Assembly (NCBI RefSeq): GCF_003752415.1
Contig: NZ_RKHG01000001.1
Span: forward strand, 2,046,001 to 2,110,000
Length of the DNA: 64,000 nt
Direction of reading: 5' to 3'
Source of the DNA: Luteococcus japonicus
GTDB taxonomy: Bacteria > Actinomycetota > Actinomycetes > Propionibacteriales > Propionibacteriaceae
Shown here: piece by piece, positions 1 to 64,000 of the stretch
How positions within the stretch are numbered: the first letter of the stretch is position 1
How the letters are laid out: each line of letters starts with the position of its first letter
Program-made: the position numbers and the translations under genes
Notes under the pieces: model-generated
Databases searched by the model: none
Told to the model about the DNA's origin: nothing
What the model saw: the letters and a program-made list of their open reading frames with translations, nothing else

Positions 1-624
1 GCCGTGCATGGTGGTGCGCCTGGTGACCCGGATCCCGATCGCGCAGATCTTGCGCTCCGGACGGCCCTGCCGTCCGGGGGATGGCACGGCAGCCGTCTGG
101 CCCTCGACGCTGGCGATCTGCAGGGCACCGGGGGTGAAGTGGCCGGTCCGCTCGACGCTCTTCGCGTGGTGCGGTCCGGTGGCGACGGGCGCGACGAAGT
201 CCGGGTCGTCGGCCGGGAGCCAGACGCCGGTGCGGCCGGGGACGCGGCCGGCCATGATCCCGTACTGCGCCAGCACGTCGATCACGGCCTGCTCCACCCG
301 TCGCACGTGGTCGACGACGCCCACCCGGTCCGGCAGCTTGATGATGGGGTAGCCCACCAGTTGGCCTGGGCCGTGCCAGGTGATCTTGCCGCCGCGGTCG
401 ACGTCGACGACGGGGGTGCCGTCGAAGGGGCGCTCGGCCGGCAGTGTCTGCTTGCCGGCCGTGTAGACGGCGTCGTGCTCGACGAAGAGCACCTGGCCGG
501 GCATCTCGTCGGCGGCCACCCGGGCGTGCACCTCGCGCTGGTGCGCCCACGCCTCGTGGTACTCGACGCGTTGCCCGCCACGGATCCCCAGGTATTCGAA
601 GTCGACGCTCACCCGGGCGAGCAT
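1..624 (-). CDS. lipB: Octanoyltransferase LipB, 3'-truncated by window edge
   Basis: Transfers the octanoyl group from octanoyl-ACP to lipoyl domains of 2-oxoacid dehydrogenases, the first step of lipoate synthesis. The 208 visible codons start at ATG 624 (MLARVSVDFEYLG) and run off the window. They include the family motif RGGKITWHGPGQLVGYP and the region KICAIGIRVTRRTTMHG, whose lysine matches the catalytic lysine of LipB. The catalytic cysteine should lie just beyond the window. GTG 612 (VSVDFEYLG) is an alternative start. It is divergent from putP with about 80 bases between them. Identification is firm; only the start is uncertain. Confidence 0.93.
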   Translation of the reverse strand, partial: MLARVSVDFEYLGIRGGQRVEYHEAWAHQREVHARVAADEMPGQVLFVEHDAVYTAGKQTLPAERPFDGTPVVDVDRGGKITWHGPGQLVGYPIIKLPDRVGVVDHVRRVEQAVIDVLAQYGIMAGRVPGRTGVWLPADDPDFVAPVATGPHHAKSVERTGHFTPGALQIASVEGQTAAVPSPGRQGRPERKICAIGIRVTRRTTMHG

Positions 625-707
625 ACTCGCGGCCGTGGACCGTACCCCGCCGAGGACGCGTGCGCGATATCGTGCGGCGTCCCCTCGTCGCATCGAAAGG
701 CACCACT

Positions 708-2225
708 GTGAGCGACACCGCCTTCCAGACCGTCGCCATGGTCATCTACATGGCCGGCATGCTGTTCATCGGTTGGTACTCCTACCGCCGGACCAGCAAC
801 CTGAACGACTACATGCTGGGCGGACGGGACCTGCACCCGGCTGTCGCCGCGCTCTCCGCGGGCGCCGCCGACATGTCCGGTTGGCTGCTGATGGGACTGC
901 CCGGCGCCATCTACGCGACGGGGCTGCGGGAGGCGTGGATCGCCGTCGGCCTGACCGCCGGTGCCTGGCTCAACTGGAAGTTCGTCGCGCCGCGGCTGCG
1001 CGCCTACACGCAGGTGGCCAATGACTCCATCACCGTGCCCAGCTTCCTGGAGAACCGGTTGCGGGACTCCAGCCGGCTGCTGCGGATCGTCTCCGGCCTG
1101 ATCATCCTGGTCTTCTTCACCTTCTACGTGAGCTCCGGCATGGTGGCCGGTGGCGTCTTCATGCAGTCCAGCTTCGGGCTGGACTACCGGGTTGGCATGC
1201 TCATCGTGGCGGGAGTGACCATCGCCTACACCCTGTTCGGCGGTTTCCTGGCCGTCAGCTACACCGACTTCGTGCAGGGACTGATGATGGCCCTCGCCCT
1301 GATCGCCGTCCCCATCGTCGGGCTGGTCAAGCTGGGGGGCTTCGACGAGGTCAGCAGCCTGGTCAAGGCCTCCGACGCAACCGCCGGGCTGGACCGGATG
1401 GCGCTGCTCCCGCACCCGATGACGCAGATGGCCCTGATCGGCATCATCTCCGCCCTGGCCTGGGGCCTGGGCTACTTCGGCCAGCCGCACATCATCGTGC
1501 GCTTCATGGCCCTTCGCTCCACCGCCGAGGCCCGCGCCGGGCGCCGGATCGGCATCGGCTGGATGCTCTTCGCCGTCGGTGGCGCCATCGCGACGGCCCT
1601 GGTGGGCGCGGCCTGGTACCAGAAGCAGGGCCTGAAGCTGGAGGACCCGGAGACCGTCTACATCAAGATGGGCCAGATCCTCTTCCACCCGCTGGTGGCC
1701 GGCTTCATGCTGGCGGCGGTGCTGGCCGCCATCATGTCGACGGTCTCCAGCCAGCTGCTGGTGACCTCCTCGGCGCTGGTGGAGGACATCTACAAGGCCC
1801 TCAACAAGACCGACCGCTCCGACGGGCACCACGTCATGCTGGGCCGGATGGCCGTGCTGGTGGTCTCCGTGATCGCCGGTGCCATGGCGTGGACGCAGAA
1901 TGACACCATCCTCGCCCTGGTGGCCTTCGCCTGGGCCGGTTTCGGGGCCTCCTTCGGGCCGGTGATCCTGCTCAGCCTGTTCTGGCGTCGCCTGTCCACC
2001 CAGGGTGCGCTGGCCTCCATGGTGACCGGTGCCCTGGTGGTGGCCTGGTTCGGCAACGTGAAGGGGGGCCCGGGCCACATCTTCGACGTGTACGAGATCC
2101 TGCCCGGCTTCCTGGCCGCCCTGCTCGTGGCGTGGCTGGTCAGCCTTGCCACCCACAAGCACCACGACGAGGTGCAGGCCGAGTTCAGCCACACCGTCCA
2201 CGCCGTGGCCCACGCCTACGACTGA
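708..2225 (+). CDS. putP: Sodium/proline symporter PutP
   Basis: Sodium-coupled proline uptake carrier of the SSS family in the cytoplasmic membrane. The 505-residue protein is close to the usual length of about 500. It has some 12-13 hydrophobic segments, the early family pattern NDYMLGGRDLHPAVAALSAGA, ADMSGWLLMGLPG and the YTLFGGFLAVSYTDFVQG block. Start chosen at GTG 708 (MSDTAFQTVAM) after AAAGG; the open frame runs farther upstream but antisense to lipB. No proline-catabolic gene is adjacent, so it stands as a single-gene unit. Confidence 0.93.
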   Translation: MSDTAFQTVAMVIYMAGMLFIGWYSYRRTSNLNDYMLGGRDLHPAVAALSAGAADMSGWLLMGLPGAIYATGLREAWIAVGLTAGAWLNWKFVAPRLRAYTQVANDSITVPSFLENRLRDSSRLLRIVSGLIILVFFTFYVSSGMVAGGVFMQSSFGLDYRVGMLIVAGVTIAYTLFGGFLAVSYTDFVQGLMMALALIAVPIVGLVKLGGFDEVSSLVKASDATAGLDRMALLPHPMTQMALIGIISALAWGLGYFGQPHIIVRFMALRSTAEARAGRRIGIGWMLFAVGGAIATALVGAAWYQKQGLKLEDPETVYIKMGQILFHPLVAGFMLAAVLAAIMSTVSSQLLVTSSALVEDIYKALNKTDRSDGHHVMLGRMAVLVVSVIAGAMAWTQNDTILALVAFAWAGFGASFGPVILLSLFWRRLSTQGALASMVTGALVVAWFGNVKGGPGHIFDVYEILPGFLAALLVAWLVSLATHKHHDEVQAEFSHTVHAVAHAYD

Positions 2226-2325
2226 GCCTGTGCAGGTCTCCCGTCGGATCGCACGGCGTACCCCACGAGATGCCTGTCGCAGGGGCGCCCTCACGACGCG
2301 TACCCGTCAGGAGGAGGATGGGGGC

Positions 2326-2676
2326 ATGATCATCGCAACTCCAACCACCGCCGATGGACAGTCCGCAGCCGCCTGGGGCAAGGCCCACTGGATCGGCGTC
2401 GCCGACGTCCAGCCCGGGGCCGACGGCCCGCAGGTCACCGCCTGGCAGATCCACGAGGTGGCCTGGGACGAGTCCCACGACGCCGGCACCCACGGTTCCC
2501 ACCACGCCCGGATCGTGCGCTTCCTCAAGGAGCAGGGCATCCAGGCCGTGGTCGTGGACCACATGGGCGACGGGATGCAGCGCGTGATGAACACGATGGG
2601 CATCCCCCTGCTGCCCACCACTCCCGGCGACGCGCAGGCCTCGGTGCTCGCGGCGGTGAGGGCCACCACGGCCTGA
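2326..2676 (+). CDS. NifX/NifB-like dinitrogenase cofactor-family protein
   Basis: A 116-residue protein of the NifX / dinitrogenase iron-molybdenum cofactor family, small domains that bind or carry metal clusters. Visible pattern: ESHDAGTHGSHHARIVRFLK, then GIQAVVVDHMGDGMQRVMNTMGIPL, matching the family fold in which the residue range gives a beta-alpha-beta core. It contains several histidines (GTHGSHHA) that could bind metal. No nitrogenase genes are present, so a role in nitrogen fixation is unlikely; orphan members occur in many non-fixers. Start ATG 2326 follows GGAGGATGGGGGC. Confidence 0.78.
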   Translation: MIIATPTTADGQSAAAWGKAHWIGVADVQPGADGPQVTAWQIHEVAWDESHDAGTHGSHHARIVRFLKEQGIQAVVVDHMGDGMQRVMNTMGIPLLPTTPGDAQASVLAAVRATTA

Positions 2677-2680
2677 GGGG

Positions 2681-2695
2681 CCTCGACAGGCTCGG
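2681..2695. repeat. Dispersed 15-bp repeat, copy 1
   Basis: CCTCGACAGGCTCGG, first copy of a family found at least seven times in this window. It lies just after the NifX-like gene, and its GC-rich tail pairs with 2711-2717 (CGGCCGA with TCGGCCG), so it may also serve as part of a weak terminator. Confidence 0.7.
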
Positions 2696-2791
2696 CCGAC
2701 GAGTAGCTGCTCGGCCGCCGTGACACATGTCATGGCGAGGTCATGACGTCCGGTCGAGAGCGGACCACCCGTCTGCCGCGAGGCTTGTCAC

Positions 2792-3697
2792 ATGGCAAGC
2801 ATCGAACTCGTCGACGTGCACAAGCACTTCGGCCCACGCACCCACCCGGTCAAGGCCGTCGACGGGTTGACCACCACCATCGAGCCCGGCGAGATCGTCG
2901 CCCTCCTCGGCCCCAATGGCGCCGGCAAGACCACCGCCATCGACATGGTGCTCGGCCTGACCGAGCCCACCTCCGGCACCGTCCGCGTCTTCGACACCAC
3001 CCCGCGACGGGCCGTGCAGGCCGGGCGGATCGGCGCCGTGATGCAGACCGGCGGCCTGCTGCGGGACCTCAGCGTGCGCGAGACCCTCACCAGCATCGCC
3101 GCCCTGCAGAGGGTCCCGGACCGCGTCGACGAGGTGCTCGAACAGGCCAAGCTCACCGCCCTGGCCGGCCGGCGCGTCAGCAAGTGCTCCGGTGGCGAGC
3201 AGCAGCGGATCAAGATGGCGCTGGCGCTGCTCACCGATCCTGACCTGCTGGTGCTCGACGAGCCCACCGCCGGCATGGACGTCGGCGCCCGACGCGACTT
3301 CTGGGCCTCCATGCGGGAACAGGCCCGCGCGGGCCGCACCATCGTCTTCGCCACCCACTACCTCGAAGAGGCGCAGGACTTCGCACAACGCATCATCCTG
3401 ATCGGGAAGGGACGCCTGCTGGCCGACGGTCCCGTCGCCGAGGTGCAGGCCATGACCTCCGGCCGCAGCCTGGCCGCCAGCTTCCCCCACCCCCTGACCG
3501 AGGGCGACCCACAGCTGGCTGCCCTGCGCGCCCTGCCCGGCGTGACCGGCATCGAGGTCAACGGCAGCCGGGTCAGCCTCACCGCGCTCGGCTCAGACGC
3601 CGTCGCCCGCCACCTGCTGGAGTCCGGAGCCCACGACCTCGTGATCGAGGCGCCCACCCTCGAATCCGCCTTCCTCGCCCTCACCCAGGAGAAGTGA
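2792..3697 (+). CDS. ABC transporter ATP-binding protein (drug-export type)
   Basis: ATPase subunit of a DrrA/CcmA-type exporter, 301 residues. Walker A LLGPNGAGKTTAIDM (about residue 36), Q-loop region MQTGGLLRDLSV, signature CSGGEQQRIKMALAL, Walker B LLVLDEPTAGMD and the H-loop FATHYLEEAQD are all intact. The C-terminal 90 residues form the accessory domain usual in this subfamily. Translation is tightly coupled to the permease (stop 3697, next start 3699). The four-gene run ABC-ABC-kinase-regulator suggests a stress-responsive exporter; the substrate cannot be read from sequence. Confidence 0.92.
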   Translation: MASIELVDVHKHFGPRTHPVKAVDGLTTTIEPGEIVALLGPNGAGKTTAIDMVLGLTEPTSGTVRVFDTTPRRAVQAGRIGAVMQTGGLLRDLSVRETLTSIAALQRVPDRVDEVLEQAKLTALAGRRVSKCSGGEQQRIKMALALLTDPDLLVLDEPTAGMDVGARRDFWASMREQARAGRTIVFATHYLEEAQDFAQRIILIGKGRLLADGPVAEVQAMTSGRSLAASFPHPLTEGDPQLAALRALPGVTGIEVNGSRVSLTALGSDAVARHLLESGAHDLVIEAPTLESAFLALTQEK

Positions 3698-3698
3698 C

Positions 3699-4463
3699 GT
3701 GAACGCCACCTACATTCGCATCGACCTGTTGAGGCAACTGCGCAGCATCCCGACGATCGCGTTCACCTTCGCGATGCCCAGCTTCATGTACGTGCTGTTC
3801 GGCGCGAACATGCCCTATGGCGATTCGATGTCCGGGCATGCCAACACCAAGTTCTACGTGATGACCTCGATGGCTGCCTACGGTGCGGCGACGGCGGCGG
3901 TCAGCATCTCGTCCATGTCGGCCACCGAGTCGATGCTCGGCTGGGGCCGTCAACTTGCCCTGACCCGGGCCAGCAGCGCATCGGTGGTGGGCAACAAGGT
4001 GGCCGTGGCGACGGTCGTCGCGATGATCGCGCAGGCCCTGGTCTTCGGTGTGGGCTGGCAGACCGGCGCGCGGGCCGACAGCTGGCAGGTGTGGCTGTGG
4101 ACCTTCCTGATCTCCCTGGCCGGAGCGGCCCTCTTCGCTGCCTACGGCCTGGGCATGGGCCTGCTGTTCAAGTCCGAGACGGCGGTGGGCCTGGCCAGCT
4201 CGTCGCTGGTCTTCCTGGCCTTCCTGGGCAATGTCTTCACCCCGCTGGACGGGTTCATGCTCAAGCTGGCGCACGTCACCCCGATGTACGGCTACATCGG
4301 TCTGGTCCGCTGGCCTCAGCTGGAGGGCAGTCTGGTGCAGACCGGACCCGAGACGCCGGGCTCCGACGCACTGTGGGTGCTGCTGGCTAACCTCGGGGCA
4401 TGGACGCTCGTCTTCGTCGCGCTGGCCCTGCTGGGGCTGCGTCGCGCCCGAACGCGCCAGTGA
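3699..4463 (+). CDS. ABC transporter permease (ABC-2 type)
   Basis: Membrane subunit partnering the preceding ATPase. 254 residues with about six hydrophobic segments, typical for ABC-2 permeases; the segment PTIAFTFAMPSFMYVLFGANM is the first membrane span and GLASSSLVFLAFLGNVFTPLDGFM the conserved late one. GTG start at 3699, one base after the ATPase stop codon. Its stop overlaps the start of the kinase gene by the pattern GTGA, so all four genes of this unit are probably cotranscribed. Confidence 0.9.
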   Translation: MNATYIRIDLLRQLRSIPTIAFTFAMPSFMYVLFGANMPYGDSMSGHANTKFYVMTSMAAYGAATAAVSISSMSATESMLGWGRQLALTRASSASVVGNKVAVATVVAMIAQALVFGVGWQTGARADSWQVWLWTFLISLAGAALFAAYGLGMGLLFKSETAVGLASSSLVFLAFLGNVFTPLDGFMLKLAHVTPMYGYIGLVRWPQLEGSLVQTGPETPGSDALWVLLANLGAWTLVFVALALLGLRRARTRQ

Positions 4464-5539
4464 CGTCGCCCACCGCCAAGGAAGGCCCCGTCGACGTCAT
4501 CAGCATGACGATGTCGGGCATCTGGCTGGTCTTCCTCGTCTACCCGGTCAGCGGCCTGCTCACCCGGCCGGCTGCCGACCGGGCCGTCGGTTTCGCCCTG
4601 ATGGGCCTGTTCGTCATCGGCTACCTCGCGATGCTGCGCAGGCTGGGCCTGCACGTACCCGAGAACCGCCACTGGCTGCAGGTGGTGATCTTCGCGGGGC
4701 TGGTGGCCGTCGCGGTGGCGAGCGTCCCGGTGCTGGGCGCCGCGGCGATGGGCTATGTCCCCTTCCTCACCGCAGCCGCCGTCTGGGGGCTGTGGACGCC
4801 GGTCAACAGGTGGGTGGGCGTGGCGACGCTGGCCGTCGCACTCCTTGTCGCCCTCGCCTACGGCGTGACCTCGGACAGCGTCAGCGTCCTGCTGGCGGGC
4901 GTGCTGATCCTGGTGGTCGGCTGGCTGGTGACCTGGATGATCGACAAGGGCATGGCGGACGAGGCGCGCGAACGTCGCCTGCTGGTGGTGGAGGAACGCA
5001 ACCGGATCGCCTCCGACGTGCATGACCTGCTGGGGCACTCGTTGACCGTCGTCAACCTCAAGCTGCAGCTCATCGACCGGCTGCTGGAGGCCGACCCCGG
5101 CCGCGCCCACACGGAGCTCACCGAGACCCGGGCGATTGTCGCGGAGGCGCTGGGAAATGTGCGGCGCACCGTCTCCATGGAACGTTCGTCGAGCCTCGCC
5201 GACGAACTGGCCCAGGCACGGAGCGCCCTTCAGGACAGCGACGTGGAACTGGTCGTCGACGGCAACCCGGATGCCCCGACGGGTCCGATGGCTCTGGTCC
5301 TGGGCTGGGTGCTGCGCGAGTCGGTGACCAATGTGCTGCGCCACGCCCACGCGAGCCAGGTGCGGGTGACCATCTCTGCCCGACGCCTGGTGGTGGAGGA
5401 TGATGGTGACGGCTTGACCGGGACGCCGCACGACGGCAATGGGTTGCGCGGCATGCACGAACGGGTCGCGGCAGCCGGTGGCGAGTTGGGCGTCGGACAT
5501 GGCGAACTGGGCGGCGTGAAGGTGGAGGTGGCGTGGTGA
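4460..5539 (+). CDS. Sensor histidine kinase, NarL/DesK type
   Basis: Membrane sensor of 359 residues. Residues about 15-165 hold five or six membrane spans; the dimerization/phosphoacceptor segment is NRIASDVHDLLGHSLTVVNLKLQ with the phosphohistidine in DVHD; the ATPase domain carries RESVTNVLRHAHASQ (N box) and DDGDGLTGTPHDGNGLRGMHERV (G boxes). Start taken as GTG 4460, which overlaps the permease stop by four bases; ATG 4505 is a shorter alternative. Likely senses the compound or the envelope stress handled by the upstream ABC exporter and signals to the adjacent regulator. Confidence 0.9.
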   Translation: MTSPTAKEGPVDVISMTMSGIWLVFLVYPVSGLLTRPAADRAVGFALMGLFVIGYLAMLRRLGLHVPENRHWLQVVIFAGLVAVAVASVPVLGAAAMGYVPFLTAAAVWGLWTPVNRWVGVATLAVALLVALAYGVTSDSVSVLLAGVLILVVGWLVTWMIDKGMADEARERRLLVVEERNRIASDVHDLLGHSLTVVNLKLQLIDRLLEADPGRAHTELTETRAIVAEALGNVRRTVSMERSSSLADELAQARSALQDSDVELVVDGNPDAPTGPMALVLGWVLRESVTNVLRHAHASQVRVTISARRLVVEDDGDGLTGTPHDGNGLRGMHERVAAAGGELGVGHGELGGVKVEVAW

Positions 5540-6141
5540 CCAGGGTGCTGCTGGCCGATGACCAGGCGCTGGTGCGCGGCGCACTGGGTGCCCTGCTGGA
5601 ACTGGAGGGCGACCTCGAGGTGGTGGCCCAGGTGGGCCGCGGCGACGAAGTGGTGGACGCCGCCCGAGCCAGCGGCGCCGAGGTGTGCCTGCTGGACATC
5701 CAGATGCCCGGCCTCGACGGACTGCAGGCCACCGCCGCCGTGCGACGGGAACTGCCGGGGGTGCGGGTGCTGGTGGTGACCACCTTCGACCGCCCCGGCT
5801 ACCTGCGCCAGGCCCTGGAGGCGGGTGCTTCGGGCTTCATCGTGAAGGACGCCCCCGCCGAGCAGCTCGCGGAGGCGGTCCGACGGGTGGCCGCCGGCCT
5901 GCGCGTCGTCGACCCGGCCCTGGCCGAGGCCTCCCTGCTGGGCGGTCCCAACCCACTCACGGACCGGGAGCGCGAGGTGCTCAGGTTGGCCCGCGACGGG
6001 GATTCCGTGGCGCGGATCGCCCAGCAGGTGCACCTGTCCCCCGGCACGGTGCGCAACCACCTGTCGTCGGCGATTGGCAAGACCGGGACGGAGAACCGGG
6101 TGGAGGCCGCTCGGGTTGCCACCGACAACGGCTGGATCTGA
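5536..6141 (+). CDS. Response regulator, LuxR/NarL family
   Basis: Partner of the preceding kinase, 201 residues. Receiver domain: acidic pocket LLADDQ, phosphoaspartate in LLDIQMPGLDG, conserved T in VVTTFDRPGY and K in FIVKDAPAEQ. DNA-binding domain (about 140-200): LTDREREVLRLARDGDSVARIAQQ and HLSPGTVRNHLSSAIGKTG, a LuxR helix-turn-helix. GTG 5536 overlaps the kinase stop by four bases; GTG 5533 is also possible. Probably activates the ABC genes of this unit. Confidence 0.93.
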   Translation: MTRVLLADDQALVRGALGALLELEGDLEVVAQVGRGDEVVDAARASGAEVCLLDIQMPGLDGLQATAAVRRELPGVRVLVVTTFDRPGYLRQALEAGASGFIVKDAPAEQLAEAVRRVAAGLRVVDPALAEASLLGGPNPLTDREREVLRLARDGDSVARIAQQVHLSPGTVRNHLSSAIGKTGTENRVEAARVATDNGWI

Positions 6142-6161
6142 AGCCCGCGGAGACGCAGACA

Positions 6162-6193
6162 GGGGCCGCACCGGTCACTTCCGGTGCGGCCCC
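6162..6193. terminator. Bidirectional terminator hairpin
   Basis: Perfect 13-bp stem GGGGCCGCACCGG / CCGGTGCGGCCCC with a six-base loop, placed between two convergent genes (response regulator and amino-acid permease). No clear U-tract, as is common in high-GC actinobacteria. Confidence 0.8.
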
Positions 6194-6206
6194 TGCGAAG
6201 GTCGGC

Positions 6207-7706
6207 TCAGCGAGTGGGGCCGTCCTCGTCGTGCTTGCGCAGGACGTCCAGCAGCGGCGGTACCTCTGCGACGGGGTATTCGGCCTCCCATTCCACGTCG
6301 CCCAGGTGCTCGACGTCGCGGATCCTCGTCTCCTGGTGGTAGACGAACTTGTTGATGGCGAAGGTGAGGGCACCCAGCACCAGGCCCACCAGCAGCAGCC
6401 AGCCGGCCACCTTGTAGTCGCTGCTGGCACGGCCGGACAGCGGGCTGGCCAGGAAGGCGGCGCTGATGGCGCCGAGCACCGCCATCACCGTCGGCGTGGT
6501 GAAGTGCTTGGTCTCCTTGCTGTCCTTGCGCAGCACCAGTACGGCGATGTTGACCACGGTGAAGACGCAGAGCAGCAGCAGGGCGGTGGTGCCACCCAGT
6601 GCGGTCAGGTTGCTGAACCAGACGAGGCCCAGGGCCAGCAGCGTGGTGAAGATGATGGCCACCCAGGGCGTACGGCCCTTCTCGCTCACCTTGCCCAGCG
6701 AACGCGGCAGCACACCCTCGTGCGCCAGGCCGTAGAGCAGCCGCGAGGCCATCAGCATGTTGAGCAGCGCGGTGTTGGAGACGGCGAACATCGTGATGCC
6801 GGCGAAGACGCCCGTCGGGAAGTGCGGGGCACCCACCTGGACCACCTGGAGCAGCGGGGTGGATCCTTCACCCAGCTTGTCCGGCGAGACCAGCGAGACC
6901 GAGGTGATGGCCACCAGCACGTAGACCACGCCCGTCAGGCACAGGCCCAGCAGCAGCATCTTGGGGAAGATCTTGACCGGGTCCTTGGTCTCCTCGGCCA
7001 TGTTCACCGAGTCCTCGAAACCCACCATGGCGAAGAAGGCCAGGGCGGTGGCCGCGGTGACGGCGCTGAAGGCGTTCTTGCCCTCGGCGACGTTGACCTG
7101 GGTGAGGCGGCTGAAGTCGGCATCACCCTGGGTCATGGCCCACACGCCGACGACCAGCACGATCGCCAGGCCGGACAGCTCGATCATGGTCAGCACCACG
7201 TTGAGCTTCACCGACTCGGAGACGCCGCGCAGCGTGATGAGCATCAGCAGCAGCAGGAAGGCACCGGCCACGGCCTTGAGGCCGATGCCGTGTTCTGCGA
7301 AGTCCCAGCCGAACATGGCGGCCAGGTTCCCGGCGAAGGCCTTGGAGGCGCTGGCCGAGGAGGTCAGGCCGGAGCACATCACGGTGAAGGCCACGATGAA
7401 GGTGAAGAAGTGACTCTTGAAGGCCCGCTGGGTGTAGAGGGCCGCACCAGCTGCCTGGGGATATTTGGTGACCAGTTCCAGGTAGCTGAAGGCGGTCAGC
7501 AGGGCGACGAGGAAGGCTGCCAGGAAGGGCAGCCAGACGATGCCGCCCACCTGGGCGGCAACCTTTCCGGTCAGGGCGTAGACGCCAGTGCCCAGGATGT
7601 CTCCCATGATGAACAGCAACAGGAGGCCCGGGCCGATCACCCGGTTCAGCGACGGCTGGTCCCCACGGCCGTCGGCAACGGGTTCGGTGGCAGTATTCAT
7701 GCGCAT
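6207..7706 (-). CDS. APC-family amino-acid permease
   Basis: Amino acid-polyamine-organocation carrier in the cytoplasmic membrane, 499 residues with about 12 membrane spans followed by a hydrophilic tail of about 50 residues. The first span carries the family signature GDILGTGVYALTGKVAAQVGG; later EDSVNMAEETKDPVKIFPK is the conserved loop of cationic-amino-acid-transporter-like members. Substrate unknown. ATG 7706 (MRMNTATEP) or ATG 7700 may be the start; neither has a strong Shine-Dalgarno. The argE-like gene lies upstream on the same strand, about 100 bases away. Confidence 0.88.
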   Translation of the reverse strand: MRMNTATEPVADGRGDQPSLNRVIGPGLLLLFIMGDILGTGVYALTGKVAAQVGGIVWLPFLAAFLVALLTAFSYLELVTKYPQAAGAALYTQRAFKSHFFTFIVAFTVMCSGLTSSASASKAFAGNLAAMFGWDFAEHGIGLKAVAGAFLLLLMLITLRGVSESVKLNVVLTMIELSGLAIVLVVGVWAMTQGDADFSRLTQVNVAEGKNAFSAVTAATALAFFAMVGFEDSVNMAEETKDPVKIFPKMLLLGLCLTGVVYVLVAITSVSLVSPDKLGEGSTPLLQVVQVGAPHFPTGVFAGITMFAVSNTALLNMLMASRLLYGLAHEGVLPRSLGKVSEKGRTPWVAIIFTTLLALGLVWFSNLTALGGTTALLLLCVFTVVNIAVLVLRKDSKETKHFTTPTVMAVLGAISAAFLASPLSGRASSDYKVAGWLLLVGLVLGALTFAINKFVYHQETRIRDVEHLGDVEWEAEYPVAEVPPLLDVLRKHDEDGPTR

Positions 7707-7808
7707 ACTGTGTGGCCCAAGGTGGCCATCTGCCAAGCCCTCTTGCATGGTGGGATTGAGACTTCCGCCGCGGGCCCTGTTCTGCTACAAGCAGTAGGAA
7801 TTGGGATC

Positions 7809-8978
7809 TCAGCGGGTCATCTCGGCCAGCAGCGAGGCCATGAAGCGCTCGCACGCGGTGACCTGGGAGAGCTCGATGAACTCGTCCGCGGCGTGGGCCT
7901 GGGCGATGTCGCCGGGGCCACAGACGACGGTGGGAATCCCTGCGGCCTGGAAGAAGCCGGCCTCGGTGCCGTAGGTCACCTTGTCATCGCAGCGCTGTCC
8001 GCCGAGCTTCTCGGCAAGGTCCACGACCTCCTCGTCGGGGGCGGTGTCCAGCCCGGCGACACCGCTCAGCAGCTCAATCTGCGCCCCCGCGGCCGGGTTG
8101 GCCTGCTTCATCCGCTGGTCGAGCTCGGCAACCAGGCCTTCCAGGTCCGCGACGACGGCCTGGTCGTCGACGGCGGCGACGGAACGGAATTCCAGCACCA
8201 TCTCCGCCCGGGAGGGCACGATGTTCCACGCGGTGCCGCCGTGGAACTCGTTGACGCCGCCGGTGCTCCAGGTCACGGGATAGGCCCCGTCGAAGGGTCC
8301 GTCGGCCTGCCAGCCGTCGGTGACCTGCTTCCAGTGGGCCAGCAGGATGCCCGCGTACTCGATGGCATTGACGCCCTGCGGCTTGAGCGAGGAGTGGGCG
8401 TTGACGCCGGTGAAGACGGCGCGCAGGGCGTAGCTGGACTTGTGGGCGCGGATCACGCGCATGCTGGTGGGCTCCCCGACGAAGCAGGCCCGGGGGTCGA
8501 TGCCCAGCTGCTCGACGGCGGCCACCATGTCCGCCGCGCCGAGGCAGCCGGGTTCCTCGTCATAGCTGAAGGCGAGGTGGATGGGTTCGGCCAGTTCCGC
8601 CTCCACCATCCGGGGCAGCAGGTGCATGATGACGCCCAGGTAGCCCTTCATGTCCGCGGTGCCGCGGCCGTAGAAGCGGCCGTCACGGACCTCCGGTTCG
8701 AAGGGGGCGCTGGCCCAGTCCTGCCCGTCGACGGGGACCACGTCGGTGTGTCCACTCAGCAGAATGCCGCCGGTGGTGCCGCCGTCGGCGGCGGGGATGG
8801 TGGCCACCAGGCCCTGCTTGAGGCCGTCGGGCGAGTCAAACAGGTGCGGCTCCACGCCCAGCCGCCGGAACTCCTGTGAGACAAGCTCGACAAGCGGCTT
8901 GTTGGTTTCCCGGCTGGTGGTGTCGATCGGGCACAGGCGGGTGATCCAGTCCAGGCTGGCGGGGGTCGCGTCGCGCAT
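7809..8978 (-). CDS. argE: Acetylornithine deacetylase (M20 family)
   Basis: Zinc-dependent hydrolase that removes acetyl from N-acetylornithine in arginine synthesis; M20 relatives can use other N-acyl amino acids. 389 residues. Metal ligands visible: HTDVVPVDG (His, Asp), GRGTADMKGYLG (Asp), YDEEPGCLGA (general-base and ligand Glu pair), FVGEPTSMRV (Glu-Pro-Thr), and a late His in GTEAGFF...CGPGDIAQAHAADEF. Strong ribosome site AAAGGAG before ATG 8978. The ArgE assignment rests on overall resemblance to acetylornithine deacetylases; no other arg gene is adjacent. Confidence 0.82.
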   Translation of the reverse strand: MRDATPASLDWITRLCPIDTTSRETNKPLVELVSQEFRRLGVEPHLFDSPDGLKQGLVATIPAADGGTTGGILLSGHTDVVPVDGQDWASAPFEPEVRDGRFYGRGTADMKGYLGVIMHLLPRMVEAELAEPIHLAFSYDEEPGCLGAADMVAAVEQLGIDPRACFVGEPTSMRVIRAHKSSYALRAVFTGVNAHSSLKPQGVNAIEYAGILLAHWKQVTDGWQADGPFDGAYPVTWSTGGVNEFHGGTAWNIVPSRAEMVLEFRSVAAVDDQAVVADLEGLVAELDQRMKQANPAAGAQIELLSGVAGLDTAPDEEVVDLAEKLGGQRCDDKVTYGTEAGFFQAAGIPTVVCGPGDIAQAHAADEFIELSQVTACERFMASLLAEMTR

Positions 8979-9154
8979 GGCTCCTTTCTACAGGACGCCC
9001 TGCGAGCGTTGCGCAAACGACGACCATCACGTGGACCATGATCCCGCTGACAAGGCCGGGTGCCTTCCGCTGCCCTCACGGTGCCCGCCAGTCCGCAACC
9101 CTTGCAGGGGCATGGCCATCGGAAGCTGGCCAGGCCGTGGGCGACAATGGGAAT

Positions 9155-9622
9155 GTGAGCCTCCCTGAACCCCGCATCGGCGACGCCGAACGCGACGATG
9201 CCGCCACCCTGCTGCAGGAACACCTCGCGGCCGGACGCATCACGCACGCCGAGTTCGACGAGCGGATCACCGCCGCGCTGGCGGCCCGCACACAGGGTGA
9301 CCTGGACGTCCTCTTCCTGGACCTTCCCGGCCGTCGCCCCGGCCACCAGCGGGCCACCGGCCGCTACGCCCCCACGGGCCAGCCCGGGGAGATGGCACCC
9401 GTCGAGTGGGAGGACCAGCCCAAACCCGAGGCCCCGCGCCCGTGGTGGACGCACTGGGGTCTGCTGGTTCTCCTGGTGGCCCTGTCCGGACCGACGCGCG
9501 GTCGACTGGGGGTCTTCATCCCTCTGGTTGCGGTCTGGGTCTTCTGGCTTGGGCCCGTCGTGGCACAGGCCCAGCACAACCGCCGCTTGGTGAAGGAGCG
9601 GCGCCGCGAAATCGGCCGCTGA
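9155..9622 (+). CDS. DUF1707 membrane protein
   Basis: 155 residues. The first 55 (EPRIGDAERDDAATLLQEHL, AAGRITHAEFDERITAALAA) form the DUF1707 domain, a short SHOCT-like helical module common in actinobacteria. Residues about 100-142 contain two membrane spans ending in a basic tail (RRLVKERRREIGR). Function unknown; such proteins are usually regulatory or scaffold-like. GTG 9155 chosen because it begins directly before the domain. Confidence 0.85.
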   Translation: MSLPEPRIGDAERDDAATLLQEHLAAGRITHAEFDERITAALAARTQGDLDVLFLDLPGRRPGHQRATGRYAPTGQPGEMAPVEWEDQPKPEAPRPWWTHWGLLVLLVALSGPTRGRLGVFIPLVAVWVFWLGPVVAQAQHNRRLVKERRREIGR

Positions 9623-9628
9623 ACCCGT

Positions 9629-9716
9629 CACGTCGCGCCGTATCCTGCACGGTGCGCCAGCACGTGTTCCTTGCGCCCCGACACCCGTCGCGTCGAGCAC
9701 CAAGCGGCGCGACGTG
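9629..9716. terminator. Long inverted repeat between convergent genes
   Basis: CACGTCGCGCCG at 9629-9640 is the exact complement of CGGCGCGACGTG at 9705-9716, separated by 64 bases that contain a further partial copy (ACCCGTCGCGTCGAGC). It lies between the convergent DUF1707 and YdcF-like genes; a transcript-end structure is the simplest reading. Confidence 0.45.
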
Positions 9717-9725
9717 ATGTAGGGC

Positions 9726-10343
9726 TCAGCGCATCATCGCCCAGGCCAGGAAGAGCGGCAGCGGCAGCGTGACCAGGCAGAAGACCAGGACCTGCATGCG
9801 CCAGAATCCCTTCATCACGGCGACGAACTCGCGCAGCATCGCGCTGGGCCAGAAGTAGTCGGCGGTGCGGGTGCCCACCACCTGCACCGGCACCCCGATC
9901 TCGCTGGCCAGCAGGGCAGCGCGCATCGCGTGGTAATTGCTGGTGACGGCCACACCACGGGCCCCGGGGCCCAGCCGGGGATCGGCCAGCATCACGTCGG
10001 TGGTCAGCCGCAGGTTCTGTTCCGTGGTGGCCGACTGGTCCTCCAGCAGCAGGTCCTCGGCAGGAATGCCCCTGTCCAGGGCGTAGCGCGCCATCGCGAC
10101 GGCCTCCGCCACCAGCTCGTCGGATCCCTTGCCGCCACTCATCACCAGCAGCGGGCGACGGCCCGCGGCACGCTCGCGACGGTAGAGGTCCAGCGCACCG
10201 TCGATCCGGCCGGCCAGCAGTGGCGGAACCCGCTCCCTGATCAGACCGGTACCCAGGGTGACGATGTAGTCCGGCTTCGAGGAGCGGGCCAGCCGCTGGT
10301 AGAGCACCCCGTAGCCGACGTGGCCGAAGAAGAGCAGCGCCAC
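9726..10343 (-). CDS. YdcF/SanA-like DUF218 protein, main domain
   Basis: 205 residues containing the DUF218 domain: DYIVTLGTGLIRERVPPLLA, LVMSGGKGSDELVAEAVAM, LLEDQSATTEQNLRLTTDVM, VAVTSNYHAMRAALLA. This family is linked to envelope or vancomycin-sensitivity functions in enterobacteria. A C-terminal membrane span (VLVFCLVTLPLPLFLAWAMM) closes it. Family members of this type normally start with several membrane spans; these are encoded just upstream in a different frame (10344-10623), so this gene appears frameshifted. GTG 10343 could start an independent product. Confidence 0.75.
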   Translation of the reverse strand: MALLFFGHVGYGVLYQRLARSSKPDYIVTLGTGLIRERVPPLLAGRIDGALDLYRRERAAGRRPLLVMSGGKGSDELVAEAVAMARYALDRGIPAEDLLLEDQSATTEQNLRLTTDVMLADPRLGPGARGVAVTSNYHAMRAALLASEIGVPVQVVGTRTADYFWPSAMLREFVAVMKGFWRMQVLVFCLVTLPLPLFLAWAMMR

Positions 10344-10623
10344 CCACCCTCCCGCCGGCCAGGGCCAGCCAGATGGACAGCGGCAGGAAGGAAGGACTCC
10401 ACACCAACAAGCCCAGTGCCAGGGCCATCACCAACAACAACACCACCAGCGTGGCGGCTGTGGGGTCACCGGCCAGGGTCGACGTCACGGCCAGCAGCCC
10501 GACGAACAGTCCGATCCGCCCCGCATTGCGCAGCCTCCGGGCATCGGTGCGCATCCCGCGCCACGTCCACCATCCGGCGGTGGTGGTGGCGAGCAGGCTG
10601 GTCATCAGGACAGCGGGATGCAT
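10344..10623 (-). pseudogene. N-terminal membrane part of the YdcF-like gene, out of frame
   Basis: From ATG 10623 about 93 codons give a membrane-protein N-terminus (MHPAVLMTSLLATTTAGW; RIGLFVGLLAVTSTLAG; AATLVVLLLVMALALGLLVW; FLPLSIWLALAGG) that then reads into meaningless sequence antisense to nothing known. The DUF218 domain resumes in another frame at about 10343. The switch falls in the G-rich stretch GGCGGGAGGGTGGGTGG, a place prone to slippage or sequencing error. Confidence 0.65.
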
Positions 10624-10733
10624 GTGGACAAGACTCCCCGCACGAGCCGTCCGCCCGCATAAACCACCCGGCTGGTCCGGGCCTCATCCCGAGGGATGAC
10701 CACCCGGGCCCCACACGCGTTAGGGTCAGCGTC

Positions 10734-11588
10734 ATGGACGACGAGCTGCCTGAGGTGGTGCGGCAGATCTGTGCGTCCTTCACCCATGCCCTCAACAACA
10801 CCTCCGAGGACCTGCTGGTGGGCCTGTACCTGCGCGGCTCCCTGTGTTGGGGAGAGTTCTTCGAATCCTCCGACGTTGACTTCACCGCCGTTCTGTCCCG
10901 GCGTCCGGGAGTGCATGACCTGCAGGCCCTGGAGTCGGCCCACACCCAGATCTGGTTCGAGTTCCCGGAGCATGACTTCGACGGACACCATGTGGTGCTG
11001 GAGGACCTGCATCATCCCCCCGCCGACTGCCCGCACGTGCCTTGTGCCCATGCCGGAACCTTCACCGCGGCCGGTCTGCAGGACGTGAACCCGGTCAGTT
11101 GGGCCGAGCTGTCCCAGCGCGGCATCCGGGTCACCGGCCGGGACCCCCAGCGCCTGGGCATCGCCCACGACCAGGACCGGCTGCTCGCCTACTCGCGCAA
11201 GAACCTGGACCGCTACTGGGGCCGCACCGCCAAGGAACTCAAGCTGGGGTGGATGCTGGCGGGCCGCCGCGATGACGCGATCGCCTGGTGCACCCTGGGC
11301 GTCGCCCGGCTCCACCACCTGCTGGCCACCGGAGAACTGACCTCGAAGAGTGGTGCCGGGCGCTACATCCTCGACGAACTCGACGAACGCTGGCACCCCC
11401 TGGCCGCCGAGGCACTGCGCATCCGCGAGAGGCCTGACGAACCGTCCACCTACCGCTCCCACTCCCAACGCGGCAAGGATGTTCGTGACTTCGTCGCCTG
11501 GTGCGTCTCCTCGTCCCCCGCGCCTTCTTCCTCGTCCCCCGAGCCTGTCTCCCCATCCCCCGAGCCTGTCGAGGGGACCCATGGTTGA
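10734..11588 (+). CDS. Nucleotidyltransferase, aminoglycoside adenylyltransferase-like
   Basis: 284 residues. The N-terminal domain has the nucleotidyltransferase signature LRGSLCWGEFFESSDVDF (GS, then paired DxD). The helical C-terminal part (NLDRYWGRTAKELKLGWMLA; WCTLGVARLHHLLATGE) resembles ANT(3'')/(9) adenylyltransferases. Whether it inactivates an antibiotic cannot be told from sequence. The last 30 residues are a Ser/Pro/Glu-rich tail produced by copies of the dispersed GAGCCTGTC repeat, and the gene overlaps the next by eight bases, so the tail is probably an accretion. Confidence 0.75.
   Translation: MDDELPEVVRQICASFTHALNNTSEDLLVGLYLRGSLCWGEFFESSDVDFTAVLSRRPGVHDLQALESAHTQIWFEFPEHDFDGHHVVLEDLHHPPADCPHVPCAHAGTFTAAGLQDVNPVSWAELSQRGIRVTGRDPQRLGIAHDQDRLLAYSRKNLDRYWGRTAKELKLGWMLAGRRDDAIAWCTLGVARLHHLLATGELTSKSGAGRYILDELDERWHPLAAEALRIRERPDEPSTYRSHSQRGKDVRDFVAWCVSSSPAPSSSSPEPVSPSPEPVEGTHG
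11540..11574. repeat. Dispersed repeat, copy 2 plus partial copy, inside a coding region
   Basis: CCGAGCCTGTCGAGG at 11560-11574 is a full copy in reverse orientation; 11539-11550 (CCGAGCCTGTCT) is a partial tandem copy. Both lie inside the 3' end of the nucleotidyltransferase gene and encode SPEPV-type residues. Confidence 0.75.
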
Positions 11589-11928
11589 GATGGGGGCCGA
11601 CGAGTTCGAGGAGCTCGTCGCCGAGGCCTTGGAGGAGATCCCCGACGAGCTGATGTCCCTGGTGGACAACTGCCTGCTGATCGTGGAGGACTTCAACGAC
11701 GAGGACCTCACACTGCTGGGCCTCTACGAGGGCATTCCGCTGACCGAGCGGGAGGCCAACTTCACCGGGATGCTCCCGGACCGGATCTTCGTCTACAGGA
11801 TTCCCACGCTGGAGATGTGCCGGGATGCCGACGAGGTGGCCGAGGAGGTGCTCACCACCGTCGTGCACGAGATCGCCCACTTCTTCGGCATCAACGACGA
11901 GCGGCTGCACGAACTGGGCTGGGCTTGA
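11581..11928 (+). CDS. MMP/Zincin-like metallopeptidase family protein
   Basis: 115 residues of the small metallopeptidase family (Zincin_1, DUF1025). The zinc motif HEIAHFFGI is intact at about residues 98-106, preceded by the acidic N-terminus ADEFEELVAEALEEIPDEL and the core YEGIPLTEREANFTGMLPDRIFVYRIP. Proteolytic activity has not been shown for most members. ATG 11581 overlaps the preceding gene by eight bases. Confidence 0.86.
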   Translation: MVEMGADEFEELVAEALEEIPDELMSLVDNCLLIVEDFNDEDLTLLGLYEGIPLTEREANFTGMLPDRIFVYRIPTLEMCRDADEVAEEVLTTVVHEIAHFFGINDERLHELGWA

Positions 11929-11930
11929 TC

Positions 11931-11976
11931 CCACATGGAGCGGCCCCCGACCGAGGTCGGGGGCCGCTCCATGTGG
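11931..11976. terminator. Very strong bidirectional hairpin
   Basis: A perfect 22-bp inverted repeat (left arm begins CCACATGGAGCGGCCCC, right arm ends GGGGCCGCTCCATGTGG) around a two-base centre, between two convergent genes. Typical actinobacterial terminator without U-tract. Confidence 0.88.
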
Positions 11977-11986
11977 CGTGGGGTGG

Positions 11987-12448
11987 TCAGGCGTTGGTGC
12001 CGTCGACCTTGTTGGTCAGGTCCTCGGCCGCGTTGTCGATCTTGGCGCCGGTGCTGCGCTTGGCCTCGGTCTTGTCCAGCGCCTTGGCGATGATCTCCTT
12101 GACCTTGGTCACCACATTCGTGGCCTTGCCCTGGGTCTTGGCGTCGATCGCCTGCGCGGCCTTCTCGACGGTGCTGTCGATCTTCTCGCGGTTCTTGTGG
12201 ACGGCCTCGCCGGCCTTGCTGGCGGCCTGGTCAGCGGCTTCCTTGGCCTTGACCGCCGCCTCCTTGGCCTTGTCCTGGGCTTCCTTGGCCTTGTCCTGGG
12301 CGCCCGCGGTGCCAGCCTTCAGCTGCTCGGCCTTCTCCTGGGCAGCCTTCTTGGCGGCGTCCGCCTGGGCCTTGGCCTTCGCGGCGGCGTCGGCAGCGGC
12401 CTGCTTGGCGGCGTCGGTCTGGTGGGCTTCGTCGTTGAACTGCGTCAT
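11987..12448 (-). CDS. Ala/Lys-rich helical protein, Rv0909-like
   Basis: 153 residues, almost wholly amphipathic helix with imperfect repeats of the type AKEAQDKAKEAAVKAKEAAD. The C-terminal third (KIDSTVEKAAQAIDAKTQGK) resembles Rv0909-family proteins, sometimes annotated as putative antitoxins, and also LEA-like stress proteins. No toxin gene is adjacent. ATG 12448 follows GGAGATGGACC. The function is unknown and the composition makes homology calls weak. Confidence 0.7.
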   Translation of the reverse strand: MTQFNDEAHQTDAAKQAAADAAAKAKAQADAAKKAAQEKAEQLKAGTAGAQDKAKEAQDKAKEAAVKAKEAADQAASKAGEAVHKNREKIDSTVEKAAQAIDAKTQGKATNVVTKVKEIIAKALDKTEAKRSTGAKIDNAAEDLTNKVDGTNA

Positions 12449-12581
12449 GGTCCATCTCCTGATCACGATCGATTGGCCGCTGTGGCCCTCACCTCAACGG
12501 TAGAGGGTGCGGCTGCGCCGGTACAGCAATTCGGGGACGCCCTCAGCGAACAGCCTTGTGAGAGCTGGTCCAGGACCGAAT

Positions 12582-12848
12582 TCAGCGCACTTCGAAGGAG
12601 CCGAGCCCCCGCGGGGTCACTCGTCTCTCCTCCACCCGGTCGACGCGTGCCCACCGAGGGCCTTGGCGGCACCAGTCCAGCAGTTGCTGCACCGGTCCGT
12701 CCTCTCCCTCAGCCCAGAGCTCCACCTTGCCATCGGGCATGTTCCGCACCCAACCGCAGACACCGATCGCCTGGGCCTGCTGCAGGCAGCGCCAACGAAA
12801 CCCGACGCCCTGCACCTGGCCGGAGACCACCGCATGGACTGCCACCAT
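12582..12848 (-). CDS. acyP: Acylphosphatase
   Basis: Hydrolyses acyl phosphates. 88 residues, normal for the family. Both active-site elements are present: the phosphate-binding loop with catalytic arginine in GQVQGVGFRWR, and the asparagine in GVCGWVRNMPDGKVELWAEG. Single-gene unit followed closely by yceI on the same strand (upstream). Confidence 0.93.
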   Translation of the reverse strand: MVAVHAVVSGQVQGVGFRWRCLQQAQAIGVCGWVRNMPDGKVELWAEGEDGPVQQLLDWCRQGPRWARVDRVEERRVTPRGLGSFEVR

Positions 12849-12871
12849 GACCAGCTCCTCGTGGGTGGGGC

Positions 12872-13420
12872 TCAGGACTGCTTGATGGCCGAGATCTCGA
12901 ACTCCAGCGTGACCTTCTCGCTGACCAGCACACCGCCGGTGTCCAGCGCGGCATTCCAGGTGAGGTTGAAGTCACGACGGTTCACCTCGGTGCGGCCCTC
13001 GAAACCGATCCGGTCATTGCCCGACGGGTCCGTGACGGCGCCGGTGAACTCGAAGGGGATGGTCAGGGTCTTCATGACGTCCTTGATGGTCAGGTCACCG
13101 GTGATCTCGACGGTGTCCGAATCGACGGCCTCCACATTCGTGGAGACGAAGGTGATCTTCGGGAACTTCTCGCTCTGGAAGAAGTCCTCGCCGGCCAGGT
13201 GGGCGTCGCGGTCCGCGGTGCCGGTGCTGACGCTGGCGACGTCGATGTCCACGGTCACGCTGCTGGTCTGCGGCGCGGAGCCGTGCACCTGGGCCGTGCC
13301 GGAGAAGCTGGTGAAGATGCCGCGAACCTTGGTGATCATGGCGTGCCGGGCGACGAAGGCCAGGCTCGAATGCGTGGTGTCGAGCACATAGGTGCCCTCG
13401 AGGCTGGTCATGTCTGTCAT
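12872..13420 (-). CDS. YceI family lipid-binding protein
   Basis: 182 residues forming a lipocalin-like barrel that binds isoprenoid chains in known members. Conserved start YVLDTTHSSLAFVARHAMITKVRG and later DLTIKDVMKTLTIPFEFTG, EVNRRDFNLTW. No signal peptide is seen, so probably cytosolic as in many actinobacteria. Start ATG 13420 (MTDMTSLEG) follows GAAGGAAAG. Divergent from the subtilase gene with about 75 bases between. Confidence 0.9.
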   Translation of the reverse strand: MTDMTSLEGTYVLDTTHSSLAFVARHAMITKVRGIFTSFSGTAQVHGSAPQTSSVTVDIDVASVSTGTADRDAHLAGEDFFQSEKFPKITFVSTNVEAVDSDTVEITGDLTIKDVMKTLTIPFEFTGAVTDPSGNDRIGFEGRTEVNRRDFNLTWNAALDTGGVLVSEKVTLEFEISAIKQS

Positions 13421-13497
13421 GTCTTTCCTTCTTTCGACGACGAGGAATCGCTGGTTACAGTGAAGCAGCAAGACCATCCCCTTCCCCAAAGGCAGCA

Positions 13498-14970
13498 ATG
13501 TTCCTCACCACGAGCTTCCGCCGGGTCCTGTCGGTCCTCGTCACGCTGGGCACCCTCCTCGCGGCCGGGCTTGCCACCGCCCCTGCCGAGGCGGCGCCCC
13601 AGCCCAAGACACGCTGGATCGTGCGTTTCGCCACCCAGGACGCCATGCGCACGGTGCAGGCCTCCAGCGATGCCACGGCGCCGGGGCGTGCCCGGCACGT
13701 CTTCCGTCAGGCCTTCCCCGGTGTGGCCACGTCGATGACGGCCAGCCAGGCCGCCCGGCTGCGCAAGCTTCCCGGGGTGCTCTCGGTGAGGCCGGACCGC
13801 CGGATCCGCGCCTTCGACGTGCAGAACAATCCTCCACGGGGCCTGGACCGGGTGGACCAGCGCACCTCGCAGGCCACCCGCACCTACACCAGCACGAAGA
13901 CCGGTGAGGGAGTGACCGCCTACATCGTCGACTCGGGCATCAACCGCGCCCACACGGACTTCACGGGGCGGCTCAGTTCCGGCCCCAACTACGACCTGCC
14001 CGGCACCCCACCCGACGACTGCGCCGGGCACGGCACCCACGTCGCCGGAATCCTCGCCGGTACCCGCCATGGTGTGGCCAAGAAGGCCCGCATCGTGCCC
14101 ATCCGCGTCCTGGACTGCGATTCCGGCGGCTTCGAGTCCGACACGCTGGCGGCCCTGGACTGGGTGGTGGCCAACCACGCCGCGGGCAAGCCCGCCGTGC
14201 TGAACATGAGCCTGGGCGGTGACGCCAGCACCGAGATGACCGCCGCAGTGAAGCGGGTCCTGGCCGACGGGGTGACCGTGGTCGGGGCCGCGGGCAATGC
14301 CCCACCGGATGGCAAGCCCACCTCCGCCTGCAATGTCAGCCCCGCCAACCTGCCCGCCGTCATCACCGTCGCGAATTCCTCGGTCTGGAACCGCCAGTCA
14401 CCCACCAGCAACTACGGCAGCTGCGTGGACCTATACGCCCCGGGCGAGGACATCACGTCGGCCTGGATCGGCAGTTCGACGGCAGTGGCGCAGAATTCCG
14501 GCACGTCGATGGCCGCACCCTTCGTCTCCGGCCTGGCCGCCCTGGTGGCCCAGGCCCGCCCCACCTGGACCCCGGCACAGGTCGCGGCACAGGTCACGGC
14601 CCAGGCGACCCCCAATGTCATCGCCAACCCGACCTCGGGAACGCCGAACCGGATGATCAACACCCTGAGCACCGTCACCCCCGGCATGATCGAGAAGGCT
14701 CCCCGTCCCACCATCTCGGGCACGACGCAGGTGGGCCAGACCCTGACCTCCAGCGCCGGGACCTGGGGAGTGGGCAGCGTCGCACTGACGCGCCAGTGGT
14801 TCCGCTTCGACGCCGCCGGCAAGCAGACCCTCATCACGGGAGCCACCGGGGCCACCCATCGCCTGACATCCGCGGACCGTGGCCACACCATCAAGGTGCT
14901 CGTCACGGGGCGCAAGCCCAACTACGCATCAAAGTGGGTGTGGTCAGCCGGTACACGGACCGTGGCCTGA
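13498..14970 (+). CDS. Secreted subtilisin-like serine protease (S8)
   Basis: 490 residues. A Sec signal peptide (FRRVLSVLVTLGTLLAAG, cleavage near AEA-AP) is followed by an inhibitor I9-type propeptide (RWIVRFATQDAM...LRKLPGVLSVRPDRRI) and the peptidase domain with the full triad: Asp in AYIVDSGIN, His in GHGTHVAGILAG, Ser in SGTSMAAPFVSGLAALV. The last 95 residues (PTISGTTQVGQTLTSSAGTW) form an Ig-like surface domain often found in actinobacterial secreted proteins. Likely an extracellular protease. ATG 13498 is preceded by AAAGGCAGCA. Confidence 0.93.
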   Translation: MFLTTSFRRVLSVLVTLGTLLAAGLATAPAEAAPQPKTRWIVRFATQDAMRTVQASSDATAPGRARHVFRQAFPGVATSMTASQAARLRKLPGVLSVRPDRRIRAFDVQNNPPRGLDRVDQRTSQATRTYTSTKTGEGVTAYIVDSGINRAHTDFTGRLSSGPNYDLPGTPPDDCAGHGTHVAGILAGTRHGVAKKARIVPIRVLDCDSGGFESDTLAALDWVVANHAAGKPAVLNMSLGGDASTEMTAAVKRVLADGVTVVGAAGNAPPDGKPTSACNVSPANLPAVITVANSSVWNRQSPTSNYGSCVDLYAPGEDITSAWIGSSTAVAQNSGTSMAAPFVSGLAALVAQARPTWTPAQVAAQVTAQATPNVIANPTSGTPNRMINTLSTVTPGMIEKAPRPTISGTTQVGQTLTSSAGTWGVGSVALTRQWFRFDAAGKQTLITGATGATHRLTSADRGHTIKVLVTGRKPNYASKWVWSAGTRTVA

Positions 14971-15167
14971 CCACACGGCGACCACCTAAGGGCCACCCCG
15001 CTCACCGGCGGCGGCGGTCCGCACCGTAGACTGCTGCGATTTCGCAGTGGGCTACAAGGCTGTATCGTGTGCCACATCCGCTGGCAATGACCGCCAGTGC
15101 GCTGTGCCTACGCACGTCTTTTGACTCGGCCGGAGCCCCAGGGACTCCGTTCAAGGAGGAACCGTTC

Positions 15168-16448
<1,281 letters not shown>

Positions 16449-16467
16449 CGCACCGCTGCTTTCCAGA

Positions 16468-16497
16468 CAGGGGCTCCACCTCAGGGTGGGGCCCCTG
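16468..16497 (+). terminator. Terminator of citrate synthase gene
   Basis: CAGGGGCTCCACC / GGTGGGGCCCCTG, a near-perfect GC-rich stem with a short loop, 20 bases after the gltA stop. Confidence 0.75.
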
Positions 16498-16539
16498 TTC
16501 GCGTCCCACCCCGACGTCCGAGCCCACACACACCGGTGG

Positions 16540-16554
16540 CCGAGCCTGTCGAGG
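16540..16554. repeat. Dispersed 15-bp repeat, copy 3
   Basis: CCGAGCCTGTCGAGG (reverse orientation), intergenic between gltA and the next gene. Confidence 0.75.
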
Positions 16555-16616
16555 CCCCATTCCGCCGTCGGCGATATGCCTTCCCCACCCGCCGACGAGA
16601 GCTCCACACTGAGGTC

Positions 16617-17177
16617 ATGACCCAGTTCACGCAGCAAGAGTCCGAAGCCATCCGCAATGGTGCGATGGGTGCCGTCGCCCTGGTCTCCCAGGCCGAGCCC
16701 GGCTTCCTCGCGACCTTCAAGGAGTCCATGGCAGCCTCCAAGGCGCTGGCCTCCGCTCCCGCCGAGTTCACGCAGCTGATGAAGAGTGGCATGACGATGC
16801 CGCCGGCCGCCTCCAGCAAGGAGGAGATGGTCAGCAAGCTGCTGGGCAACCTCCGTGAAGCCGTCCAGGTGGCCAGCAAGGACGAGGCCACGCTGGCCGC
16901 CCTGAAGAACTACGTGACGGCCGCAACCCAGCAGGTCGCCGAGGCCGCCAAGGGTGTCTCCCCCGAGGAGACCGCGATGATCGAACAAATCCAGGCCGTC
17001 CTCAACCAGGCTCCTGCCGCTACACCGGAAGCCCCCGCCGCGCCCGCCGAGCAGGCTCAGGCCACTCCCGCCGAGCAGGCCCCTGCCCGGCCGGCCGCCC
17101 CGGTGGAGAACCCGCCCCAGGCGACGGCCGAGAACCCGGCCGGGCAGGCCGAGCTGAAGTGGCCCACCCAGGGCTGA
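16617..17177 (+). CDS. Hypothetical helical protein with Pro/Ala-rich tail
   Basis: 186 residues, family not recognised. Residues 1-130 are predicted helical and soluble (TQFTQQESEAIRNGAMGAV; EMVSKLLGNLREAVQVASKD); residues about 135-186 are rich in Ala, Pro and Glu (APAAPAEQAQATPAEQAP), a flexible linker-like tail. No signal peptide or membrane span. ATG 16617 has a weak GAGG upstream. Confidence 0.72.
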   Translation: MTQFTQQESEAIRNGAMGAVALVSQAEPGFLATFKESMAASKALASAPAEFTQLMKSGMTMPPAASSKEEMVSKLLGNLREAVQVASKDEATLAALKNYVTAATQQVAEAAKGVSPEETAMIEQIQAVLNQAPAATPEAPAAPAEQAQATPAEQAPARPAAPVENPPQATAENPAGQAELKWPTQG

Positions 17178-17197
17178 TCCCGCACATCCGAGCACAC

Positions 17198-17232
17198 GGG
17201 GCGGGCCCGGCCACTGTGGTCGGGCCCGCCCC
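17198..17232. terminator. Bidirectional terminator hairpin
   Basis: Perfect 12-bp stem GGGGCGGGCCCG / CGGGCCCGCCCC with an 11-base loop between convergent genes. Confidence 0.8.
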
Positions 17233-17244
17233 GCAGTTCGTCTC

Positions 17245-18237
17245 TCAGAAGTCGAAACGCTCGGCGTGCAGCTGCGCCTGCGCAATCCCGGCGGCCCGGG
17301 CATCTGCCTCCACCAGCTCCATCCAGGACCGCGGGCCACAGAGGTAGACATCGGCCTGGCCAAGCCAGGGCGCCAGGTCCGTCAGGCGCAGGTCCTGACC
17401 GGCCGGCACCCAGGAGTCCCCACGCGGCCCGGTGAGCATGACCAGGTGGGCACCCTTCGCGGCGCACAGGGTCTGCACCTCGTCGAGGTGGTAGAGCTCC
17501 TCCGGAGCCGAGGCCCGCAAGACCACCAATGACCGGCCAGGCAGGGTGTCGGTCTCCTCCAGCACGGCCCGCACCGGAGCAATGCCGACGCCCGAGCCCA
17601 CCAGCACCACCGCGTCCCGGGTCCGCGCCCGTGCGGTGAAGACCCCGTAGGGACCTTGGACGCTCACCCTCGTGCCCGGCTTCAGCTCCATCATCCGGGC
17701 GGTGCCGCGGCCAAGACTGCGGACCGTGATCCGCAGGCTGTTGCCCCTTGGTGCGGCGGACAGGCTGAAGGGGTGCTGCTGGCCCACCAGCGACGGGGTC
17801 CAGAAGCGCCAGTGCAGGAACTGGCCGGCGGCGACGTCGAGGCGGTCCACACCCCGGCCGGTGATCGTGATGGCCACCACGTCGTCGGCGAGCTCCTCCA
17901 CCCTGCTGACCCGGAGCCCCAGCCGCAACGAACGCACCAGGGGCAACAGCACCCGGTAGGCCAACAGGCTGAAGGTGGTGGCGGCGTAGAGACCGATCCA
18001 CCACGCCCGCGCCCAGCCGGTCTCGAACATGTTGTCCATCGTGAACTGGTGCGGGATGCTCAACGCGACGGCCAGGTAGGTGGTCAGGTGTACTGCGTGC
18101 CACAACTCATAGGGCAGGTGCTGGCGCACGGCCAGGATGATCGACGTGATGCTGCGCCCAGCTCCATGCGGCGGACGGACGACGTGGTGCGCACGCCGGT
18201 GGCGCTGCGGGCAAGGATGCTGGAACTCATGCTCCAA
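17245..18237 (-). CDS. Ferric-reductase-like flavocytochrome, N-terminally truncated
   Basis: About 300 recognisable residues: two remaining membrane helices with heme-ligand-type histidines (ELWHAVHLTTYLAVALSIPHQF; WWIGLYAATTFSLLAYRVLL), then a ferredoxin-reductase module with FAD motif HPFSLSAAP, GPYGVF, the NAD(P)-binding GSGVGIAPVRAVL and YLCGPRSWMELV. Intact relatives are about 420-450 residues with six helices; the first four are missing. The first 30 codons (after ATG 18237) look like random sequence up to a probable junction near 18150. No in-frame start with a good ribosome site is seen, so this may be a pseudogene. Confidence 0.75.
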   Translation of the reverse strand: MEHEFQHPCPQRHRRAHHVVRPPHGAGRSITSIILAVRQHLPYELWHAVHLTTYLAVALSIPHQFTMDNMFETGWARAWWIGLYAATTFSLLAYRVLLPLVRSLRLGLRVSRVEELADDVVAITITGRGVDRLDVAAGQFLHWRFWTPSLVGQQHPFSLSAAPRGNSLRITVRSLGRGTARMMELKPGTRVSVQGPYGVFTARARTRDAVVLVGSGVGIAPVRAVLEETDTLPGRSLVVLRASAPEELYHLDEVQTLCAAKGAHLVMLTGPRGDSWVPAGQDLRLTDLAPWLGQADVYLCGPRSWMELVEADARAAGIAQAQLHAERFDF

Positions 18238-18335
18238 GGCTGATGGCGAAGCCTATGAGGAGGCTGTGCCCTCCGTGTGGTGTGGCTGCGAACCGACGCA
18301 CCCCCGTGCCCCGGCGGTGGATCCCCGACGGCTGG

Positions 18336-18500
18336 TCACCGGGCCTGCTGCTCGGCCATCTGGGCGCGCACGGCGTCCATGTCCAGGCCCCGGATCTGCT
18401 CGATGAGCTGGTCCAGTACGGCGGCCGGGAGCGCGCCGGACTCCCGGAAGACCGGGCTGCCGTCGCGGAAGGCCATCAGGGTGGGGATGGCCTGGCCCAA
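18336..18500 (-). pseudogene. Thioredoxin C-terminal fragment
   Basis: Codons ending at the TGA at 18336 read IPTLMAFRDGSPVFRESGAL then PAAVLDQLIEQIRGLDMDAV, the last 50 residues of a thioredoxin: the cis-proline of IPT and the following strand-helix are typical. The N-terminal half with the WCGPC active site is absent; upstream the frame runs antisense to the DUF2202 gene. A truncated remnant. Confidence 0.72.
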
Positions 18501-18512
18501 CCCGCCCAGAAG

Positions 18513-19151
18513 GCCGACGCCGAGCTCGCCTCCGCACCCACCTTCAGCCGCGAGGAGGAGCGGATGGCCCGTGACCTGTACGCGGCCCTCGCCAAGAAGT
18601 ACGACGACGCACTGCCATTCAGCCGCATCACCCTGTCCGAGCAGCGCCACTTCGACGCAGTGGGCACCCTGATGACCCGCTACGGCGTAGCGGACCCATC
18701 CGCCGGCAAGGCCGCCGGGAAGTATGCCGACGAGGACATCCAGAAGCTCTACGCCGGATGGCTGGCGCAGGGCAGCAAGTCCCTGGAGGACGCCCACCAG
18801 GGGGGCATCGACCTGGAGAAGAGGGACATCGCCGACCTCCAGCGGGAGCTCAAGGCCGTCAAACAGTCCAACGTGAAGCTGGTCCTCGAGCGCCTCCTGG
18901 CCGGCTCCGAGAACCACCTGCGCGCCTTCACAGCCGCCAAGGACGGAACCCTCGGGCAGATGGGAGGCCGACAAGGTCGTCGCGGCGGGCAGGACATGGG
19001 CCGCAGCGGCCAGGCCGGCCAGCGGGGTGGCAAGGGCATGGGCATGCGAGCTGGAGGCGGACAGGGCCTCAGCAGCCGACGAAGGTCGGGCACCGCAATC
19101 AGGACTCCGGCGGCCGCGGCCACCTGGACGGCCCCCATGACCGGGTTGTAG
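18513..19151 (+). pseudogene. DUF2202 ferritin-like protein, 5' end lost
   Basis: From about 18513 the frame reads a DUF2202 domain: FSREEERMARDLYAALAKKY, PFSRITLSEQRHFDAVGTLM, KYADEDIQKLYAGW, LVLERLLAGSENHLRAF. These domains are four-helix ferritin-like bundles, usually secreted. The expected signal peptide is missing; instead the open frame continues upstream antisense to the thioredoxin fragment. After a Gly/Arg/Met-rich tail the frame ends by running into the reverse complement of a membrane-protein gene, so the 3' end may be altered too. The open frame extends to ATG 18243. Confidence 0.72.
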
Positions 19152-19300
19152 CTGACGGCACCTCCTCCCACTGCGGGAAAGATGACCCAGAGCCCCAACA
19201 GCGCGAGGGCGACCGGGGCGAGCCATGCACGGGCCACGCGTAGCCAGGCGCCCGCCTCGCCAGCCGGTGCTCGGGAACGGCTCACGTCGCCGACCGTCAT
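19061..19300 (-). pseudogene. Small membrane protein, 3' end lost
   Basis: ATG 19300 (after GGGGGTGAC) begins MTVGDVSRSRAPAGEAGAWL followed by two membrane spans (APVALALLGLWVIFPAVGG; GAVQVAAAAGVLIAVPDL). After about residue 80 the frame reads only the antisense of the DUF2202 gene until 18749. Family not recognised. Probably a truncated gene tail-to-tail with DUF2202. Confidence 0.6.
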
Positions 19301-19411
19301 GTCACCCCCAGCCTTGCTGCGTGCCGAATGGCGTTGCTCCCATGCTCCACCCGCGCGGGGCCAGCTGCGCCGTACCACCTGGCTGACACCAAACTGGTGG
19401 GCGCGTCAGCA

Positions 19412-19452
19412 GGGCCCGGGTCCATGTGGAGTTCCACGTGAAACCCGGGCCC
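19412..19452 (-). terminator. Hairpin downstream of fumarase, enclosing a parS-like site
   Basis: GGGCCCGGGT (19412-19421) pairs with ACCCGGGCCC (19443-19452). The loop contains a parS-like palindrome. It follows the fumarase stop by 45 bases, which fits a terminator. Confidence 0.6.
19431..19444. other. parS-like centromere site 1
   Basis: GTTCCACGTGAAAC differs by one base from the ParB-binding consensus GTTTCACGTGAAAC known in actinobacteria. It lies about 42 kb from the predicted oriC. ParB binding is inferred only from the match. Confidence 0.6.
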
Positions 19453-19468
19453 TTGCCCTCACCGACGG

Positions 19469-19483
19469 CCGAGCCTGTCGAGG
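19469..19483. repeat. Dispersed 15-bp repeat, copy 4
   Basis: CCGAGCCTGTCGAGG, intergenic, 14 bases past the stop of the fumarase gene on the other strand. Confidence 0.75.
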
Positions 19484-19496
19484 CCCCTGCAGGCGG

Positions 19497-21224
<1,728 letters not shown>

Positions 21225-21294
21225 CTTCACTCCTTCGTTGCGGGCTACCTCCAGTCTGTCACGAGGCCTCGGCGACGGGGAGCGCGGGTGAGCC

Positions 21295-22329
21295 TCAGTG
21301 GAGACTGCTGGCGACGCGCTGCATGGCCTTGTCCACGGTCGCCAGAGGCGTGTCCAGCGTCGCGCCGGTGATCACCAGGGTCCCCTCACCCCGGGCCGCA
21401 CACTGCACGGTGGTGGTGTAGCCGTTGTCCTGCACCCGATGGGCGACACCAGCCACGCCACCGATCACGGGCACGGTGGACAGCTTGCTGGGTGTCCCGC
21501 TGCCCAGCTGCCGGGTGCATTCCTCCTCGATCGAGCCGTCGACACGCTCGACGTGACTGACTGCCAAAGTGGCGTTTGGATCCTTGTCCAGTATGAAGCT
21601 GGCGGAGTCCGCATCGCCCTGGTCCGCGATCTCGCTCCATCCTGACGGCAGGGTGAAGGTGCCGAAGTCCCGGGTGACCTGCAGGCTGCCGTCCTCGGCC
21701 GGCTGTGCGGGCTCGACGACGGCAGGCGGCACGACCTCCCGGTAGGCGTCCAGCCCAAAGCTGAACAGTGCCAGTCCGGCAAAGGCCAGGCCCGCGACGA
21801 GCAGTGCCCCGAACTGGCCCTTGGCCTTGCGGGCCATGTTCTGCTGCGTGGCGGTCTGCGCGCGACCAGTGGCAGGCCCTCCCGGCAGTTGCGGCGCCCG
21901 CCATCCGGGGGCGGACTGCTGTGGTTGCGGCAGGCTCCCGGGATGCTGCTGGAGACCCAGTACCTGTCCGGCCATCGGGTCGTGCGGCACCAGGGGCTGG
22001 GTGACCAGCGGTTTCGGGGCCAGCAGACCGGCCTGTCCGCCCATGCGCTCCACCGGCAGGACCGGCTCGTGGTCCTCCTCGTCGAGGTCTTCCAGCACCT
22101 GCGCCACCGCTCCGGACGGCTTGGGCTGAGGCTGTGACGCGGCTGGGGGCTGCCACGTGGGCGATCCGGTACTCGAGAGGCTGCTGGTGGCCGAGGTGAG
22201 GCTGGAGACCGTGCTCGGTTCTCGCCAGCCGCGCAGGGACAGGGTCGAGCTGGGGCCGACGAAGCTCCATCCCTCGCCGACACGTCGTACGGCCCGGGAC
22301 TGCTCGTCGGCGTACCCGTCGTCATCCAT
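21295..22329 (-). CDS. Hypothetical single-pass membrane protein
   Basis: 344 residues, family not recognised. Residues 1-170 are Ser/Pro/Gln-rich and probably cytoplasmic and disordered; one membrane span lies at about 173-193 ([20 protein letters not shown]); the outer domain (about 210-344) begins [20 protein letters not shown] and has two cysteines ([20 protein letters not shown]) that could pair. It ends [12 protein letters not shown]. Start ATG 22329 follows GGGAGGTAGTC. An extracytoplasmic sensor or lipid-II-type accessory role cannot be decided. Confidence 0.75.
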
Positions 22330-22407
22330 GACTACCTCCCGGCTCTCTGCTCGCCATGATTCCACCACTCGGGTGCGACGCCCCGGCGAGCAGCCGGGTT
22401 CCCGGCC

Positions 22408-22422
22408 CCTCGACAAGCTCGG
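22408..22422. repeat. Dispersed 15-bp repeat, copy 5
   Basis: CCTCGACAAGCTCGG within the imperfect hairpin GTTCCCGGCCCC...GGGGACCGGGGAAC just downstream of the DJ-1-like gene; it may double as its terminator. Confidence 0.7.
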
Positions 22423-22461
22423 GGACCGGGGAACCAGGTTCGGGGACCGAAGCCCCGGGGG

Positions 22462-23217
22462 TCACTCCTCGGCGTCGTCGGCCTTCTCGGCATCCTTCTC
22501 CGCGCGCAGTTCCTCGGAGGCGGCCTTCTCCTCGGCCTTCTCCTCACGCACCAGGGTGGTGAGGATCTTCACGACCTCCTTGGCGACGCCGGCGGCCGAC
22601 GCCGGGTTCTGCCCCGTGACCAGCAGGTCATCAACGCTGACACACTCTTCCCAGTCCTCGGCCTGCACCAGGTTGGCCCCCTGGGCCTCCAACTCACTGG
22701 ACAGCAGGAAGGGCATCACGTCGGTGCGCCCCAGACGCTCCTCCTCGGAGTCGGTGAAGGCGGAGACCTTGCGCCCCTCCACGAGGCGCAAGCCATTGGC
22801 GAGTTCGACGTCGAGTAGCCCGGCCGGCCCGTGGCAGACGGCGGACACGACGGCACCCGCATCGGCGACGGCCTTCACCAGACGACCAAGGTGCTCATTG
22901 CCACGGAAGTCCACCATCGTGCCGTGGCCCCCCACCAAGTAGATCGCGTCGTACTGGTCAGCCTCGACGAACTCCACTTTCGCGGTGTTGTGGAGGCCCG
23001 CCTTCACCGCCTCGTCCTCCTCGAAGAGTTCGGTGATCTCGTCCCGGCGGCTGTTCGGGTCCACCGGTGGCGTGCCCCCCTTGATGGAGGCGAAGTCCAC
23101 CACATGCCCGGCATCGCGGAAGACCTTCCACGGGTGCGCGGCCTCGCTGAGGGTGTATCCGGTGGGATTGCCGGCGATCTCGTCGGCGCTGGTCAGGACA
23201 AGCAATACCTTCTTCAT
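22462..23217 (-). CDS. DJ-1/PfpI family protein, Hsp31-like
   Basis: 251 residues. Class I glutamine-amidotransferase-like fold with the nucleophile cysteine in VSAVCHGPAGLLD, the acid residue in GYTLSEAAHPW and GGHGTMVDFRGNE. This arrangement matches Hsp31-type glyoxalase III/deglycase/chaperone proteins that handle methylglyoxal damage. The last 35 residues are an unusual Glu/Lys/Ala-rich helix (REEKAEEKAASEELRAEKDA), an addition to the family fold. ATG 23217 is preceded by AAGAAGG. Confidence 0.88.
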   Translation of the reverse strand: MKKVLLVLTSADEIAGNPTGYTLSEAAHPWKVFRDAGHVVDFASIKGGTPPVDPNSRRDEITELFEEDEAVKAGLHNTAKVEFVEADQYDAIYLVGGHGTMVDFRGNEHLGRLVKAVADAGAVVSAVCHGPAGLLDVELANGLRLVEGRKVSAFTDSEEERLGRTDVMPFLLSSELEAQGANLVQAEDWEECVSVDDLLVTGQNPASAAGVAKEVVKILTTLVREEKAEEKAASEELRAEKDAEKADDAEE

Positions 23218-23306
23218 TTGCCCAGCAAAGCGGCCTCGGCCCCAGGAGTCCAGCTTCTACGCGCCCAGTGAACACCCCCGTCGACCGGTTCGGGGAAGGA
23301 GTGCGC

Positions 23307-23342
23307 AATGCCCCGGTACCTCTCGTCGAGTACCGGGGCATT
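23307..23342 (-). terminator. Terminator of LPxTG gene
   Basis: AATGCCCCGGTAC / GTACCGGGGCATT, a perfect 13-bp stem with a 10-base loop, 45 bases past the stop codon of the surface-protein gene. Confidence 0.8.
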
Positions 23343-23387
23343 GCCTCTCCTGCAGTCAGTCGGCCGGTAAGGACGGCTCAGTGCTGT

Positions 23388-24419
23388 TCAGTCCTTCTTG
23401 CGGCCGAGGAAGGTCGACAGGAAGACGATTCCGCAGATGCCAGCACCCGCGGCAAGGGGCGAGAAGCCATCGCCCTGGTCGCCGGTGTGGGGCAGCGCCA
23501 CGGGACGCTCGGCCGTGGTCTGCTCGGCCGGGGTCTGCGACAGCTGCGGATCTGCAGGTGTCTGTGCGACGGGCTTGGCCGCCTCGGGCTTGGGAGCCGG
23601 GGTCACCTCGTCATCGTCTGCGGGAGCCGACGGTTCGTCGGTCGGATCATTCGGCAGTGGAAGGTCGCTGGGGCACTCGCCGGGCTTCTCGTTGCCGGGG
23701 GCCGGGGTCTCACACGGAGTGGGAGCCGGGGTCTCGGACGGAGCGGGAGTCTCACTCGGCTCGGGCGTCGGGGCCGGAGTCTCACTCGGCTCCGGCGTCG
23801 GAGCGGGAGTCTCGCACTCGTCGCCGACGATGATGTGGCTGTCCACGACGATGGCGTAGTCCTCGCCGGGCTCCAAGGTGTCACCCAGGCTGTCGATCTG
23901 CTCCTGGGTGCCACGGTAGAGATCGGTCTGCACCACGCGACCGCACGGGATCTCACTGTTCACCGGAATGCGGGTCTGGGTGTAGGGCCACGGGTTGTTG
24001 GGATCGGCACCCTCGGGCAGGATCCACCACATCTCGACCTCGACGACCTCCGAGTCCTTGGCGGGCTTCGGGGTCTCACTCTGGGGCGGCTCCGCCGGCT
24101 TGCTGGTCTCGACCGGCTTGGCGGGCTCGGCCGGAGCACTCGGCTCCGCGGTGGCGGTCTGCGTGGGCTCGGCGGGCTTGTTGGTCTCTACGGGCTTCGT
24201 GGCCTACTCGGGCGCAGTGGTCTGGGCTGGGGCAGTGGTCTGGGCTGGAGCAGTGGTCTGGGCTGGAGCAGTGGTCTCGACGGTGCTGGGGCCACTGGGA
24301 GTGGCTCCACCATTCTCGTCCGCGAGTGCCGTGCTGGCACCGAACCAGCTGCCACTGGCAAGAACCAGGGCCCCGACGCAGGACGCCGAACGAATGTAAG
24401 TACGGGTGGTGGAGTGCAT
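23388..24419 (-). pseudogene. LPxTG cell-wall-anchored protein interrupted by in-frame amber codon
   Basis: ATG 24419 starts a Sec signal peptide (RSASCVGALVLASGSWFGAS, cleavage near ALA-DE), followed by repeats TTAPAQ. At 24204-24206 a TAG interrupts the frame (AQTTAPE-stop-ATKPVETNKPAE). The same frame then continues without break through a Pro/Thr/Glu-rich stalk, a small domain with two cysteines (PCGRVVQTDLYRGTQEQ; GDECETPAP), PAPTPEPSET repeats, and a sortase tail: LPHTG, membrane span, GRKKD. Without the stop the protein would be about 343 residues. Readthrough, a recent nonsense mutation or a sequencing error are all possible. Confidence 0.8.
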
Positions 24420-24779
24420 CAATGCAGTCCTTCCTGACAGGACGTGAATTGACGCGCTCCCCCCGAGCGCTGGACCTCAATTCACTCATTGTCCGCCCGA
24501 TGACTCTCACCGCCCCCCGGCGGCGTCCCCCGAGCGCATCGCGGACAACTGTTTTACATCCTTGCTGAGAAATGAACCACTGGCCATAGTTGATGCAATT
24601 CCCGTGACTAGGCCTTTCATCGTAAATGACCTAGTCGCAGGGAAACTGATGAAAACCCTCGATGGATCAAAAGATCGTTTTCATCTGGGGATTTATTTGG
24701 AGCGTAATAAATATATTCCCTAGAAATATGACGTCCGTCATTTATATTCCGGGAAGGAGGCGTTGCCTCAACTCCCAAT
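24420..24779. other. AT-rich intergenic region with inverted repeats
   Basis: No gene seen. From about 24555 to 24760 base composition is visibly far more AT-rich than the rest of the window. Inverted repeats: GACTAGG (24606-24612) with CCTAGTC (24630-24636); GATGAAAAC (24648-24656) with GTTTTCATC (24677-24685); ATGACG (24728-24733) with CGTCAT (24736-24741). It should hold the promoter of the surface-protein gene and the end of the kinase transcript. Confidence 0.6.
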
Positions 24780-26198
24780 TCAGACCGTGGCGCTCTGGTG
24801 CACGCTGCATACAGCGGCCGTCTTGCGCGCCAAGGGAAGGGTCACCTCGAAGCACGCGCCAATCCGACGAGCACGTCCTGCCTCGTCCACGACCTCGGTG
24901 TCCGGCTGGTCGACGTAGACCACGTCCCCACCATGGGCCCGCGCGTAACCCCGGGCGATGGGCAGACCGAGGCCAGAGCCCTTGGTGGTCGTCGCGGTAC
25001 TGGACAGGCGGACCAGACGGTCGAAGACGCGTTCCTGGTCCTCGGCAGGAATGCCCTGGCCGGAGTCGATCACGCGGAGCACCGCCATCTCCACCAGGTT
25101 CTGGTCACGCCGCGTGCTGAGCGCCATCAGGATCCAGCCCTCGGGTGCGGACACACGTCCCGCATTGTCCACCAGGTTGCGCAGCACACTGGTGATGCCC
25201 TGACGGTCCGCCATCACCAGGAGATTCTCCCCCTGGACCATGACCTCCAGCCGAGGATGCACCAGGGCGAGCCGGCGCTGCTCCGCCAGGGCGAGGTCTC
25301 CCAGGTCCAGAAGTTCCAGGTTCAGCTTCGGGCCGGCGTCCACCCGGGCCGCCTCCAAGAGACTGTTGACCAGATGCCCACCACGGCTCGCCTCGCGTCC
25401 CAGCAGGAAGGCCAGCTGCTCCCGCTCCTCGTCGGCGTCCTCGGGCAACTGGATCAGGGACTCCGCGGCGGCCTGGATGCCCGCCATCGGGGTCTTCAGT
25501 TCGTGGGCGGCATCCGACAGGAAAACCTGCATCTGTTCCGCCGAGGCCCGGGCCTGCGCCTCCGCCGCCCGAGCGCGGATCTCGGCGCCCTCGAGCTCGT
25601 CGAGCATCTCGTCGATGGCCGCGGCCGTGCGCCCCAACTCCGTGGTCTCCGAAGGGGCAGCCATCCGGATGCCGCGCTCGCCCTCCGTGATCCGGTTCGC
25701 CCGGTCCGCCATCACCTCGAGGGGTTTCAGCGCGACATCGGTGATCACCACGGTCAGCAGGCTGGCACCCACGATCCCCAACAGGCCCACCAGGAGCAGC
25801 GAGGTGTCCAGGGAACGGCGGGCGTTCACGACGGAATCCGTCGACTCCCACACCGTCACCTCGGCGCCATGGAGGTTTCGCGAGGTGTCGAGCACCTCTC
25901 GCACATATCGGATCCGCTCCTGCGGAGCGACGCTGCCGATGATGGTCCCGTCCGGCATCTTCACACTCACGTGCATGTTCCCGCGCTGCACCTGCTGCGC
26001 GAGCTCTCCCGGTTCGATCTGACCCTTCGCCAGGGTCTGCGCCCGCGCAGAGGCCTCCGACAGGCGCGTTTCCATGTCGCTGATCTGGCGGTTCATGAAG
26101 ACGGCGTCTGTCACGACGCCAACCCCCAGCATGGTGAGCACCAGCACCACGAACATGGCCGCCAGTACTCGAGACCGGATCGACCGGCGACCGATCAC
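24780..26198 (-). CDS. Sensor histidine kinase, HisKA type
   Basis: 472 residues. Membrane span at about 8-32 (VLAAMFVVLVLTMLGVGVVT), extracytoplasmic sensor domain of about 100 residues, second span (LLLVGLLGIVGASLLTVVI), HAMP (ALKPLEVMADRANRITEGE), phosphoacceptor DAAHELKTPMAGIQAAAESL, N box RNLVDNAGRVS, and G boxes DSGQGIPAEDQERVFDR and GSGLGLPIARGYARAHGG. GTG 26198 overlaps the regulator stop by four bases. It ends beside the AT-rich spacer and surface-protein gene, which may be a target. Confidence 0.93.
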   Translation of the reverse strand: MIGRRSIRSRVLAAMFVVLVLTMLGVGVVTDAVFMNRQISDMETRLSEASARAQTLAKGQIEPGELAQQVQRGNMHVSVKMPDGTIIGSVAPQERIRYVREVLDTSRNLHGAEVTVWESTDSVVNARRSLDTSLLLVGLLGIVGASLLTVVITDVALKPLEVMADRANRITEGERGIRMAAPSETTELGRTAAAIDEMLDELEGAEIRARAAEAQARASAEQMQVFLSDAAHELKTPMAGIQAAAESLIQLPEDADEEREQLAFLLGREASRGGHLVNSLLEAARVDAGPKLNLELLDLGDLALAEQRRLALVHPRLEVMVQGENLLVMADRQGITSVLRNLVDNAGRVSAPEGWILMALSTRRDQNLVEMAVLRVIDSGQGIPAEDQERVFDRLVRLSSTATTTKGSGLGLPIARGYARAHGGDVVYVDQPDTEVVDEAGRARRIGACFEVTLPLARKTAAVCSVHQSATV

Positions 26199-26860
26199 GT
26201 AGTCCCCAGCCGATACCCTCGCCCGCGCACCGTGTGGATCACACGCGGTCCATGGGCCTCGAGCCGGCGTCGGAGGCTGGAGATGTGCACCTCGACGATG
26301 TTCTCGTCATAGCCGTCATATCCCCAGACAGCCGTGAGGAGCTGGGTCTTCGACACCACGCGCTCAGGGTGCTTGGCCAGCTGGCTCAACAGACGTCGCT
26401 CTGTCTCGGTCAGGTCAATCGTGGTCCCGTTGCGGCTGACGATGGCGGCGTCGTCGGCAACCGTCAGGTCACCGATCGTCACGCTGCTGCCCATCGCGCC
26501 GGTGCGACGCAGGATGGCCTCGATCCGGGCCATCAGCTCAACCATGGCGAACGGCTTTGCCAGATAGTCGTCCGCGCCCTGGCTCAGGCCGCGGATCCTG
26601 TCCGTCATCTCGTCACGCGCAGTCAGCATCAGAACACCCGCGCGTGAGAGCTTGCGCACCACGCCAAGAAGTTCGAATCCGTCCCGCCCCCCGGGAAGCA
26701 TGACGTCGAGGATGACCAGATCGGGCTGACTGGAGGTGATCGCTCGCTCCAGGTCAGTTCCGTCCGGCAAGGCCTGTGCCAGATGACCCTGCGAACGCAG
26801 GGCTGACACGACCGAGGCGCGAATGACCTCGGAGTCCTCAACAATCAATACCTTGCTCAC
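26195..26860 (-). CDS. Response regulator, OmpR/PhoB family
   Basis: 221 residues. Receiver: VLIVEDSEV, phosphoaspartate in LVILDVMLPGGRDG, T in LMLTARDE and K in YLAKPFAM. Winged-helix domain: LTETERRLLSQLAKHPERVV, DENIVEVHISSLRRRL, HTVRGRGYRLGTT. GTG 26860 chosen as it begins directly before the receiver fold; the longer frame has no support. First gene of the two-gene unit with the kinase. Confidence 0.93.
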   Translation of the reverse strand: MSKVLIVEDSEVIRASVVSALRSQGHLAQALPDGTDLERAITSSQPDLVILDVMLPGGRDGFELLGVVRKLSRAGVLMLTARDEMTDRIRGLSQGADDYLAKPFAMVELMARIEAILRRTGAMGSSVTIGDLTVADDAAIVSRNGTTIDLTETERRLLSQLAKHPERVVSKTQLLTAVWGYDGYDENIVEVHISSLRRRLEAHGPRVIHTVRGRGYRLGTT

Positions 26861-27053
26861 ATTGCCATTCTGCACTTTCGTACAGCTTTGTGCGAGCCAT
26901 TCACCGCGCTTTCGGCCCGCCGCCCAAACAACGGACATCACAGGCGTTCACTCGGACATCCCTGACCAGCAGGCAGATAAGGCCCAAACCAGTGCCTCGG
27001 ACTCCGTCGCGCGGTGGAGGCGCCGAGGCACCCGAGCTGCATAGGGTCGAGGG

Positions 27054-28382
27054 GTGAGTGTCATGGAATGGTTCGGCGCCGACGAAGCGTGGGAGAGGCC
27101 CACCCCACCCGTCGGGCATTCCGACGTCCGCCTGGGCGTGGTGCTCCTCGCCATCAGTGCCCTGCTGCTGGAACTGAGCCGTTCCTTCGGTGACTTCAGC
27201 CAGGCCGCCGCCCCGTGGCAGCAGTACCTGTCGCTGGCCAGCATCTGCGCCGCCCTGGTGTGGCGACGTCGCTTCCCACTGCCGGTCTTCGGCCTCGCGG
27301 TGGCGCACTTCTTCGTCGTGTGCACCTGGGTGGGCGAGGTGGGCTACACCATGCCCTACCAACTGATCTTCTTCTTCGCGATCTACTCCACGGTGGCCTG
27401 GGCGCGCGACCGTCGCACCACCGTCATCGCGCTGGCCACGCTGGCGGTGGGCTTCGGGCTGTGGGTCGCATGGGACTTCGCCATGGGCCAGTCGGTGGAG
27501 AGCTTCCGACGCAACACCTCCGACTACACGCCGCACGGGCTCTTCCCGATGATCCCTGCCTGGGTGGTCTACACCGCCGTGATCAATGTGTGTTACATCG
27601 GTGGGGCGATGGCGATGGGACAGGCAGCCTGGCGGCAGGCCCGGGACCGGGCCCGGCTGGCGGAACAGGCCGAGACCATCGCCGGGCAGTCAGCCGAGCT
27701 GCGGGACCAGGCCGTCGTCGACGAGCGGCTGCGGATCGCCCGGGAACTGCACGACGTCGTCGCCCACCACGTCTCCGTGATGGGCATCCAGGCCGCTGGG
27801 GCGCGGCGACTCCTCGTGCACAAGCCCGAGCAGGCCGCCACGGCGCTGGAGCAGGTGGAGCAGTCCTCGCGGCAGGCCGTCACGCAGATGCGCAGCCTGC
27901 TGGGTGCGCTGCGGGGGACGGATGAGACCGAGGAGACCGGCCGTGAGCCGCAGCCGACACTGTCTGCCCTTCCCGGCCTGTTCGAGGACTGTCGACGCTC
28001 CGGGCTGCAGGTCGAGCACGACCTGGTGGAGGGTCTCCCCGGCACCGCCGAGGCCTTGCCGCTGCCGGTGCAGCTCTCGCTCTTCCGTACCGTGCAGGAG
28101 TCACTGACCAATGTGCAGCGTCACTCCACGGCCAGCCGGGCCTCGGTGACCGTACGCGTGCACAACCACGGAGGCGACGGCTGGGCGGAGGCCGAGGTGC
28201 TCGACGAGGGTCGTCCCCGCAGTGGTACGTCGGGCAGCGGTCTGGGACTGTTGGGGATGCGGGAGCGCATCACCTCGCACGGCGGTGTCCTGGAGGTGGG
28301 TCCCCGGGTGACCGGCGGCTACCGGGTGCGCGTCCGCCTGCCCCTCGACGGGGCGACCATCACGAGGGGAGAGAGCCGATGA
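27054..28382 (+). CDS. Sensor histidine kinase, NarL type
   Basis: 442 residues. Six or so membrane spans in residues 20-190, linker, phosphoacceptor ERLRIARELHDVVAHHVSVM with the HD pair, then ATPase domain with RTVQESLTNVQRHSTASRAS and GLGLLGMRERITSHGGVLEV. GTG 27054 or ATG 27063 may start it; no ribosome site, perhaps leaderless. It overlaps its regulator by the ATGA pattern. With the ABC genes that follow it forms a sensor-exporter set similar to the one at 2.8-6.1 kb. Confidence 0.92.
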   Translation: MSVMEWFGADEAWERPTPPVGHSDVRLGVVLLAISALLLELSRSFGDFSQAAAPWQQYLSLASICAALVWRRRFPLPVFGLAVAHFFVVCTWVGEVGYTMPYQLIFFFAIYSTVAWARDRRTTVIALATLAVGFGLWVAWDFAMGQSVESFRRNTSDYTPHGLFPMIPAWVVYTAVINVCYIGGAMAMGQAAWRQARDRARLAEQAETIAGQSAELRDQAVVDERLRIARELHDVVAHHVSVMGIQAAGARRLLVHKPEQAATALEQVEQSSRQAVTQMRSLLGALRGTDETEETGREPQPTLSALPGLFEDCRRSGLQVEHDLVEGLPGTAEALPLPVQLSLFRTVQESLTNVQRHSTASRASVTVRVHNHGGDGWAEAEVLDEGRPRSGTSGSGLGLLGMRERITSHGGVLEVGPRVTGGYRVRVRLPLDGATITRGESR

Positions 28383-29035
28383 TCCGTGTCCTGCTGGCCG
28401 ATGACCAGGCGCTGGTGCGCAGTGGCTTCCAGATGATCCTCGACGTCGAGGACGACATCGAGGTGGTGGCGATGGCCTCGCACGGTGGCGAGGCACTGGA
28501 CCTGGCCCGCAGCTTGAGGCCCGACGTGATCCTGATGGATGTGCAGATGCCCGTGATGGACGGGATTGCCGCCACCCGCCAGGTGGTGGCCGAGGACTTG
28601 TCGCGAGTGGTGATCCTGACCACATTCGACCGCGACGACTACCTCTTCGACGCCTTGGAGGCGGGGGCTGCGGGCTTCCTGCTGAAGAATGCCGAACCGG
28701 AAAGGCTCGTCGAGGCCATCCGTGTGGTGGCCCACGGTCAGGGCCTGCTGGCGCCAGATGTCACCACCCGTGTCATCCGGCGGATGACCGCTGCCCGCCC
28801 GGAGGCCGCCGTCCGCACCGCCCCGGGCCTCCCCCACGGGGTGGAGCTCACCGCCCGCGAGACCGAGGTGCTGAAGCTGGTGGCAGATGGGATGAGCAAC
28901 CAGGAGATCGCCCGGCAACTGTTCGTCGGGGAGGCCACCGTGAAGACCCACGTCTCCAATCTGCTGGCCAAGCTGGGGCTGAGGGACCGGGTGCAGGCCG
29001 TCGTCTGGGCCCACCGAACCGGCCTGGTCGACTGA
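28379..29035 (+). CDS. Response regulator, LuxR/NarL family
   Basis: 218 residues. Receiver with LLADDQALVRSGF, phosphoaspartate in VILMDVQMPVMDG, T in ILTTFDRDDY and K in FLLKNAEPER. C-terminal LuxR helix-turn-helix: LTARETEVLKLVADGMSNQE, FVGEATVKTHVSNLLAKLG. Start ATG 28379 overlaps the kinase stop by four bases. Likely regulates the ABC genes 130 bases downstream. Confidence 0.94.
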   Translation: MIRVLLADDQALVRSGFQMILDVEDDIEVVAMASHGGEALDLARSLRPDVILMDVQMPVMDGIAATRQVVAEDLSRVVILTTFDRDDYLFDALEAGAAGFLLKNAEPERLVEAIRVVAHGQGLLAPDVTTRVIRRMTAARPEAAVRTAPGLPHGVELTARETEVLKLVADGMSNQEIARQLFVGEATVKTHVSNLLAKLGLRDRVQAVVWAHRTGLVD

Positions 29036-29163
29036 TCCGGCCTGGTCTCGAGCGCTCCCTCCACCTTCGGACGGAGGGGGACCAATCCTCCTCCTGAAGG
29101 ATCCGCGGACACCCGTCGCGCTGAAAGGCTGTTCTCATCGGACAGACCAACCAGGAGGCAGCG

Positions 29164-30045
29164 ATGCTGGACGTCCAGCAGCTCACCCGTCGCTATGGTG
29201 ACAAGATCGCCGTCGACGACGTGTCATTCACCGTCGGCGACGGCCAGATGATCGGCTTCGTCGGCGGCAATGGCGCCGGCAAGACCACCACGATGCGCAT
29301 GATGATGGGCCTGCTCTCCGCAGACCAGGGCCAGGTGCTGTGGCAGGGCCGCTCCGCCACCGCCGAAGACCGCGCCCACTTCGGCTACATGCCCGAGGAA
29401 CGCGGTCTCTACCCCAAGCAGCCGATCCTGGACCAGCTGGTCTACCTCGCCCGGCTCAAGGGCATGAGCGCCCCCGCGGCCCGCGCCGAGGCCCTCGAAC
29501 TGCTGGAGCGCTTCGGACTGGCCGAACGCGTCAAGGACAAGCTGGAGAAGCTCAGCCTCGGCAACCAGCAGCGCGTGCAGATCGCCGCCGCCGTGATGGC
29601 CAGCCCCACCTGTCTGGTGCTCGACGAACCCTTCAGCGGCCTGGACCCCGCCGCCATCGACCAGATGGCCGACCTGCTGCGGGAACGCGCCTCCCACGGC
29701 ATCCCGGTGCTCTTCTCCAGCCATCAGCTGGACCTGATCGACCGGCTCTGCGACGGGCTGGTGATCCTCGCCAAGGGTCGCGTCGTCGCCAAGGGCAGCA
29801 AGGACGAGCTGGAGTCCCGCGGACGGGTGCGGCACCGCCTGGTGGCCAGCACCGACCTCGGGTGGGTACGCGACATTGCGGGCGTGGTCACCGAGGACGT
29901 CGACGGGAGGACTGCCCTGTTGGAGTTCGTCACCCCCGAGGCCCAGCGCACCGTGCTGACCGAAGCCCTGCGTCGCGGCGAGGTCCTGGAACTCGCCCGC
30001 GTCCGCCCCACCCTGTCCGAGATCTACCGGGAGGTTGCAGCATGA
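29164..30045 (+). CDS. ABC transporter ATP-binding protein, NatA-like
   Basis: 293 residues. Walker A FVGGNGAGKTTTMRMMMG, signature LSLGNQQRVQIAAAVM, Walker B CLVLDEPFSGLDPAAID and H-loop LFSSHQLDLIDRLCDG. The C-terminal extension and permease type match the NatAB sodium/drug exporter group. ATG 29164 follows AGGAGGCAGCG. Its stop overlaps the permease start by four bases. Confidence 0.92.
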   Translation: MLDVQQLTRRYGDKIAVDDVSFTVGDGQMIGFVGGNGAGKTTTMRMMMGLLSADQGQVLWQGRSATAEDRAHFGYMPEERGLYPKQPILDQLVYLARLKGMSAPAARAEALELLERFGLAERVKDKLEKLSLGNQQRVQIAAAVMASPTCLVLDEPFSGLDPAAIDQMADLLRERASHGIPVLFSSHQLDLIDRLCDGLVILAKGRVVAKGSKDELESRGRVRHRLVASTDLGWVRDIAGVVTEDVDGRTALLEFVTPEAQRTVLTEALRRGEVLELARVRPTLSEIYREVAA

Positions 30046-31292
30046 GCACCGTGGCACAGAATTCCCCTCGACAGGCTCGGGGAACGGAAGGAACTGGCCG
30101 GCGAACAGGAGGCCCTGGCCGGGGCCAGGCGCCCTGGGTCACCGTGATGACCCGGGAGATCCTGGTCAAGGTCACCGACAAGTCCTTCATCATCGGCACC
30201 CTCACCACCCTGCTGCTGGTGCTGGCCTCCATCGGCGCCAGCGCCTACTTCAGCGGCAAGGCCCAGCACTACGACGTGGCCGTCGTCGACAGCCAGTCCG
30301 AACAGGTCGCCGGCGGCCTGGACGCCGTCGCCAAGAAGTCCTCGGACAAGGACTCCGTCGCGGTGAAGAAGGTGGCCGACGTCTCCGCGGCTGAACGGCT
30401 GCTGCGCGACGGTGATGCCGACGCCCTGCTGCAGCGCACCGGCAAGGGCTGGGAGTTGACCTGGAAGAGCTCCCCGGACTCCGGTTTGGAGCACTTGGTG
30501 CAGCAGACCGTCAGCGGCCAGGTGATGGCGGTCACCGCGCAGAAGGCGGGAACCTCGGTGGAGGAGCTCACCGCGGCCAGCACCGTCGGTACCAAGCTGC
30601 TGGAGGGTGACACCAAGCGGGCCTCGGCCGGCACCGCCATGGGCCTGGTCTTCGCCGTGCTCTTCCTGATGTCGGCCATGACCTATGGCATGCAGATTGC
30701 CCAGTCCGTGATCGAGGAGAAGCAGTCCCGGATCGTGGAGATCCTCGTCGCCGCCATCCCCGTGCGGCAGCTGCTGGCCGGCAAGGTGGTGGGCAACACC
30801 ATCCTGGCGCTGGCGCAGATGGCGCTGCTGGTGGGAACCGGTCTGGTGGGTGCCAGTTTCATCCCCCGCTTCCGGGACTTCCTGCCCGCCATGGGGGCGG
30901 CCGTCGGGTGGTACCTGCTGCTCTTCGTCGCCAGCTTCCTCGCCCTGGCCTGCATCTGGGCCGCGGCGGGTGCCATGGGTACCCGCAATGAGGACCTGCA
31001 GCAGACCAGTGCGCCGCTGATCTACCTGTTGATGGGTGCCTACATGGCCGGCTTCATGGCAACCGGCGTCTGGAAGGTGGCGCTGAGCTATGTGCCGATC
31101 GTCTCCGGGATCCTGATGCCGGCCCGGATCGTCGAGGGCACCGCCCACTGGTGGGATGGTCTGGCCGCCCTCGTGGTGAACCTGGTCTTCGCCGGCATCA
31201 CCGTCGTGGTCGGCGAGCGGATCTACCGCCGGGCCCTGCTCCAGACCCAGGGCCGGTTGAGCTACCGGGACGCCTTCAAGCTGAAGGCCTGA
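30042..31292 (+). CDS. ABC transporter permease, NatB/ABC-2 type
   Basis: 416 residues with one N-terminal span (IGTLTTLLLVLASIGASAYF), a large extracytoplasmic loop of about 150 residues, and five to six C-terminal spans including GLVFAVLFLMSAMTYGMQIA and the conserved IEEKQSRIVEILVAAIPVRQ. The first 30 residues (SPRQARGTEGTGRRTGGPGR) are a basic extension encoded partly by a copy of the dispersed repeat, unlike family members. ATG 30042 overlaps the ATPase stop. Confidence 0.9.
   Translation: MSTVAQNSPRQARGTEGTGRRTGGPGRGQAPWVTVMTREILVKVTDKSFIIGTLTTLLLVLASIGASAYFSGKAQHYDVAVVDSQSEQVAGGLDAVAKKSSDKDSVAVKKVADVSAAERLLRDGDADALLQRTGKGWELTWKSSPDSGLEHLVQQTVSGQVMAVTAQKAGTSVEELTAASTVGTKLLEGDTKRASAGTAMGLVFAVLFLMSAMTYGMQIAQSVIEEKQSRIVEILVAAIPVRQLLAGKVVGNTILALAQMALLVGTGLVGASFIPRFRDFLPAMGAAVGWYLLLFVASFLALACIWAAAGAMGTRNEDLQQTSAPLIYLLMGAYMAGFMATGVWKVALSYVPIVSGILMPARIVEGTAHWWDGLAALVVNLVFAGITVVVGERIYRRALLQTQGRLSYRDAFKLKA
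30066..30080. repeat. Dispersed 15-bp repeat, copy 6, inside coding region
   Basis: CCTCGACAGGCTCGG within the N-terminal codons of the NatB-like permease, encoding PRQAR. Confidence 0.8.
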
Positions 31293-32012
31293 TCAGCCCA
31301 CCGTTGCTCCGAACAGGCGGCCGAGCCCGAAGGTGATCGCCATCGCCACCAGGCCCCCGGCCACGTTGCGCAGCACCGCACGTGGCACGGGGGCCTTGCC
31401 GAGTGTGGCGGAGACGGCACCGGTGAGCATGAGAGCCAGCACGACGGAGGCAACCACGACGGGAACCACCCAGGCGTGCGGAGCGAGCAGGACGGCGAGC
31501 ATCGGCACCAGCCCACCCAGCGTGAAGGCCAGGCAGGAGGCCCAGGCGGCCTCGAAGGGATTGCTGGTGGCCTCCGGATCGATGTTCAGCTCCAGCTGGG
31601 CGTGCGCGCTCAGGGCGTCGTTCTCATGGATCTCCTCGGCCGCACGTCGGGCCGTCTCCGCGCGCACCCCGAGCTCCTCCAGCATCAAGGCCATCTCGTC
31701 GCGCTCCTGGTCCGGGATCTGTGCCAACTCACGCCATTCCAGGGCCAGCATCGCCTTTTCCGAGTCGCTCTGGGCGCTCACCGAGACGTACTCCCCGACG
31801 GCCATGCTCATGGCACCCGCGGAGATACCGGCGACGCCGGCGGTCAGGAGGGCACCGGCGGACGCACTGGCCCCCGCGACGCCGATCAGCAGGCCGGCGA
31901 CGGACACGATGCCGTCATTGGCTCCCAGCACGGCGGCGCGCAGCCAGTTGAGGCGGTCACCCACATTTCCTTCGGCATGGGACTGGGCGCGGCTTTCGGC
32001 GTCGAGTGTCAT
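31293..32012 (-). CDS. VIT1/CCC1-family membrane transporter
   Basis: 239 residues of the vacuolar iron transporter-like family, which moves Fe2+ or Mn2+ out of the cytosol. Motif LRAAVLGANDGIVSVAGLLIG in the first span and GAMSMAVGEYVSVSAQSDSE, then the cytoplasmic helical metal-binding region with acidic residues (LALEWRELAQIPDQERDEMA; EEIHENDALSAHAQLELNID), and three C-terminal spans. Stop codon abuts the convergent ABC permease stop with no spacer. Confidence 0.92.
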   Translation of the reverse strand: MTLDAESRAQSHAEGNVGDRLNWLRAAVLGANDGIVSVAGLLIGVAGASASAGALLTAGVAGISAGAMSMAVGEYVSVSAQSDSEKAMLALEWRELAQIPDQERDEMALMLEELGVRAETARRAAEEIHENDALSAHAQLELNIDPEATSNPFEAAWASCLAFTLGGLVPMLAVLLAPHAWVVPVVVASVVLALMLTGAVSATLGKAPVPRAVLRNVAGGLVAMAITFGLGRLFGATVG

Positions 32013-32130
32013 GACTCAAGGATCGGCCGGAAAACTCCTTGTGTCATCGAAGGAAAGGCTCGCCACAGGAAGGGAAGCCTCACCCACGGCCCCTCGGGAA
32101 GCCACTCGGAGGACCGCCCAGGAAACAGAA

Positions 32131-32156
32131 AACCCCTTGGTTCTCACCAAGGGGTT
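32131..32156 (-). terminator. Terminator of tRNA-Ile
   Basis: On the minus strand AACCCCTTGG / CCAAGGGGTT, a perfect 10-bp stem followed by TTTTCTGTTT, a good intrinsic terminator seven bases after the tRNA. Confidence 0.88.
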
Positions 32157-32162
32157 GATCTG

Positions 32163-32236
32163 TGGGCCTAACTGGACTTGAACCAGTGACCTCTGCCTTA
32201 TCAGGGCAGCGCTCTAACCGACTGAGCTATAGGCCC
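32163..32236 (-). tRNA. tRNA-Ile (anticodon GAT)
   Basis: Cloverleaf reads GGGCCTA acceptor paired with TAGGCCC, D arm GCTC...GAGC, anticodon arm CTGCC-CTGATAA-GGCAG with anticodon GAT, T arm ACTGG-TTCAAGT-CCAGT, discriminator A; no encoded CCA. tRNA-Ile downstream of gyrA is the standard actinobacterial arrangement. Confidence 0.97.
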
Positions 32237-32301
32237 GCAGTCGCTCTCGCAACGAAGAGTGACTTTATCGTGCTCCCCGTCGGGAACACAAATCGAGGGG
32301 G

Positions 32302-32947
32302 TCAGTCCTCCGCCAGCGTCACCTCAAGGCCGCCCATCACGGTGGCAGCCAGGTTGTAGAGGAAGGCGAAAAGCGTTGCCAGGGCGGTGAGCAGCACCAC
32401 ATTGATCACGGAGATCAGGGCGGCGAAGCCCAGGACGCGCCAGGTGTTGACGTAGTCCTCCAGCCGGAAGGCGGTCTCACTGCCGGGACTGGCCACCAGG
32501 TCCGTCACGGACTTGTTGACGCTGTCGAAGACGCCGGAGGTATTGATCACGCCCCAGACCACCCACGTCGCGATGAAGAAGATGATCCCGCCGGCCACGG
32601 AGAACAGCAGCATCGTCTTCATCACGGACCAGGGGTCCAGGCGCGAGAGGCGCAGCCGGGCCTTGCGGGTCCTGCGGTTGATTCCCGCGCTCGCGGCACC
32701 TGGCACATCGGCGGTCTCAGTGTCCGCGTCGCTGGCGGTGGCCGCAACTGCCGCCGTCATGGTGCGGTCCTTCAGGTCGGTCACCTTGCCGCCGACGGTG
32801 CTTCCGGTCTCCGCAAGCTTCTTGCGGGCGCGGCTCCACGCCGACTCACCCGCTTCGGTCGCCCCGCCTGCCTCGACGACGGTGACGTCGTCGCCGGCCT
32901 TCGCGGCCTGGGCCGCCTGGGTACCGATCTTCGCGGCGCTGGCTGGA

Positions 32948-32955
<8 letters not shown>
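32302..32955 (-). CDS. DUF3566 membrane protein
   Basis: 217 residues. A disordered, Ala/Thr-rich first half is followed by the DUF3566 domain ([20 protein letters not shown]) with two membrane spans ([40 protein letters not shown]). The family is found next to gyrA in actinobacteria; function unknown. GTG 32955 follows AGGAGGAATCCG and overlaps the gyrA stop by eight bases, so translation is coupled. Confidence 0.92.
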
Positions 32956-35698
<2,743 letters not shown>

Positions 35699-35800
35699 CG
35701 GGATCCTCACTGCGCGGATGGTTCCGCCCGGTCCTGTCGGCGCGGCTCCGGGGCCGCACCGACACGTCGAGCAATCCTGCCAATCCTACCCCGACGAGCT

Positions 35801-35827
35801 CCGCAGCCGTCGTGCGACGGGCTGCGG
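35801..35827 (-). terminator. Hairpin after the hydrolase gene
   Basis: CCGCAGCC / GGCTGCGG around a 10-base loop, just past the stop of the secreted hydrolase and upstream of gyrA. Probably ends the lanthipeptide operon. Confidence 0.55.
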
Positions 35828-35850
35828 GGCACTGCCCGTCCCCCGGTGGT

Positions 35851-37443
35851 TCAGGAGAAGGGGACGAAGTCCCCCTTGCACACGGTCCCCGGTGCCGGCA
35901 GGCTGCGGTCGAGCAGCGCCCGGTCCATGGCCGTGCTGGCACAGGTGGACAGTCCGTAGGCGGTGTGGCCCCAGTTGGTCGAGACCAGCAGACGCGCGGA
36001 GGCGCTGCGGGCAGCCACCGCACGGGCAGCGTCCAGACCGGTCGCCGGGTCGTGGGTGCTGCCCACCACGAGGATCGGCGCATGAGTGGTGGAGGCGAAG
36101 GGACCTCGCCAGGCGTCCTCGTCGACTGCCGTCCAGTCCTGTGTGGCGCAACTGAGCGACTGGTAGAGCCAGTAGGGGCCGAACAGGCCACCCGACTGTC
36201 GCGCGGCCAGCTGGCGCCAGCGCTGCGGGGACCGGGGGTTGGCGGAATCGCTGCACATCACGGCGGCGGCGAGCTCGAACTCGTTGCCGGGTGCGGCCGA
36301 CCCCTGCAACCCTTGGCCAACGAAGGGCACCTGCTCCTTCCGGGTCACGGCCTGGCGCACCACCCTGGGAGCCTTGCGCAGGTCGGGAGTGGCGCCGCCA
36401 GTGCTCGCCGGTGAGAAGACCATCTGGTGGACGCCCTCGATGATCGCCGGCACGGCTGCCGCGCCCTCGGGCTCGTGCAGCGCCATCCGCAGGTCCTGCA
36501 GCAGCATGCCGAGGGTGAGCTCGAAGCTGCCGTCCGCGTCGGTGACGAGGAGGGGTTCACGCCGCAGCCTGGTCACCACCTCGGCAAGCAGTTTCCGGGG
36601 CGTGGCGACCCCGCAGGCATCAGGGCCGGCCTGCTCGCAGGCGGCGAGGATGTCGGACAGCGCCGTCTGGGTGGCCTTCGGACCGCCGGTGCGCAACGTG
36701 ACCGGGACGTGCGCGGTGCGTGGCGAACCGCGCCAGGCCTCCGCGTCGACGACGCCGTCCAGCACCATCGCTCGCAGCCGGTTGGGGTACATCGACGCAT
36801 AGGTCTGGCCCAGGTAGGTGCCGTACGACCAGCCGAGATAACTGATCTGCCGCTCCCCCAGGGCGTCGCGCACCCGGTCCATGTCGCGGGCCACCTCGCT
36901 GGTGGACATCGCGGCGGCCAAGGGGGTGGTCGCACAGGCCCGGGCGAGGCGACGGGTGGCATCCACCAGCGGTTGCTCCGCTCCGGGCAGCGGTGCGGCG
37001 GTCATCAGAGCGGGCAGGTCGGCCTCGCGCAAGGCCGGGTCGGCATAGCAGCCCACCGGGCTGCTCTCGTTGGTGCCCCGGGGGTCCATACCGATCAGGT
37101 CGAAGCGGTCGCGCACCTCCTGGGAGAGCAGCAAGGGAGCGCGCTGGACGATCTCCTGGCCCGAGCCGCCGGGGCCGCCTGGGTTGATGAACAGCACTCC
37201 GAGACGTTGTCCAGGTACCTCCGCGCGGTGCCGGCGCAGTGCCAGGCGTACCTGGGCGCCGCCCAGGTCGTCCTTGTCCAGCGGCACGGACACGGTGCCG
37301 CACTCGTCCTGGCCGTCGGCGCAGGGGGACCACGTGATGGCGGCCGCCGGAGCAGGCGCGGCGGCGGCCCGGGTGGGGGCCGTGGTGAGGGCGATGCCCG
37401 GGAGCGCCAGGGCCAACAGCCCTGCGGCGATGCGGTGGGTCAT
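35851..37443 (-). CDS. Secreted alpha/beta hydrolase, tripeptidyl-aminopeptidase type
   Basis: 530 residues of the S33 tripeptidyl aminopeptidase family (SlpD/SlpE-like). Signal peptide in residues 1-29 (RIAAGLLALALPGIALTTAP). Oxyanion region LFINPGGPGGSGQEIVQ, GMDPRGTNESSPVGC, nucleophile Ser206 in LGWSYGTYLGQTYASMYP, Asp in VVGSTHDPATG, His in NWGHTAYG; the family's C-terminal TAP-C cap is present. Last gene of the lanthipeptide operon, 70 bases after the oligopeptidase. Proposed role: trimming the residual leader from the exported peptide; general peptide scavenging is the alternative. ATG 37443 follows GGAAG. Confidence 0.85.
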   Translation of the reverse strand: MTHRIAAGLLALALPGIALTTAPTRAAAAPAPAAAITWSPCADGQDECGTVSVPLDKDDLGGAQVRLALRRHRAEVPGQRLGVLFINPGGPGGSGQEIVQRAPLLLSQEVRDRFDLIGMDPRGTNESSPVGCYADPALREADLPALMTAAPLPGAEQPLVDATRRLARACATTPLAAAMSTSEVARDMDRVRDALGERQISYLGWSYGTYLGQTYASMYPNRLRAMVLDGVVDAEAWRGSPRTAHVPVTLRTGGPKATQTALSDILAACEQAGPDACGVATPRKLLAEVVTRLRREPLLVTDADGSFELTLGMLLQDLRMALHEPEGAAAVPAIIEGVHQMVFSPASTGGATPDLRKAPRVVRQAVTRKEQVPFVGQGLQGSAAPGNEFELAAAVMCSDSANPRSPQRWRQLAARQSGGLFGPYWLYQSLSCATQDWTAVDEDAWRGPFASTTHAPILVVGSTHDPATGLDAARAVAARSASARLLVSTNWGHTAYGLSTCASTAMDRALLDRSLPAPGTVCKGDFVPFS

Positions 37444-37513
37444 GTGGGTCTTCCTTCGGTTCGGGGTGGGTCGAGCGGGAGGTCGGTCGGCAGGTTGCAG
37501 TCGCGGGTGGACG

Positions 37514-39532
37514 TCAGGTGCTGAGAGGGCGGTGGGTGTGGTCGGCCCGGCAGTGCTCGGGGCAGCGCAGGTCGAGCACCTCCGCGGCCCACTCGACCAG
37601 TGCCCCCGGCGGACAGCCCTCCCCCCACTGGTCGTGGGTGCCCAGCGGGTCGTACCAGAGGTCTGCGCGATGGCCCAGTGCCCGGTAGCGCAGCGCCCAG
37701 GCGACACCCCTGCGCGGGTCGACGCGCACGTCACGGCCGCAGACGATGACCAACGCCCGGGGCGCCGGGGCCGGGGCGGGTGCCATCCGCGCCAGCAGCC
37801 CGGGGCCCGACAGGCGTGACAGCACACGTCGCACCTCGGGATCCTCCGGGTCGCCCCACTCGTTGCGGTCGGCCTGTGCGGTGGCGGCCCCGGCGGCCTG
37901 CAGCTCCCCCAGCGGGTCGACATAGCCGTTGACCACGATCACCGCGTCGACGGCGTCGGGGCAGCGCGCAGCCACCACCGAGGCCTGCAGGCCACCCGCA
38001 CTGGCACCCAACACGACGAGCGGGTCGGCCTGGATGCCACCATCGGCGCTCCGCAACCAACGCACGACGGCCTCCGCGTCGGCGAGGCTGTTCTCGCGCA
38101 GGGAGCCGATGGCCTGGCGGTGCCGCTCGCCTGCCCCACCGCGGACCTGGGCCGCTGCGACCGCCCAGCCCCGATCGAGCCACTCCAACAGCTGGGGGTC
38201 ACTGTCCAGGTCGAGGTCGAGCCCGTAGGCCCCGTAGAGCATCAGCGCCACCGGCCCGCGGAAGGTGGAGTCCTCGCCGTACCAGCGGGCGTCGACGCGC
38301 ACCCGGAAGCCATCGCGGGAGGTGGTCTCGCCCCAGCCGCGCTGCAGCGGGACATCGCTCCCGGCGGCATCCCCGCCCAGCGGGGCCCCGTCCGGGGAGT
38401 GGAACCAGGTGATGCCGCGGGCACCCACCCGCTCCACGAGACTGAAGCCCACCCGGGAGAGCGTGGTGTTGGACTGCAGGCGCAGCAGTCCGGGTGAGCG
38501 ACGGACCTCCGAGACCTCGCCACTGGGCAGCGCGACGCCCAGCACGAGATCCTCGGCGCCACCGTCTGCGAGCTTCGTCCGGACCCCGACCAGCGCCTGC
38601 TCCACACCTGCCGCCAGGGCGAAGGGGGTACCGTGGCCTTCGGCGAGTCGCTCGAGATGGGCGCCAGTGAAGCTGCGGGGCAATGGCTCGAGAGGGCTGG
38701 TGTACAGCTCCCAACCCTGCTCGCCGGCCACCACCACGAACAGCGTGTCGCGCTCTTCGAGGCTGCCGACCTGCACCAGGGCGGCACTCTGGCGCTCCAG
38801 CTCGATGGGCACCACGGCCGGGCTCTCGGCGTCGACGTCGAGCAGGCCGGTGTGCCTGGAGCGCCGCGGCCCCCATTCCACCGTCACCCAGCGGCGCCGT
38901 GCGGTCGGGGCGAGCGAGATCTCCGCGGCGTCACCGGTGGTGACGACCTCCGGCTCCGTCTCGCCCGACAGCAGCGCCACCACCGCCTGGGTGCGGCCGG
39001 CCCGCTCCGGATCCGGCTGCACGAAGACGATGCGGTTGCCCTCGGCACCAGCCACCAGGGCATCCGGGTAGAGGCCGGCCACCACGCCTTGGCGGCTCGG
39101 CTCCGGTTCATCCCTGCGGTAGCCGACGGCGACGTAGGCCTCACGGTGGTGCAACCGGAAGACGTTGAGCCAGTGGTCAGCGCCCTCGTCGAGGTCGATG
39201 CGGTACAGACTCAGGTTGTTGAGGTCGAGCTCGGCCTCCTGCAGCAGGAAGGTCTCGCCCAACAGGCTGCCGGGGTCACGGGGGTCGGCGATCCAACCCG
39301 CCTCCAGCCGACCATCCGGCGAGGCCCCGAGCCGGAGCCAGCCGTCGCGCATCGGGACGATGTCGAAGCCCTCGTCGGCCACTGCCTGGCCGGTCGCCAT
39401 CTCGTTGACGTCGGTGCCGAGCTGCTCCAGCGCGGTCAGCAGCTGGGAGCGGTCGGCGGCCTCCACGGCCTCGGGTGTCAGCTCTACCGGGGCGATGTCC
39501 AGATCGAGCGTGAGCGCGTGGTGCGTCGCCAC
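37514..39532 (-). CDS. Prolyl oligopeptidase (S9), probable lanthipeptide leader protease
   Basis: 672 residues, no signal peptide, hence cytoplasmic. N-terminal seven-blade-propeller region followed by a catalytic domain with Ser in VVLGASAGGLQASVVA (about residue 515), Asp in VIVCGRDVRVDPRRG and His in LGTHDQWGEG. A prolyl oligopeptidase is known to process class III leaders in the flavipeptin system. Here all four precursors have Pro15 shortly before the core, the bond such an enzyme would cut. GTG 39532 follows TAGGAGGCCACC, nine bases after the exporter stop, so the two are cotranscribed. Confidence 0.85.
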   Translation of the reverse strand: MATHHALTLDLDIAPVELTPEAVEAADRSQLLTALEQLGTDVNEMATGQAVADEGFDIVPMRDGWLRLGASPDGRLEAGWIADPRDPGSLLGETFLLQEAELDLNNLSLYRIDLDEGADHWLNVFRLHHREAYVAVGYRRDEPEPSRQGVVAGLYPDALVAGAEGNRIVFVQPDPERAGRTQAVVALLSGETEPEVVTTGDAAEISLAPTARRRWVTVEWGPRRSRHTGLLDVDAESPAVVPIELERQSAALVQVGSLEERDTLFVVVAGEQGWELYTSPLEPLPRSFTGAHLERLAEGHGTPFALAAGVEQALVGVRTKLADGGAEDLVLGVALPSGEVSEVRRSPGLLRLQSNTTLSRVGFSLVERVGARGITWFHSPDGAPLGGDAAGSDVPLQRGWGETTSRDGFRVRVDARWYGEDSTFRGPVALMLYGAYGLDLDLDSDPQLLEWLDRGWAVAAAQVRGGAGERHRQAIGSLRENSLADAEAVVRWLRSADGGIQADPLVVLGASAGGLQASVVAARCPDAVDAVIVVNGYVDPLGELQAAGAATAQADRNEWGDPEDPEVRRVLSRLSGPGLLARMAPAPAPAPRALVIVCGRDVRVDPRRGVAWALRYRALGHRADLWYDPLGTHDQWGEGCPPGALVEWAAEVLDLRCPEHCRADHTHRPLST

Positions 39533-39541
39533 GGTGGCCTC

Positions 39542-41491
39542 CTAGACCTTCACCAGGGAGCGGAAGAGCTCGGAGCGGCCGCGCAGCTCCTCGGGGCTGC
39601 CCGCGTCCATCAGCCGGCCGTTCTCGAGGACGAGCACCGCATCGGCGTGGTCCATGCCGAAGTGTCCGTGGCCGGAGGCGAAGGTGGTGACCCCACCCAT
39701 CGTCTGCTTGATCAGGTCCATCACCTGCTGGCGGTTGAGCGCGTCGAGCCCGGAGGTGATCTCGTCGAGCAGCAGCATCCGGGGGTTGCCCAGCAGCGCC
39801 CTGGCGATCGCCAGGCGTTGGCGCTCCCCACCGGAGAAGGCGTAGGCCGATTCACCCACCGCGGCGTCGAGCCCGTTCGAGCGGCTGCCGACGGTGGCTG
39901 CAAGGCCCACCTGCTCCAGCAGCTCCCAGCACCGTTCGTCGCTGGCGCGGCGGCCGAGGAGCAGGTTGTCGCGCACGGTGCCGCTGAACAGCGGACAGGA
40001 CTGGTCGATGTAGCCCACTTGGGAGCGGTAGGTGTCGTCGTCGTGCTCGTCGAGCGGGACGCCGTCCACCAGCACCCGGCCACTGCTGGGCTGAACGAAC
40101 TTCTCCAGCACCGCCAGCATCGTGCTCTTGCCCGAGCCGGAGGGGCCGGTGAGCGCGATCCACTGCCCGGGCTCGGCGTGGAAGCTCACATGGTCGAGCG
40201 CGAACTCGCGGGAGGTGTCTCCGCGATAGCGCACGCACACCTCGTCGAAGACGACGTTCCCGCGCAGCAGTGGCGGCAGTGCCCCGGTGGCCATCAGGGC
40301 CTCGGCAGCCTCGGCGACGGTGGGCTCCACCAGCAGAACCGACGAGGTGGGCTGTGCCACACCCGTGGGCCGGTGGTCCACGCGGGCGGCGTCGGTGAAT
40401 GCGGCCAGGGTGCCGGCATCACTGCCATCGGCGATGCCGCTGCGACGGTCGATGACCTCGCGCAGCTCCACGATGCGGTTGAGGGCGCCGTTCGCCTCCG
40501 CCATCATCGCCGCGGTGTCTGCCCCGCCGGCCAATGGCCCGACGATCAGCATGGTGTACATCAGGAACTCCACCAACGAGCCGACCGCGAGCTGCGACTG
40601 GTGCACCCGCACCACCGCGACGCCGACCACCAGCAGCAGCGTGGCCTGCATGGTCAGCGCGGCGACCGGCCCCATGAAGGAGCGGGCTCGGTCGTTGGCG
40701 TTGGCGGCCGACTGGAGCTCGCCGCTGCTGCGGGAGAGCCGGTCGAGGGCGAAGGCGTCGGCCACGAAGGCCCGCAGCACCAGCACCGAGTCGAGCGACC
40801 GGGTGCATTCGGCGACGAACTCGCCCTGCGCCTCCTGACGTGCCTGCGAGGTGCCACTGAGCATGCTGCCCAGCACGACGATCACGCCGAGCGCCAGCAG
40901 GCACAGGACCAGGGCGGTGGCGGTGAGCACCGGGTCGATCATGGTCATCCGGACCAGCGCGCCGACGACGAGCAGCAGCCCGCCCACGAACTGGACGGGC
41001 CCGTGGGTGAACACCTCGACGAGGTGCTCCGAGTCGATGCCGCAGCGGGCGACGAGGTCTGCGGTGGGGTGGTCGACGAGCTTGTGGGCCGGGATGCGCA
41101 GGGCGCGGGCCGAGGCCTCGTCGCGCACCGATCGCACCAGCCGGTTGCCCGCCTGCGCCGCGACGAGGTTGCCGGCCGCGGTGAGCACCGAGGACATCAG
41201 CGCGACGCCGACGAGCATGGCGCCCGGCACGAGGAGCTGTCGGAAGCCGCCGGAACCCAGCAGCGAGACGGCGCGCCCGGCCAGCACCGGCTGGGCCAGG
41301 GAGACGAGCGAGGCCGCCATCGTGAGCGCCAGGATCGACGCGACGGCGGGAGGGTTGCTGCGCAGCAGGGCCCACAGCCGCGCCACCGGGTGGTGCGGGG
41401 GCTCGTCGAGCAGTTGGGCGATGCGGTTGGGCCGTGCCGGAGCGGGCACGGCCGGCACGGGGGCACATCCTGCCAATGCGATGGCGGTCAT
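39542..41491 (-). CDS. lanT: Lanthipeptide ABC exporter (membrane domain plus ATPase)
   Basis: 649 residues. About 60 N-terminal residues, five or six spans (VASILALTMAASLVSLAQPV; FRQLLVPGAMLVGVALMSSV), then the ATPase: Walker A ALTGPSGSGKSTMLAVL, signature YAFSGGERQRLAIARALL, Walker B MLLLDEITSGLD. There is no C39 peptidase domain, as expected for class III systems where leader removal is by separate proteases. The H-loop region reads FASGHGHFGMDHAD, slightly atypical. ATG 41491 follows AAGGAGACGACC. Exports the modified peptides, by context. Confidence 0.87.
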   Translation of the reverse strand: MTAIALAGCAPVPAVPAPARPNRIAQLLDEPPHHPVARLWALLRSNPPAVASILALTMAASLVSLAQPVLAGRAVSLLGSGGFRQLLVPGAMLVGVALMSSVLTAAGNLVAAQAGNRLVRSVRDEASARALRIPAHKLVDHPTADLVARCGIDSEHLVEVFTHGPVQFVGGLLLVVGALVRMTMIDPVLTATALVLCLLALGVIVVLGSMLSGTSQARQEAQGEFVAECTRSLDSVLVLRAFVADAFALDRLSRSSGELQSAANANDRARSFMGPVAALTMQATLLLVVGVAVVRVHQSQLAVGSLVEFLMYTMLIVGPLAGGADTAAMMAEANGALNRIVELREVIDRRSGIADGSDAGTLAAFTDAARVDHRPTGVAQPTSSVLLVEPTVAEAAEALMATGALPPLLRGNVVFDEVCVRYRGDTSREFALDHVSFHAEPGQWIALTGPSGSGKSTMLAVLEKFVQPSSGRVLVDGVPLDEHDDDTYRSQVGYIDQSCPLFSGTVRDNLLLGRRASDERCWELLEQVGLAATVGSRSNGLDAAVGESAYAFSGGERQRLAIARALLGNPRMLLLDEITSGLDALNRQQVMDLIKQTMGGVTTFASGHGHFGMDHADAVLVLENGRLMDAGSPEELRGRSELFRSLVKV

Positions 41492-41631
41492 GGTCGTCTC
41501 CTTGACGGCTGGGGATGGATGGGTGGTTGCCGGCGTCCGGCTCTCACACCGGGGTGCGGATTCGTTGCCGTGGGTCAGGCGTGGGGCGGACGCGGGTGCT
41601 TGCACCGGGCGGCCGGGGGACGCACAATCAG

Positions 41632-41694
41632 AGGAGAAGCGGGTTTGCTGCTGCCCATTGCCCGGGCAACAGCAAGCCCGCTCCTGTCGTCCGG
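41632..41694 (-). terminator. Long hairpin between the last precursor and the exporter
   Basis: On the minus strand GGAGCGGGCTTGCTGTTGCCC pairs imperfectly with GCAGCAGCAAACCCGCTTCTCC around a short loop, directly after the lanA4 stop. A partial terminator that lowers expression of exporter and proteases relative to precursors is the likely function. Confidence 0.65.
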
Positions 41695-41701
41695 GGTGCT
41701 G

Positions 41702-41824
41702 TCACCAGCCCAGACAGGTGATGCTGCGGTTGCTCTGATGGCACAGGAAGTAGCTGATGTAGGAGGCCTTCTCGGCCGGCGGGGTGTCGACGTCGGCAGC
41801 TTGGTGGGCCAAGATCTCGTTCAC
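41702..41824 (-). CDS. lanA4: Class III lanthipeptide precursor 4
   Basis: 40 residues from GTG 41824, with GGGGAGG seven bases upstream. Leader MNEILAHQAADVDTP has the class III recognition pattern (ILxxQ). Core contains two ring motifs: SYISYFLC (Ser21-x2-Ser24-x3-Cys28) and SNRSITC (Ser31-x2-Ser34-x2-Cys37), then LGW. The second ring is one residue shorter than in the other three precursors. Expected product: two labionin or lanthionine rings after dehydration by LanKC. Confidence 0.85.
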   Translation of the reverse strand: MNEILAHQAADVDTPPAEKASYISYFLCHQSNRSITCLGW

Positions 41825-41860
41825 GGATTCACCTCCCCGGCACTCGACGGGAGCTGACGG

Positions 41861-41921
41861 AGCGGTCCCCGCGGGGGCCGTTGCTGCACATTGCCCGTGC
41901 AGCACCGACCCCCACGGGTCC
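41861..41921 (-). terminator. Hairpin between precursors 3 and 4
   Basis: TGCTGCAC and GTGCAGCA form an 8-bp stem, extended by imperfect pairing of CGGTCCCCGCGGGGG with the CGACCCCCACGGGTCCG on the far side. Sits between the lanA3 stop and lanA4 start; attenuation or mRNA stability element. Confidence 0.5.
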
Positions 41922-41929
41922 GGTTGGGC

Positions 41930-42055
41930 TCACTTCACCACGCAGAGCGTGATGCTCTGGAAGCTGTTACGGCACAGTGCGACGCTCCAGTTGGAGCGCT
42001 TGTCGTCGGACGGGGCCTCGACCTCGTCGACCTGGTGCTTCAGGACGTTGTTCAT
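41930..42055 (-). CDS. lanA3: Class III lanthipeptide precursor 3
   Basis: 41 residues from ATG 42055 with GGAGG eight bases upstream. Leader MNNVLKHQVDEVEAP, Pro15, then SDDKR. Core has SNWSVALC (Ser21, Ser24, Cys28) and SFQSITLC (Ser31, Ser34, Cys38), ending VVK. Both are Ser-x2-Ser-x3-Cys labionin-type motifs. Closest in spacing to precursor 1. Confidence 0.88.
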   Translation of the reverse strand: MNNVLKHQVDEVEAPSDDKRSNWSVALCRNSFQSITLCVVK

Positions 42056-42103
42056 GGAATTCACCTCCTCGTCGTGGCTCGTGTCCTCCTGGCCGATCAG
42101 CGA

Positions 42104-42229
42104 TCAGCAGAAGATGTGGCTGCGGTTGCTCTGACCGACGCCGCCGCAGAGCAGCCAGCTGTCGTTGGAGCGCTTCTCGTCGGCGGGGGTCTCGACCTCC
42201 GTCGCCTGCATTCCCAGAATGTTCGTCAT
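42104..42229 (-). CDS. lanA2: Class III lanthipeptide precursor 2
   Basis: 41 residues from ATG 42229 with GGAGG eight bases upstream. Leader MTNILGMQATEVETP, Pro15, then ADEKR. Core has SNDSWLLC (Ser21, Ser24, Cys28), a Gly-rich linker GGVGQ, and SNRSHIFC (Ser34, Ser37, Cys41) which ends the peptide with cysteine, as in labyrinthopeptins. The second ring is shifted by three residues compared with precursors 1 and 3. Confidence 0.88.
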   Translation of the reverse strand: MTNILGMQATEVETPADEKRSNDSWLLCGGVGQSNRSHIFC

Positions 42230-42290
42230 CGTGTTCACCTCCTCGGGGGACTGTCGGGTGGGCCGAGCGGCCCGGTCGGGTCGTTGGACG

Positions 42291-42416
42291 TCACTTCTTG
42301 ATGCAGAGCACCACGGAGACGTACGAGTTGCGGCACCAGCGGACACTCACCATCGAGGCCTTCTCCTGCTCGGGGGTCTCGACCTCCGAGGCCTGCATTG
42401 CCAGGACGTTGGTCAT
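42291..42416 (-). CDS. lanA1: Class III lanthipeptide precursor 1
   Basis: 41 residues from ATG 42416, preceded by AAGGGAAGGAGGTGAACGAC. Leader MTNVLAMQASEVETP, Pro15, then EQEKA. Core has SMVSVRWC (Ser21, Ser24, Cys28) and SYVSVVLC (Ser31, Ser34, Cys38), ending IKK. Cationic C-terminus. First precursor after the synthetase, 34 bases downstream, so in the same operon. Confidence 0.88.
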   Translation of the reverse strand: MTNVLAMQASEVETPEQEKASMVSVRWCRNSYVSVVLCIKK

Positions 42417-42450
42417 GTCGTTCACCTCCTTCCCTTCGTTCGTTCGGACA

Positions 42451-45075
42451 TCACGCGAACGCCGGTTCCGGCGTCGCGGGCTCTGTGGTGGTGCGTCCTG
42501 CGTCCGCGGCGCGGGGCAGCCGTTCGGCGCTCGCGCGGGAGACCGGCAGGACGAGGTAGGGCTGGTCGGCACGGTGGGCGTGGAGCGCCAGGGCTACGCC
42601 GGCGGCACCGGTGGCCAGGTCGGAACTGACCCGCAACATCCCCTCACCGATCACGAAGGCCTTCTCGTCGAGCTCGAACAGGCTGGCGCGCACCAGTCCG
42701 ACCTGCCGCTCCACTTCTGCCCGGTGCCCCGGGCCGGCGGCCAGCAGCGAGACCATCGTCCCCGCGCGGCCGTGGTGGAGTGTCGGGTAGACGAAGATGT
42801 CGGAGGAGCAGGTCTCGGCCAAGCCGCTTCGCTGCGCCTCGTCGAGGACCGGTTCTCCGGTGAGGCGCTCGACCAGCTCGGCGACCATCCAGACTCCGGC
42901 CGATCCCCAGTCGAGGTAGGGCATCACGCGCCCGTTGACCGTGTCGGGAACCATGACCTGACCGTTCGCCATGGCGACGCAGGTGGACACATCGCCCATG
43001 ACGTCCTCGCGGGCCCAGTCCAGGTAGCGATCCTCACCGGTGGCCAGGTGCGCCACGACGTCGACCAGGGCAAGGCCCGTGGTGCCGTGGTGCAGGCCTC
43101 GTCGCAGCCCGAGGGAGCGCTGGGCGGAGGCACTGGTGGCAGCGGTCCGGTGGATCCGCTCCAGACAGCCGAGGGCATCGGCGAGGAGCTTCTCGTCACC
43201 GGCCGCGCCTGCCACCTCGATGGCAGCCAGCACGGCCCCCGACTGGCCCTCCGCCAGTTCGAGCCGACGGAGCCCTTGGGCGGTCTCGAGGGCCTGTGCC
43301 GCAGCTCTGGCACCTGCTTCCGGACGGCCGAGTTCCGACAGGGCCAGTGCCAGACCAGCCTGACCGTGCATCAGGTTCGGCTCAGCGCCCACCGGCCAGG
43401 TGCCGGCGACCGTGGTCACGGCCTCGAGAGCCGCCTGGTCCACCGGGTGTCCGGTGCGCTGCTGGGCCAGCAGAACACCGGCCCGGCCATGCGCGAGGCC
43501 GTGCACCGCGACCGGATCCTCCGGGTGAGGATCGCCCGGGTAGGAACCGTCGGTACCGAAGTCGCGAGACCAGTCGACGCCGGCCATCAGGGCCTCGACG
43601 AGGTCCGACAGCTGCGGACCGCCCGGCTGGTGGTGCAGCTGTACGTCGCTCGCGAGCACCGAACGGGTGCCGGCCGGGTAGCGGGCCTCGACCTCGGCGA
43701 GCAGGGCGTCGACCTCAGGGCCGTAGGCCTCGGCCACCATGTGTCGGCAGCTCGTCCAGAAGTCCGGTGAGACGGCCTCCGCTTCCCAGTCGGAGTAGAA
43801 GCACAGCATCAGGGCCCTCGCGATGGCGAACCAGTCGGCAGCCCGGGCATCGACACTGGTCTCGGCGCAGTACTCGAAGACCCGGAAGCCGATCTCCCGC
43901 GGCTGGTCCAGACGCTGCGCATCCTCCAGGTCGACGACGGTGACGGCGAGGTCGGGGCCCACCAGGACGTTGCCGGCGTGCACGTCGCCGAGAGCCCAGC
44001 CACGGTCATGGATCGACTGCACGATGTCGACCAGTTGCCGTCCGATGCGGGCCACCTGACGCGCGTACTGCTCGGGCTGCTCCTGCTGGAGCCCGATGCC
44101 GGCCACCACCCAGGAGGTGAGCGTGGTGCCCTCGACGTAGTCGAGCTCCAGGTAACTGTGCTCCCAGGCGGTGAACTGTCCCCGCAGGCGCTGCACGCCC
44201 GGCAGTCCGGCGAGCTGTTCGAGCACGTGCTGCTCGGTGCGCTGGCGGGTCAGGGCGCAGCGGCCACGGCCGTCGAGGCCGGCGTGGGGCCTCGCCTCGC
44301 GCAGCACGCGCTGTTGCCCGTCGGGCAGGGTGGCCCGGTAGACGCCGCCGGCGTTGCTGAAGTGCAGCGGTGTGATGGCGGTGAACTCGTCCAGGCGCGA
44401 GGCCACCTTGCCCTCTGCGGCCTCCATGGCCGTGCGGACCACCTCGGGCACCTGGACGCCGTCCGGCACGTGGAAGCGGGGCTGGCGCTGGTCAGGCTCG
44501 AGCCCGCAGAGGTCCACGCGGGTGATGCTCGCGACGCGCTCGTCCTCGGCACCCGGGACGTCCAGGGCCAGGAAGGCGCCGTAGCGAACGAAGACCGGTG
44601 CCCGGCCGATGCGCAGGTCGGAGAGGATGTACGGCCCCTGGCGCCCGTCGAGGGTGACGGTGAGGCGTGCCAGCAAGTCGGTCAGGTCGGCGTCGTCGAC
44701 CGGGTAGATCGTGATGAACTTGCCCGAGCTGCCCCGGTGGGCCTGCTTGCTGCTGGAGTCGATGAGCACGGCCAGCGTGGGGAGGAACTTGAACGCAGTT
44801 CCGCGCTCCACGCAGATGGCGGTGACATCGGCCAGCGTCGCGGCGGCCTCCTCCGGGGTGGTGGAGATGTGGATCTTCCAGCCCTGGAGCCGCGGCTCCC
44901 AGTCGCGGGGGGTCCAGCTCTCCCAGCCGCCGAAGCGGTGGAGGAGCCACCCGGCCGGCAGCTCGTTGGTCTGCACCGGGGCGTCACCGCCGGCGACGAA
45001 GACCTCGTTGGGCTGGGCGGCGTAGTACGGAGAATTTTTTGCCGTCGTCATGTAGTGCTGGGCCTGGATGGGCAT
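42451..45075 (-). CDS. lanKC: Class III lanthipeptide synthetase LanKC
   Basis: 874 residues with the three-module order of class III enzymes. Lyase domain (1-210): YYAAQPNEV, LQGWKIHISTTPEEAAATL, GTAFKFLP, SSGKFITIYP with the lysines that act in phosphate elimination. Kinase domain (about 235-480): LREARPHAG, catalytic loop LGDVHAGNVLV (Asp364, Asn369) and VDLEDA (metal-binding Asp). Cyclase-like domain (about 520-845): VHGLAHGRAGVLLA, LMHGQAGLALALS, LHHGTTGLALVD, LDWGSAGVWM and LHHGRAGTMVSL; the Cys-Cys-His zinc ligands of LanC/LanL are not present (LDWG in place of WCxG, HHG in place of CHG), which places it in class III rather than IV. ATG 45075 follows AAAGGAGGAGAA. Confidence 0.93.
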   Translation of the reverse strand: MPIQAQHYMTTAKNSPYYAAQPNEVFVAGGDAPVQTNELPAGWLLHRFGGWESWTPRDWEPRLQGWKIHISTTPEEAAATLADVTAICVERGTAFKFLPTLAVLIDSSSKQAHRGSSGKFITIYPVDDADLTDLLARLTVTLDGRQGPYILSDLRIGRAPVFVRYGAFLALDVPGAEDERVASITRVDLCGLEPDQRQPRFHVPDGVQVPEVVRTAMEAAEGKVASRLDEFTAITPLHFSNAGGVYRATLPDGQQRVLREARPHAGLDGRGRCALTRQRTEQHVLEQLAGLPGVQRLRGQFTAWEHSYLELDYVEGTTLTSWVVAGIGLQQEQPEQYARQVARIGRQLVDIVQSIHDRGWALGDVHAGNVLVGPDLAVTVVDLEDAQRLDQPREIGFRVFEYCAETSVDARAADWFAIARALMLCFYSDWEAEAVSPDFWTSCRHMVAEAYGPEVDALLAEVEARYPAGTRSVLASDVQLHHQPGGPQLSDLVEALMAGVDWSRDFGTDGSYPGDPHPEDPVAVHGLAHGRAGVLLAQQRTGHPVDQAALEAVTTVAGTWPVGAEPNLMHGQAGLALALSELGRPEAGARAAAQALETAQGLRRLELAEGQSGAVLAAIEVAGAAGDEKLLADALGCLERIHRTAATSASAQRSLGLRRGLHHGTTGLALVDVVAHLATGEDRYLDWAREDVMGDVSTCVAMANGQVMVPDTVNGRVMPYLDWGSAGVWMVAELVERLTGEPVLDEAQRSGLAETCSSDIFVYPTLHHGRAGTMVSLLAAGPGHRAEVERQVGLVRASLFELDEKAFVIGEGMLRVSSDLATGAAGVALALHAHRADQPYLVLPVSRASAERLPRAADAGRTTTEPATPEPAFA

Positions 45076-45367
45076 TTCTCCTCCTTTCCGAAAAGTTGAG
45101 CCGTGCCCCGAAGGTTTGTCGGACCTGCCCTCCGAACGCCCGGAAGTGGGCAGCAGCACGGCCGATGAGCCAGTCAGTATCTGGTTCCCGGCCGCAGCTG
45201 CCGCTCCTGTCCGTGCCATACCCCCGTCCAGACCGGTGGGCAAGGGCTCGTGCGCCTTCCTGATGGGCGAGCACTCACAGGGACGCGACCTGCGCGAGGG
45301 GAGGGAATTCCCGAAGACATCGCCCCCCCAGAACAGGGGCGAACCGATTCGCCTCCAAGGCATCGCA
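45076..45367 (-). promoter_or_regulatory. Promoter region of the lanthipeptide operon
   Basis: About 290 bases with no convincing gene between the synthetase start and the terminator of the upstream ABC permease. It must hold the operon promoter; no motif could be assigned with confidence. Confidence 0.45.
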
Positions 45368-45406
45368 AAGGGTCCGGGAACATCTGGACGATGGTCCCGG
45401 ACCCTT
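45368..45406 (-). terminator. Terminator of the FtsX-type permease gene
   Basis: AAGGGTCCGGGA / TCCCGGACCCTT, perfect 12-bp stem with a 15-base loop, about 80 bases past the permease stop. Confidence 0.75.
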
Positions 45407-45486
45407 GGTCAGCAGATTTCCGCGCCAGCCGCAGTGCGACGACAAGGCAGTCGCCACGGTGAAAGAGGATTCAGCGACGCATGGCA

Positions 45487-46896
45487 TCAGTCGGCGATCA
45501 GCCGGGCCACGACCTGGGGCTCACTGCGTCGCAGCGCGCCCAGGGTGGGCAGCACCGTGCCGACGATGTCGACCAGCAGGCAGACCCCGATCGCGGCCAC
45601 TGCGACGAACCAGTTGTGCGGGAATGCGGTGACCATTCCGGCTGCATGGAGCCCGGCGGCAAGGAACCCCATGCTGGCGACCACCATCGTCAGACCCATC
45701 AGCGAGCCGGTGACGGTGATGATGACCGCTTCCAGCAGGGGCAGCAAGACCCGCTGGCTCGGTGTCGCTCCAACGACGCCCACCAGCGCCAGTTCCGCGT
45801 CACGCTGCCGCGACATCATGACCAGTGAACCCACGGCACCGCACAGTGCGATGAACAGGGGAAGACCCAGCCACATGAAGCTGGTGGCCATGCCGATGGC
45901 GGAAAGCTGGATGTCGAAGCCGTTCGCCGTGAGGCTGGACTGGAGGATGTCGCCAGAGGCCAGGCCACCGATCAGCAGGCCCACGGTCAGCATGACGGGC
46001 ACGACGGTCTTCGAGAGCCTGGCCCCGCGCACGCTGCAGTTCCTGCGCGCCAAGTACCAGACGGCGTTCTTCGACGGGACCAGGGCCGTCCAGGCGTGGG
46101 TGAGCGGGCCCACGAGGATGGGGGCCAGTGCAGCGAGCAGGACGCCCACGAGAAGAAGCATGGCAGAGCTCAACTGGAAGAAGTTGCTCACGGTCTCCTT
46201 GCCGCTCATCCGGGCGATGGAACCGATGGCCCCCCACTCACCGGTGAGGACGAGCACGCACAGCGCGACCAGCAGCCACCGCCCCACGCCCATACGGCGC
46301 TCCCCGTCGGCCTGCGACTGGCGCAGCGCCTCGACCGGGTCGATGCGGCTGGCGCGGCGGGCCTGGCGGAGCCCGCCCACCAGAGCGGCGAGGATGGCCA
46401 ACCCACCAGCGGCGAGGATCACCAAGGGGTCCGGATCGAACTTCGGGATCGGCAACCAGACCTGGTCGCTGCGCTCGTAGGCCATGAAGCGCAGCGTCGC
46501 CGGGAGGGCTGCCACGGCGAGCGCGGCGCCCACGAGGCACGAGAACACGCTCACCAGCGCGAGCTGGGAACCGACGCTGACCACCACCTGTGCGGGGGTG
46601 GCCCCCGCTAGGGCCAGCCGAGCGAGCGCCCCTCGGCGGGAATCCACCACCAAGGAGGTCGACGCGTCGATCACCATCATCCCGACCACAAGGCCGAAGA
46701 CGAGGTTCATCGCGGGGTTCCAGATGTAGGCCGCCGAGTTGATGATCGGCAGCTTCTCGTCGATGACGCAACGGATGCCCGCCTTGAGCGCCAGCGACGA
46801 CAGGATCAGCACGAAGTTGGCACCGATGAAACCGATGCTGACGCCGAGCCAGGCCGTCCAGCTGGAGCGGATCTCCGCCCAGTGCACCTTGCACAT
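45487..46896 (-). CDS. ABC transporter permease, FtsX/MacB type
   Basis: 469 residues with two FtsX-like halves: spans near 17-38, 60-80 and 105-130 followed by the conserved RRASRIDPVEALRQ, and a second block starting GARLSKTVVPVMLTVGLLIG with GSLVMMSRQRDAELALVGVV and GATPSQRVLLPLLEA. ATG 46896 overlaps the ATPase stop by one base. Probably a self-protection or second export system for the lanthipeptides; the FtsX-type architecture fits peptide-handling exporters. Substrate not visible. Confidence 0.86.
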   Translation of the reverse strand: MCKVHWAEIRSSWTAWLGVSIGFIGANFVLILSSLALKAGIRCVIDEKLPIINSAAYIWNPAMNLVFGLVVGMMVIDASTSLVVDSRRGALARLALAGATPAQVVVSVGSQLALVSVFSCLVGAALAVAALPATLRFMAYERSDQVWLPIPKFDPDPLVILAAGGLAILAALVGGLRQARRASRIDPVEALRQSQADGERRMGVGRWLLVALCVLVLTGEWGAIGSIARMSGKETVSNFFQLSSAMLLLVGVLLAALAPILVGPLTHAWTALVPSKNAVWYLARRNCSVRGARLSKTVVPVMLTVGLLIGGLASGDILQSSLTANGFDIQLSAIGMATSFMWLGLPLFIALCGAVGSLVMMSRQRDAELALVGVVGATPSQRVLLPLLEAVIITVTGSLMGLTMVVASMGFLAAGLHAAGMVTAFPHNWFVAVAAIGVCLLVDIVGTVLPTLGALRRSEPQVVARLIAD

Positions 46897-47675
46897 CAGC
46901 GCTCACCCCGACGGGACGTGATCCCGGCCAGCGCGCGGGCCACCTGCTCGGTGGAGGTGGGACGCAGCTCGTCGACCAGCAGGCCGTCGCGCATGAACAG
47001 GATCCTGTCGCAGCTGGCGGCCACCGTCGGGTCGTGGGTGACGACCACGACGCAGGCGTCGTCGCGGTGGGCGAGCCGGCCGAGGTGGCCCAGCACGAGC
47101 TCGCTGCTGCGGGAGTCGAGGGCGCCGGTGGGCTCGTCGGCGAAGATGGTGCTCGGCTGCTGGGCCAGCACCCGGGCCAGAGCGACGCGCTGCTGCTCGC
47201 CACCGGACATCGACGGGGGCCGGGCATCGCGACGGTGGGCGAGCCCCACGCTCTCGAGCACGCCCTCGACCACCGCCACGTCGGCCTTCTCGTGCCGCAG
47301 CAGGTGAGGCAGGCAGACGTTCTCGAAGGCGGTCAGCGTCGGCACCAGGTTGTAGGCCTGGAAGACGAATCCCACCTCGCCGCGCCGCATGCGGGCTAGG
47401 TCGGCACGCGAGCACTCGGCCAGGTTGCGGCCGTTGACGACCACCTCACCGGCGTCCGGACGCTCCAGCCCGGCGAGGCAGTAAAGGAGGGTGGACTTGC
47501 CGGAGCCGGAGGCGCCCATGACGGCCACCATTTCTCCGGGACGTGCTTCGAGGGACACCCCGTGCAGCACCGGCACCTGGGTACCGCCGGTGGTGAAGGT
47601 CTTCGTGATGTCTCGGGCAGCCACCGCGGGCTGGCCGGTCAGGGTGGGAGCAGGCTGCTCCGGCGTCGCGGTCAT
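46896..47675 (-). CDS. ABC transporter ATP-binding protein, MacB/LolD type
   Basis: 259 residues. Walker A VMGASGSGKSTLLYCLAGL, Q-loop VGFVFQAYNLVPTLTAFENV typical of MacB/LolD ATPases, signature SMSGGEQQRVALARVL, Walker B TIFADEPTGALDSRSSELVL, H-loop VVVTHDPTVAASCDR. Start ATG 47675 after AAGGAGACCCG. Pairs with the adjacent permease. Confidence 0.92.
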   Translation of the reverse strand: MTATPEQPAPTLTGQPAVAARDITKTFTTGGTQVPVLHGVSLEARPGEMVAVMGASGSGKSTLLYCLAGLERPDAGEVVVNGRNLAECSRADLARMRRGEVGFVFQAYNLVPTLTAFENVCLPHLLRHEKADVAVVEGVLESVGLAHRRDARPPSMSGGEQQRVALARVLAQQPSTIFADEPTGALDSRSSELVLGHLGRLAHRDDACVVVVTHDPTVAASCDRILFMRDGLLVDELRPTSTEQVARALAGITSRRGER

Positions 47676-47824
47676 CGGGTCTCCTTCGCCGGCGCGCCGG
47701 GGACCGGTGTCCCCGACCAGCGGGCCGGTCATGACCCAGCACAGACGACCGGGTCACCGCGGCGCCACCACGGGCGACGCATCATGACCGAAAGTTTGGA
47801 TCTCGTGCCGCTTGGTTGCCCGCG

Positions 47825-48505
47825 TCAGGCATCGAGGGGGACGCTTTCGAGGTCGACCAGGCCCAGCTGCAGCGCCTTGACCAGGATGCTGGTACGCGAG
47901 CGGACCCCCAGCTTGCGGCCGATGGCGAGCAGCGTCTGCTTGACCGAGCTGTCGGAGACGTACATGGCGGCCCCGATCTCCTGGTTGCTCATGCCGCGCG
48001 CCAGCAGTCCCAAGACCTCCAGCTCGCGGGACTTCAACTGAACGGCGGCCTCCTTCGGTGCCGGGCGGGCAGCGTGACGATCGACCATGGCCGCCACCAT
48101 GTCCTTGCGCACCGAGGGCGACAGGGGCATGTCACCGGCCATCGCCTGATGTAGGCCGGAGACCAGGCCGGGACCACCGACGTCCTTGAGGAGGTAACCG
48201 GCAGCCCCCGCGGAGAGCGCCGCCAGCACCTGGTCGAGCGGGTCGAAGGAGGTCATGATCACGATGCAGGCACCCGGGTGCTGGGCGATGATCTCGCGGG
48301 TCGCCGCCACCCCGTCCATCACCGGCATCTGCAGGTCCATCAGCAGCACGTCCGGCTGGTGGCGGTCGTAGAGGTCGACGCCCTCGCTGCCGTCACGGCC
48401 CTCGGCGCAGACCTCGAACTCTTCCTGGGCGGCGAAGAAGCGGCGATAGGTGGACCTCACGAGGACGTCGTCGTCGACGATGAGCAGCGAGTGGGATGCC
48501 TTCAC
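47825..48505 (-). CDS. Response regulator of the lanthipeptide locus, LuxR/NarL family
   Basis: 226 residues. Receiver LLIVDDDVLVRSTYRRFF, phosphoaspartate in VLLMDLQMPVMDG, T in VIMTSFDPLDQ, K in YLLKDVGGPG; LuxR domain LKSRELEVLGLLARGMSNQE and VSDSSVKQTLLAIGRKLGV. GTG 48505 has a weak ribosome site. Transcribed toward the ABC pair and divergent from the small secreted peptide and kinase, with which it likely forms a quorum- or stress-sensing circuit. Confidence 0.9.
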   Translation of the reverse strand: MKASHSLLIVDDDVLVRSTYRRFFAAQEEFEVCAEGRDGSEGVDLYDRHQPDVLLMDLQMPVMDGVAATREIIAQHPGACIVIMTSFDPLDQVLAALSAGAAGYLLKDVGGPGLVSGLHQAMAGDMPLSPSVRKDMVAAMVDRHAARPAPKEAAVQLKSRELEVLGLLARGMSNQEIGAAMYVSDSSVKQTLLAIGRKLGVRSRTSILVKALQLGLVDLESVPLDA

Positions 48506-48570
48506 TCTGTAGACGGTAACAGTCGTTCGGAATCATCGAAATACCCGAAAGTGAACCTTGATTGACCAAA

Positions 48571-48587
48571 CGCTGGGTTACCCAGCG
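48571..48587. promoter_or_regulatory. Perfect palindrome, candidate operator
   Basis: CGCTGGGT-T-ACCCAGCG, a perfect 17-base palindrome centred between the divergent response-regulator (start 48505) and secreted-peptide (start 48653) genes. A binding site for the response regulator is the simplest reading; a leader hairpin is the alternative. Confidence 0.6.
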
Positions 48588-48652
48588 CTTCGAGGGCAGA
48601 AATGATGGCAGTGGCCGCAGGCCTTCCACCCCTACCCACAAGAGTCCCCGTC

Positions 48653-48850
48653 ATGAAGCACCTCGCCGTCTCCCTCGCCACCGTCGCCACCCTCGCCCTG
48701 TCGATGGGCGTCTCGACCCCCGCCCACGCCGCCCCTGCCACCAATCCCGGTCACGCGGCGACCAGCCAGTTGCTCGACAGCGAGACCACGACGTCGAGCG
48801 CCTCGGCATCCATCTGGCGCCCCTGCACGCTGATCAAGCGTTGCCGCTGA
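48653..48850 (+). CDS. Small secreted peptide with C-terminal Cys pair
   Basis: 65 residues. Clear Sec signal peptide (MKHLAVSLATVATLALSMGV, cleavage at AHA-AP) and a mature part of about 39 residues: a Ser/Thr-rich segment (SETTTSSASAS) and the tail IWRPCTLIKRCR, where two cysteines could form a disulfide loop. No family recognised. It sits between the response regulator and sensor kinase of the lanthipeptide locus, 77 bases upstream of the kinase, so an exported signal or an accessory immunity peptide is possible. Not a lanthipeptide precursor by leader type. Confidence 0.7.
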   Translation: MKHLAVSLATVATLALSMGVSTPAHAAPATNPGHAATSQLLDSETTTSSASASIWRPCTLIKRCR

Positions 48851-48927
48851 TCCCACCCCCGCACGCTGGACCGGTCCGGCGACCCCCGCCTGATAGCTTC
48901 GCGATGAAGGCACCCCGGAGGGCAGAG

Positions 48928-50688
48928 ATGACGCAGGCGGCCAATGGCTACCGAACGGCAGTGACCCGTACGCTCCGACCCATCGTGATGGCGTCGGTCC
49001 TCGCCGACGAACTGAGCCATGAGCTCTACCTCTCCATGGACCATTCCTCGTCGAGCCTGTCAGCCTTCGAGCTGGCGCAGGCCTGGACGATGTTGCTGCT
49101 CATTGCCGCCGTCATGTGGCAGCGCCGCCGCATGGTCATGGTGACCGGGGCGATCTCCCTCGTCCTGGCACTCACCCGCGGCACCGCCAACGGACTGGAG
49201 ATCGTCCTGATCCCCGCTGCCTCACTGGTGGCCCAGCTCACCATGTCCTGGCGGGGCCGCGCTCTGGTGCATGCCGCCCTGCAGCTGGTGACGCTGGGCT
49301 GTGTGGTCCATGCGCCAGGGGGGCAGAACCTGGAGATGTGGGTCGTCTTCACCCTCATCCAGCTGGGCTCCACCCTTCTGGCCTGGACCGGCGACTGGAT
49401 CCTCACCCGGCGCGAACGACTGCTCAACGAGGCCGCGGCCTACCGCGAGGAGTCGAGTGCGCTGAGGTCGCGGGAGATGTCGCGCCTGGCCGACGAGATG
49501 GAGCAGACGATCACCGGGGGGCTGACCCGCATCCGGGCCATCTCCTCCAGCCGGCCCACGGACGCCGAGCTGGCGGCAGCCCTGGACGAGGTGGCCGCCG
49601 AGAACCGCGCAGTGGTCTCCGACCTCCGCACCCTGGTGCACGGTCTTCGCACCTCCGCGCAACGCGAGAGTCCTACCGCACCCACGGGACACCCCTGCGC
49701 GACCCGGTGGTTTCGTTCGGCTGCGGTGGTCCTCCTGCTCGGCGTGTTCGTCACGCTGGTGGCCATGCCCGCCTCCATCGGGCAGCTGGCGGTGTGCTGG
49801 CCGTTGACGGTGGTCCTGGTGATGGTGCTGTGGCCTCGGTTGGCACCAGCACTCGTCCTGCTGGTCGGCACCAGTACCGCCCGGGTTGTGGTGCGCGACC
49901 ATGTCGCCGTCGCGGAGCTCGTGGCGCTGTTCGACGACTGCCTGGTCGCCGGCCTGGTCACCTTCGGTCTCCGGGAGCTGGTGCTGGGCCGTCGACGGGC
50001 GGCCGAGAGCCTCGTCGAGGCCCACCGGACACGCATGGAGGACGCAGCCGGCGACCGCGCCGCGGTGGCGCGTGAGGTGCACGACGTGGTGGGCCACCAG
50101 TTGTCCGTCACGTCCATGCAGTTGATGGAGGCCTCCCTCAGCGATGATCCGCGGACTCGCCGTGAGACCTTGGAGGGGATCCGACAGGTGGCCGACGCGG
50201 CGGAACGCGACCTCGCCGTCCTGCTCGCCTCGTTGCGGGAGCACGACGCGTCCGCGAGCCCCGGTGGGCCGCTGGTGAGGCCGAGCACGGCCGTGGACCA
50301 AAACGTCGCCGCGCTCCTGCGCGCCGGCCACGAGGTCGACATGGAGACGACCCCCGGGATCGACCACCTGCCGGACCCCGTCCAACGCACCATCACCCGC
50401 ATCCTGCAGGAGGCCACCACCAACATCCTGCGCCATGCCGAGCCTGGCTCCACCTGCCGTGTGGAGGTGCGCACTGACGACCTCGGCAGCACACAGCTCC
50501 TCGTCTCCAACCAGCCCCGGGTGCACCCACTGGCCCATCCGCACTCCCACGGATGGGGCCTGCGCGGCATCAACGAACGGATGGAACTGCTCGGGGCCGA
50601 ATTCCACGCCGGCCTGCGTCACGGACGCTGGGTCGTCGACGCACACTTCCCACCCCCGCACCGCGAGGGGGAGGCGACAGCTGCCTGA
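48928..50688 (+). CDS. Sensor histidine kinase of the lanthipeptide locus, with duplicated sensor half
   Basis: 586 residues. Two membrane blocks: first (about 20-160) followed by a degenerate dimerization segment lacking its phosphohistidine (ALRSREMSRLADEMEQTITG ... ENRAVVSDLRTLVHGLR); second (about 265-360) followed by a complete NarL-type transmitter: AAVAREVHDVVGHQLSVTSM, ATPase N box LQEATTNILRHAEPG and GWGLRGINERMELLGAEF. The duplication without a first H box is unusual. ATG 48928 after GGAGGGCAGAG; ATG 48904 is an upstream alternative. Confidence 0.87.
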   Translation: MTQAANGYRTAVTRTLRPIVMASVLADELSHELYLSMDHSSSSLSAFELAQAWTMLLLIAAVMWQRRRMVMVTGAISLVLALTRGTANGLEIVLIPAASLVAQLTMSWRGRALVHAALQLVTLGCVVHAPGGQNLEMWVVFTLIQLGSTLLAWTGDWILTRRERLLNEAAAYREESSALRSREMSRLADEMEQTITGGLTRIRAISSSRPTDAELAAALDEVAAENRAVVSDLRTLVHGLRTSAQRESPTAPTGHPCATRWFRSAAVVLLLGVFVTLVAMPASIGQLAVCWPLTVVLVMVLWPRLAPALVLLVGTSTARVVVRDHVAVAELVALFDDCLVAGLVTFGLRELVLGRRRAAESLVEAHRTRMEDAAGDRAAVAREVHDVVGHQLSVTSMQLMEASLSDDPRTRRETLEGIRQVADAAERDLAVLLASLREHDASASPGGPLVRPSTAVDQNVAALLRAGHEVDMETTPGIDHLPDPVQRTITRILQEATTNILRHAEPGSTCRVEVRTDDLGSTQLLVSNQPRVHPLAHPHSHGWGLRGINERMELLGAEFHAGLRHGRWVVDAHFPPPHREGEATAA

Positions 50689-50767
50689 GCCCCGGCACCG
50701 TACCCGGCGGCCGTCGACCGTGGGGTTCGCGGCCGGTCACCGCGGCGAGGCGTCAACCCCTGGGCGT

Positions 50768-50804
50768 GACGAGGCCCCCGGGCATGGTGCCCGGGGGCCT
50801 CGTC
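50768..50804. terminator. Strong bidirectional hairpin at the locus edge
   Basis: GACGAGGCCCCCGGGCA / TGCCCGGGGGCCTCGTC, perfect 17-bp stem with a three-base loop, between the convergent kinase and gyrB genes. Marks the gyrB-side boundary of the lanthipeptide insertion. Confidence 0.88.
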
Positions 50805-50821
50805 GGTGCTGCGGTGCTCGC

Positions 50822-52948
<2,127 letters not shown>

Positions 52949-53115
52949 CTACCGCACAAGACCGGTGGAACCCTCATTTGGGAGGGCGGCGTGCGACGAT
53001 CAATGCCCCTGACCGGCTCGGGAGACCACATTGCAGCCCCTCGCAGAGGCTCTGCCTAGGCCCCCAGCGGCCCCGGGGCCCGCAGGCGCCCCTGTGGCAC
53101 CGCCACGGGTTCACC

Positions 53116-53703
53116 TCAGCCGTAGGTGTCGCGGGGGCCACGGCCATCGCGCACGCTACGGGAACCGTGCTTCCAGCTGGGCGCTGTGGGTCCCAGGACG
53201 TTGATCCGGGTGACGGTGCCCTGGCCCAGCTGGCGGTTGAGCTGCGCGACCAGGCTGGGGGCGAGCATCCGCAGCTGGGTGGCCCAGACCGTCGCGTCGC
53301 AGCGCACGGTGAGCACGGTGTCCTTGTAGGCCTCCGGGTGGGAGTGGGCCCCATTGGCCGGACCCACCAAGGAGTCCCAGCGGTCCAACAGGTGGCGCAG
53401 GTTCACCTCACGCTGCCACCCCCGCTCCTCGATCACCCGTCCCAGGGCGGCGCCGAGGGGCTGCGGGTCACGGGCGTCGGGGCCGGATCCGGACCGGGCA
53501 TTGCGGTCCGTCCACGGGCGCCGCTTTGCCCGGGGCTTGCGGTTCACGCCCCGCGGGGGTGGCAACGGAGAGGCGGTGCCGCGAGCGATCTGGCTGGCCA
53601 GGTCCAGCCCCAGGGGATCGTGGTTGGCCAGCACCTCGCGGTCCTCGGCGCTGGCTGTGGATGGGGAATCGTTCTCCCACGCGGGATCGAAGGAGTCGGT
53701 CAT
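53116..53703 (-). CDS. DUF721 (DciA-like) protein
   Basis: 195 residues of the DUF721/DciA family; relatives help load the replicative helicase in bacteria lacking DnaC. Conserved core: LGAALGRVIEERGWQREVNL, WDSLVGPANGAHSHPEAYKD, LTVRCDATVWATQLRMLAPS, ending GPTAPSW. The N-terminal 80 residues are basic and probably disordered. ATG 53703 overlaps the recF stop (ATGA), and gyrB follows, the usual recF-DUF721-gyrB order. Confidence 0.92.
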   Translation of the reverse strand: MTDSFDPAWENDSPSTASAEDREVLANHDPLGLDLASQIARGTASPLPPPRGVNRKPRAKRRPWTDRNARSGSGPDARDPQPLGAALGRVIEERGWQREVNLRHLLDRWDSLVGPANGAHSHPEAYKDTVLTVRCDATVWATQLRMLAPSLVAQLNRQLGQGTVTRINVLGPTAPSWKHGSRSVRDGRGPRDTYG

Positions 53704-55031
53704 CCGTCCTCCCCAGATGCGGTGGCGTCATCCACCGCTTCGTCCACAGACTTGTCCACAGGCTGTGGAGTGAGCTGGTTCACAGGACCTTCTCCCTGGC
53801 CAGGCTGGGGATCCGCAGGTCCTGGGGCGTCATCCACAAGCGCGTCCAGGGGCTCTCCGTCCACGCCCGCGAGGACCACGGTCCCGGAGCGCACCCGATA
53901 GCGGCGTCCCGTGGGCCGGCCCTGGTCGTCCAGGATCAGCAGCTCCGGCACGTCGGTGGCGACGGCGGCCGTCACCAGCACCTGCTCGGCGTCACGCACA
54001 TGCTCGGCCAGCCGCAGGCGACGGGTGGAGTCCAGCTCCGCGAAGACGTCGTCGAGCACCAGCACCGGCTCGATACCGTCGGCACGAAGCAGCTGGAAGG
54101 AGCCCAGCCGCAATGCCAGCGCCAGACTCCAGCACTCGCCGTGGCTGGCATAGCCCTTGGCGGGCAGCTCTCCGATGTAGAGGGTCAGGTCATCGCGGTG
54201 CGGACCCACCAGGCTCACGCCACGGGCCAGCTCCTCGCGTCGACGCTCCAGCATCGCGTCGCGCAGCCGCCCCTCAAGGAAGACTCGCCCGGACTCCTCG
54301 GCGACACCGGGTGTGATGTCCAGGCTGGTCTTGTACTCCGCGCGGGCGATGTTGTTGGTGGGAGCGATGGATTCATAGGCCTCGCGCACGTGCGGCATCA
54401 GATCGGTGATGGTGTCCAACCGGGCGTGCAGCAGTTCGCTGCCGATCCGGGCCAGCTGCGCGTCCCACACGTCGAGGGTGGCCAGAGCGTACTCGTCGGG
54501 ACGCCCGCCGGGCCTGGCCAGGGACTTCAGCAGGGTGTTGCGCTGCTTGAGGGCCTTCTCGTAGTCGGCTTTCACGCCGGCCATCCGCGGCCAGCGGGTG
54601 ATGACGATCTGGTCCAGGAAGCGACGCCGGTCGCTGGGGTCGCCCTTGACGATGGCCAGGTCCTCAGGGGAGAAGACGACGGTGCGCAGCACACCGCAGA
54701 TCTCCCGGGCGCGCGGCAGGGCATTGCGGTTGATCCGGGCCCGGTTGGCCTTGCCGGGATTGACCTCGATCTCCAGCAGCAGCTGGCGGACATCATCGCT
54801 GGCGGCCTGCACCCGGCCGCGGACGATCGCCTGCGGCTGACCGGCCTTCACCAGCGGCGCCTCAGAGCTCACTCGGTGCGAGCTCATGCTGGACAGGTAC
54901 TCCACGGCCTCGACGAGGTTGGTCTTTCCCTGCCCGTTCTGCCCGACGAAGATCGTCACGCCCGGCCCCAGTTCCACGTCGGCGGTGGCATAGCAGCGCC
55001 AGTCGACGAGGTTCAGGTGGTGGACGAACAT
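53700..55031 (-). CDS. recF: DNA replication/repair protein RecF
   Basis: SMC-like ATPase that helps load RecA at gaps. 443 residues. Walker A FVGQNGQGKTNLVEAVEYLS, signature region ARGVSLVGPHRDDLTL, ASHGECWSLALALRLGSF, Walker B PVLVLDDVFAELDSTRRLRL. Compared with common RecF (about 370-400) it has an acidic C-terminal extension of about 50 residues (PGQGEGPVNQLTPQPVDKS) of no known function. ATG 55031 opens MFVHHLNLVDWRCYATADVE, the canonical N-terminus. Confidence 0.95.
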   Translation of the reverse strand: MFVHHLNLVDWRCYATADVELGPGVTIFVGQNGQGKTNLVEAVEYLSSMSSHRVSSEAPLVKAGQPQAIVRGRVQAASDDVRQLLLEIEVNPGKANRARINRNALPRAREICGVLRTVVFSPEDLAIVKGDPSDRRRFLDQIVITRWPRMAGVKADYEKALKQRNTLLKSLARPGGRPDEYALATLDVWDAQLARIGSELLHARLDTITDLMPHVREAYESIAPTNNIARAEYKTSLDITPGVAEESGRVFLEGRLRDAMLERRREELARGVSLVGPHRDDLTLYIGELPAKGYASHGECWSLALALRLGSFQLLRADGIEPVLVLDDVFAELDSTRRLRLAEHVRDAEQVLVTAAVATDVPELLILDDQGRPTGRRYRVRSGTVVLAGVDGEPLDALVDDAPGPADPQPGQGEGPVNQLTPQPVDKSVDEAVDDATASGEDG

Positions 55032-55159
55032 GGCCTCCAATCTACTGGCAGCCCGGGCGTCGCCCCGCTCACGCCGCGAGGACCAGCGTCGGATGCCGCA
55101 TGACCCGGCGGTCGATCGCCCTGACCTGGTCAACCAGGACCCCTGAGAAGACCAAGATC

Positions 55160-55173
55160 GTTCCACGTGGAAC
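55160..55173. other. parS-like centromere site 2
   Basis: GTTCCACGTGGAAC, a perfect 14-base palindrome two bases off (symmetrically) the actinobacterial parS consensus GTTTCACGTGAAAC, in the recF upstream region about 7 kb from the predicted oriC. Confidence 0.55.
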
Positions 55174-55234
55174 AACCCCGAACGCATACGTGTGGATGGT
55201 GACCACCCATGCCGGTGGTCATCATCCACCCGTC

Positions 55235-55504
55235 TCAGGATCGATTGTTCCGTTGGTTCGCTTCCCCCTGAAACCTCCGCCACAGCCAGTTGCCGACTGA
55301 TGCGAGCAGCGGAATTACCAGGAAGCAGAGCAGGAAGACCAGCAGCACGTGGAGGAACCACAAGACGTCCCGGTGCTCTCGGTCCAGGCCGCTCGACCAC
55401 AGGACGACGAGTCCACAGAGGAAACTGGCAACAAGCTGCTCACGCTTGTCAAGCACGTACTTCTTCCCAGTCTCCCGGAACTCAGTGCCCCTTGGGGTTG
55501 CCAC
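55235..55504 (-). CDS. Small hypothetical membrane protein
   Basis: 89 residues with two membrane spans (QLVASFLCGLVVLWSSG; VLWFLHVLLVFLLCFLVIPL) and charged ends. Family not recognised. GTG 55504 lies inside the last codons of gnd (overlap 23 bases), suggesting coupled translation. The base composition is lower in GC than in neighbouring genes. Confidence 0.6.
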   Translation of the reverse strand: MATPRGTEFRETGKKYVLDKREQLVASFLCGLVVLWSSGLDREHRDVLWFLHVLLVFLLCFLVIPLLASVGNWLWRRFQGEANQRNNRS

Positions 55505-56408
55505 CCTCGCCCGGCGTCATCGTCTTCTCGGGCTGCGCAGCGACGACGGCATGGCCGCCGAACTCATTGCGCATGGCGGCGATCATCTTCATCGCCGGCT
55601 TGTCCTCCTGCTGGCTGACGAAGCGGGCGAACAGGCTGGCGGCGATCGTCGGCACCGGGACACCAAGATCAACAGCAGCATTCACGGTCCAGCGGCCCTC
55701 GCCGGAGTCCTCGGCGATGTCGTCGATCTTGTCCAGGTGCGGGTCCTTGTGCAGGGCATCGACGGTGAGGTCCAGCAGCCAGGAACGGATGACCGTGCCT
55801 TCCTTCCAGCTCTCGAAGATCTTCGGGACGTCGGTGACCTCCTCGGCCTTCTCCAGCAGCTCCCAGCCCTCGGCGTAGGCCTGCATCAGGGCGTACTCGA
55901 TGCCGTTGTGCACCATCTTGGCGAAGTGACCGGCGCCATGGGCACCGGCGTGCACGAAGCCGTACTCACTCTCGGGCTTGAGGGCGTCGAAGATGGGCTG
56001 GACGGTCGCGACGTCGGCGGCCTCGCCACCGACCATCAGCGCGTAGCCGTACTCCAGGCCCCAGATGCCACCGGAGACGCCGCAGTCCAGGAAGCCGATC
56101 CCCTTGGCCCTGAGCTGCTCGGCGTGACGCTTGTCATTGGTCCACTTGGAGTTGCCACCGTCGATGATGATGTCGCCGGGGCTGAGCATCTCGGCCAGCT
56201 GGGTGACGGTCTCGTCGACGAACTGGATGGGAAGCATGACCCAGACCACCTTGGGGCCCTCAGTCAGCTGGTTGACCATGTCCTGCAGGTCCTTGGAGTC
56301 GCTGATCTCTTGGTTGCGGTCGTAGCCGATTACGGTGTGCCCACCCTTGCGGATGCGCTCACGCATGTTGCCGCCCATCTTGCCCAGGCCGACGAGTCCG
56401 ATCTGCAT
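55482..56408 (-). CDS. gnd: 6-phosphogluconate dehydrogenase, decarboxylating (short form)
   Basis: Oxidative decarboxylation of 6-phosphogluconate to ribulose 5-phosphate. 308 residues, the short YqeC/GndA-type form. Dinucleotide motif MQIGLVGLGKMGGNMRERIR, DGGNSKWTNDKRHAEQL, GVSGGIWGLEYGYALMVGG and catalytic lysine region GHFAKMVHNGIEYALMQAYA. Its place between dnaN and recF is typical for actinobacteria. ATG 56408 follows GGAAAGGTAGAACC. Confidence 0.95.
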   Translation of the reverse strand: MQIGLVGLGKMGGNMRERIRKGGHTVIGYDRNQEISDSKDLQDMVNQLTEGPKVVWVMLPIQFVDETVTQLAEMLSPGDIIIDGGNSKWTNDKRHAEQLRAKGIGFLDCGVSGGIWGLEYGYALMVGGEAADVATVQPIFDALKPESEYGFVHAGAHGAGHFAKMVHNGIEYALMQAYAEGWELLEKAEEVTDVPKIFESWKEGTVIRSWLLDLTVDALHKDPHLDKIDDIAEDSGEGRWTVNAAVDLGVPVPTIAASLFARFVSQQEDKPAMKMIAAMRNEFGGHAVVAAQPEKTMTPGEGGNPKGH

Positions 56409-56897
56409 GGTTCTACCTTTCCGAAGGTTGCTCGGTGTGTGCACCGTTCGATCATCAGCGTAGGGAAGTTCGGGGTACTGGTGGGGCTCGTGTGCACCTC
56501 GGCCGCTCACAGCGTGCTCGAGGAGAGCTTGTCCACAGTCTGTGTCCCTGTGGACAGCCGAAGGGATCTTCCGAACGAGCGAATTCCGCACCCCAGTGCA
56601 CTTTGAACGTGTCGCCGGCTCCCCATCGCTCGATCGGGAAGATGGGTCACTTGACCAACTGATGCGGGGAGCTGGTCCAGCCAATTCAGGGGGCGCCCAC
56701 CCGGCCGACGACCATGACCGGACCATGAATGCCATTCGCCAACCGGGTGGGCTCCTTGATTCCCGGACGGAGCCCCCACCCGGGAAGTCCCTGCCACACT
56801 CGTCACATGCGATGTGACTTATTTCACACCCTATGCGACGTTGTGGCGCTAGGGAAGGACACGGCCGGACCAAGTTCACCAAGACCCGGACACAGCA
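56409..56897. promoter_or_regulatory. gnd upstream region with two DnaA-box-like sites
   Basis: About 490 bases without a convincing gene. TTGTCCACA at 56529-56537 matches the actinobacterial DnaA box; TGTGGACAG at 56549-56557 is a facing near-match. A binding site for DnaA that tunes initiation or regulates gnd is possible. The remainder holds the gnd promoter. Confidence 0.55.
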
Positions 56898-56928
56898 CTG
56901 GGGCACCCCGAGAATCGGGGTGCCCCAG
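56898..56928 (-). terminator. Terminator of dnaN
   Basis: CTGGGGCACCCCGA / TCGGGGTGCCCCAG, perfect 14-bp stem with a three-base loop, 19 bases after the dnaN stop. Confidence 0.88.
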
Positions 56929-56946
56929 TTGACTCTGGCGCTCTGC

Positions 56947-58107
56947 TCAGTTGGGCAGACGCATCAGCATGATGACGTGCTTGTAGTCGGGCAGCGGATC
57001 GGAGTCCAGGTCCGCCAGGCCCATCACCAGACACGGCTTGCCGGGGGCGGTGAAGGCGAAGTGCACGTAGGGGGTGTCCAGGGCCGCCAGCGCATCCTGC
57101 AGGTAGTGCGGGTTGAAGCCGGCTGCCGTGATCGGGCTCTCGCCGCCGGCGTGGTTCTCCACGACGGCCTCGATCGCCTCCGAAGCCTGTGCCTGGTCGC
57201 CGGTGGCGGCCTCGAGGGCCACCTGCCCGTCGCCGATGATCATCCGCAGCGGGGTGTTGCGCTCCGCCACCAGGGCGACGCGCTTCACGGAGCTGATCAG
57301 CTCGGCGGTGTTGACGCGCACGGACAGGGCGGCCTGCACATTCATCAGGTGGCGCACCTTGGGGAACTCGCCGTCGAGCAGGCGGGTGGTGATCTGGCGG
57401 GTGCCGCCGGAGCCCTCACCCTCGAAGCCGATCAGGCCGTCGCCGGCCGAGGCATTGGACAGGCTCATGGTGATGTTGTCGCCGGCGCCCATGCTCTTCG
57501 CGGTCTCGCTGAGGACCTTGGCCGGGACCAGCGCTGCACCGGAGGCCTGCGAGTCCGCCGGGCGCCAGGTGAGTTCCTTGAGCGCCATCCGGTAACGGTC
57601 GGTGGCCAGCAGGGAGAGAGTCTCGCCCTCGATCTCCACCCGCACACCGGTGAAGACGGGCAGCAGCTCGTCGCGTCCGGCGGCAACCACCACTTGGCCG
57701 ACGGCCTTGGCGAAGTCGTCGCTGACCACGGTGCCGGTGGCTGCGGGCATCTCCGGCAGGTTCGGATAGTCCGCGACGGGCAGCGTCTGCAGGGTGAAAC
57801 GGGCCGATCCGCAGACCAGCTCCATCCGGGACTCGTCGCTGGTGAGTTCGACGGGCTTGCCGGGCAGGCTGCGGGCGATGTCGGCCAGCAGGCGGCCGGA
57901 GACGAGTGCCTCGCCGGGCTCGACGACCTCGGCGGAAACATTGATCTGGGCGGAGGTCTCGTAGTCGAAGGAGGACATGGTGACGCCCTCGGGCGTCGCC
58001 TTGACCAGCAGGCCGGCCAGGATCGGGACGCTCGGGCGGCTGGGCAGGCTACGGGCGGCCCAGGCAACTGCCTCGGCCATCACATCGCGTTCCAGGCGGA
58101 TCTTCAC
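56947..58107 (-). CDS. dnaN: DNA polymerase III beta sliding clamp
   Basis: Ring-shaped processivity factor of the replicase. 386 residues, usual length. N-terminus MKIRLERDVMAEAVAWAARS, middle domain TDRYRMALKELTWRPADS, C-terminus GKPCLVMGLADLDSDPLPDY followed by KHVIMLMRLPN, the family ending that forms the protein-binding pocket. GTG 58107 is preceded by AAGGGGACGTCA. Confidence 0.96.
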   Translation of the reverse strand: MKIRLERDVMAEAVAWAARSLPSRPSVPILAGLLVKATPEGVTMSSFDYETSAQINVSAEVVEPGEALVSGRLLADIARSLPGKPVELTSDESRMELVCGSARFTLQTLPVADYPNLPEMPAATGTVVSDDFAKAVGQVVVAAGRDELLPVFTGVRVEIEGETLSLLATDRYRMALKELTWRPADSQASGAALVPAKVLSETAKSMGAGDNITMSLSNASAGDGLIGFEGEGSGGTRQITTRLLDGEFPKVRHLMNVQAALSVRVNTAELISSVKRVALVAERNTPLRMIIGDGQVALEAATGDQAQASEAIEAVVENHAGGESPITAAGFNPHYLQDALAALDTPYVHFAFTAPGKPCLVMGLADLDSDPLPDYKHVIMLMRLPN

Positions 58108-58223
58108 TGACGTCCCCTTCGTAGGTCCAAATGCCTGCAAACCCCGTGCTGGCTGGCCGGTTTGTCCGGCCGACGGTGTCTGCAGTGCGGCGCTGGCATC
58201 ATATCCGAGCTCGGACCTCGACG

Positions 58224-58275
58224 CGACGGCCCGCGGCAACCCTCCAGCCCAGCCTGAGGGTGCCACGGGCCGTCG
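58224..58275 (-). terminator. Terminator of the ABC operon
   Basis: CGACGGCCCG (58224-58233) pairs with CGGGCCGTCG (58266-58275), extended by GGCAACCCT with AGGGTGCC, at the stop of the permease gene. Confidence 0.7.
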
Positions 58276-58278
58276 GGA

Positions 58279-60840
58279 TCACTCCTGGGCAATGGCATCC
58301 AGCACATTCAGCCGGGCGGCCCGCCTGGCCGGCCACACCGCTGCCAGCACGCCCACCAAGGCGGCCACAGCCAGGAAGACCAGCAACCTGGCCCACGGGA
58401 TGGTCAGCGAGGACAGGCCGCTGTCGGCCAGCACGTGCTGCAAGGCCGCACCGAAGACGACGCCCAGGGTGATGCCCAGCACCGAGCCGAGCAGTGCGAT
58501 CACCACCGATTCCAGCGTGATCATGGTGCGCAACTGCCCCCGGGTGAGGGCAATGGCGCGCAGCAGCCCGATCTCCCTGGTGCGCTCCACCACTGACAGG
58601 CCCAAGGTGTTGACGATTCCCAGGATGGAGATCACCACGGCCAGGCCCAGCAGTGCGTAGATCACGTTCAGCAGCTGGTTGACCTGGCTGGAGCGGTTCT
58701 CGATCAGCTCCGCGGAATCCATCACCCGCACCATCGGCAGTTCCTCGGTGATCCGGTCCAGCTCGGTGTGGACTCTCGTGAGGTCCGCTCCCGGCGCGAG
58801 GTCGACGGTCAGCATCTGGTCCTGGTTCGGCGGGACGAACTGGGCCCCGGTCTGCTGGTTGACCACCAGGTTGCCCATCCCACCGCCCTCGGCATTGGTG
58901 AACAGGCCCACCACCTTCAGCGGGACCGGCTTGCGGTTCCCTCCGACGACGGTGACCACGTCGCCCACCTTCTTGCCCCACTCGTCGGCGGCATCCTTGT
59001 TCAGCAGCGTCTCATTGCTGCCCGTGGCCTGGCGTCCGTCCACCAGCTCCTGCGCCAGCATCCGGTCGAAGCTCTCCGGATCCTGCACCGCGATCCAGGT
59101 GCGCTGCCCATCGCGCATCGCCATCCCGCCGCGCAGGACGTTGACCTTCTCGACCCCGTCGACCTGTTGCGCCTTCTCCGCAATGGTGTGCGGGAAGTTC
59201 CCGAAGGTGGCGGACTCGACGAGCAGATCGCCCCGTAGTCCCTCGCTGATCTGGGTGCGCAGTGAGCCCGACGCGGAGGCTCCGAGCACGGACAGCGCAC
59301 TGACCAGGGCCAGCGAGAGCATCAGGGCCGATGCGGTGGCGGCGGTGCGGCGGGGCTGGCGCACGGCATTGAGTTCGGCCAGCTTGCCGACCTCGCCGAA
59401 GACCGCCCGGTACAACCGGCCCAGGATCCAGGTGACCGGGCGGCCCATCCAGGGGCTGGCCGCGGCCACGCCCAGCAGGACGGCCACGGCACCCAGACCA
59501 GTGGCCAGGGCCCGCTTCTCGTCCAACCACCACAGGCCCGCAGCCATGGCCAGGGCACCCGCGAGCACCAAGAACAGGCCGATCCAGATCCGCCGGCCCA
59601 GCCCCTTGTCCTTGCTGCCGTTCACCCCGGTCATGGCGACCACGGGTGGTACCCGCCCCGCGGTGCGGGCCGGCATCCAGGCCGCGGCCATCGTGACCAG
59701 GATGCCGATGGCATAGGAGGCCAGCACGGCATCCCAGCCGGGGCGCGGCATCTCGCGACCGAAGTCCATGCCCATCTGCGTGAACAGGGCGATGATGCCC
59801 AGCGCCAGCAGCCAGCCGACGAACAGGCCCACCGTCGCGCCGATCAGACCGATCACCAGCGCCTCGAAGAGCACCGTGTTGCGCACCTGGCCACGGCTGG
59901 CACCCATCGCCCGGAAGAGCGCCAGCTCCTTGCTGCGTTGCGCCACCAGGATCGCGAAGGTGTTGACGATCAGGAAGCTCGCCACCACCAGGGCGATCGC
60001 GGCGAAGACCAGCAGGAAGGTGTCGATGAAGTTGAGCATCTCGCCCACCGCATTGGCAGTGGCGTCGGCCGCCTTCTCCCCATCGACGGCCTCGTAGCCC
60101 TGCGGAACCAGCTTGTTGATCTCTGCGCTCCTGGCCACCGGGTCCTGGCCCGGTTCGAGGCTCACCCAGCCGGTCTGGTAGACGTCCTTGCCGCCCAGGA
60201 AGAGCTTTTGCGCCTCGCTGGTGGAGTAGAAGGAGTACATCGCACCGGCCGTGCCTCCGCTGCCCCAGGAGGCCGTGCCCACCACCTTCTTGCTGAACTT
60301 CCCGGTGGAGGCACCGACGAAGTTCATGGTCTCGCCCAGCTGGTGACCGGAACGCTCGAGGGTCTTCGGATCCACCACCACCTCATCGGCGGCGCGCGGC
60401 TCATGGCCGGAGAGCAGCGTGATGCCGGCCTTATTGCCCAGCGCCGGCGCCGTCACCCAGTTGGACGCAATGGCGGGGGCGCCACCGACGGCCAGCACCT
60501 TGCCCTTGGTGTCCAGGGGGAAGACCTCGGTCATGGAGATGGTGCCCTCGGCGTGCTGCACGCCCGGCACGGCGCGGATCTTCGCCAGCTCCTTGGGGGT
60601 CAGCGGCATGGCCGTCGAGGACATCTGCTGCATGTTCATGGACTGAGGGTCATAGGTGCCCTTCACCACGACGTTCACGTCGGCGACGGTTCCGCGCATG
60701 ATGTCGTCGAAGGTGGACTTCAGCATGCCGGTGAAGATCAGGGTTCCCGCCACGAAGGCGACGCCAAGGACGATGGCAAGGGCGCTCATCACCAGACGCA
60801 GCTTGCGCGCCAGCAGGGATTTCAGGGCCGCCTTGTACAT
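58279..60840 (-). CDS. ABC transporter permease, FtsX/MacB type, long
   Basis: 853 residues. N-terminal span (KLRLVMSALAIVLGVAFVAG), large extracytoplasmic domain of about 230 residues, FtsX block of three spans (FIDTFLLVFAAIALVVASFL; AQRSKELALFRAMGASRGQV), a second extracytoplasmic domain and FtsX block (QLLNVIYALLGLAVVISILG; VVERTREIGLLRAIALTRGQ), ending PARRAARLNVLDAIAQE. Such dual-FtsX permeases export lipids, peptides or drugs. ATG 60840 comes one base after the ATPase stop. Sits between dnaN and oriC, not its usual neighbour there. Confidence 0.9.
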   Translation of the reverse strand: MYKAALKSLLARKLRLVMSALAIVLGVAFVAGTLIFTGMLKSTFDDIMRGTVADVNVVVKGTYDPQSMNMQQMSSTAMPLTPKELAKIRAVPGVQHAEGTISMTEVFPLDTKGKVLAVGGAPAIASNWVTAPALGNKAGITLLSGHEPRAADEVVVDPKTLERSGHQLGETMNFVGASTGKFSKKVVGTASWGSGGTAGAMYSFYSTSEAQKLFLGGKDVYQTGWVSLEPGQDPVARSAEINKLVPQGYEAVDGEKAADATANAVGEMLNFIDTFLLVFAAIALVVASFLIVNTFAILVAQRSKELALFRAMGASRGQVRNTVLFEALVIGLIGATVGLFVGWLLALGIIALFTQMGMDFGREMPRPGWDAVLASYAIGILVTMAAAWMPARTAGRVPPVVAMTGVNGSKDKGLGRRIWIGLFLVLAGALAMAAGLWWLDEKRALATGLGAVAVLLGVAAASPWMGRPVTWILGRLYRAVFGEVGKLAELNAVRQPRRTAATASALMLSLALVSALSVLGASASGSLRTQISEGLRGDLLVESATFGNFPHTIAEKAQQVDGVEKVNVLRGGMAMRDGQRTWIAVQDPESFDRMLAQELVDGRQATGSNETLLNKDAADEWGKKVGDVVTVVGGNRKPVPLKVVGLFTNAEGGGMGNLVVNQQTGAQFVPPNQDQMLTVDLAPGADLTRVHTELDRITEELPMVRVMDSAELIENRSSQVNQLLNVIYALLGLAVVISILGIVNTLGLSVVERTREIGLLRAIALTRGQLRTMITLESVVIALLGSVLGITLGVVFGAALQHVLADSGLSSLTIPWARLLVFLAVAALVGVLAAVWPARRAARLNVLDAIAQE

Positions 60841-60841
60841 C

Positions 60842-61765
60842 TCATCCCTCCGAGACGTGGCGTGGACGTGCCGGTGCGTCCTCGGAGGAGAAGTCGTCCG
60901 CCGAGTCATCGATGATCCCGCGCATCGGAGCGGTCCGCTCCGTCGGATGCTCGACGTCATCGGCATTGCGTCGGGCCGCAGCCTGGTCCGCGGCCACGTC
61001 CTCGTCGAGGAAGCGAGGGTCCAGACGCGCCATCTGCGCCAGGACCGACTCCCGCGTCGGATCCGCCACGTCGCCGACGATCCGCCCGTCGGCAAGGAAG
61101 AGGGCGCGGTCGGCATAGCTTGCGGCCACCGGGTCATGGGTGACCATCACGATGGTCTGCCCGAACTCGTCGACGCTGTGCCGCAGGAAGGCGAGGACCT
61201 CGGCGGAGGAGCGTGAGTCCAGGTTTCCGGTGGGCTCGTCGGCGAAGACGATTTCCGGCTGGCCGATCAGTGCCCGGGCGCACGCGACGCGCTGCTGCTG
61301 ACCACCGGACAGCTCCGAGGGCTTGTGCTTGAGCCTGGACTCGAGCCCGACGGTCGCGATGATCCGTGCGTACCAGTCGGCATCCGGCTGACGTCCGGCG
61401 ATGGCCAGCGGGAGGAGGATGTTCTCCTCCGCGGTGAGGGTCGGCACCAGGTTGAAGGCCTGGAAGATGAAGCCAATCCGGTCCCGACGCAGCTGTGTGA
61501 GTTCCTTGTCCTTGAGATGTCCGATCTGGGTGTCGCCAACCGTCACCTCACCGGAGGTGGGGACGTCGAGACCGGCTGCGCAGTGCATCAGCGTGGACTT
61601 GCCGGAGCCAGAAGGGCCCATCACGGCGGTGAACTCTCCCCGACGGAAGTCCACATCGACGCCGTCGAGGGCGATCACCGTGGCATCTCCCTGGCCATAG
61701 TGCTTGGTCAGGCCACGAACCGTGGCGGCCTGGGTGACGTGTTCTGGTGAGGCTGGGCTAGGCAT
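60842..61765 (-). CDS. ABC transporter ATP-binding protein, MacB/LolD type
   Basis: 307 residues. Walker A VMGPSGSGKSTLMHCAAGLD, Q-loop GFIFQAFNLVPTLTAEENIL, signature ELSGGQQQRVACARALIGQP, Walker B IVFADEPTGNLDSRSS, H-loop VMVTHDPVAASYADR. A C-terminal extension of about 60 residues, acidic and rich in Ala and Asp, follows the ATPase. ATG 61765 follows GGAGAGAAGAAGCC. Divergent from the TetR gene across oriC, by which it is probably repressed. Confidence 0.92.
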   Translation of the reverse strand: MPSPASPEHVTQAATVRGLTKHYGQGDATVIALDGVDVDFRRGEFTAVMGPSGSGKSTLMHCAAGLDVPTSGEVTVGDTQIGHLKDKELTQLRRDRIGFIFQAFNLVPTLTAEENILLPLAIAGRQPDADWYARIIATVGLESRLKHKPSELSGGQQQRVACARALIGQPEIVFADEPTGNLDSRSSAEVLAFLRHSVDEFGQTIVMVTHDPVAASYADRALFLADGRIVGDVADPTRESVLAQMARLDPRFLDEDVAADQAAARRNADDVEHPTERTAPMRGIIDDSADDFSSEDAPARPRHVSEG

Positions 61766-61879
61766 GGCTTCTTCTCTCCTGTCTTGGTGACCACAGCCTA
61801 TTGAGACAACCGTCGTGCTCCGGACATGCTCAGGGACCATTGGGGGTTGTGAAGGGCTCCTTCTCCGGCTGTTCACCGG

Positions 61880-62170
61880 GGCTTTGCCCGCAGGTTGTGC
61901 ACAGTTGTGGGCCGGCTGACTTTGAAGACCTTGGAGACATGTATCAGTTCATCGTCGTCATCACTTCTGTGGAATCTGTGGATAACCCTCGTTTGGGCTT
62001 GTCATCCTGACTTTGGCGGTTCTTGGGGGGTGTGTACGACGTAGGGACGTCCCGTGGATGGGTGTGGAGGACGGCCGGGCCGGTTCGTGGCCGTCCACCG
62101 ACGCCCCACAACGAAGAGCCGAGTTGTCCACAGTTGTCCACAGGCAACCTGTGGATTGTGCACAACCTTC
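61880..62170. other. oriC: Probable replication origin oriC (DnaA-box cluster)
   Basis: Cluster of DnaA boxes in a 500-base intergenic region: TGTGGATAA at 61977-61985 (complement of TTATCCACA, perfect), TTGTCCACA at 62124-62132 and again at 62134-62142, near-matches TTGTGCACA at 61895-61903 and 62156-62164 and TGTGGATTG at 62150-62158. Location between dnaN and dnaA is the standard actinobacterial position. No unwinding element was firmly identified. Confidence 0.75.
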
Positions 62171-62266
62171 GTCGCGGGGTGTCGCCGGTGGAAATGGCCC
62201 CTGACGACGCCGATACTGGGGTTTGACGGCGCCTGATGCCGCACGGACAGAAGGAGTGCCTGACCA

Positions 62267-62905
62267 GTGAGCGGAACCGAGCAGCACGAGCCAAGCCCCA
62301 AGGGAGACCGACGTCGGGCCCAGATCATCGAGGCCGCCGTCCAGCTCTTCGGCGAGGTGGGTTACCGCGGCACGTCGCTGCGCGACATCGCGGCGAGGGT
62401 GGGCATCACCCACCCGGGGCTGCTCTATCACTTCCACTCCAAGGAGGAGCTGCTGCTGGAGGTGCTGGCCCGGCGCGACGAGGACGACCGTGTCCGCTTC
62501 CACGCGCATGACGAGGGCATCACTGCGCTGCAGCAGCTGCGGGCACTGGTCAGGATCGTGGAGCACAATGCGTCGCGGCACGGCATCGTCGAGCTGTTCA
62601 GCACCCTCTCGGCGGAGGCCACGGATCCCTCACATCCGGCGCACACCTACTTCACCTTGCGCTACGAGATGCTGGCGGACACGAATGCGGTGATGTTCCA
62701 GACCCTGGCCGACGAGGGCCTGCTGCGGCCCGGGGTGGATCCGCACAGGGCTTCCTGCAACCTGATCGCCCTGATGGACGGCCTCCAGGTGCAGTGGCTC
62801 TACGACGAACGCGGCGTGGACATGGCCGGGGACGTCCTCACCTACCTCGACGCCATCCTGGTCAAGCCCCTGGCAACGCTGGAGGCCGAAGCCGCCCAGG
62901 GGTGA
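62267..62905 (+). CDS. TetR/AcrR-family transcriptional regulator
   Basis: 212 residues. N-terminal TetR domain [53 protein letters not shown] (residues about 15-66 shown in parts: [36 protein letters not shown]); C-terminal ligand domain helical, with [10 protein letters not shown]-like helices and [18 protein letters not shown] at the dimer face. Ligand unknown. GTG 62267. Divergent from the ABC ATPase, a typical TetR-exporter pair. Confidence 0.9.
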
Positions 62906-62916
62906 CGTCGACGGGA

Positions 62917-62931
62917 CCTCGACAAGCTCGG
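62917..62931. repeat. Dispersed 15-bp repeat, copy 7
   Basis: CCTCGACAAGCTCGG between the convergent TetR gene and dnaA 3' end. Confidence 0.75.
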
Positions 62932-62948
62932 CCAGCGCGGTGCCAGGC

Positions 62949-64000
62949 CTACTGACCCTGCTGCTTGATCCGGTTGGTCAGCTCGGTCACCTGGTTGAAG
63001 ACACTGCGACGTTCGCGCAGCAGCTCCCGGATCTTGCGGTCCGCGTGCATCACCGTCGTGTGGTCCTTGCCGCCGAAGAGCTGGCCGATCTTGGGCAGGC
63101 TCATGTCCGTGAGTTCACGGCACAGGTACATGGCGATCTGTCGGGCGGTCACCAGCACGTGCGTGCGGGAGGTGCCGGTCAGCTCGTCCAGGGTGATGCC
63201 GAAGTAGTCGGCCGTCTCGCTCATGATCAGCTGCGGCGTGACCTCGCTCTCGGTGCCCTCAGGGATGAGGTCCTTGAGGACGATCTGCGCAAGTTCCAGG
63301 TCCACGTCCTGACGTTGCAGGCTGGCGAAGGCGGTGACGCGGATCAGCGCACCCTCCAGTTCGCGGATGTTGGTCTGGATCTTCGACGCGATGAACTCCA
63401 GCACGTCCGGGCCGGCGGTCAGGTTCTGCGTCGCGGCCATCCGCTTGAGGATGGCGATGCGGGTCTCGAGGTCCGGCGGCTGGATGTCGGTGATCAGGCC
63501 CCACTCGAAGCGGCTGCGCAGGCGAGGCTCCAGGGCCTCGAGCAGCTTCGGCGGCCGGTCCGAGGTCATCACGATCTGCTTCTGGGCATTGTGCAGCGTG
63601 TTGAAGGTGTGGAAGAACTCCTCCTGCGTCTGGATCTTGGACTCCAGGAACTGGATGTCGTCGATCAGCAGGACGTCGACGTCACGGTAGGTGCGGCGGA
63701 ACTGGGCCGTGCGATTGTCACTGATGGCATTGATGAAGTCATTGGTCAGCTCCTCGGTGCTGACGTACTTCACCCGGACCCGGTCGTAGTAGTTGTGCAC
63801 ATAGTGGCCGATGGCGTGCAGCAGGTGGGTCTTGCCCAGGCCCGATTCGCCGTAGATCATCAACGGGTTGTAGCTCTTGCCCGGCGCCTCGGCGACGGCG
63901 GCCGCCGCGGCGTGCGCGAAGCGGTTGGAGGAACCGATCACGAAGGTCTCGAAGGTGTACTTCGGGTTCAGCCGGTCGACGCCGTCATTGCTCGAGGGCG
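62949..64000 (-). CDS. dnaA: Chromosomal replication initiator DnaA, 5'-truncated by window edge
   Basis: The visible 350 residues cover domains III and IV. They start [19 protein letters not shown], then Walker [21 protein letters not shown], Walker [21 protein letters not shown], sensor [21 protein letters not shown] and the AAA lid. Domain IV holds the DnaA-box-binding helix-turn-helix ([19 protein letters not shown]) and the signature [15 protein letters not shown]. It ends [13 protein letters not shown]. The reading frame is open through the window edge, so the N-terminal domain I is outside. Confidence 0.97.

Follow-up and report, generated by a model that had tools for sequence, protein, structure and literature searches.

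Described class III lanthipeptide systems that bear comparison with the locus analyzed here include ThurKC/andalusicin of Bacillus thuringiensis, flavipeptin of Kribbella flavida, SapB/RamS and AmfS, and a cluster of Propioniciclava soli. To our knowledge, the SapB and AmfS clusters possess neither an S9 peptidase nor precursor arrays. For ThurKC, the lyase residues were reported to be Lys65, His67, Lys94, Lys108, Lys117, Asp152, Arg163, and Arg191; the leader peptidases of this system are M16B enzymes encoded outside the cluster, and the zinc-free working of class III cyclases was left partly open by the authors (PMC10604976). The class III precursor of flavipeptin shares its cluster with the S9 prolyl oligopeptidase FlaP (PMC10885120). 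The literature on Propionibacteriaceae or its genera yielded one clearly relevant paper, the extracts of which report a class III cluster "like labyrinthopeptin" for P. soli (PMC10668361), so this kind of cluster is already known. A further paper, on leaderless bacteriocins, names Arachnia and Propioniciclava (PMC11580447).

The window, that is, the whole stretch of 64 kb analyzed in this work, comes from an actinobacterium placed in the Propionibacteriaceae by the grouping of the genome set. We are highly confident that its gyrB-gyrA interval of about 15 kb is a class III lanthipeptide cluster with one LanKC, four precursors, and proposed genes for modification, export, and processing. The original prediction had delimited the system to 41702-45075; this range holds the synthetase and the precursors, all of them on the minus strand with the precursors downstream of the synthetase gene, but the rest of the cluster, which spans about 35.8-50.7 kb between the flanking gyrB and gyrA, lies outside it. 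The features of the cluster, in window coordinates, are as follows.

35851-37443, minus strand: TAP-like alpha/beta hydrolase, candidate trimming peptidase (PF00561, PF08386; apparent signal sequence, by eye)
37514-39532, minus strand: S9-family peptidase, candidate leader peptidase (PF00326, 54.4 bits)
39542-41491, minus strand: ABC exporter, fused permease and ATPase (PF00664, PF00005)
41702-41824, minus strand: precursor A4, 40 aa, GTG start, core SYISYFLCHQSNRSITCLGW
41930-42055, minus strand: precursor A3, 41 aa, core SNWSVALCRNSFQSITLCVVK
42104-42229, minus strand: precursor A2, 41 aa, core SNDSWLLCGGVGQSNRSHIFC
42291-42416, minus strand: precursor A1, 41 aa, core SMVSVRWCRNSYVSVVLCIKK
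42451-45075, minus strand: LanKC, class III lanthionine synthetase with lyase, kinase, and cyclase domains, 874 aa (NF038151)
45487-46896, minus strand: FtsX-type ABC permease, candidate immunity/sensing transporter (PF02687, 59.1 bits)
46896-47732, minus strand: ABC ATPase, likely partner of the FtsX permease (PF00005, 121.4 bits)
47825-48505, minus strand: NarL/LuxR-type response regulator (PF00072, PF00196)
48562-50688, plus strand: histidine kinase (PF07730 HisKA_3, 44.2 bits; PF02518 below cut-off; putative TTG start)

That a LanKC is followed by four ORFs of 40 to 41 residues was borne out by NF038151, the predicted fold, and the double motifs of the precursors, and the assignment of the synthetase to class III was upheld by NF038151, RamC_N, and the fold. 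LanKC scored 645.3 bits against the class III model NF038151 (cut-off 575) and 286.2 bits against the class IV model NF038150 (cut-off 650); five of five scanned relatives from its group also exceeded the NF038151 cut-off. All three domains are present in one chain, the lyase part being recognized by sequence (PF25816 RamC_N, 201.9 bits, cut-off 27) and the kinase and cyclase parts by predicted fold. The Pkinase and LANC_like domains stayed below their sequence cut-offs, PF05147 (LanC-like) only just so at 22.0 bits (cut-off 23.2), and a PF05147 search of the own genome gave no match. The AlphaFold model (pLDDT 88.9, pTM 0.87) had ThurKC, SalKC, PneKC, and CuvL as its best structural matches, ThurKC being the first of these (Z 45.1, 807 residues aligned, rmsd 3.0 A), and its cyclase domain matched LanCL2 (Z 30.2). 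ThurKC thus has the same three-domain fold but is 24% identical to LanKC over the structural alignment. The eight ThurKC lyase residues are kept in LanKC as K67, H69, K96, K110, K119, D153, R164, and R197, as are, in the kinase domain, the alpha-C Glu (E281), Asp364, Asn369, and the DxE motif at 382-384.

Judged from its sequence, LanKC belongs to a deep group of enzymes that seems to be new and that, in the sets searched, is limited to the Propionibacteriaceae. This group forms one side of a tree branch with 1.52 changes per column and an SH-aLRT of 100. Residues were counted in the 64 best-scoring loci, namely, 13 of the group and 51 others, with the exclusion of L049, a 247-aa fragment that lacks the key positions. 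Among these 64 loci, the position of the ATP-binding beta3 Lys is occupied by Arg in 13/13 group members and by Lys in 49 of those 50 outgroup proteins in which the alignment has no gap at this site. In LanKC this is Arg259, situated in strand 255-261 of the predicted model, as compared with Lys257 in ThurKC; the canonical beta3 Lys of the kinase site, which is no formal class criterion, is therefore absent. The one outgroup protein with Arg at this position, L063, which was the outgroup protein scanned with the class III model, falls outside the group in the tree, but this placement is unsure because its long branch meets the stem of the group. No class III-type precursor was recognized in its neighborhood (positions 5000-13000 of L092) with the patterns used.

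A second substitution concerns the cyclase. His768, at the position of a NisC zinc ligand, was found in 13/13 group members as against 5/51 others, and the combination of Arg259 and His768 in 13/13 and 0/51, respectively, of the 64 best-scoring loci. By sequence alignment through ThurKC, in which the loop alignments are uncertain, the cyclase positions of LanKC are Asp722, His767, and His768, as opposed to Ser726, Phe770, and Asp771 in ThurKC (PMC10604976). With the same uncertainty of the loops, both Cys of the Cys/Cys/His zinc-ligand set are gone and the His is present; at the positions of the class I LanC zinc site, Phe together with a variable residue predominates in other class III enzymes. 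The full set of Asp/Glu722, Asp/His767, and His768 occurs in 11/13 group members and 0/51 others of the best-scoring 64 loci, an acid at 722 also being present in 29/51 outgroup proteins. An acid at 606, aligned with the NisC acid, was considered as a further mark of the group (12/13 members) and was dropped as a signature because 17/51 others have it too. The Arg/His signature was not found in print in the literature on LanKC kinase residues, including the available part of PMC10604976.

These substitutions suggest, as a tentative and on balance rather improbable reading, that the group has rebuilt two active sites, with a kinase that works without the canonical lysine and a class III cyclase that might again be metal-assisted, and that, with up to nine precursors per enzyme, it would make up a natural set of promiscuous LanKCs. 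The opposite view is that the enzymes are kinase impaired, in that the change from Lys to Arg lowers or abolishes phosphorylation, leaving the peptides unmodified or partly modified and the clusters decaying or in another role. A Lys-to-Arg exchange at beta3 is the classical kinase-dead change, from which a protein kinase would ordinarily be expected to suffer. This exchange is invariant in the group and lies in the corresponding strand of the model, and the Lys257Ala variant of ThurKC gave degraded peptide fragments (PMC10604976). However, the other kinase and lyase residues inspected are kept group-wide, gaps in one partial row aside, two clusters of the group are kept in each of the genomes G109 and G122, and the ring serines and cysteines are kept while the cores differ, which is not what decay gives. 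We therefore consider impairment very unlikely. The cluster as such extends a well-populated class by four predicted peptides. The enzyme group is the more useful part of this study: 13 natural LanKCs with a double kinase/cyclase substitution that none of the 51 others of the best-scoring 64 loci carries make two questions directly testable, namely, that of the zinc-free cyclase and that of peptide phosphorylation by a protein kinase fold with Arg at beta3. Shared unusual active-site changes could reveal how LanKC enzymes work, and LanKCs, each of which probably handles as many as nine precursors, are of practical use in peptide engineering too.

The precursors conform to what had been predicted of them. 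Each is preceded by a strong ribosome site (GGAGGTGA-type, 4/4), the leaders are homologous (8-14 of 20 residues in common in pairwise comparisons), and all cores open at Ser21 with S-x2-S-x3-C. A1-A3 repeat S-x2-S-x3-C as their second motif; that of A4 is S-x2-S-x2-C. The leaders carry L-x-[M/H]-Q in 4/4 cases, a variant of the class III LxLQ, so that A1-A4 combine an LxLQ-type leader in variant form with an S-x2-S-x(2-5)-C core. The double motif occurs in 4 of the 48 short ORFs (28-70 aa with a strong ribosome site) of the 64-kb window, which are exactly A1-A4, and in 0/1322 short ORFs from 20 random windows (first-order Markov), a chance control that applies to the 64-kb window. None of the four exceeded the cut-off of a curated class III precursor model. 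A1 came nearest, with 25.5 bits for NF038159 (cut-off 30), 21.3 for NF033212 (25), and 23.1 for RamS (24.3); A3 reached 22.0 and 20.1 bits for the latter two models, A2 was weak with 14.5, 13.6, and 16.1 bits for the three, and A4 matched no lanthipeptide model in the NCBIfam and Pfam scans and was assigned from leader similarity, motif, and position. SapB/AmfS membership, set at NF033212 scores of at least 25 bits, thus applies to none of them. Such scores help in recognition but do not define the class, and a divergent member may score below cut-off. From their sequences, it is plausible that A1-A4 give rise to four different products. For the cores starting at Ser21, the monoisotopic masses calculated with four waters removed would be 2384.243 (A1), 2206.979 (A2), 2282.145 (A3), and 2305.056 (A4).

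The genes, families, motifs, predicted fold, and conservation observed at this locus lead us to propose the following pathway, of which each chemical step, the protease, export, and activity are inferred. LanKC would bind the leaders of four different precursors via L-x-[M/H]-Q, phosphorylate, in each core, the four serines of the ring motifs, eliminate the phosphates to form dehydroalanines, and close two rings per peptide, labionin or lanthionine, on the two cysteines. The fused ABC transporter likely exports the peptides, and the S9 peptidase would remove the leader, perhaps assisted by the TAP-like hydrolase or by an M1 peptidase, of which four are encoded elsewhere in the genome. Labionin rings are possible on the basis of the motifs. 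That the rings are instead lanthionines, formed between the first Ser and Cys, has a chance that falls somewhat short of even: the outcome of the Sx2Sx3C motif varies among class III peptides, some of which carry lanthionine and others labionin (PMC7268733), and the cyclase residues of the group are unusual, but both motif serines are kept in most precursors, with two S-x2-S-x(2-5)-C motifs in 37/43 distinct group precursors.

As to function, a role in sensing and resisting the product is probable for the FtsX/ABC pair and the two-component system and would indicate an activity between bacteria. This reading is not general in the group because the FtsX/ABC pair was not found in 5/12 loci examined and the response regulator not in 6/12. 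SapB and AmfS have been described as morphological signals (PMC13380574), and their model and RamS are among those nearest to the precursors, although below cut-off. A SapB-like surfactant or developmental signaling role of the products, in place of an antibacterial one, is nonetheless unlikely in view of evidence that is indirect throughout: the presence of the FtsX/ABC pair and two-component system, the four differing cores, and the occurrence of as many as nine precursors at related loci.

Leader removal may involve the S9 peptidase, which, in contrast to the M16B enzymes of the ThurKC system (PMC10604976), is encoded within the cluster. Its solved relatives include PREPL, prolyl endopeptidase, and oligopeptidase B, and those of the TAP-like hydrolase include Hip1. 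A cluster-encoded S9 enzyme is shared with flavipeptin (PMC10885120), and Pro is present in the leaders of 4/4 own precursors. The S9 enzyme here, however, resembles both oligopeptidase B and prolyl endopeptidase, and 12/43 distinct group precursors, some of them at loci carrying S9, are without [TASV]P, a pattern that overlooks, among others, a Met-Pro leader. A prolyl-oligopeptidase cut after Pro15 as the settled step is weakened by these S9 loci. A Lys separated by one or two residues from a following Ser close to the start of the core, present in 37/43 distinct precursors with the pattern used, would fit an oligopeptidase-B-like enzyme but is also kept at two loci without an S9 gene. Neither Pro15 nor Lys cleavage is thus established, since Pro is absent at some S9 loci and Lys is kept without S9.

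Precursor arrays are usual in the group. Two to nine precursors were found in 11 of the 12 loci examined, the own locus included in this and the following counts. The ABC exporter is present in 11/12 loci, the S9 peptidase in 10/12, the FtsX permease with its ABC ATPase in 7/12, the response regulator in 6/12, and the TAP-like hydrolase in 5/12. The ThurKC system also has more than one precursor (PMC10604976), and one published class III cluster holds 13 precursors identical to each other (PMC7268733); given that cluster and the 2-9 precursors in 11/12 loci, several precursors per cluster are not exceptional. Leader Gln8, Ser24, Cys28, and Cys38 are invariant in 24 chosen precursors; one 74-aa ORF on the plus strand and two very short candidates, of 31 and 32 aa, had been removed from the list of 43 beforehand. 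P. soli YIM S02567 possesses a LanKC of the same group, 48% identical, and four precursors, and its cluster is, going by the species, presumably that of the published P. soli strain. It differs in that no relative of the S9 peptidase or ABC exporter was found in the stretches examined, L023 and L026. When 16 ORFs from L023 were compared with Pfam, no peptidase emerged, and 10 of the 16, including overlapping ORFs on both strands, matched nothing. The matches obtained in L023 were to a poly(A) polymerase/HD protein, an oligopeptide ABC transporter, a carbohydrate phosphorylase, and a mechanosensitive channel.

The synthetase and precursor genes lie on the minus strand, where LanKC is followed by four short ORFs, A1 to A4, each preceded by a strong ribosome site:

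LanKC, 42451-45075, minus strand, class III lanthionine synthetase gene, with A1-A4 next after it
Precursor A1, 42291-42416, minus strand, short gene after LanKC
Precursor A2, 42104-42229, minus strand, short gene after LanKC
Precursor A3, 41930-42055, minus strand, short gene after LanKC
Precursor A4, 41702-41824, minus strand, short gene after LanKC

This arrangement is as originally noted, and so are the two ring motifs per precursor: all four share the leader pattern L-x-[M/H]-Q and carry two S-x2-S-x(2-3)-C motifs. The window holds 48 short ORFs preceded by a strong ribosome site, and only A1-A4 among them carry the double motif; in 20 Markov-1 random windows, none of 1322 such ORFs did.

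The assignment of LanKC to class III was equally borne out. The protein scored 645.3 bits against the NCBIfam class III lanthionine synthetase model, exceeding the cut-off of 575, and 286.2 bits against the class IV model, below the cut-off of 650. Its Pfam RamC_N match was well above the cut-off, the protein kinase and LanC-like matches were both below theirs, and a LanC-like search of the L. japonicus genome gave no match. An AlphaFold model built from 23 rows (pLDDT 88.9, pTM 0.87) was structurally closest to ThurKC (Z 45.1, 807 residues, rmsd 3.0 A), followed by SalKC, CuvL, and PneKC, and its C-terminal part matched LanCL2 (Z 30.2). The original interpretation of the cluster was mostly right.

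LanKC matches at 1e-30 or better were present in 16 of 198 genomes of the family, L. japonicus included. Thirteen LanKCs form one group, in which the 12 relatives are 47.7-52.7% identical to the L. japonicus enzyme; across 394 genomes of the class, the top match outside this family shares 37% identity. In a 60-protein tree (quick method, midpoint root, rows L040, L043, L045, and L090 excluded beforehand, long-branch warning for L063), the 12 long group proteins are split off from all other rows by a branch 1.52 changes per column long (SH-aLRT 100). Members include Nigerium massiliense, Propioniciclava soli, [Pseudopropionibacterium] massiliense, and Micropruina sp. KQZ13P-5, a genus placed in Nocardioidaceae by NCBI and in the family of L. 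japonicus by the genome set used.

This group is distinguished by its kinase and cyclase sites. In ThurKC, beta3 Lys257 is reported to lie within hydrogen-bonding distance of Glu279, and alanine changes of either residue were damaging (PMC10604976). Lys257 aligns with Arg259 of LanKC, located in strand 255-261 of the model. Arg occupies this position in 13/13 group members, whereas the 51 other aligned proteins have Lys (49), Arg (1), or a gap (1); the alpha-C Glu, Asp364, Asn369, and the DxE motif are retained throughout the group. L063 (genome G274), the sole Arg among the 50 outgroup proteins with a beta3 residue, falls outside the group in the tree, and no class III-like precursor was recognised near it with the patterns used.

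According to the same source, NisC Cys284, Cys330, and His331 correspond to ThurKC Ser726, Phe770, and Asp771, where LanKC has Asp722, His767, and His768. Position 722 is Glu or Asp in 12/13 group members, acids that are also common in the others (29/51). At position 767 the group has Asp in 11 members and His and Leu once each, and the others have Phe in 43/51; position 768, equivalent to NisC His331, is His in 13/13 versus 5/51. An acid at 722, Asp or His at 767, and His768 occur jointly in 11/13 group members and 0/51 others. Arg259 and His768 together are found in all 13 group LanKCs (L. japonicus, L002-L004, L034-L040, L046, and L047) and in 0/51 others. Since simple cyclase-domain alignments are reported to show similarities unclearly owing to variable loops (PMC10604976), the structural placement of 722, 767, and 768 is provisional.

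On established class III chemistry, LanKC would phosphorylate, eliminate, and close rings; it retains all eight of the lyase residues named for ThurKC. Genes for an ABC exporter, an S9-family peptidase, and a TAP-like hydrolase lie downstream of the precursors; upstream of LanKC come an FtsX permease and an ABC ATPase, together with a LuxR-type response regulator and a histidine kinase. Leader removal can be assigned only tentatively, with the S9 enzyme as the leading candidate; the genome also encodes four M1-type peptidases outside the cluster, which are further candidates because enzymes of this type act on class III leaders in other bacteria (PMC10885120). From the transporter and two-component genes alone, we infer a product active between bacteria.

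Arrays of 2-9 precursors occur at 11 of the 12 loci examined, L. japonicus included, and the remaining locus, L052, has one precursor; copies are identical in some cases and strongly divergent in others. The ABC exporter was detected in 11/12 loci, the S9 peptidase in 10/12, FtsX/ABC in 7/12, the response regulator in 6/12, and the TAP-like hydrolase in 5/12 (E 1e-15 and >100 bits; absence applies within the stretches of 14.7-19.9 kb examined). In four relatives (L025 12669, L027 12811, L028 12748, and L058 9800) the precursor that comes first after LanKC belongs to a type of its own, with cores like STNSMYACAPRSTLSISC and without the usual Lys ahead of the core. The group LanKC at L053 is accompanied by four precursors of 32 residues that are identical and contain just one short ring motif each.

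A class III cluster 'like labyrinthopeptin' has been described for P. soli SCSIO 13291 (PMC10668361). It is probably the same as that of YIM S02567, the P. soli genome examined here, since the latter has a group LanKC with four precursors. As multi-precursor class III clusters have also been published (PMC7268733), this kind of cluster is already known; the novelty seems to lie in the Arg259/His768 enzyme signature. A cluster of known kind is backed by an unusual LanKC group.

The cluster, about 15 kb, is flanked by gyrB and gyrA (window 35711-50821 between them). In 37 genomes searched with both subunits, gyrB was found in all and gyrA in 36 (exception G003); the matches were at most about 0.3 kb apart on one contig in 32, on separate contigs in G002, and separated by 15.1 kb in L. 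japonicus, 15.4 kb in G005, and 4.9 kb in G015. The same-genus genome G001 (79% complete) has adjacent gyrB and gyrA and no LanKC match. G005 and G015 hold other inserts at this junction, which may therefore be a site of repeated insertion: that of G005 encodes a sugar-type ABC transporter, a creatininase, and GH123, among others, and G015 carries 4.9 kb.
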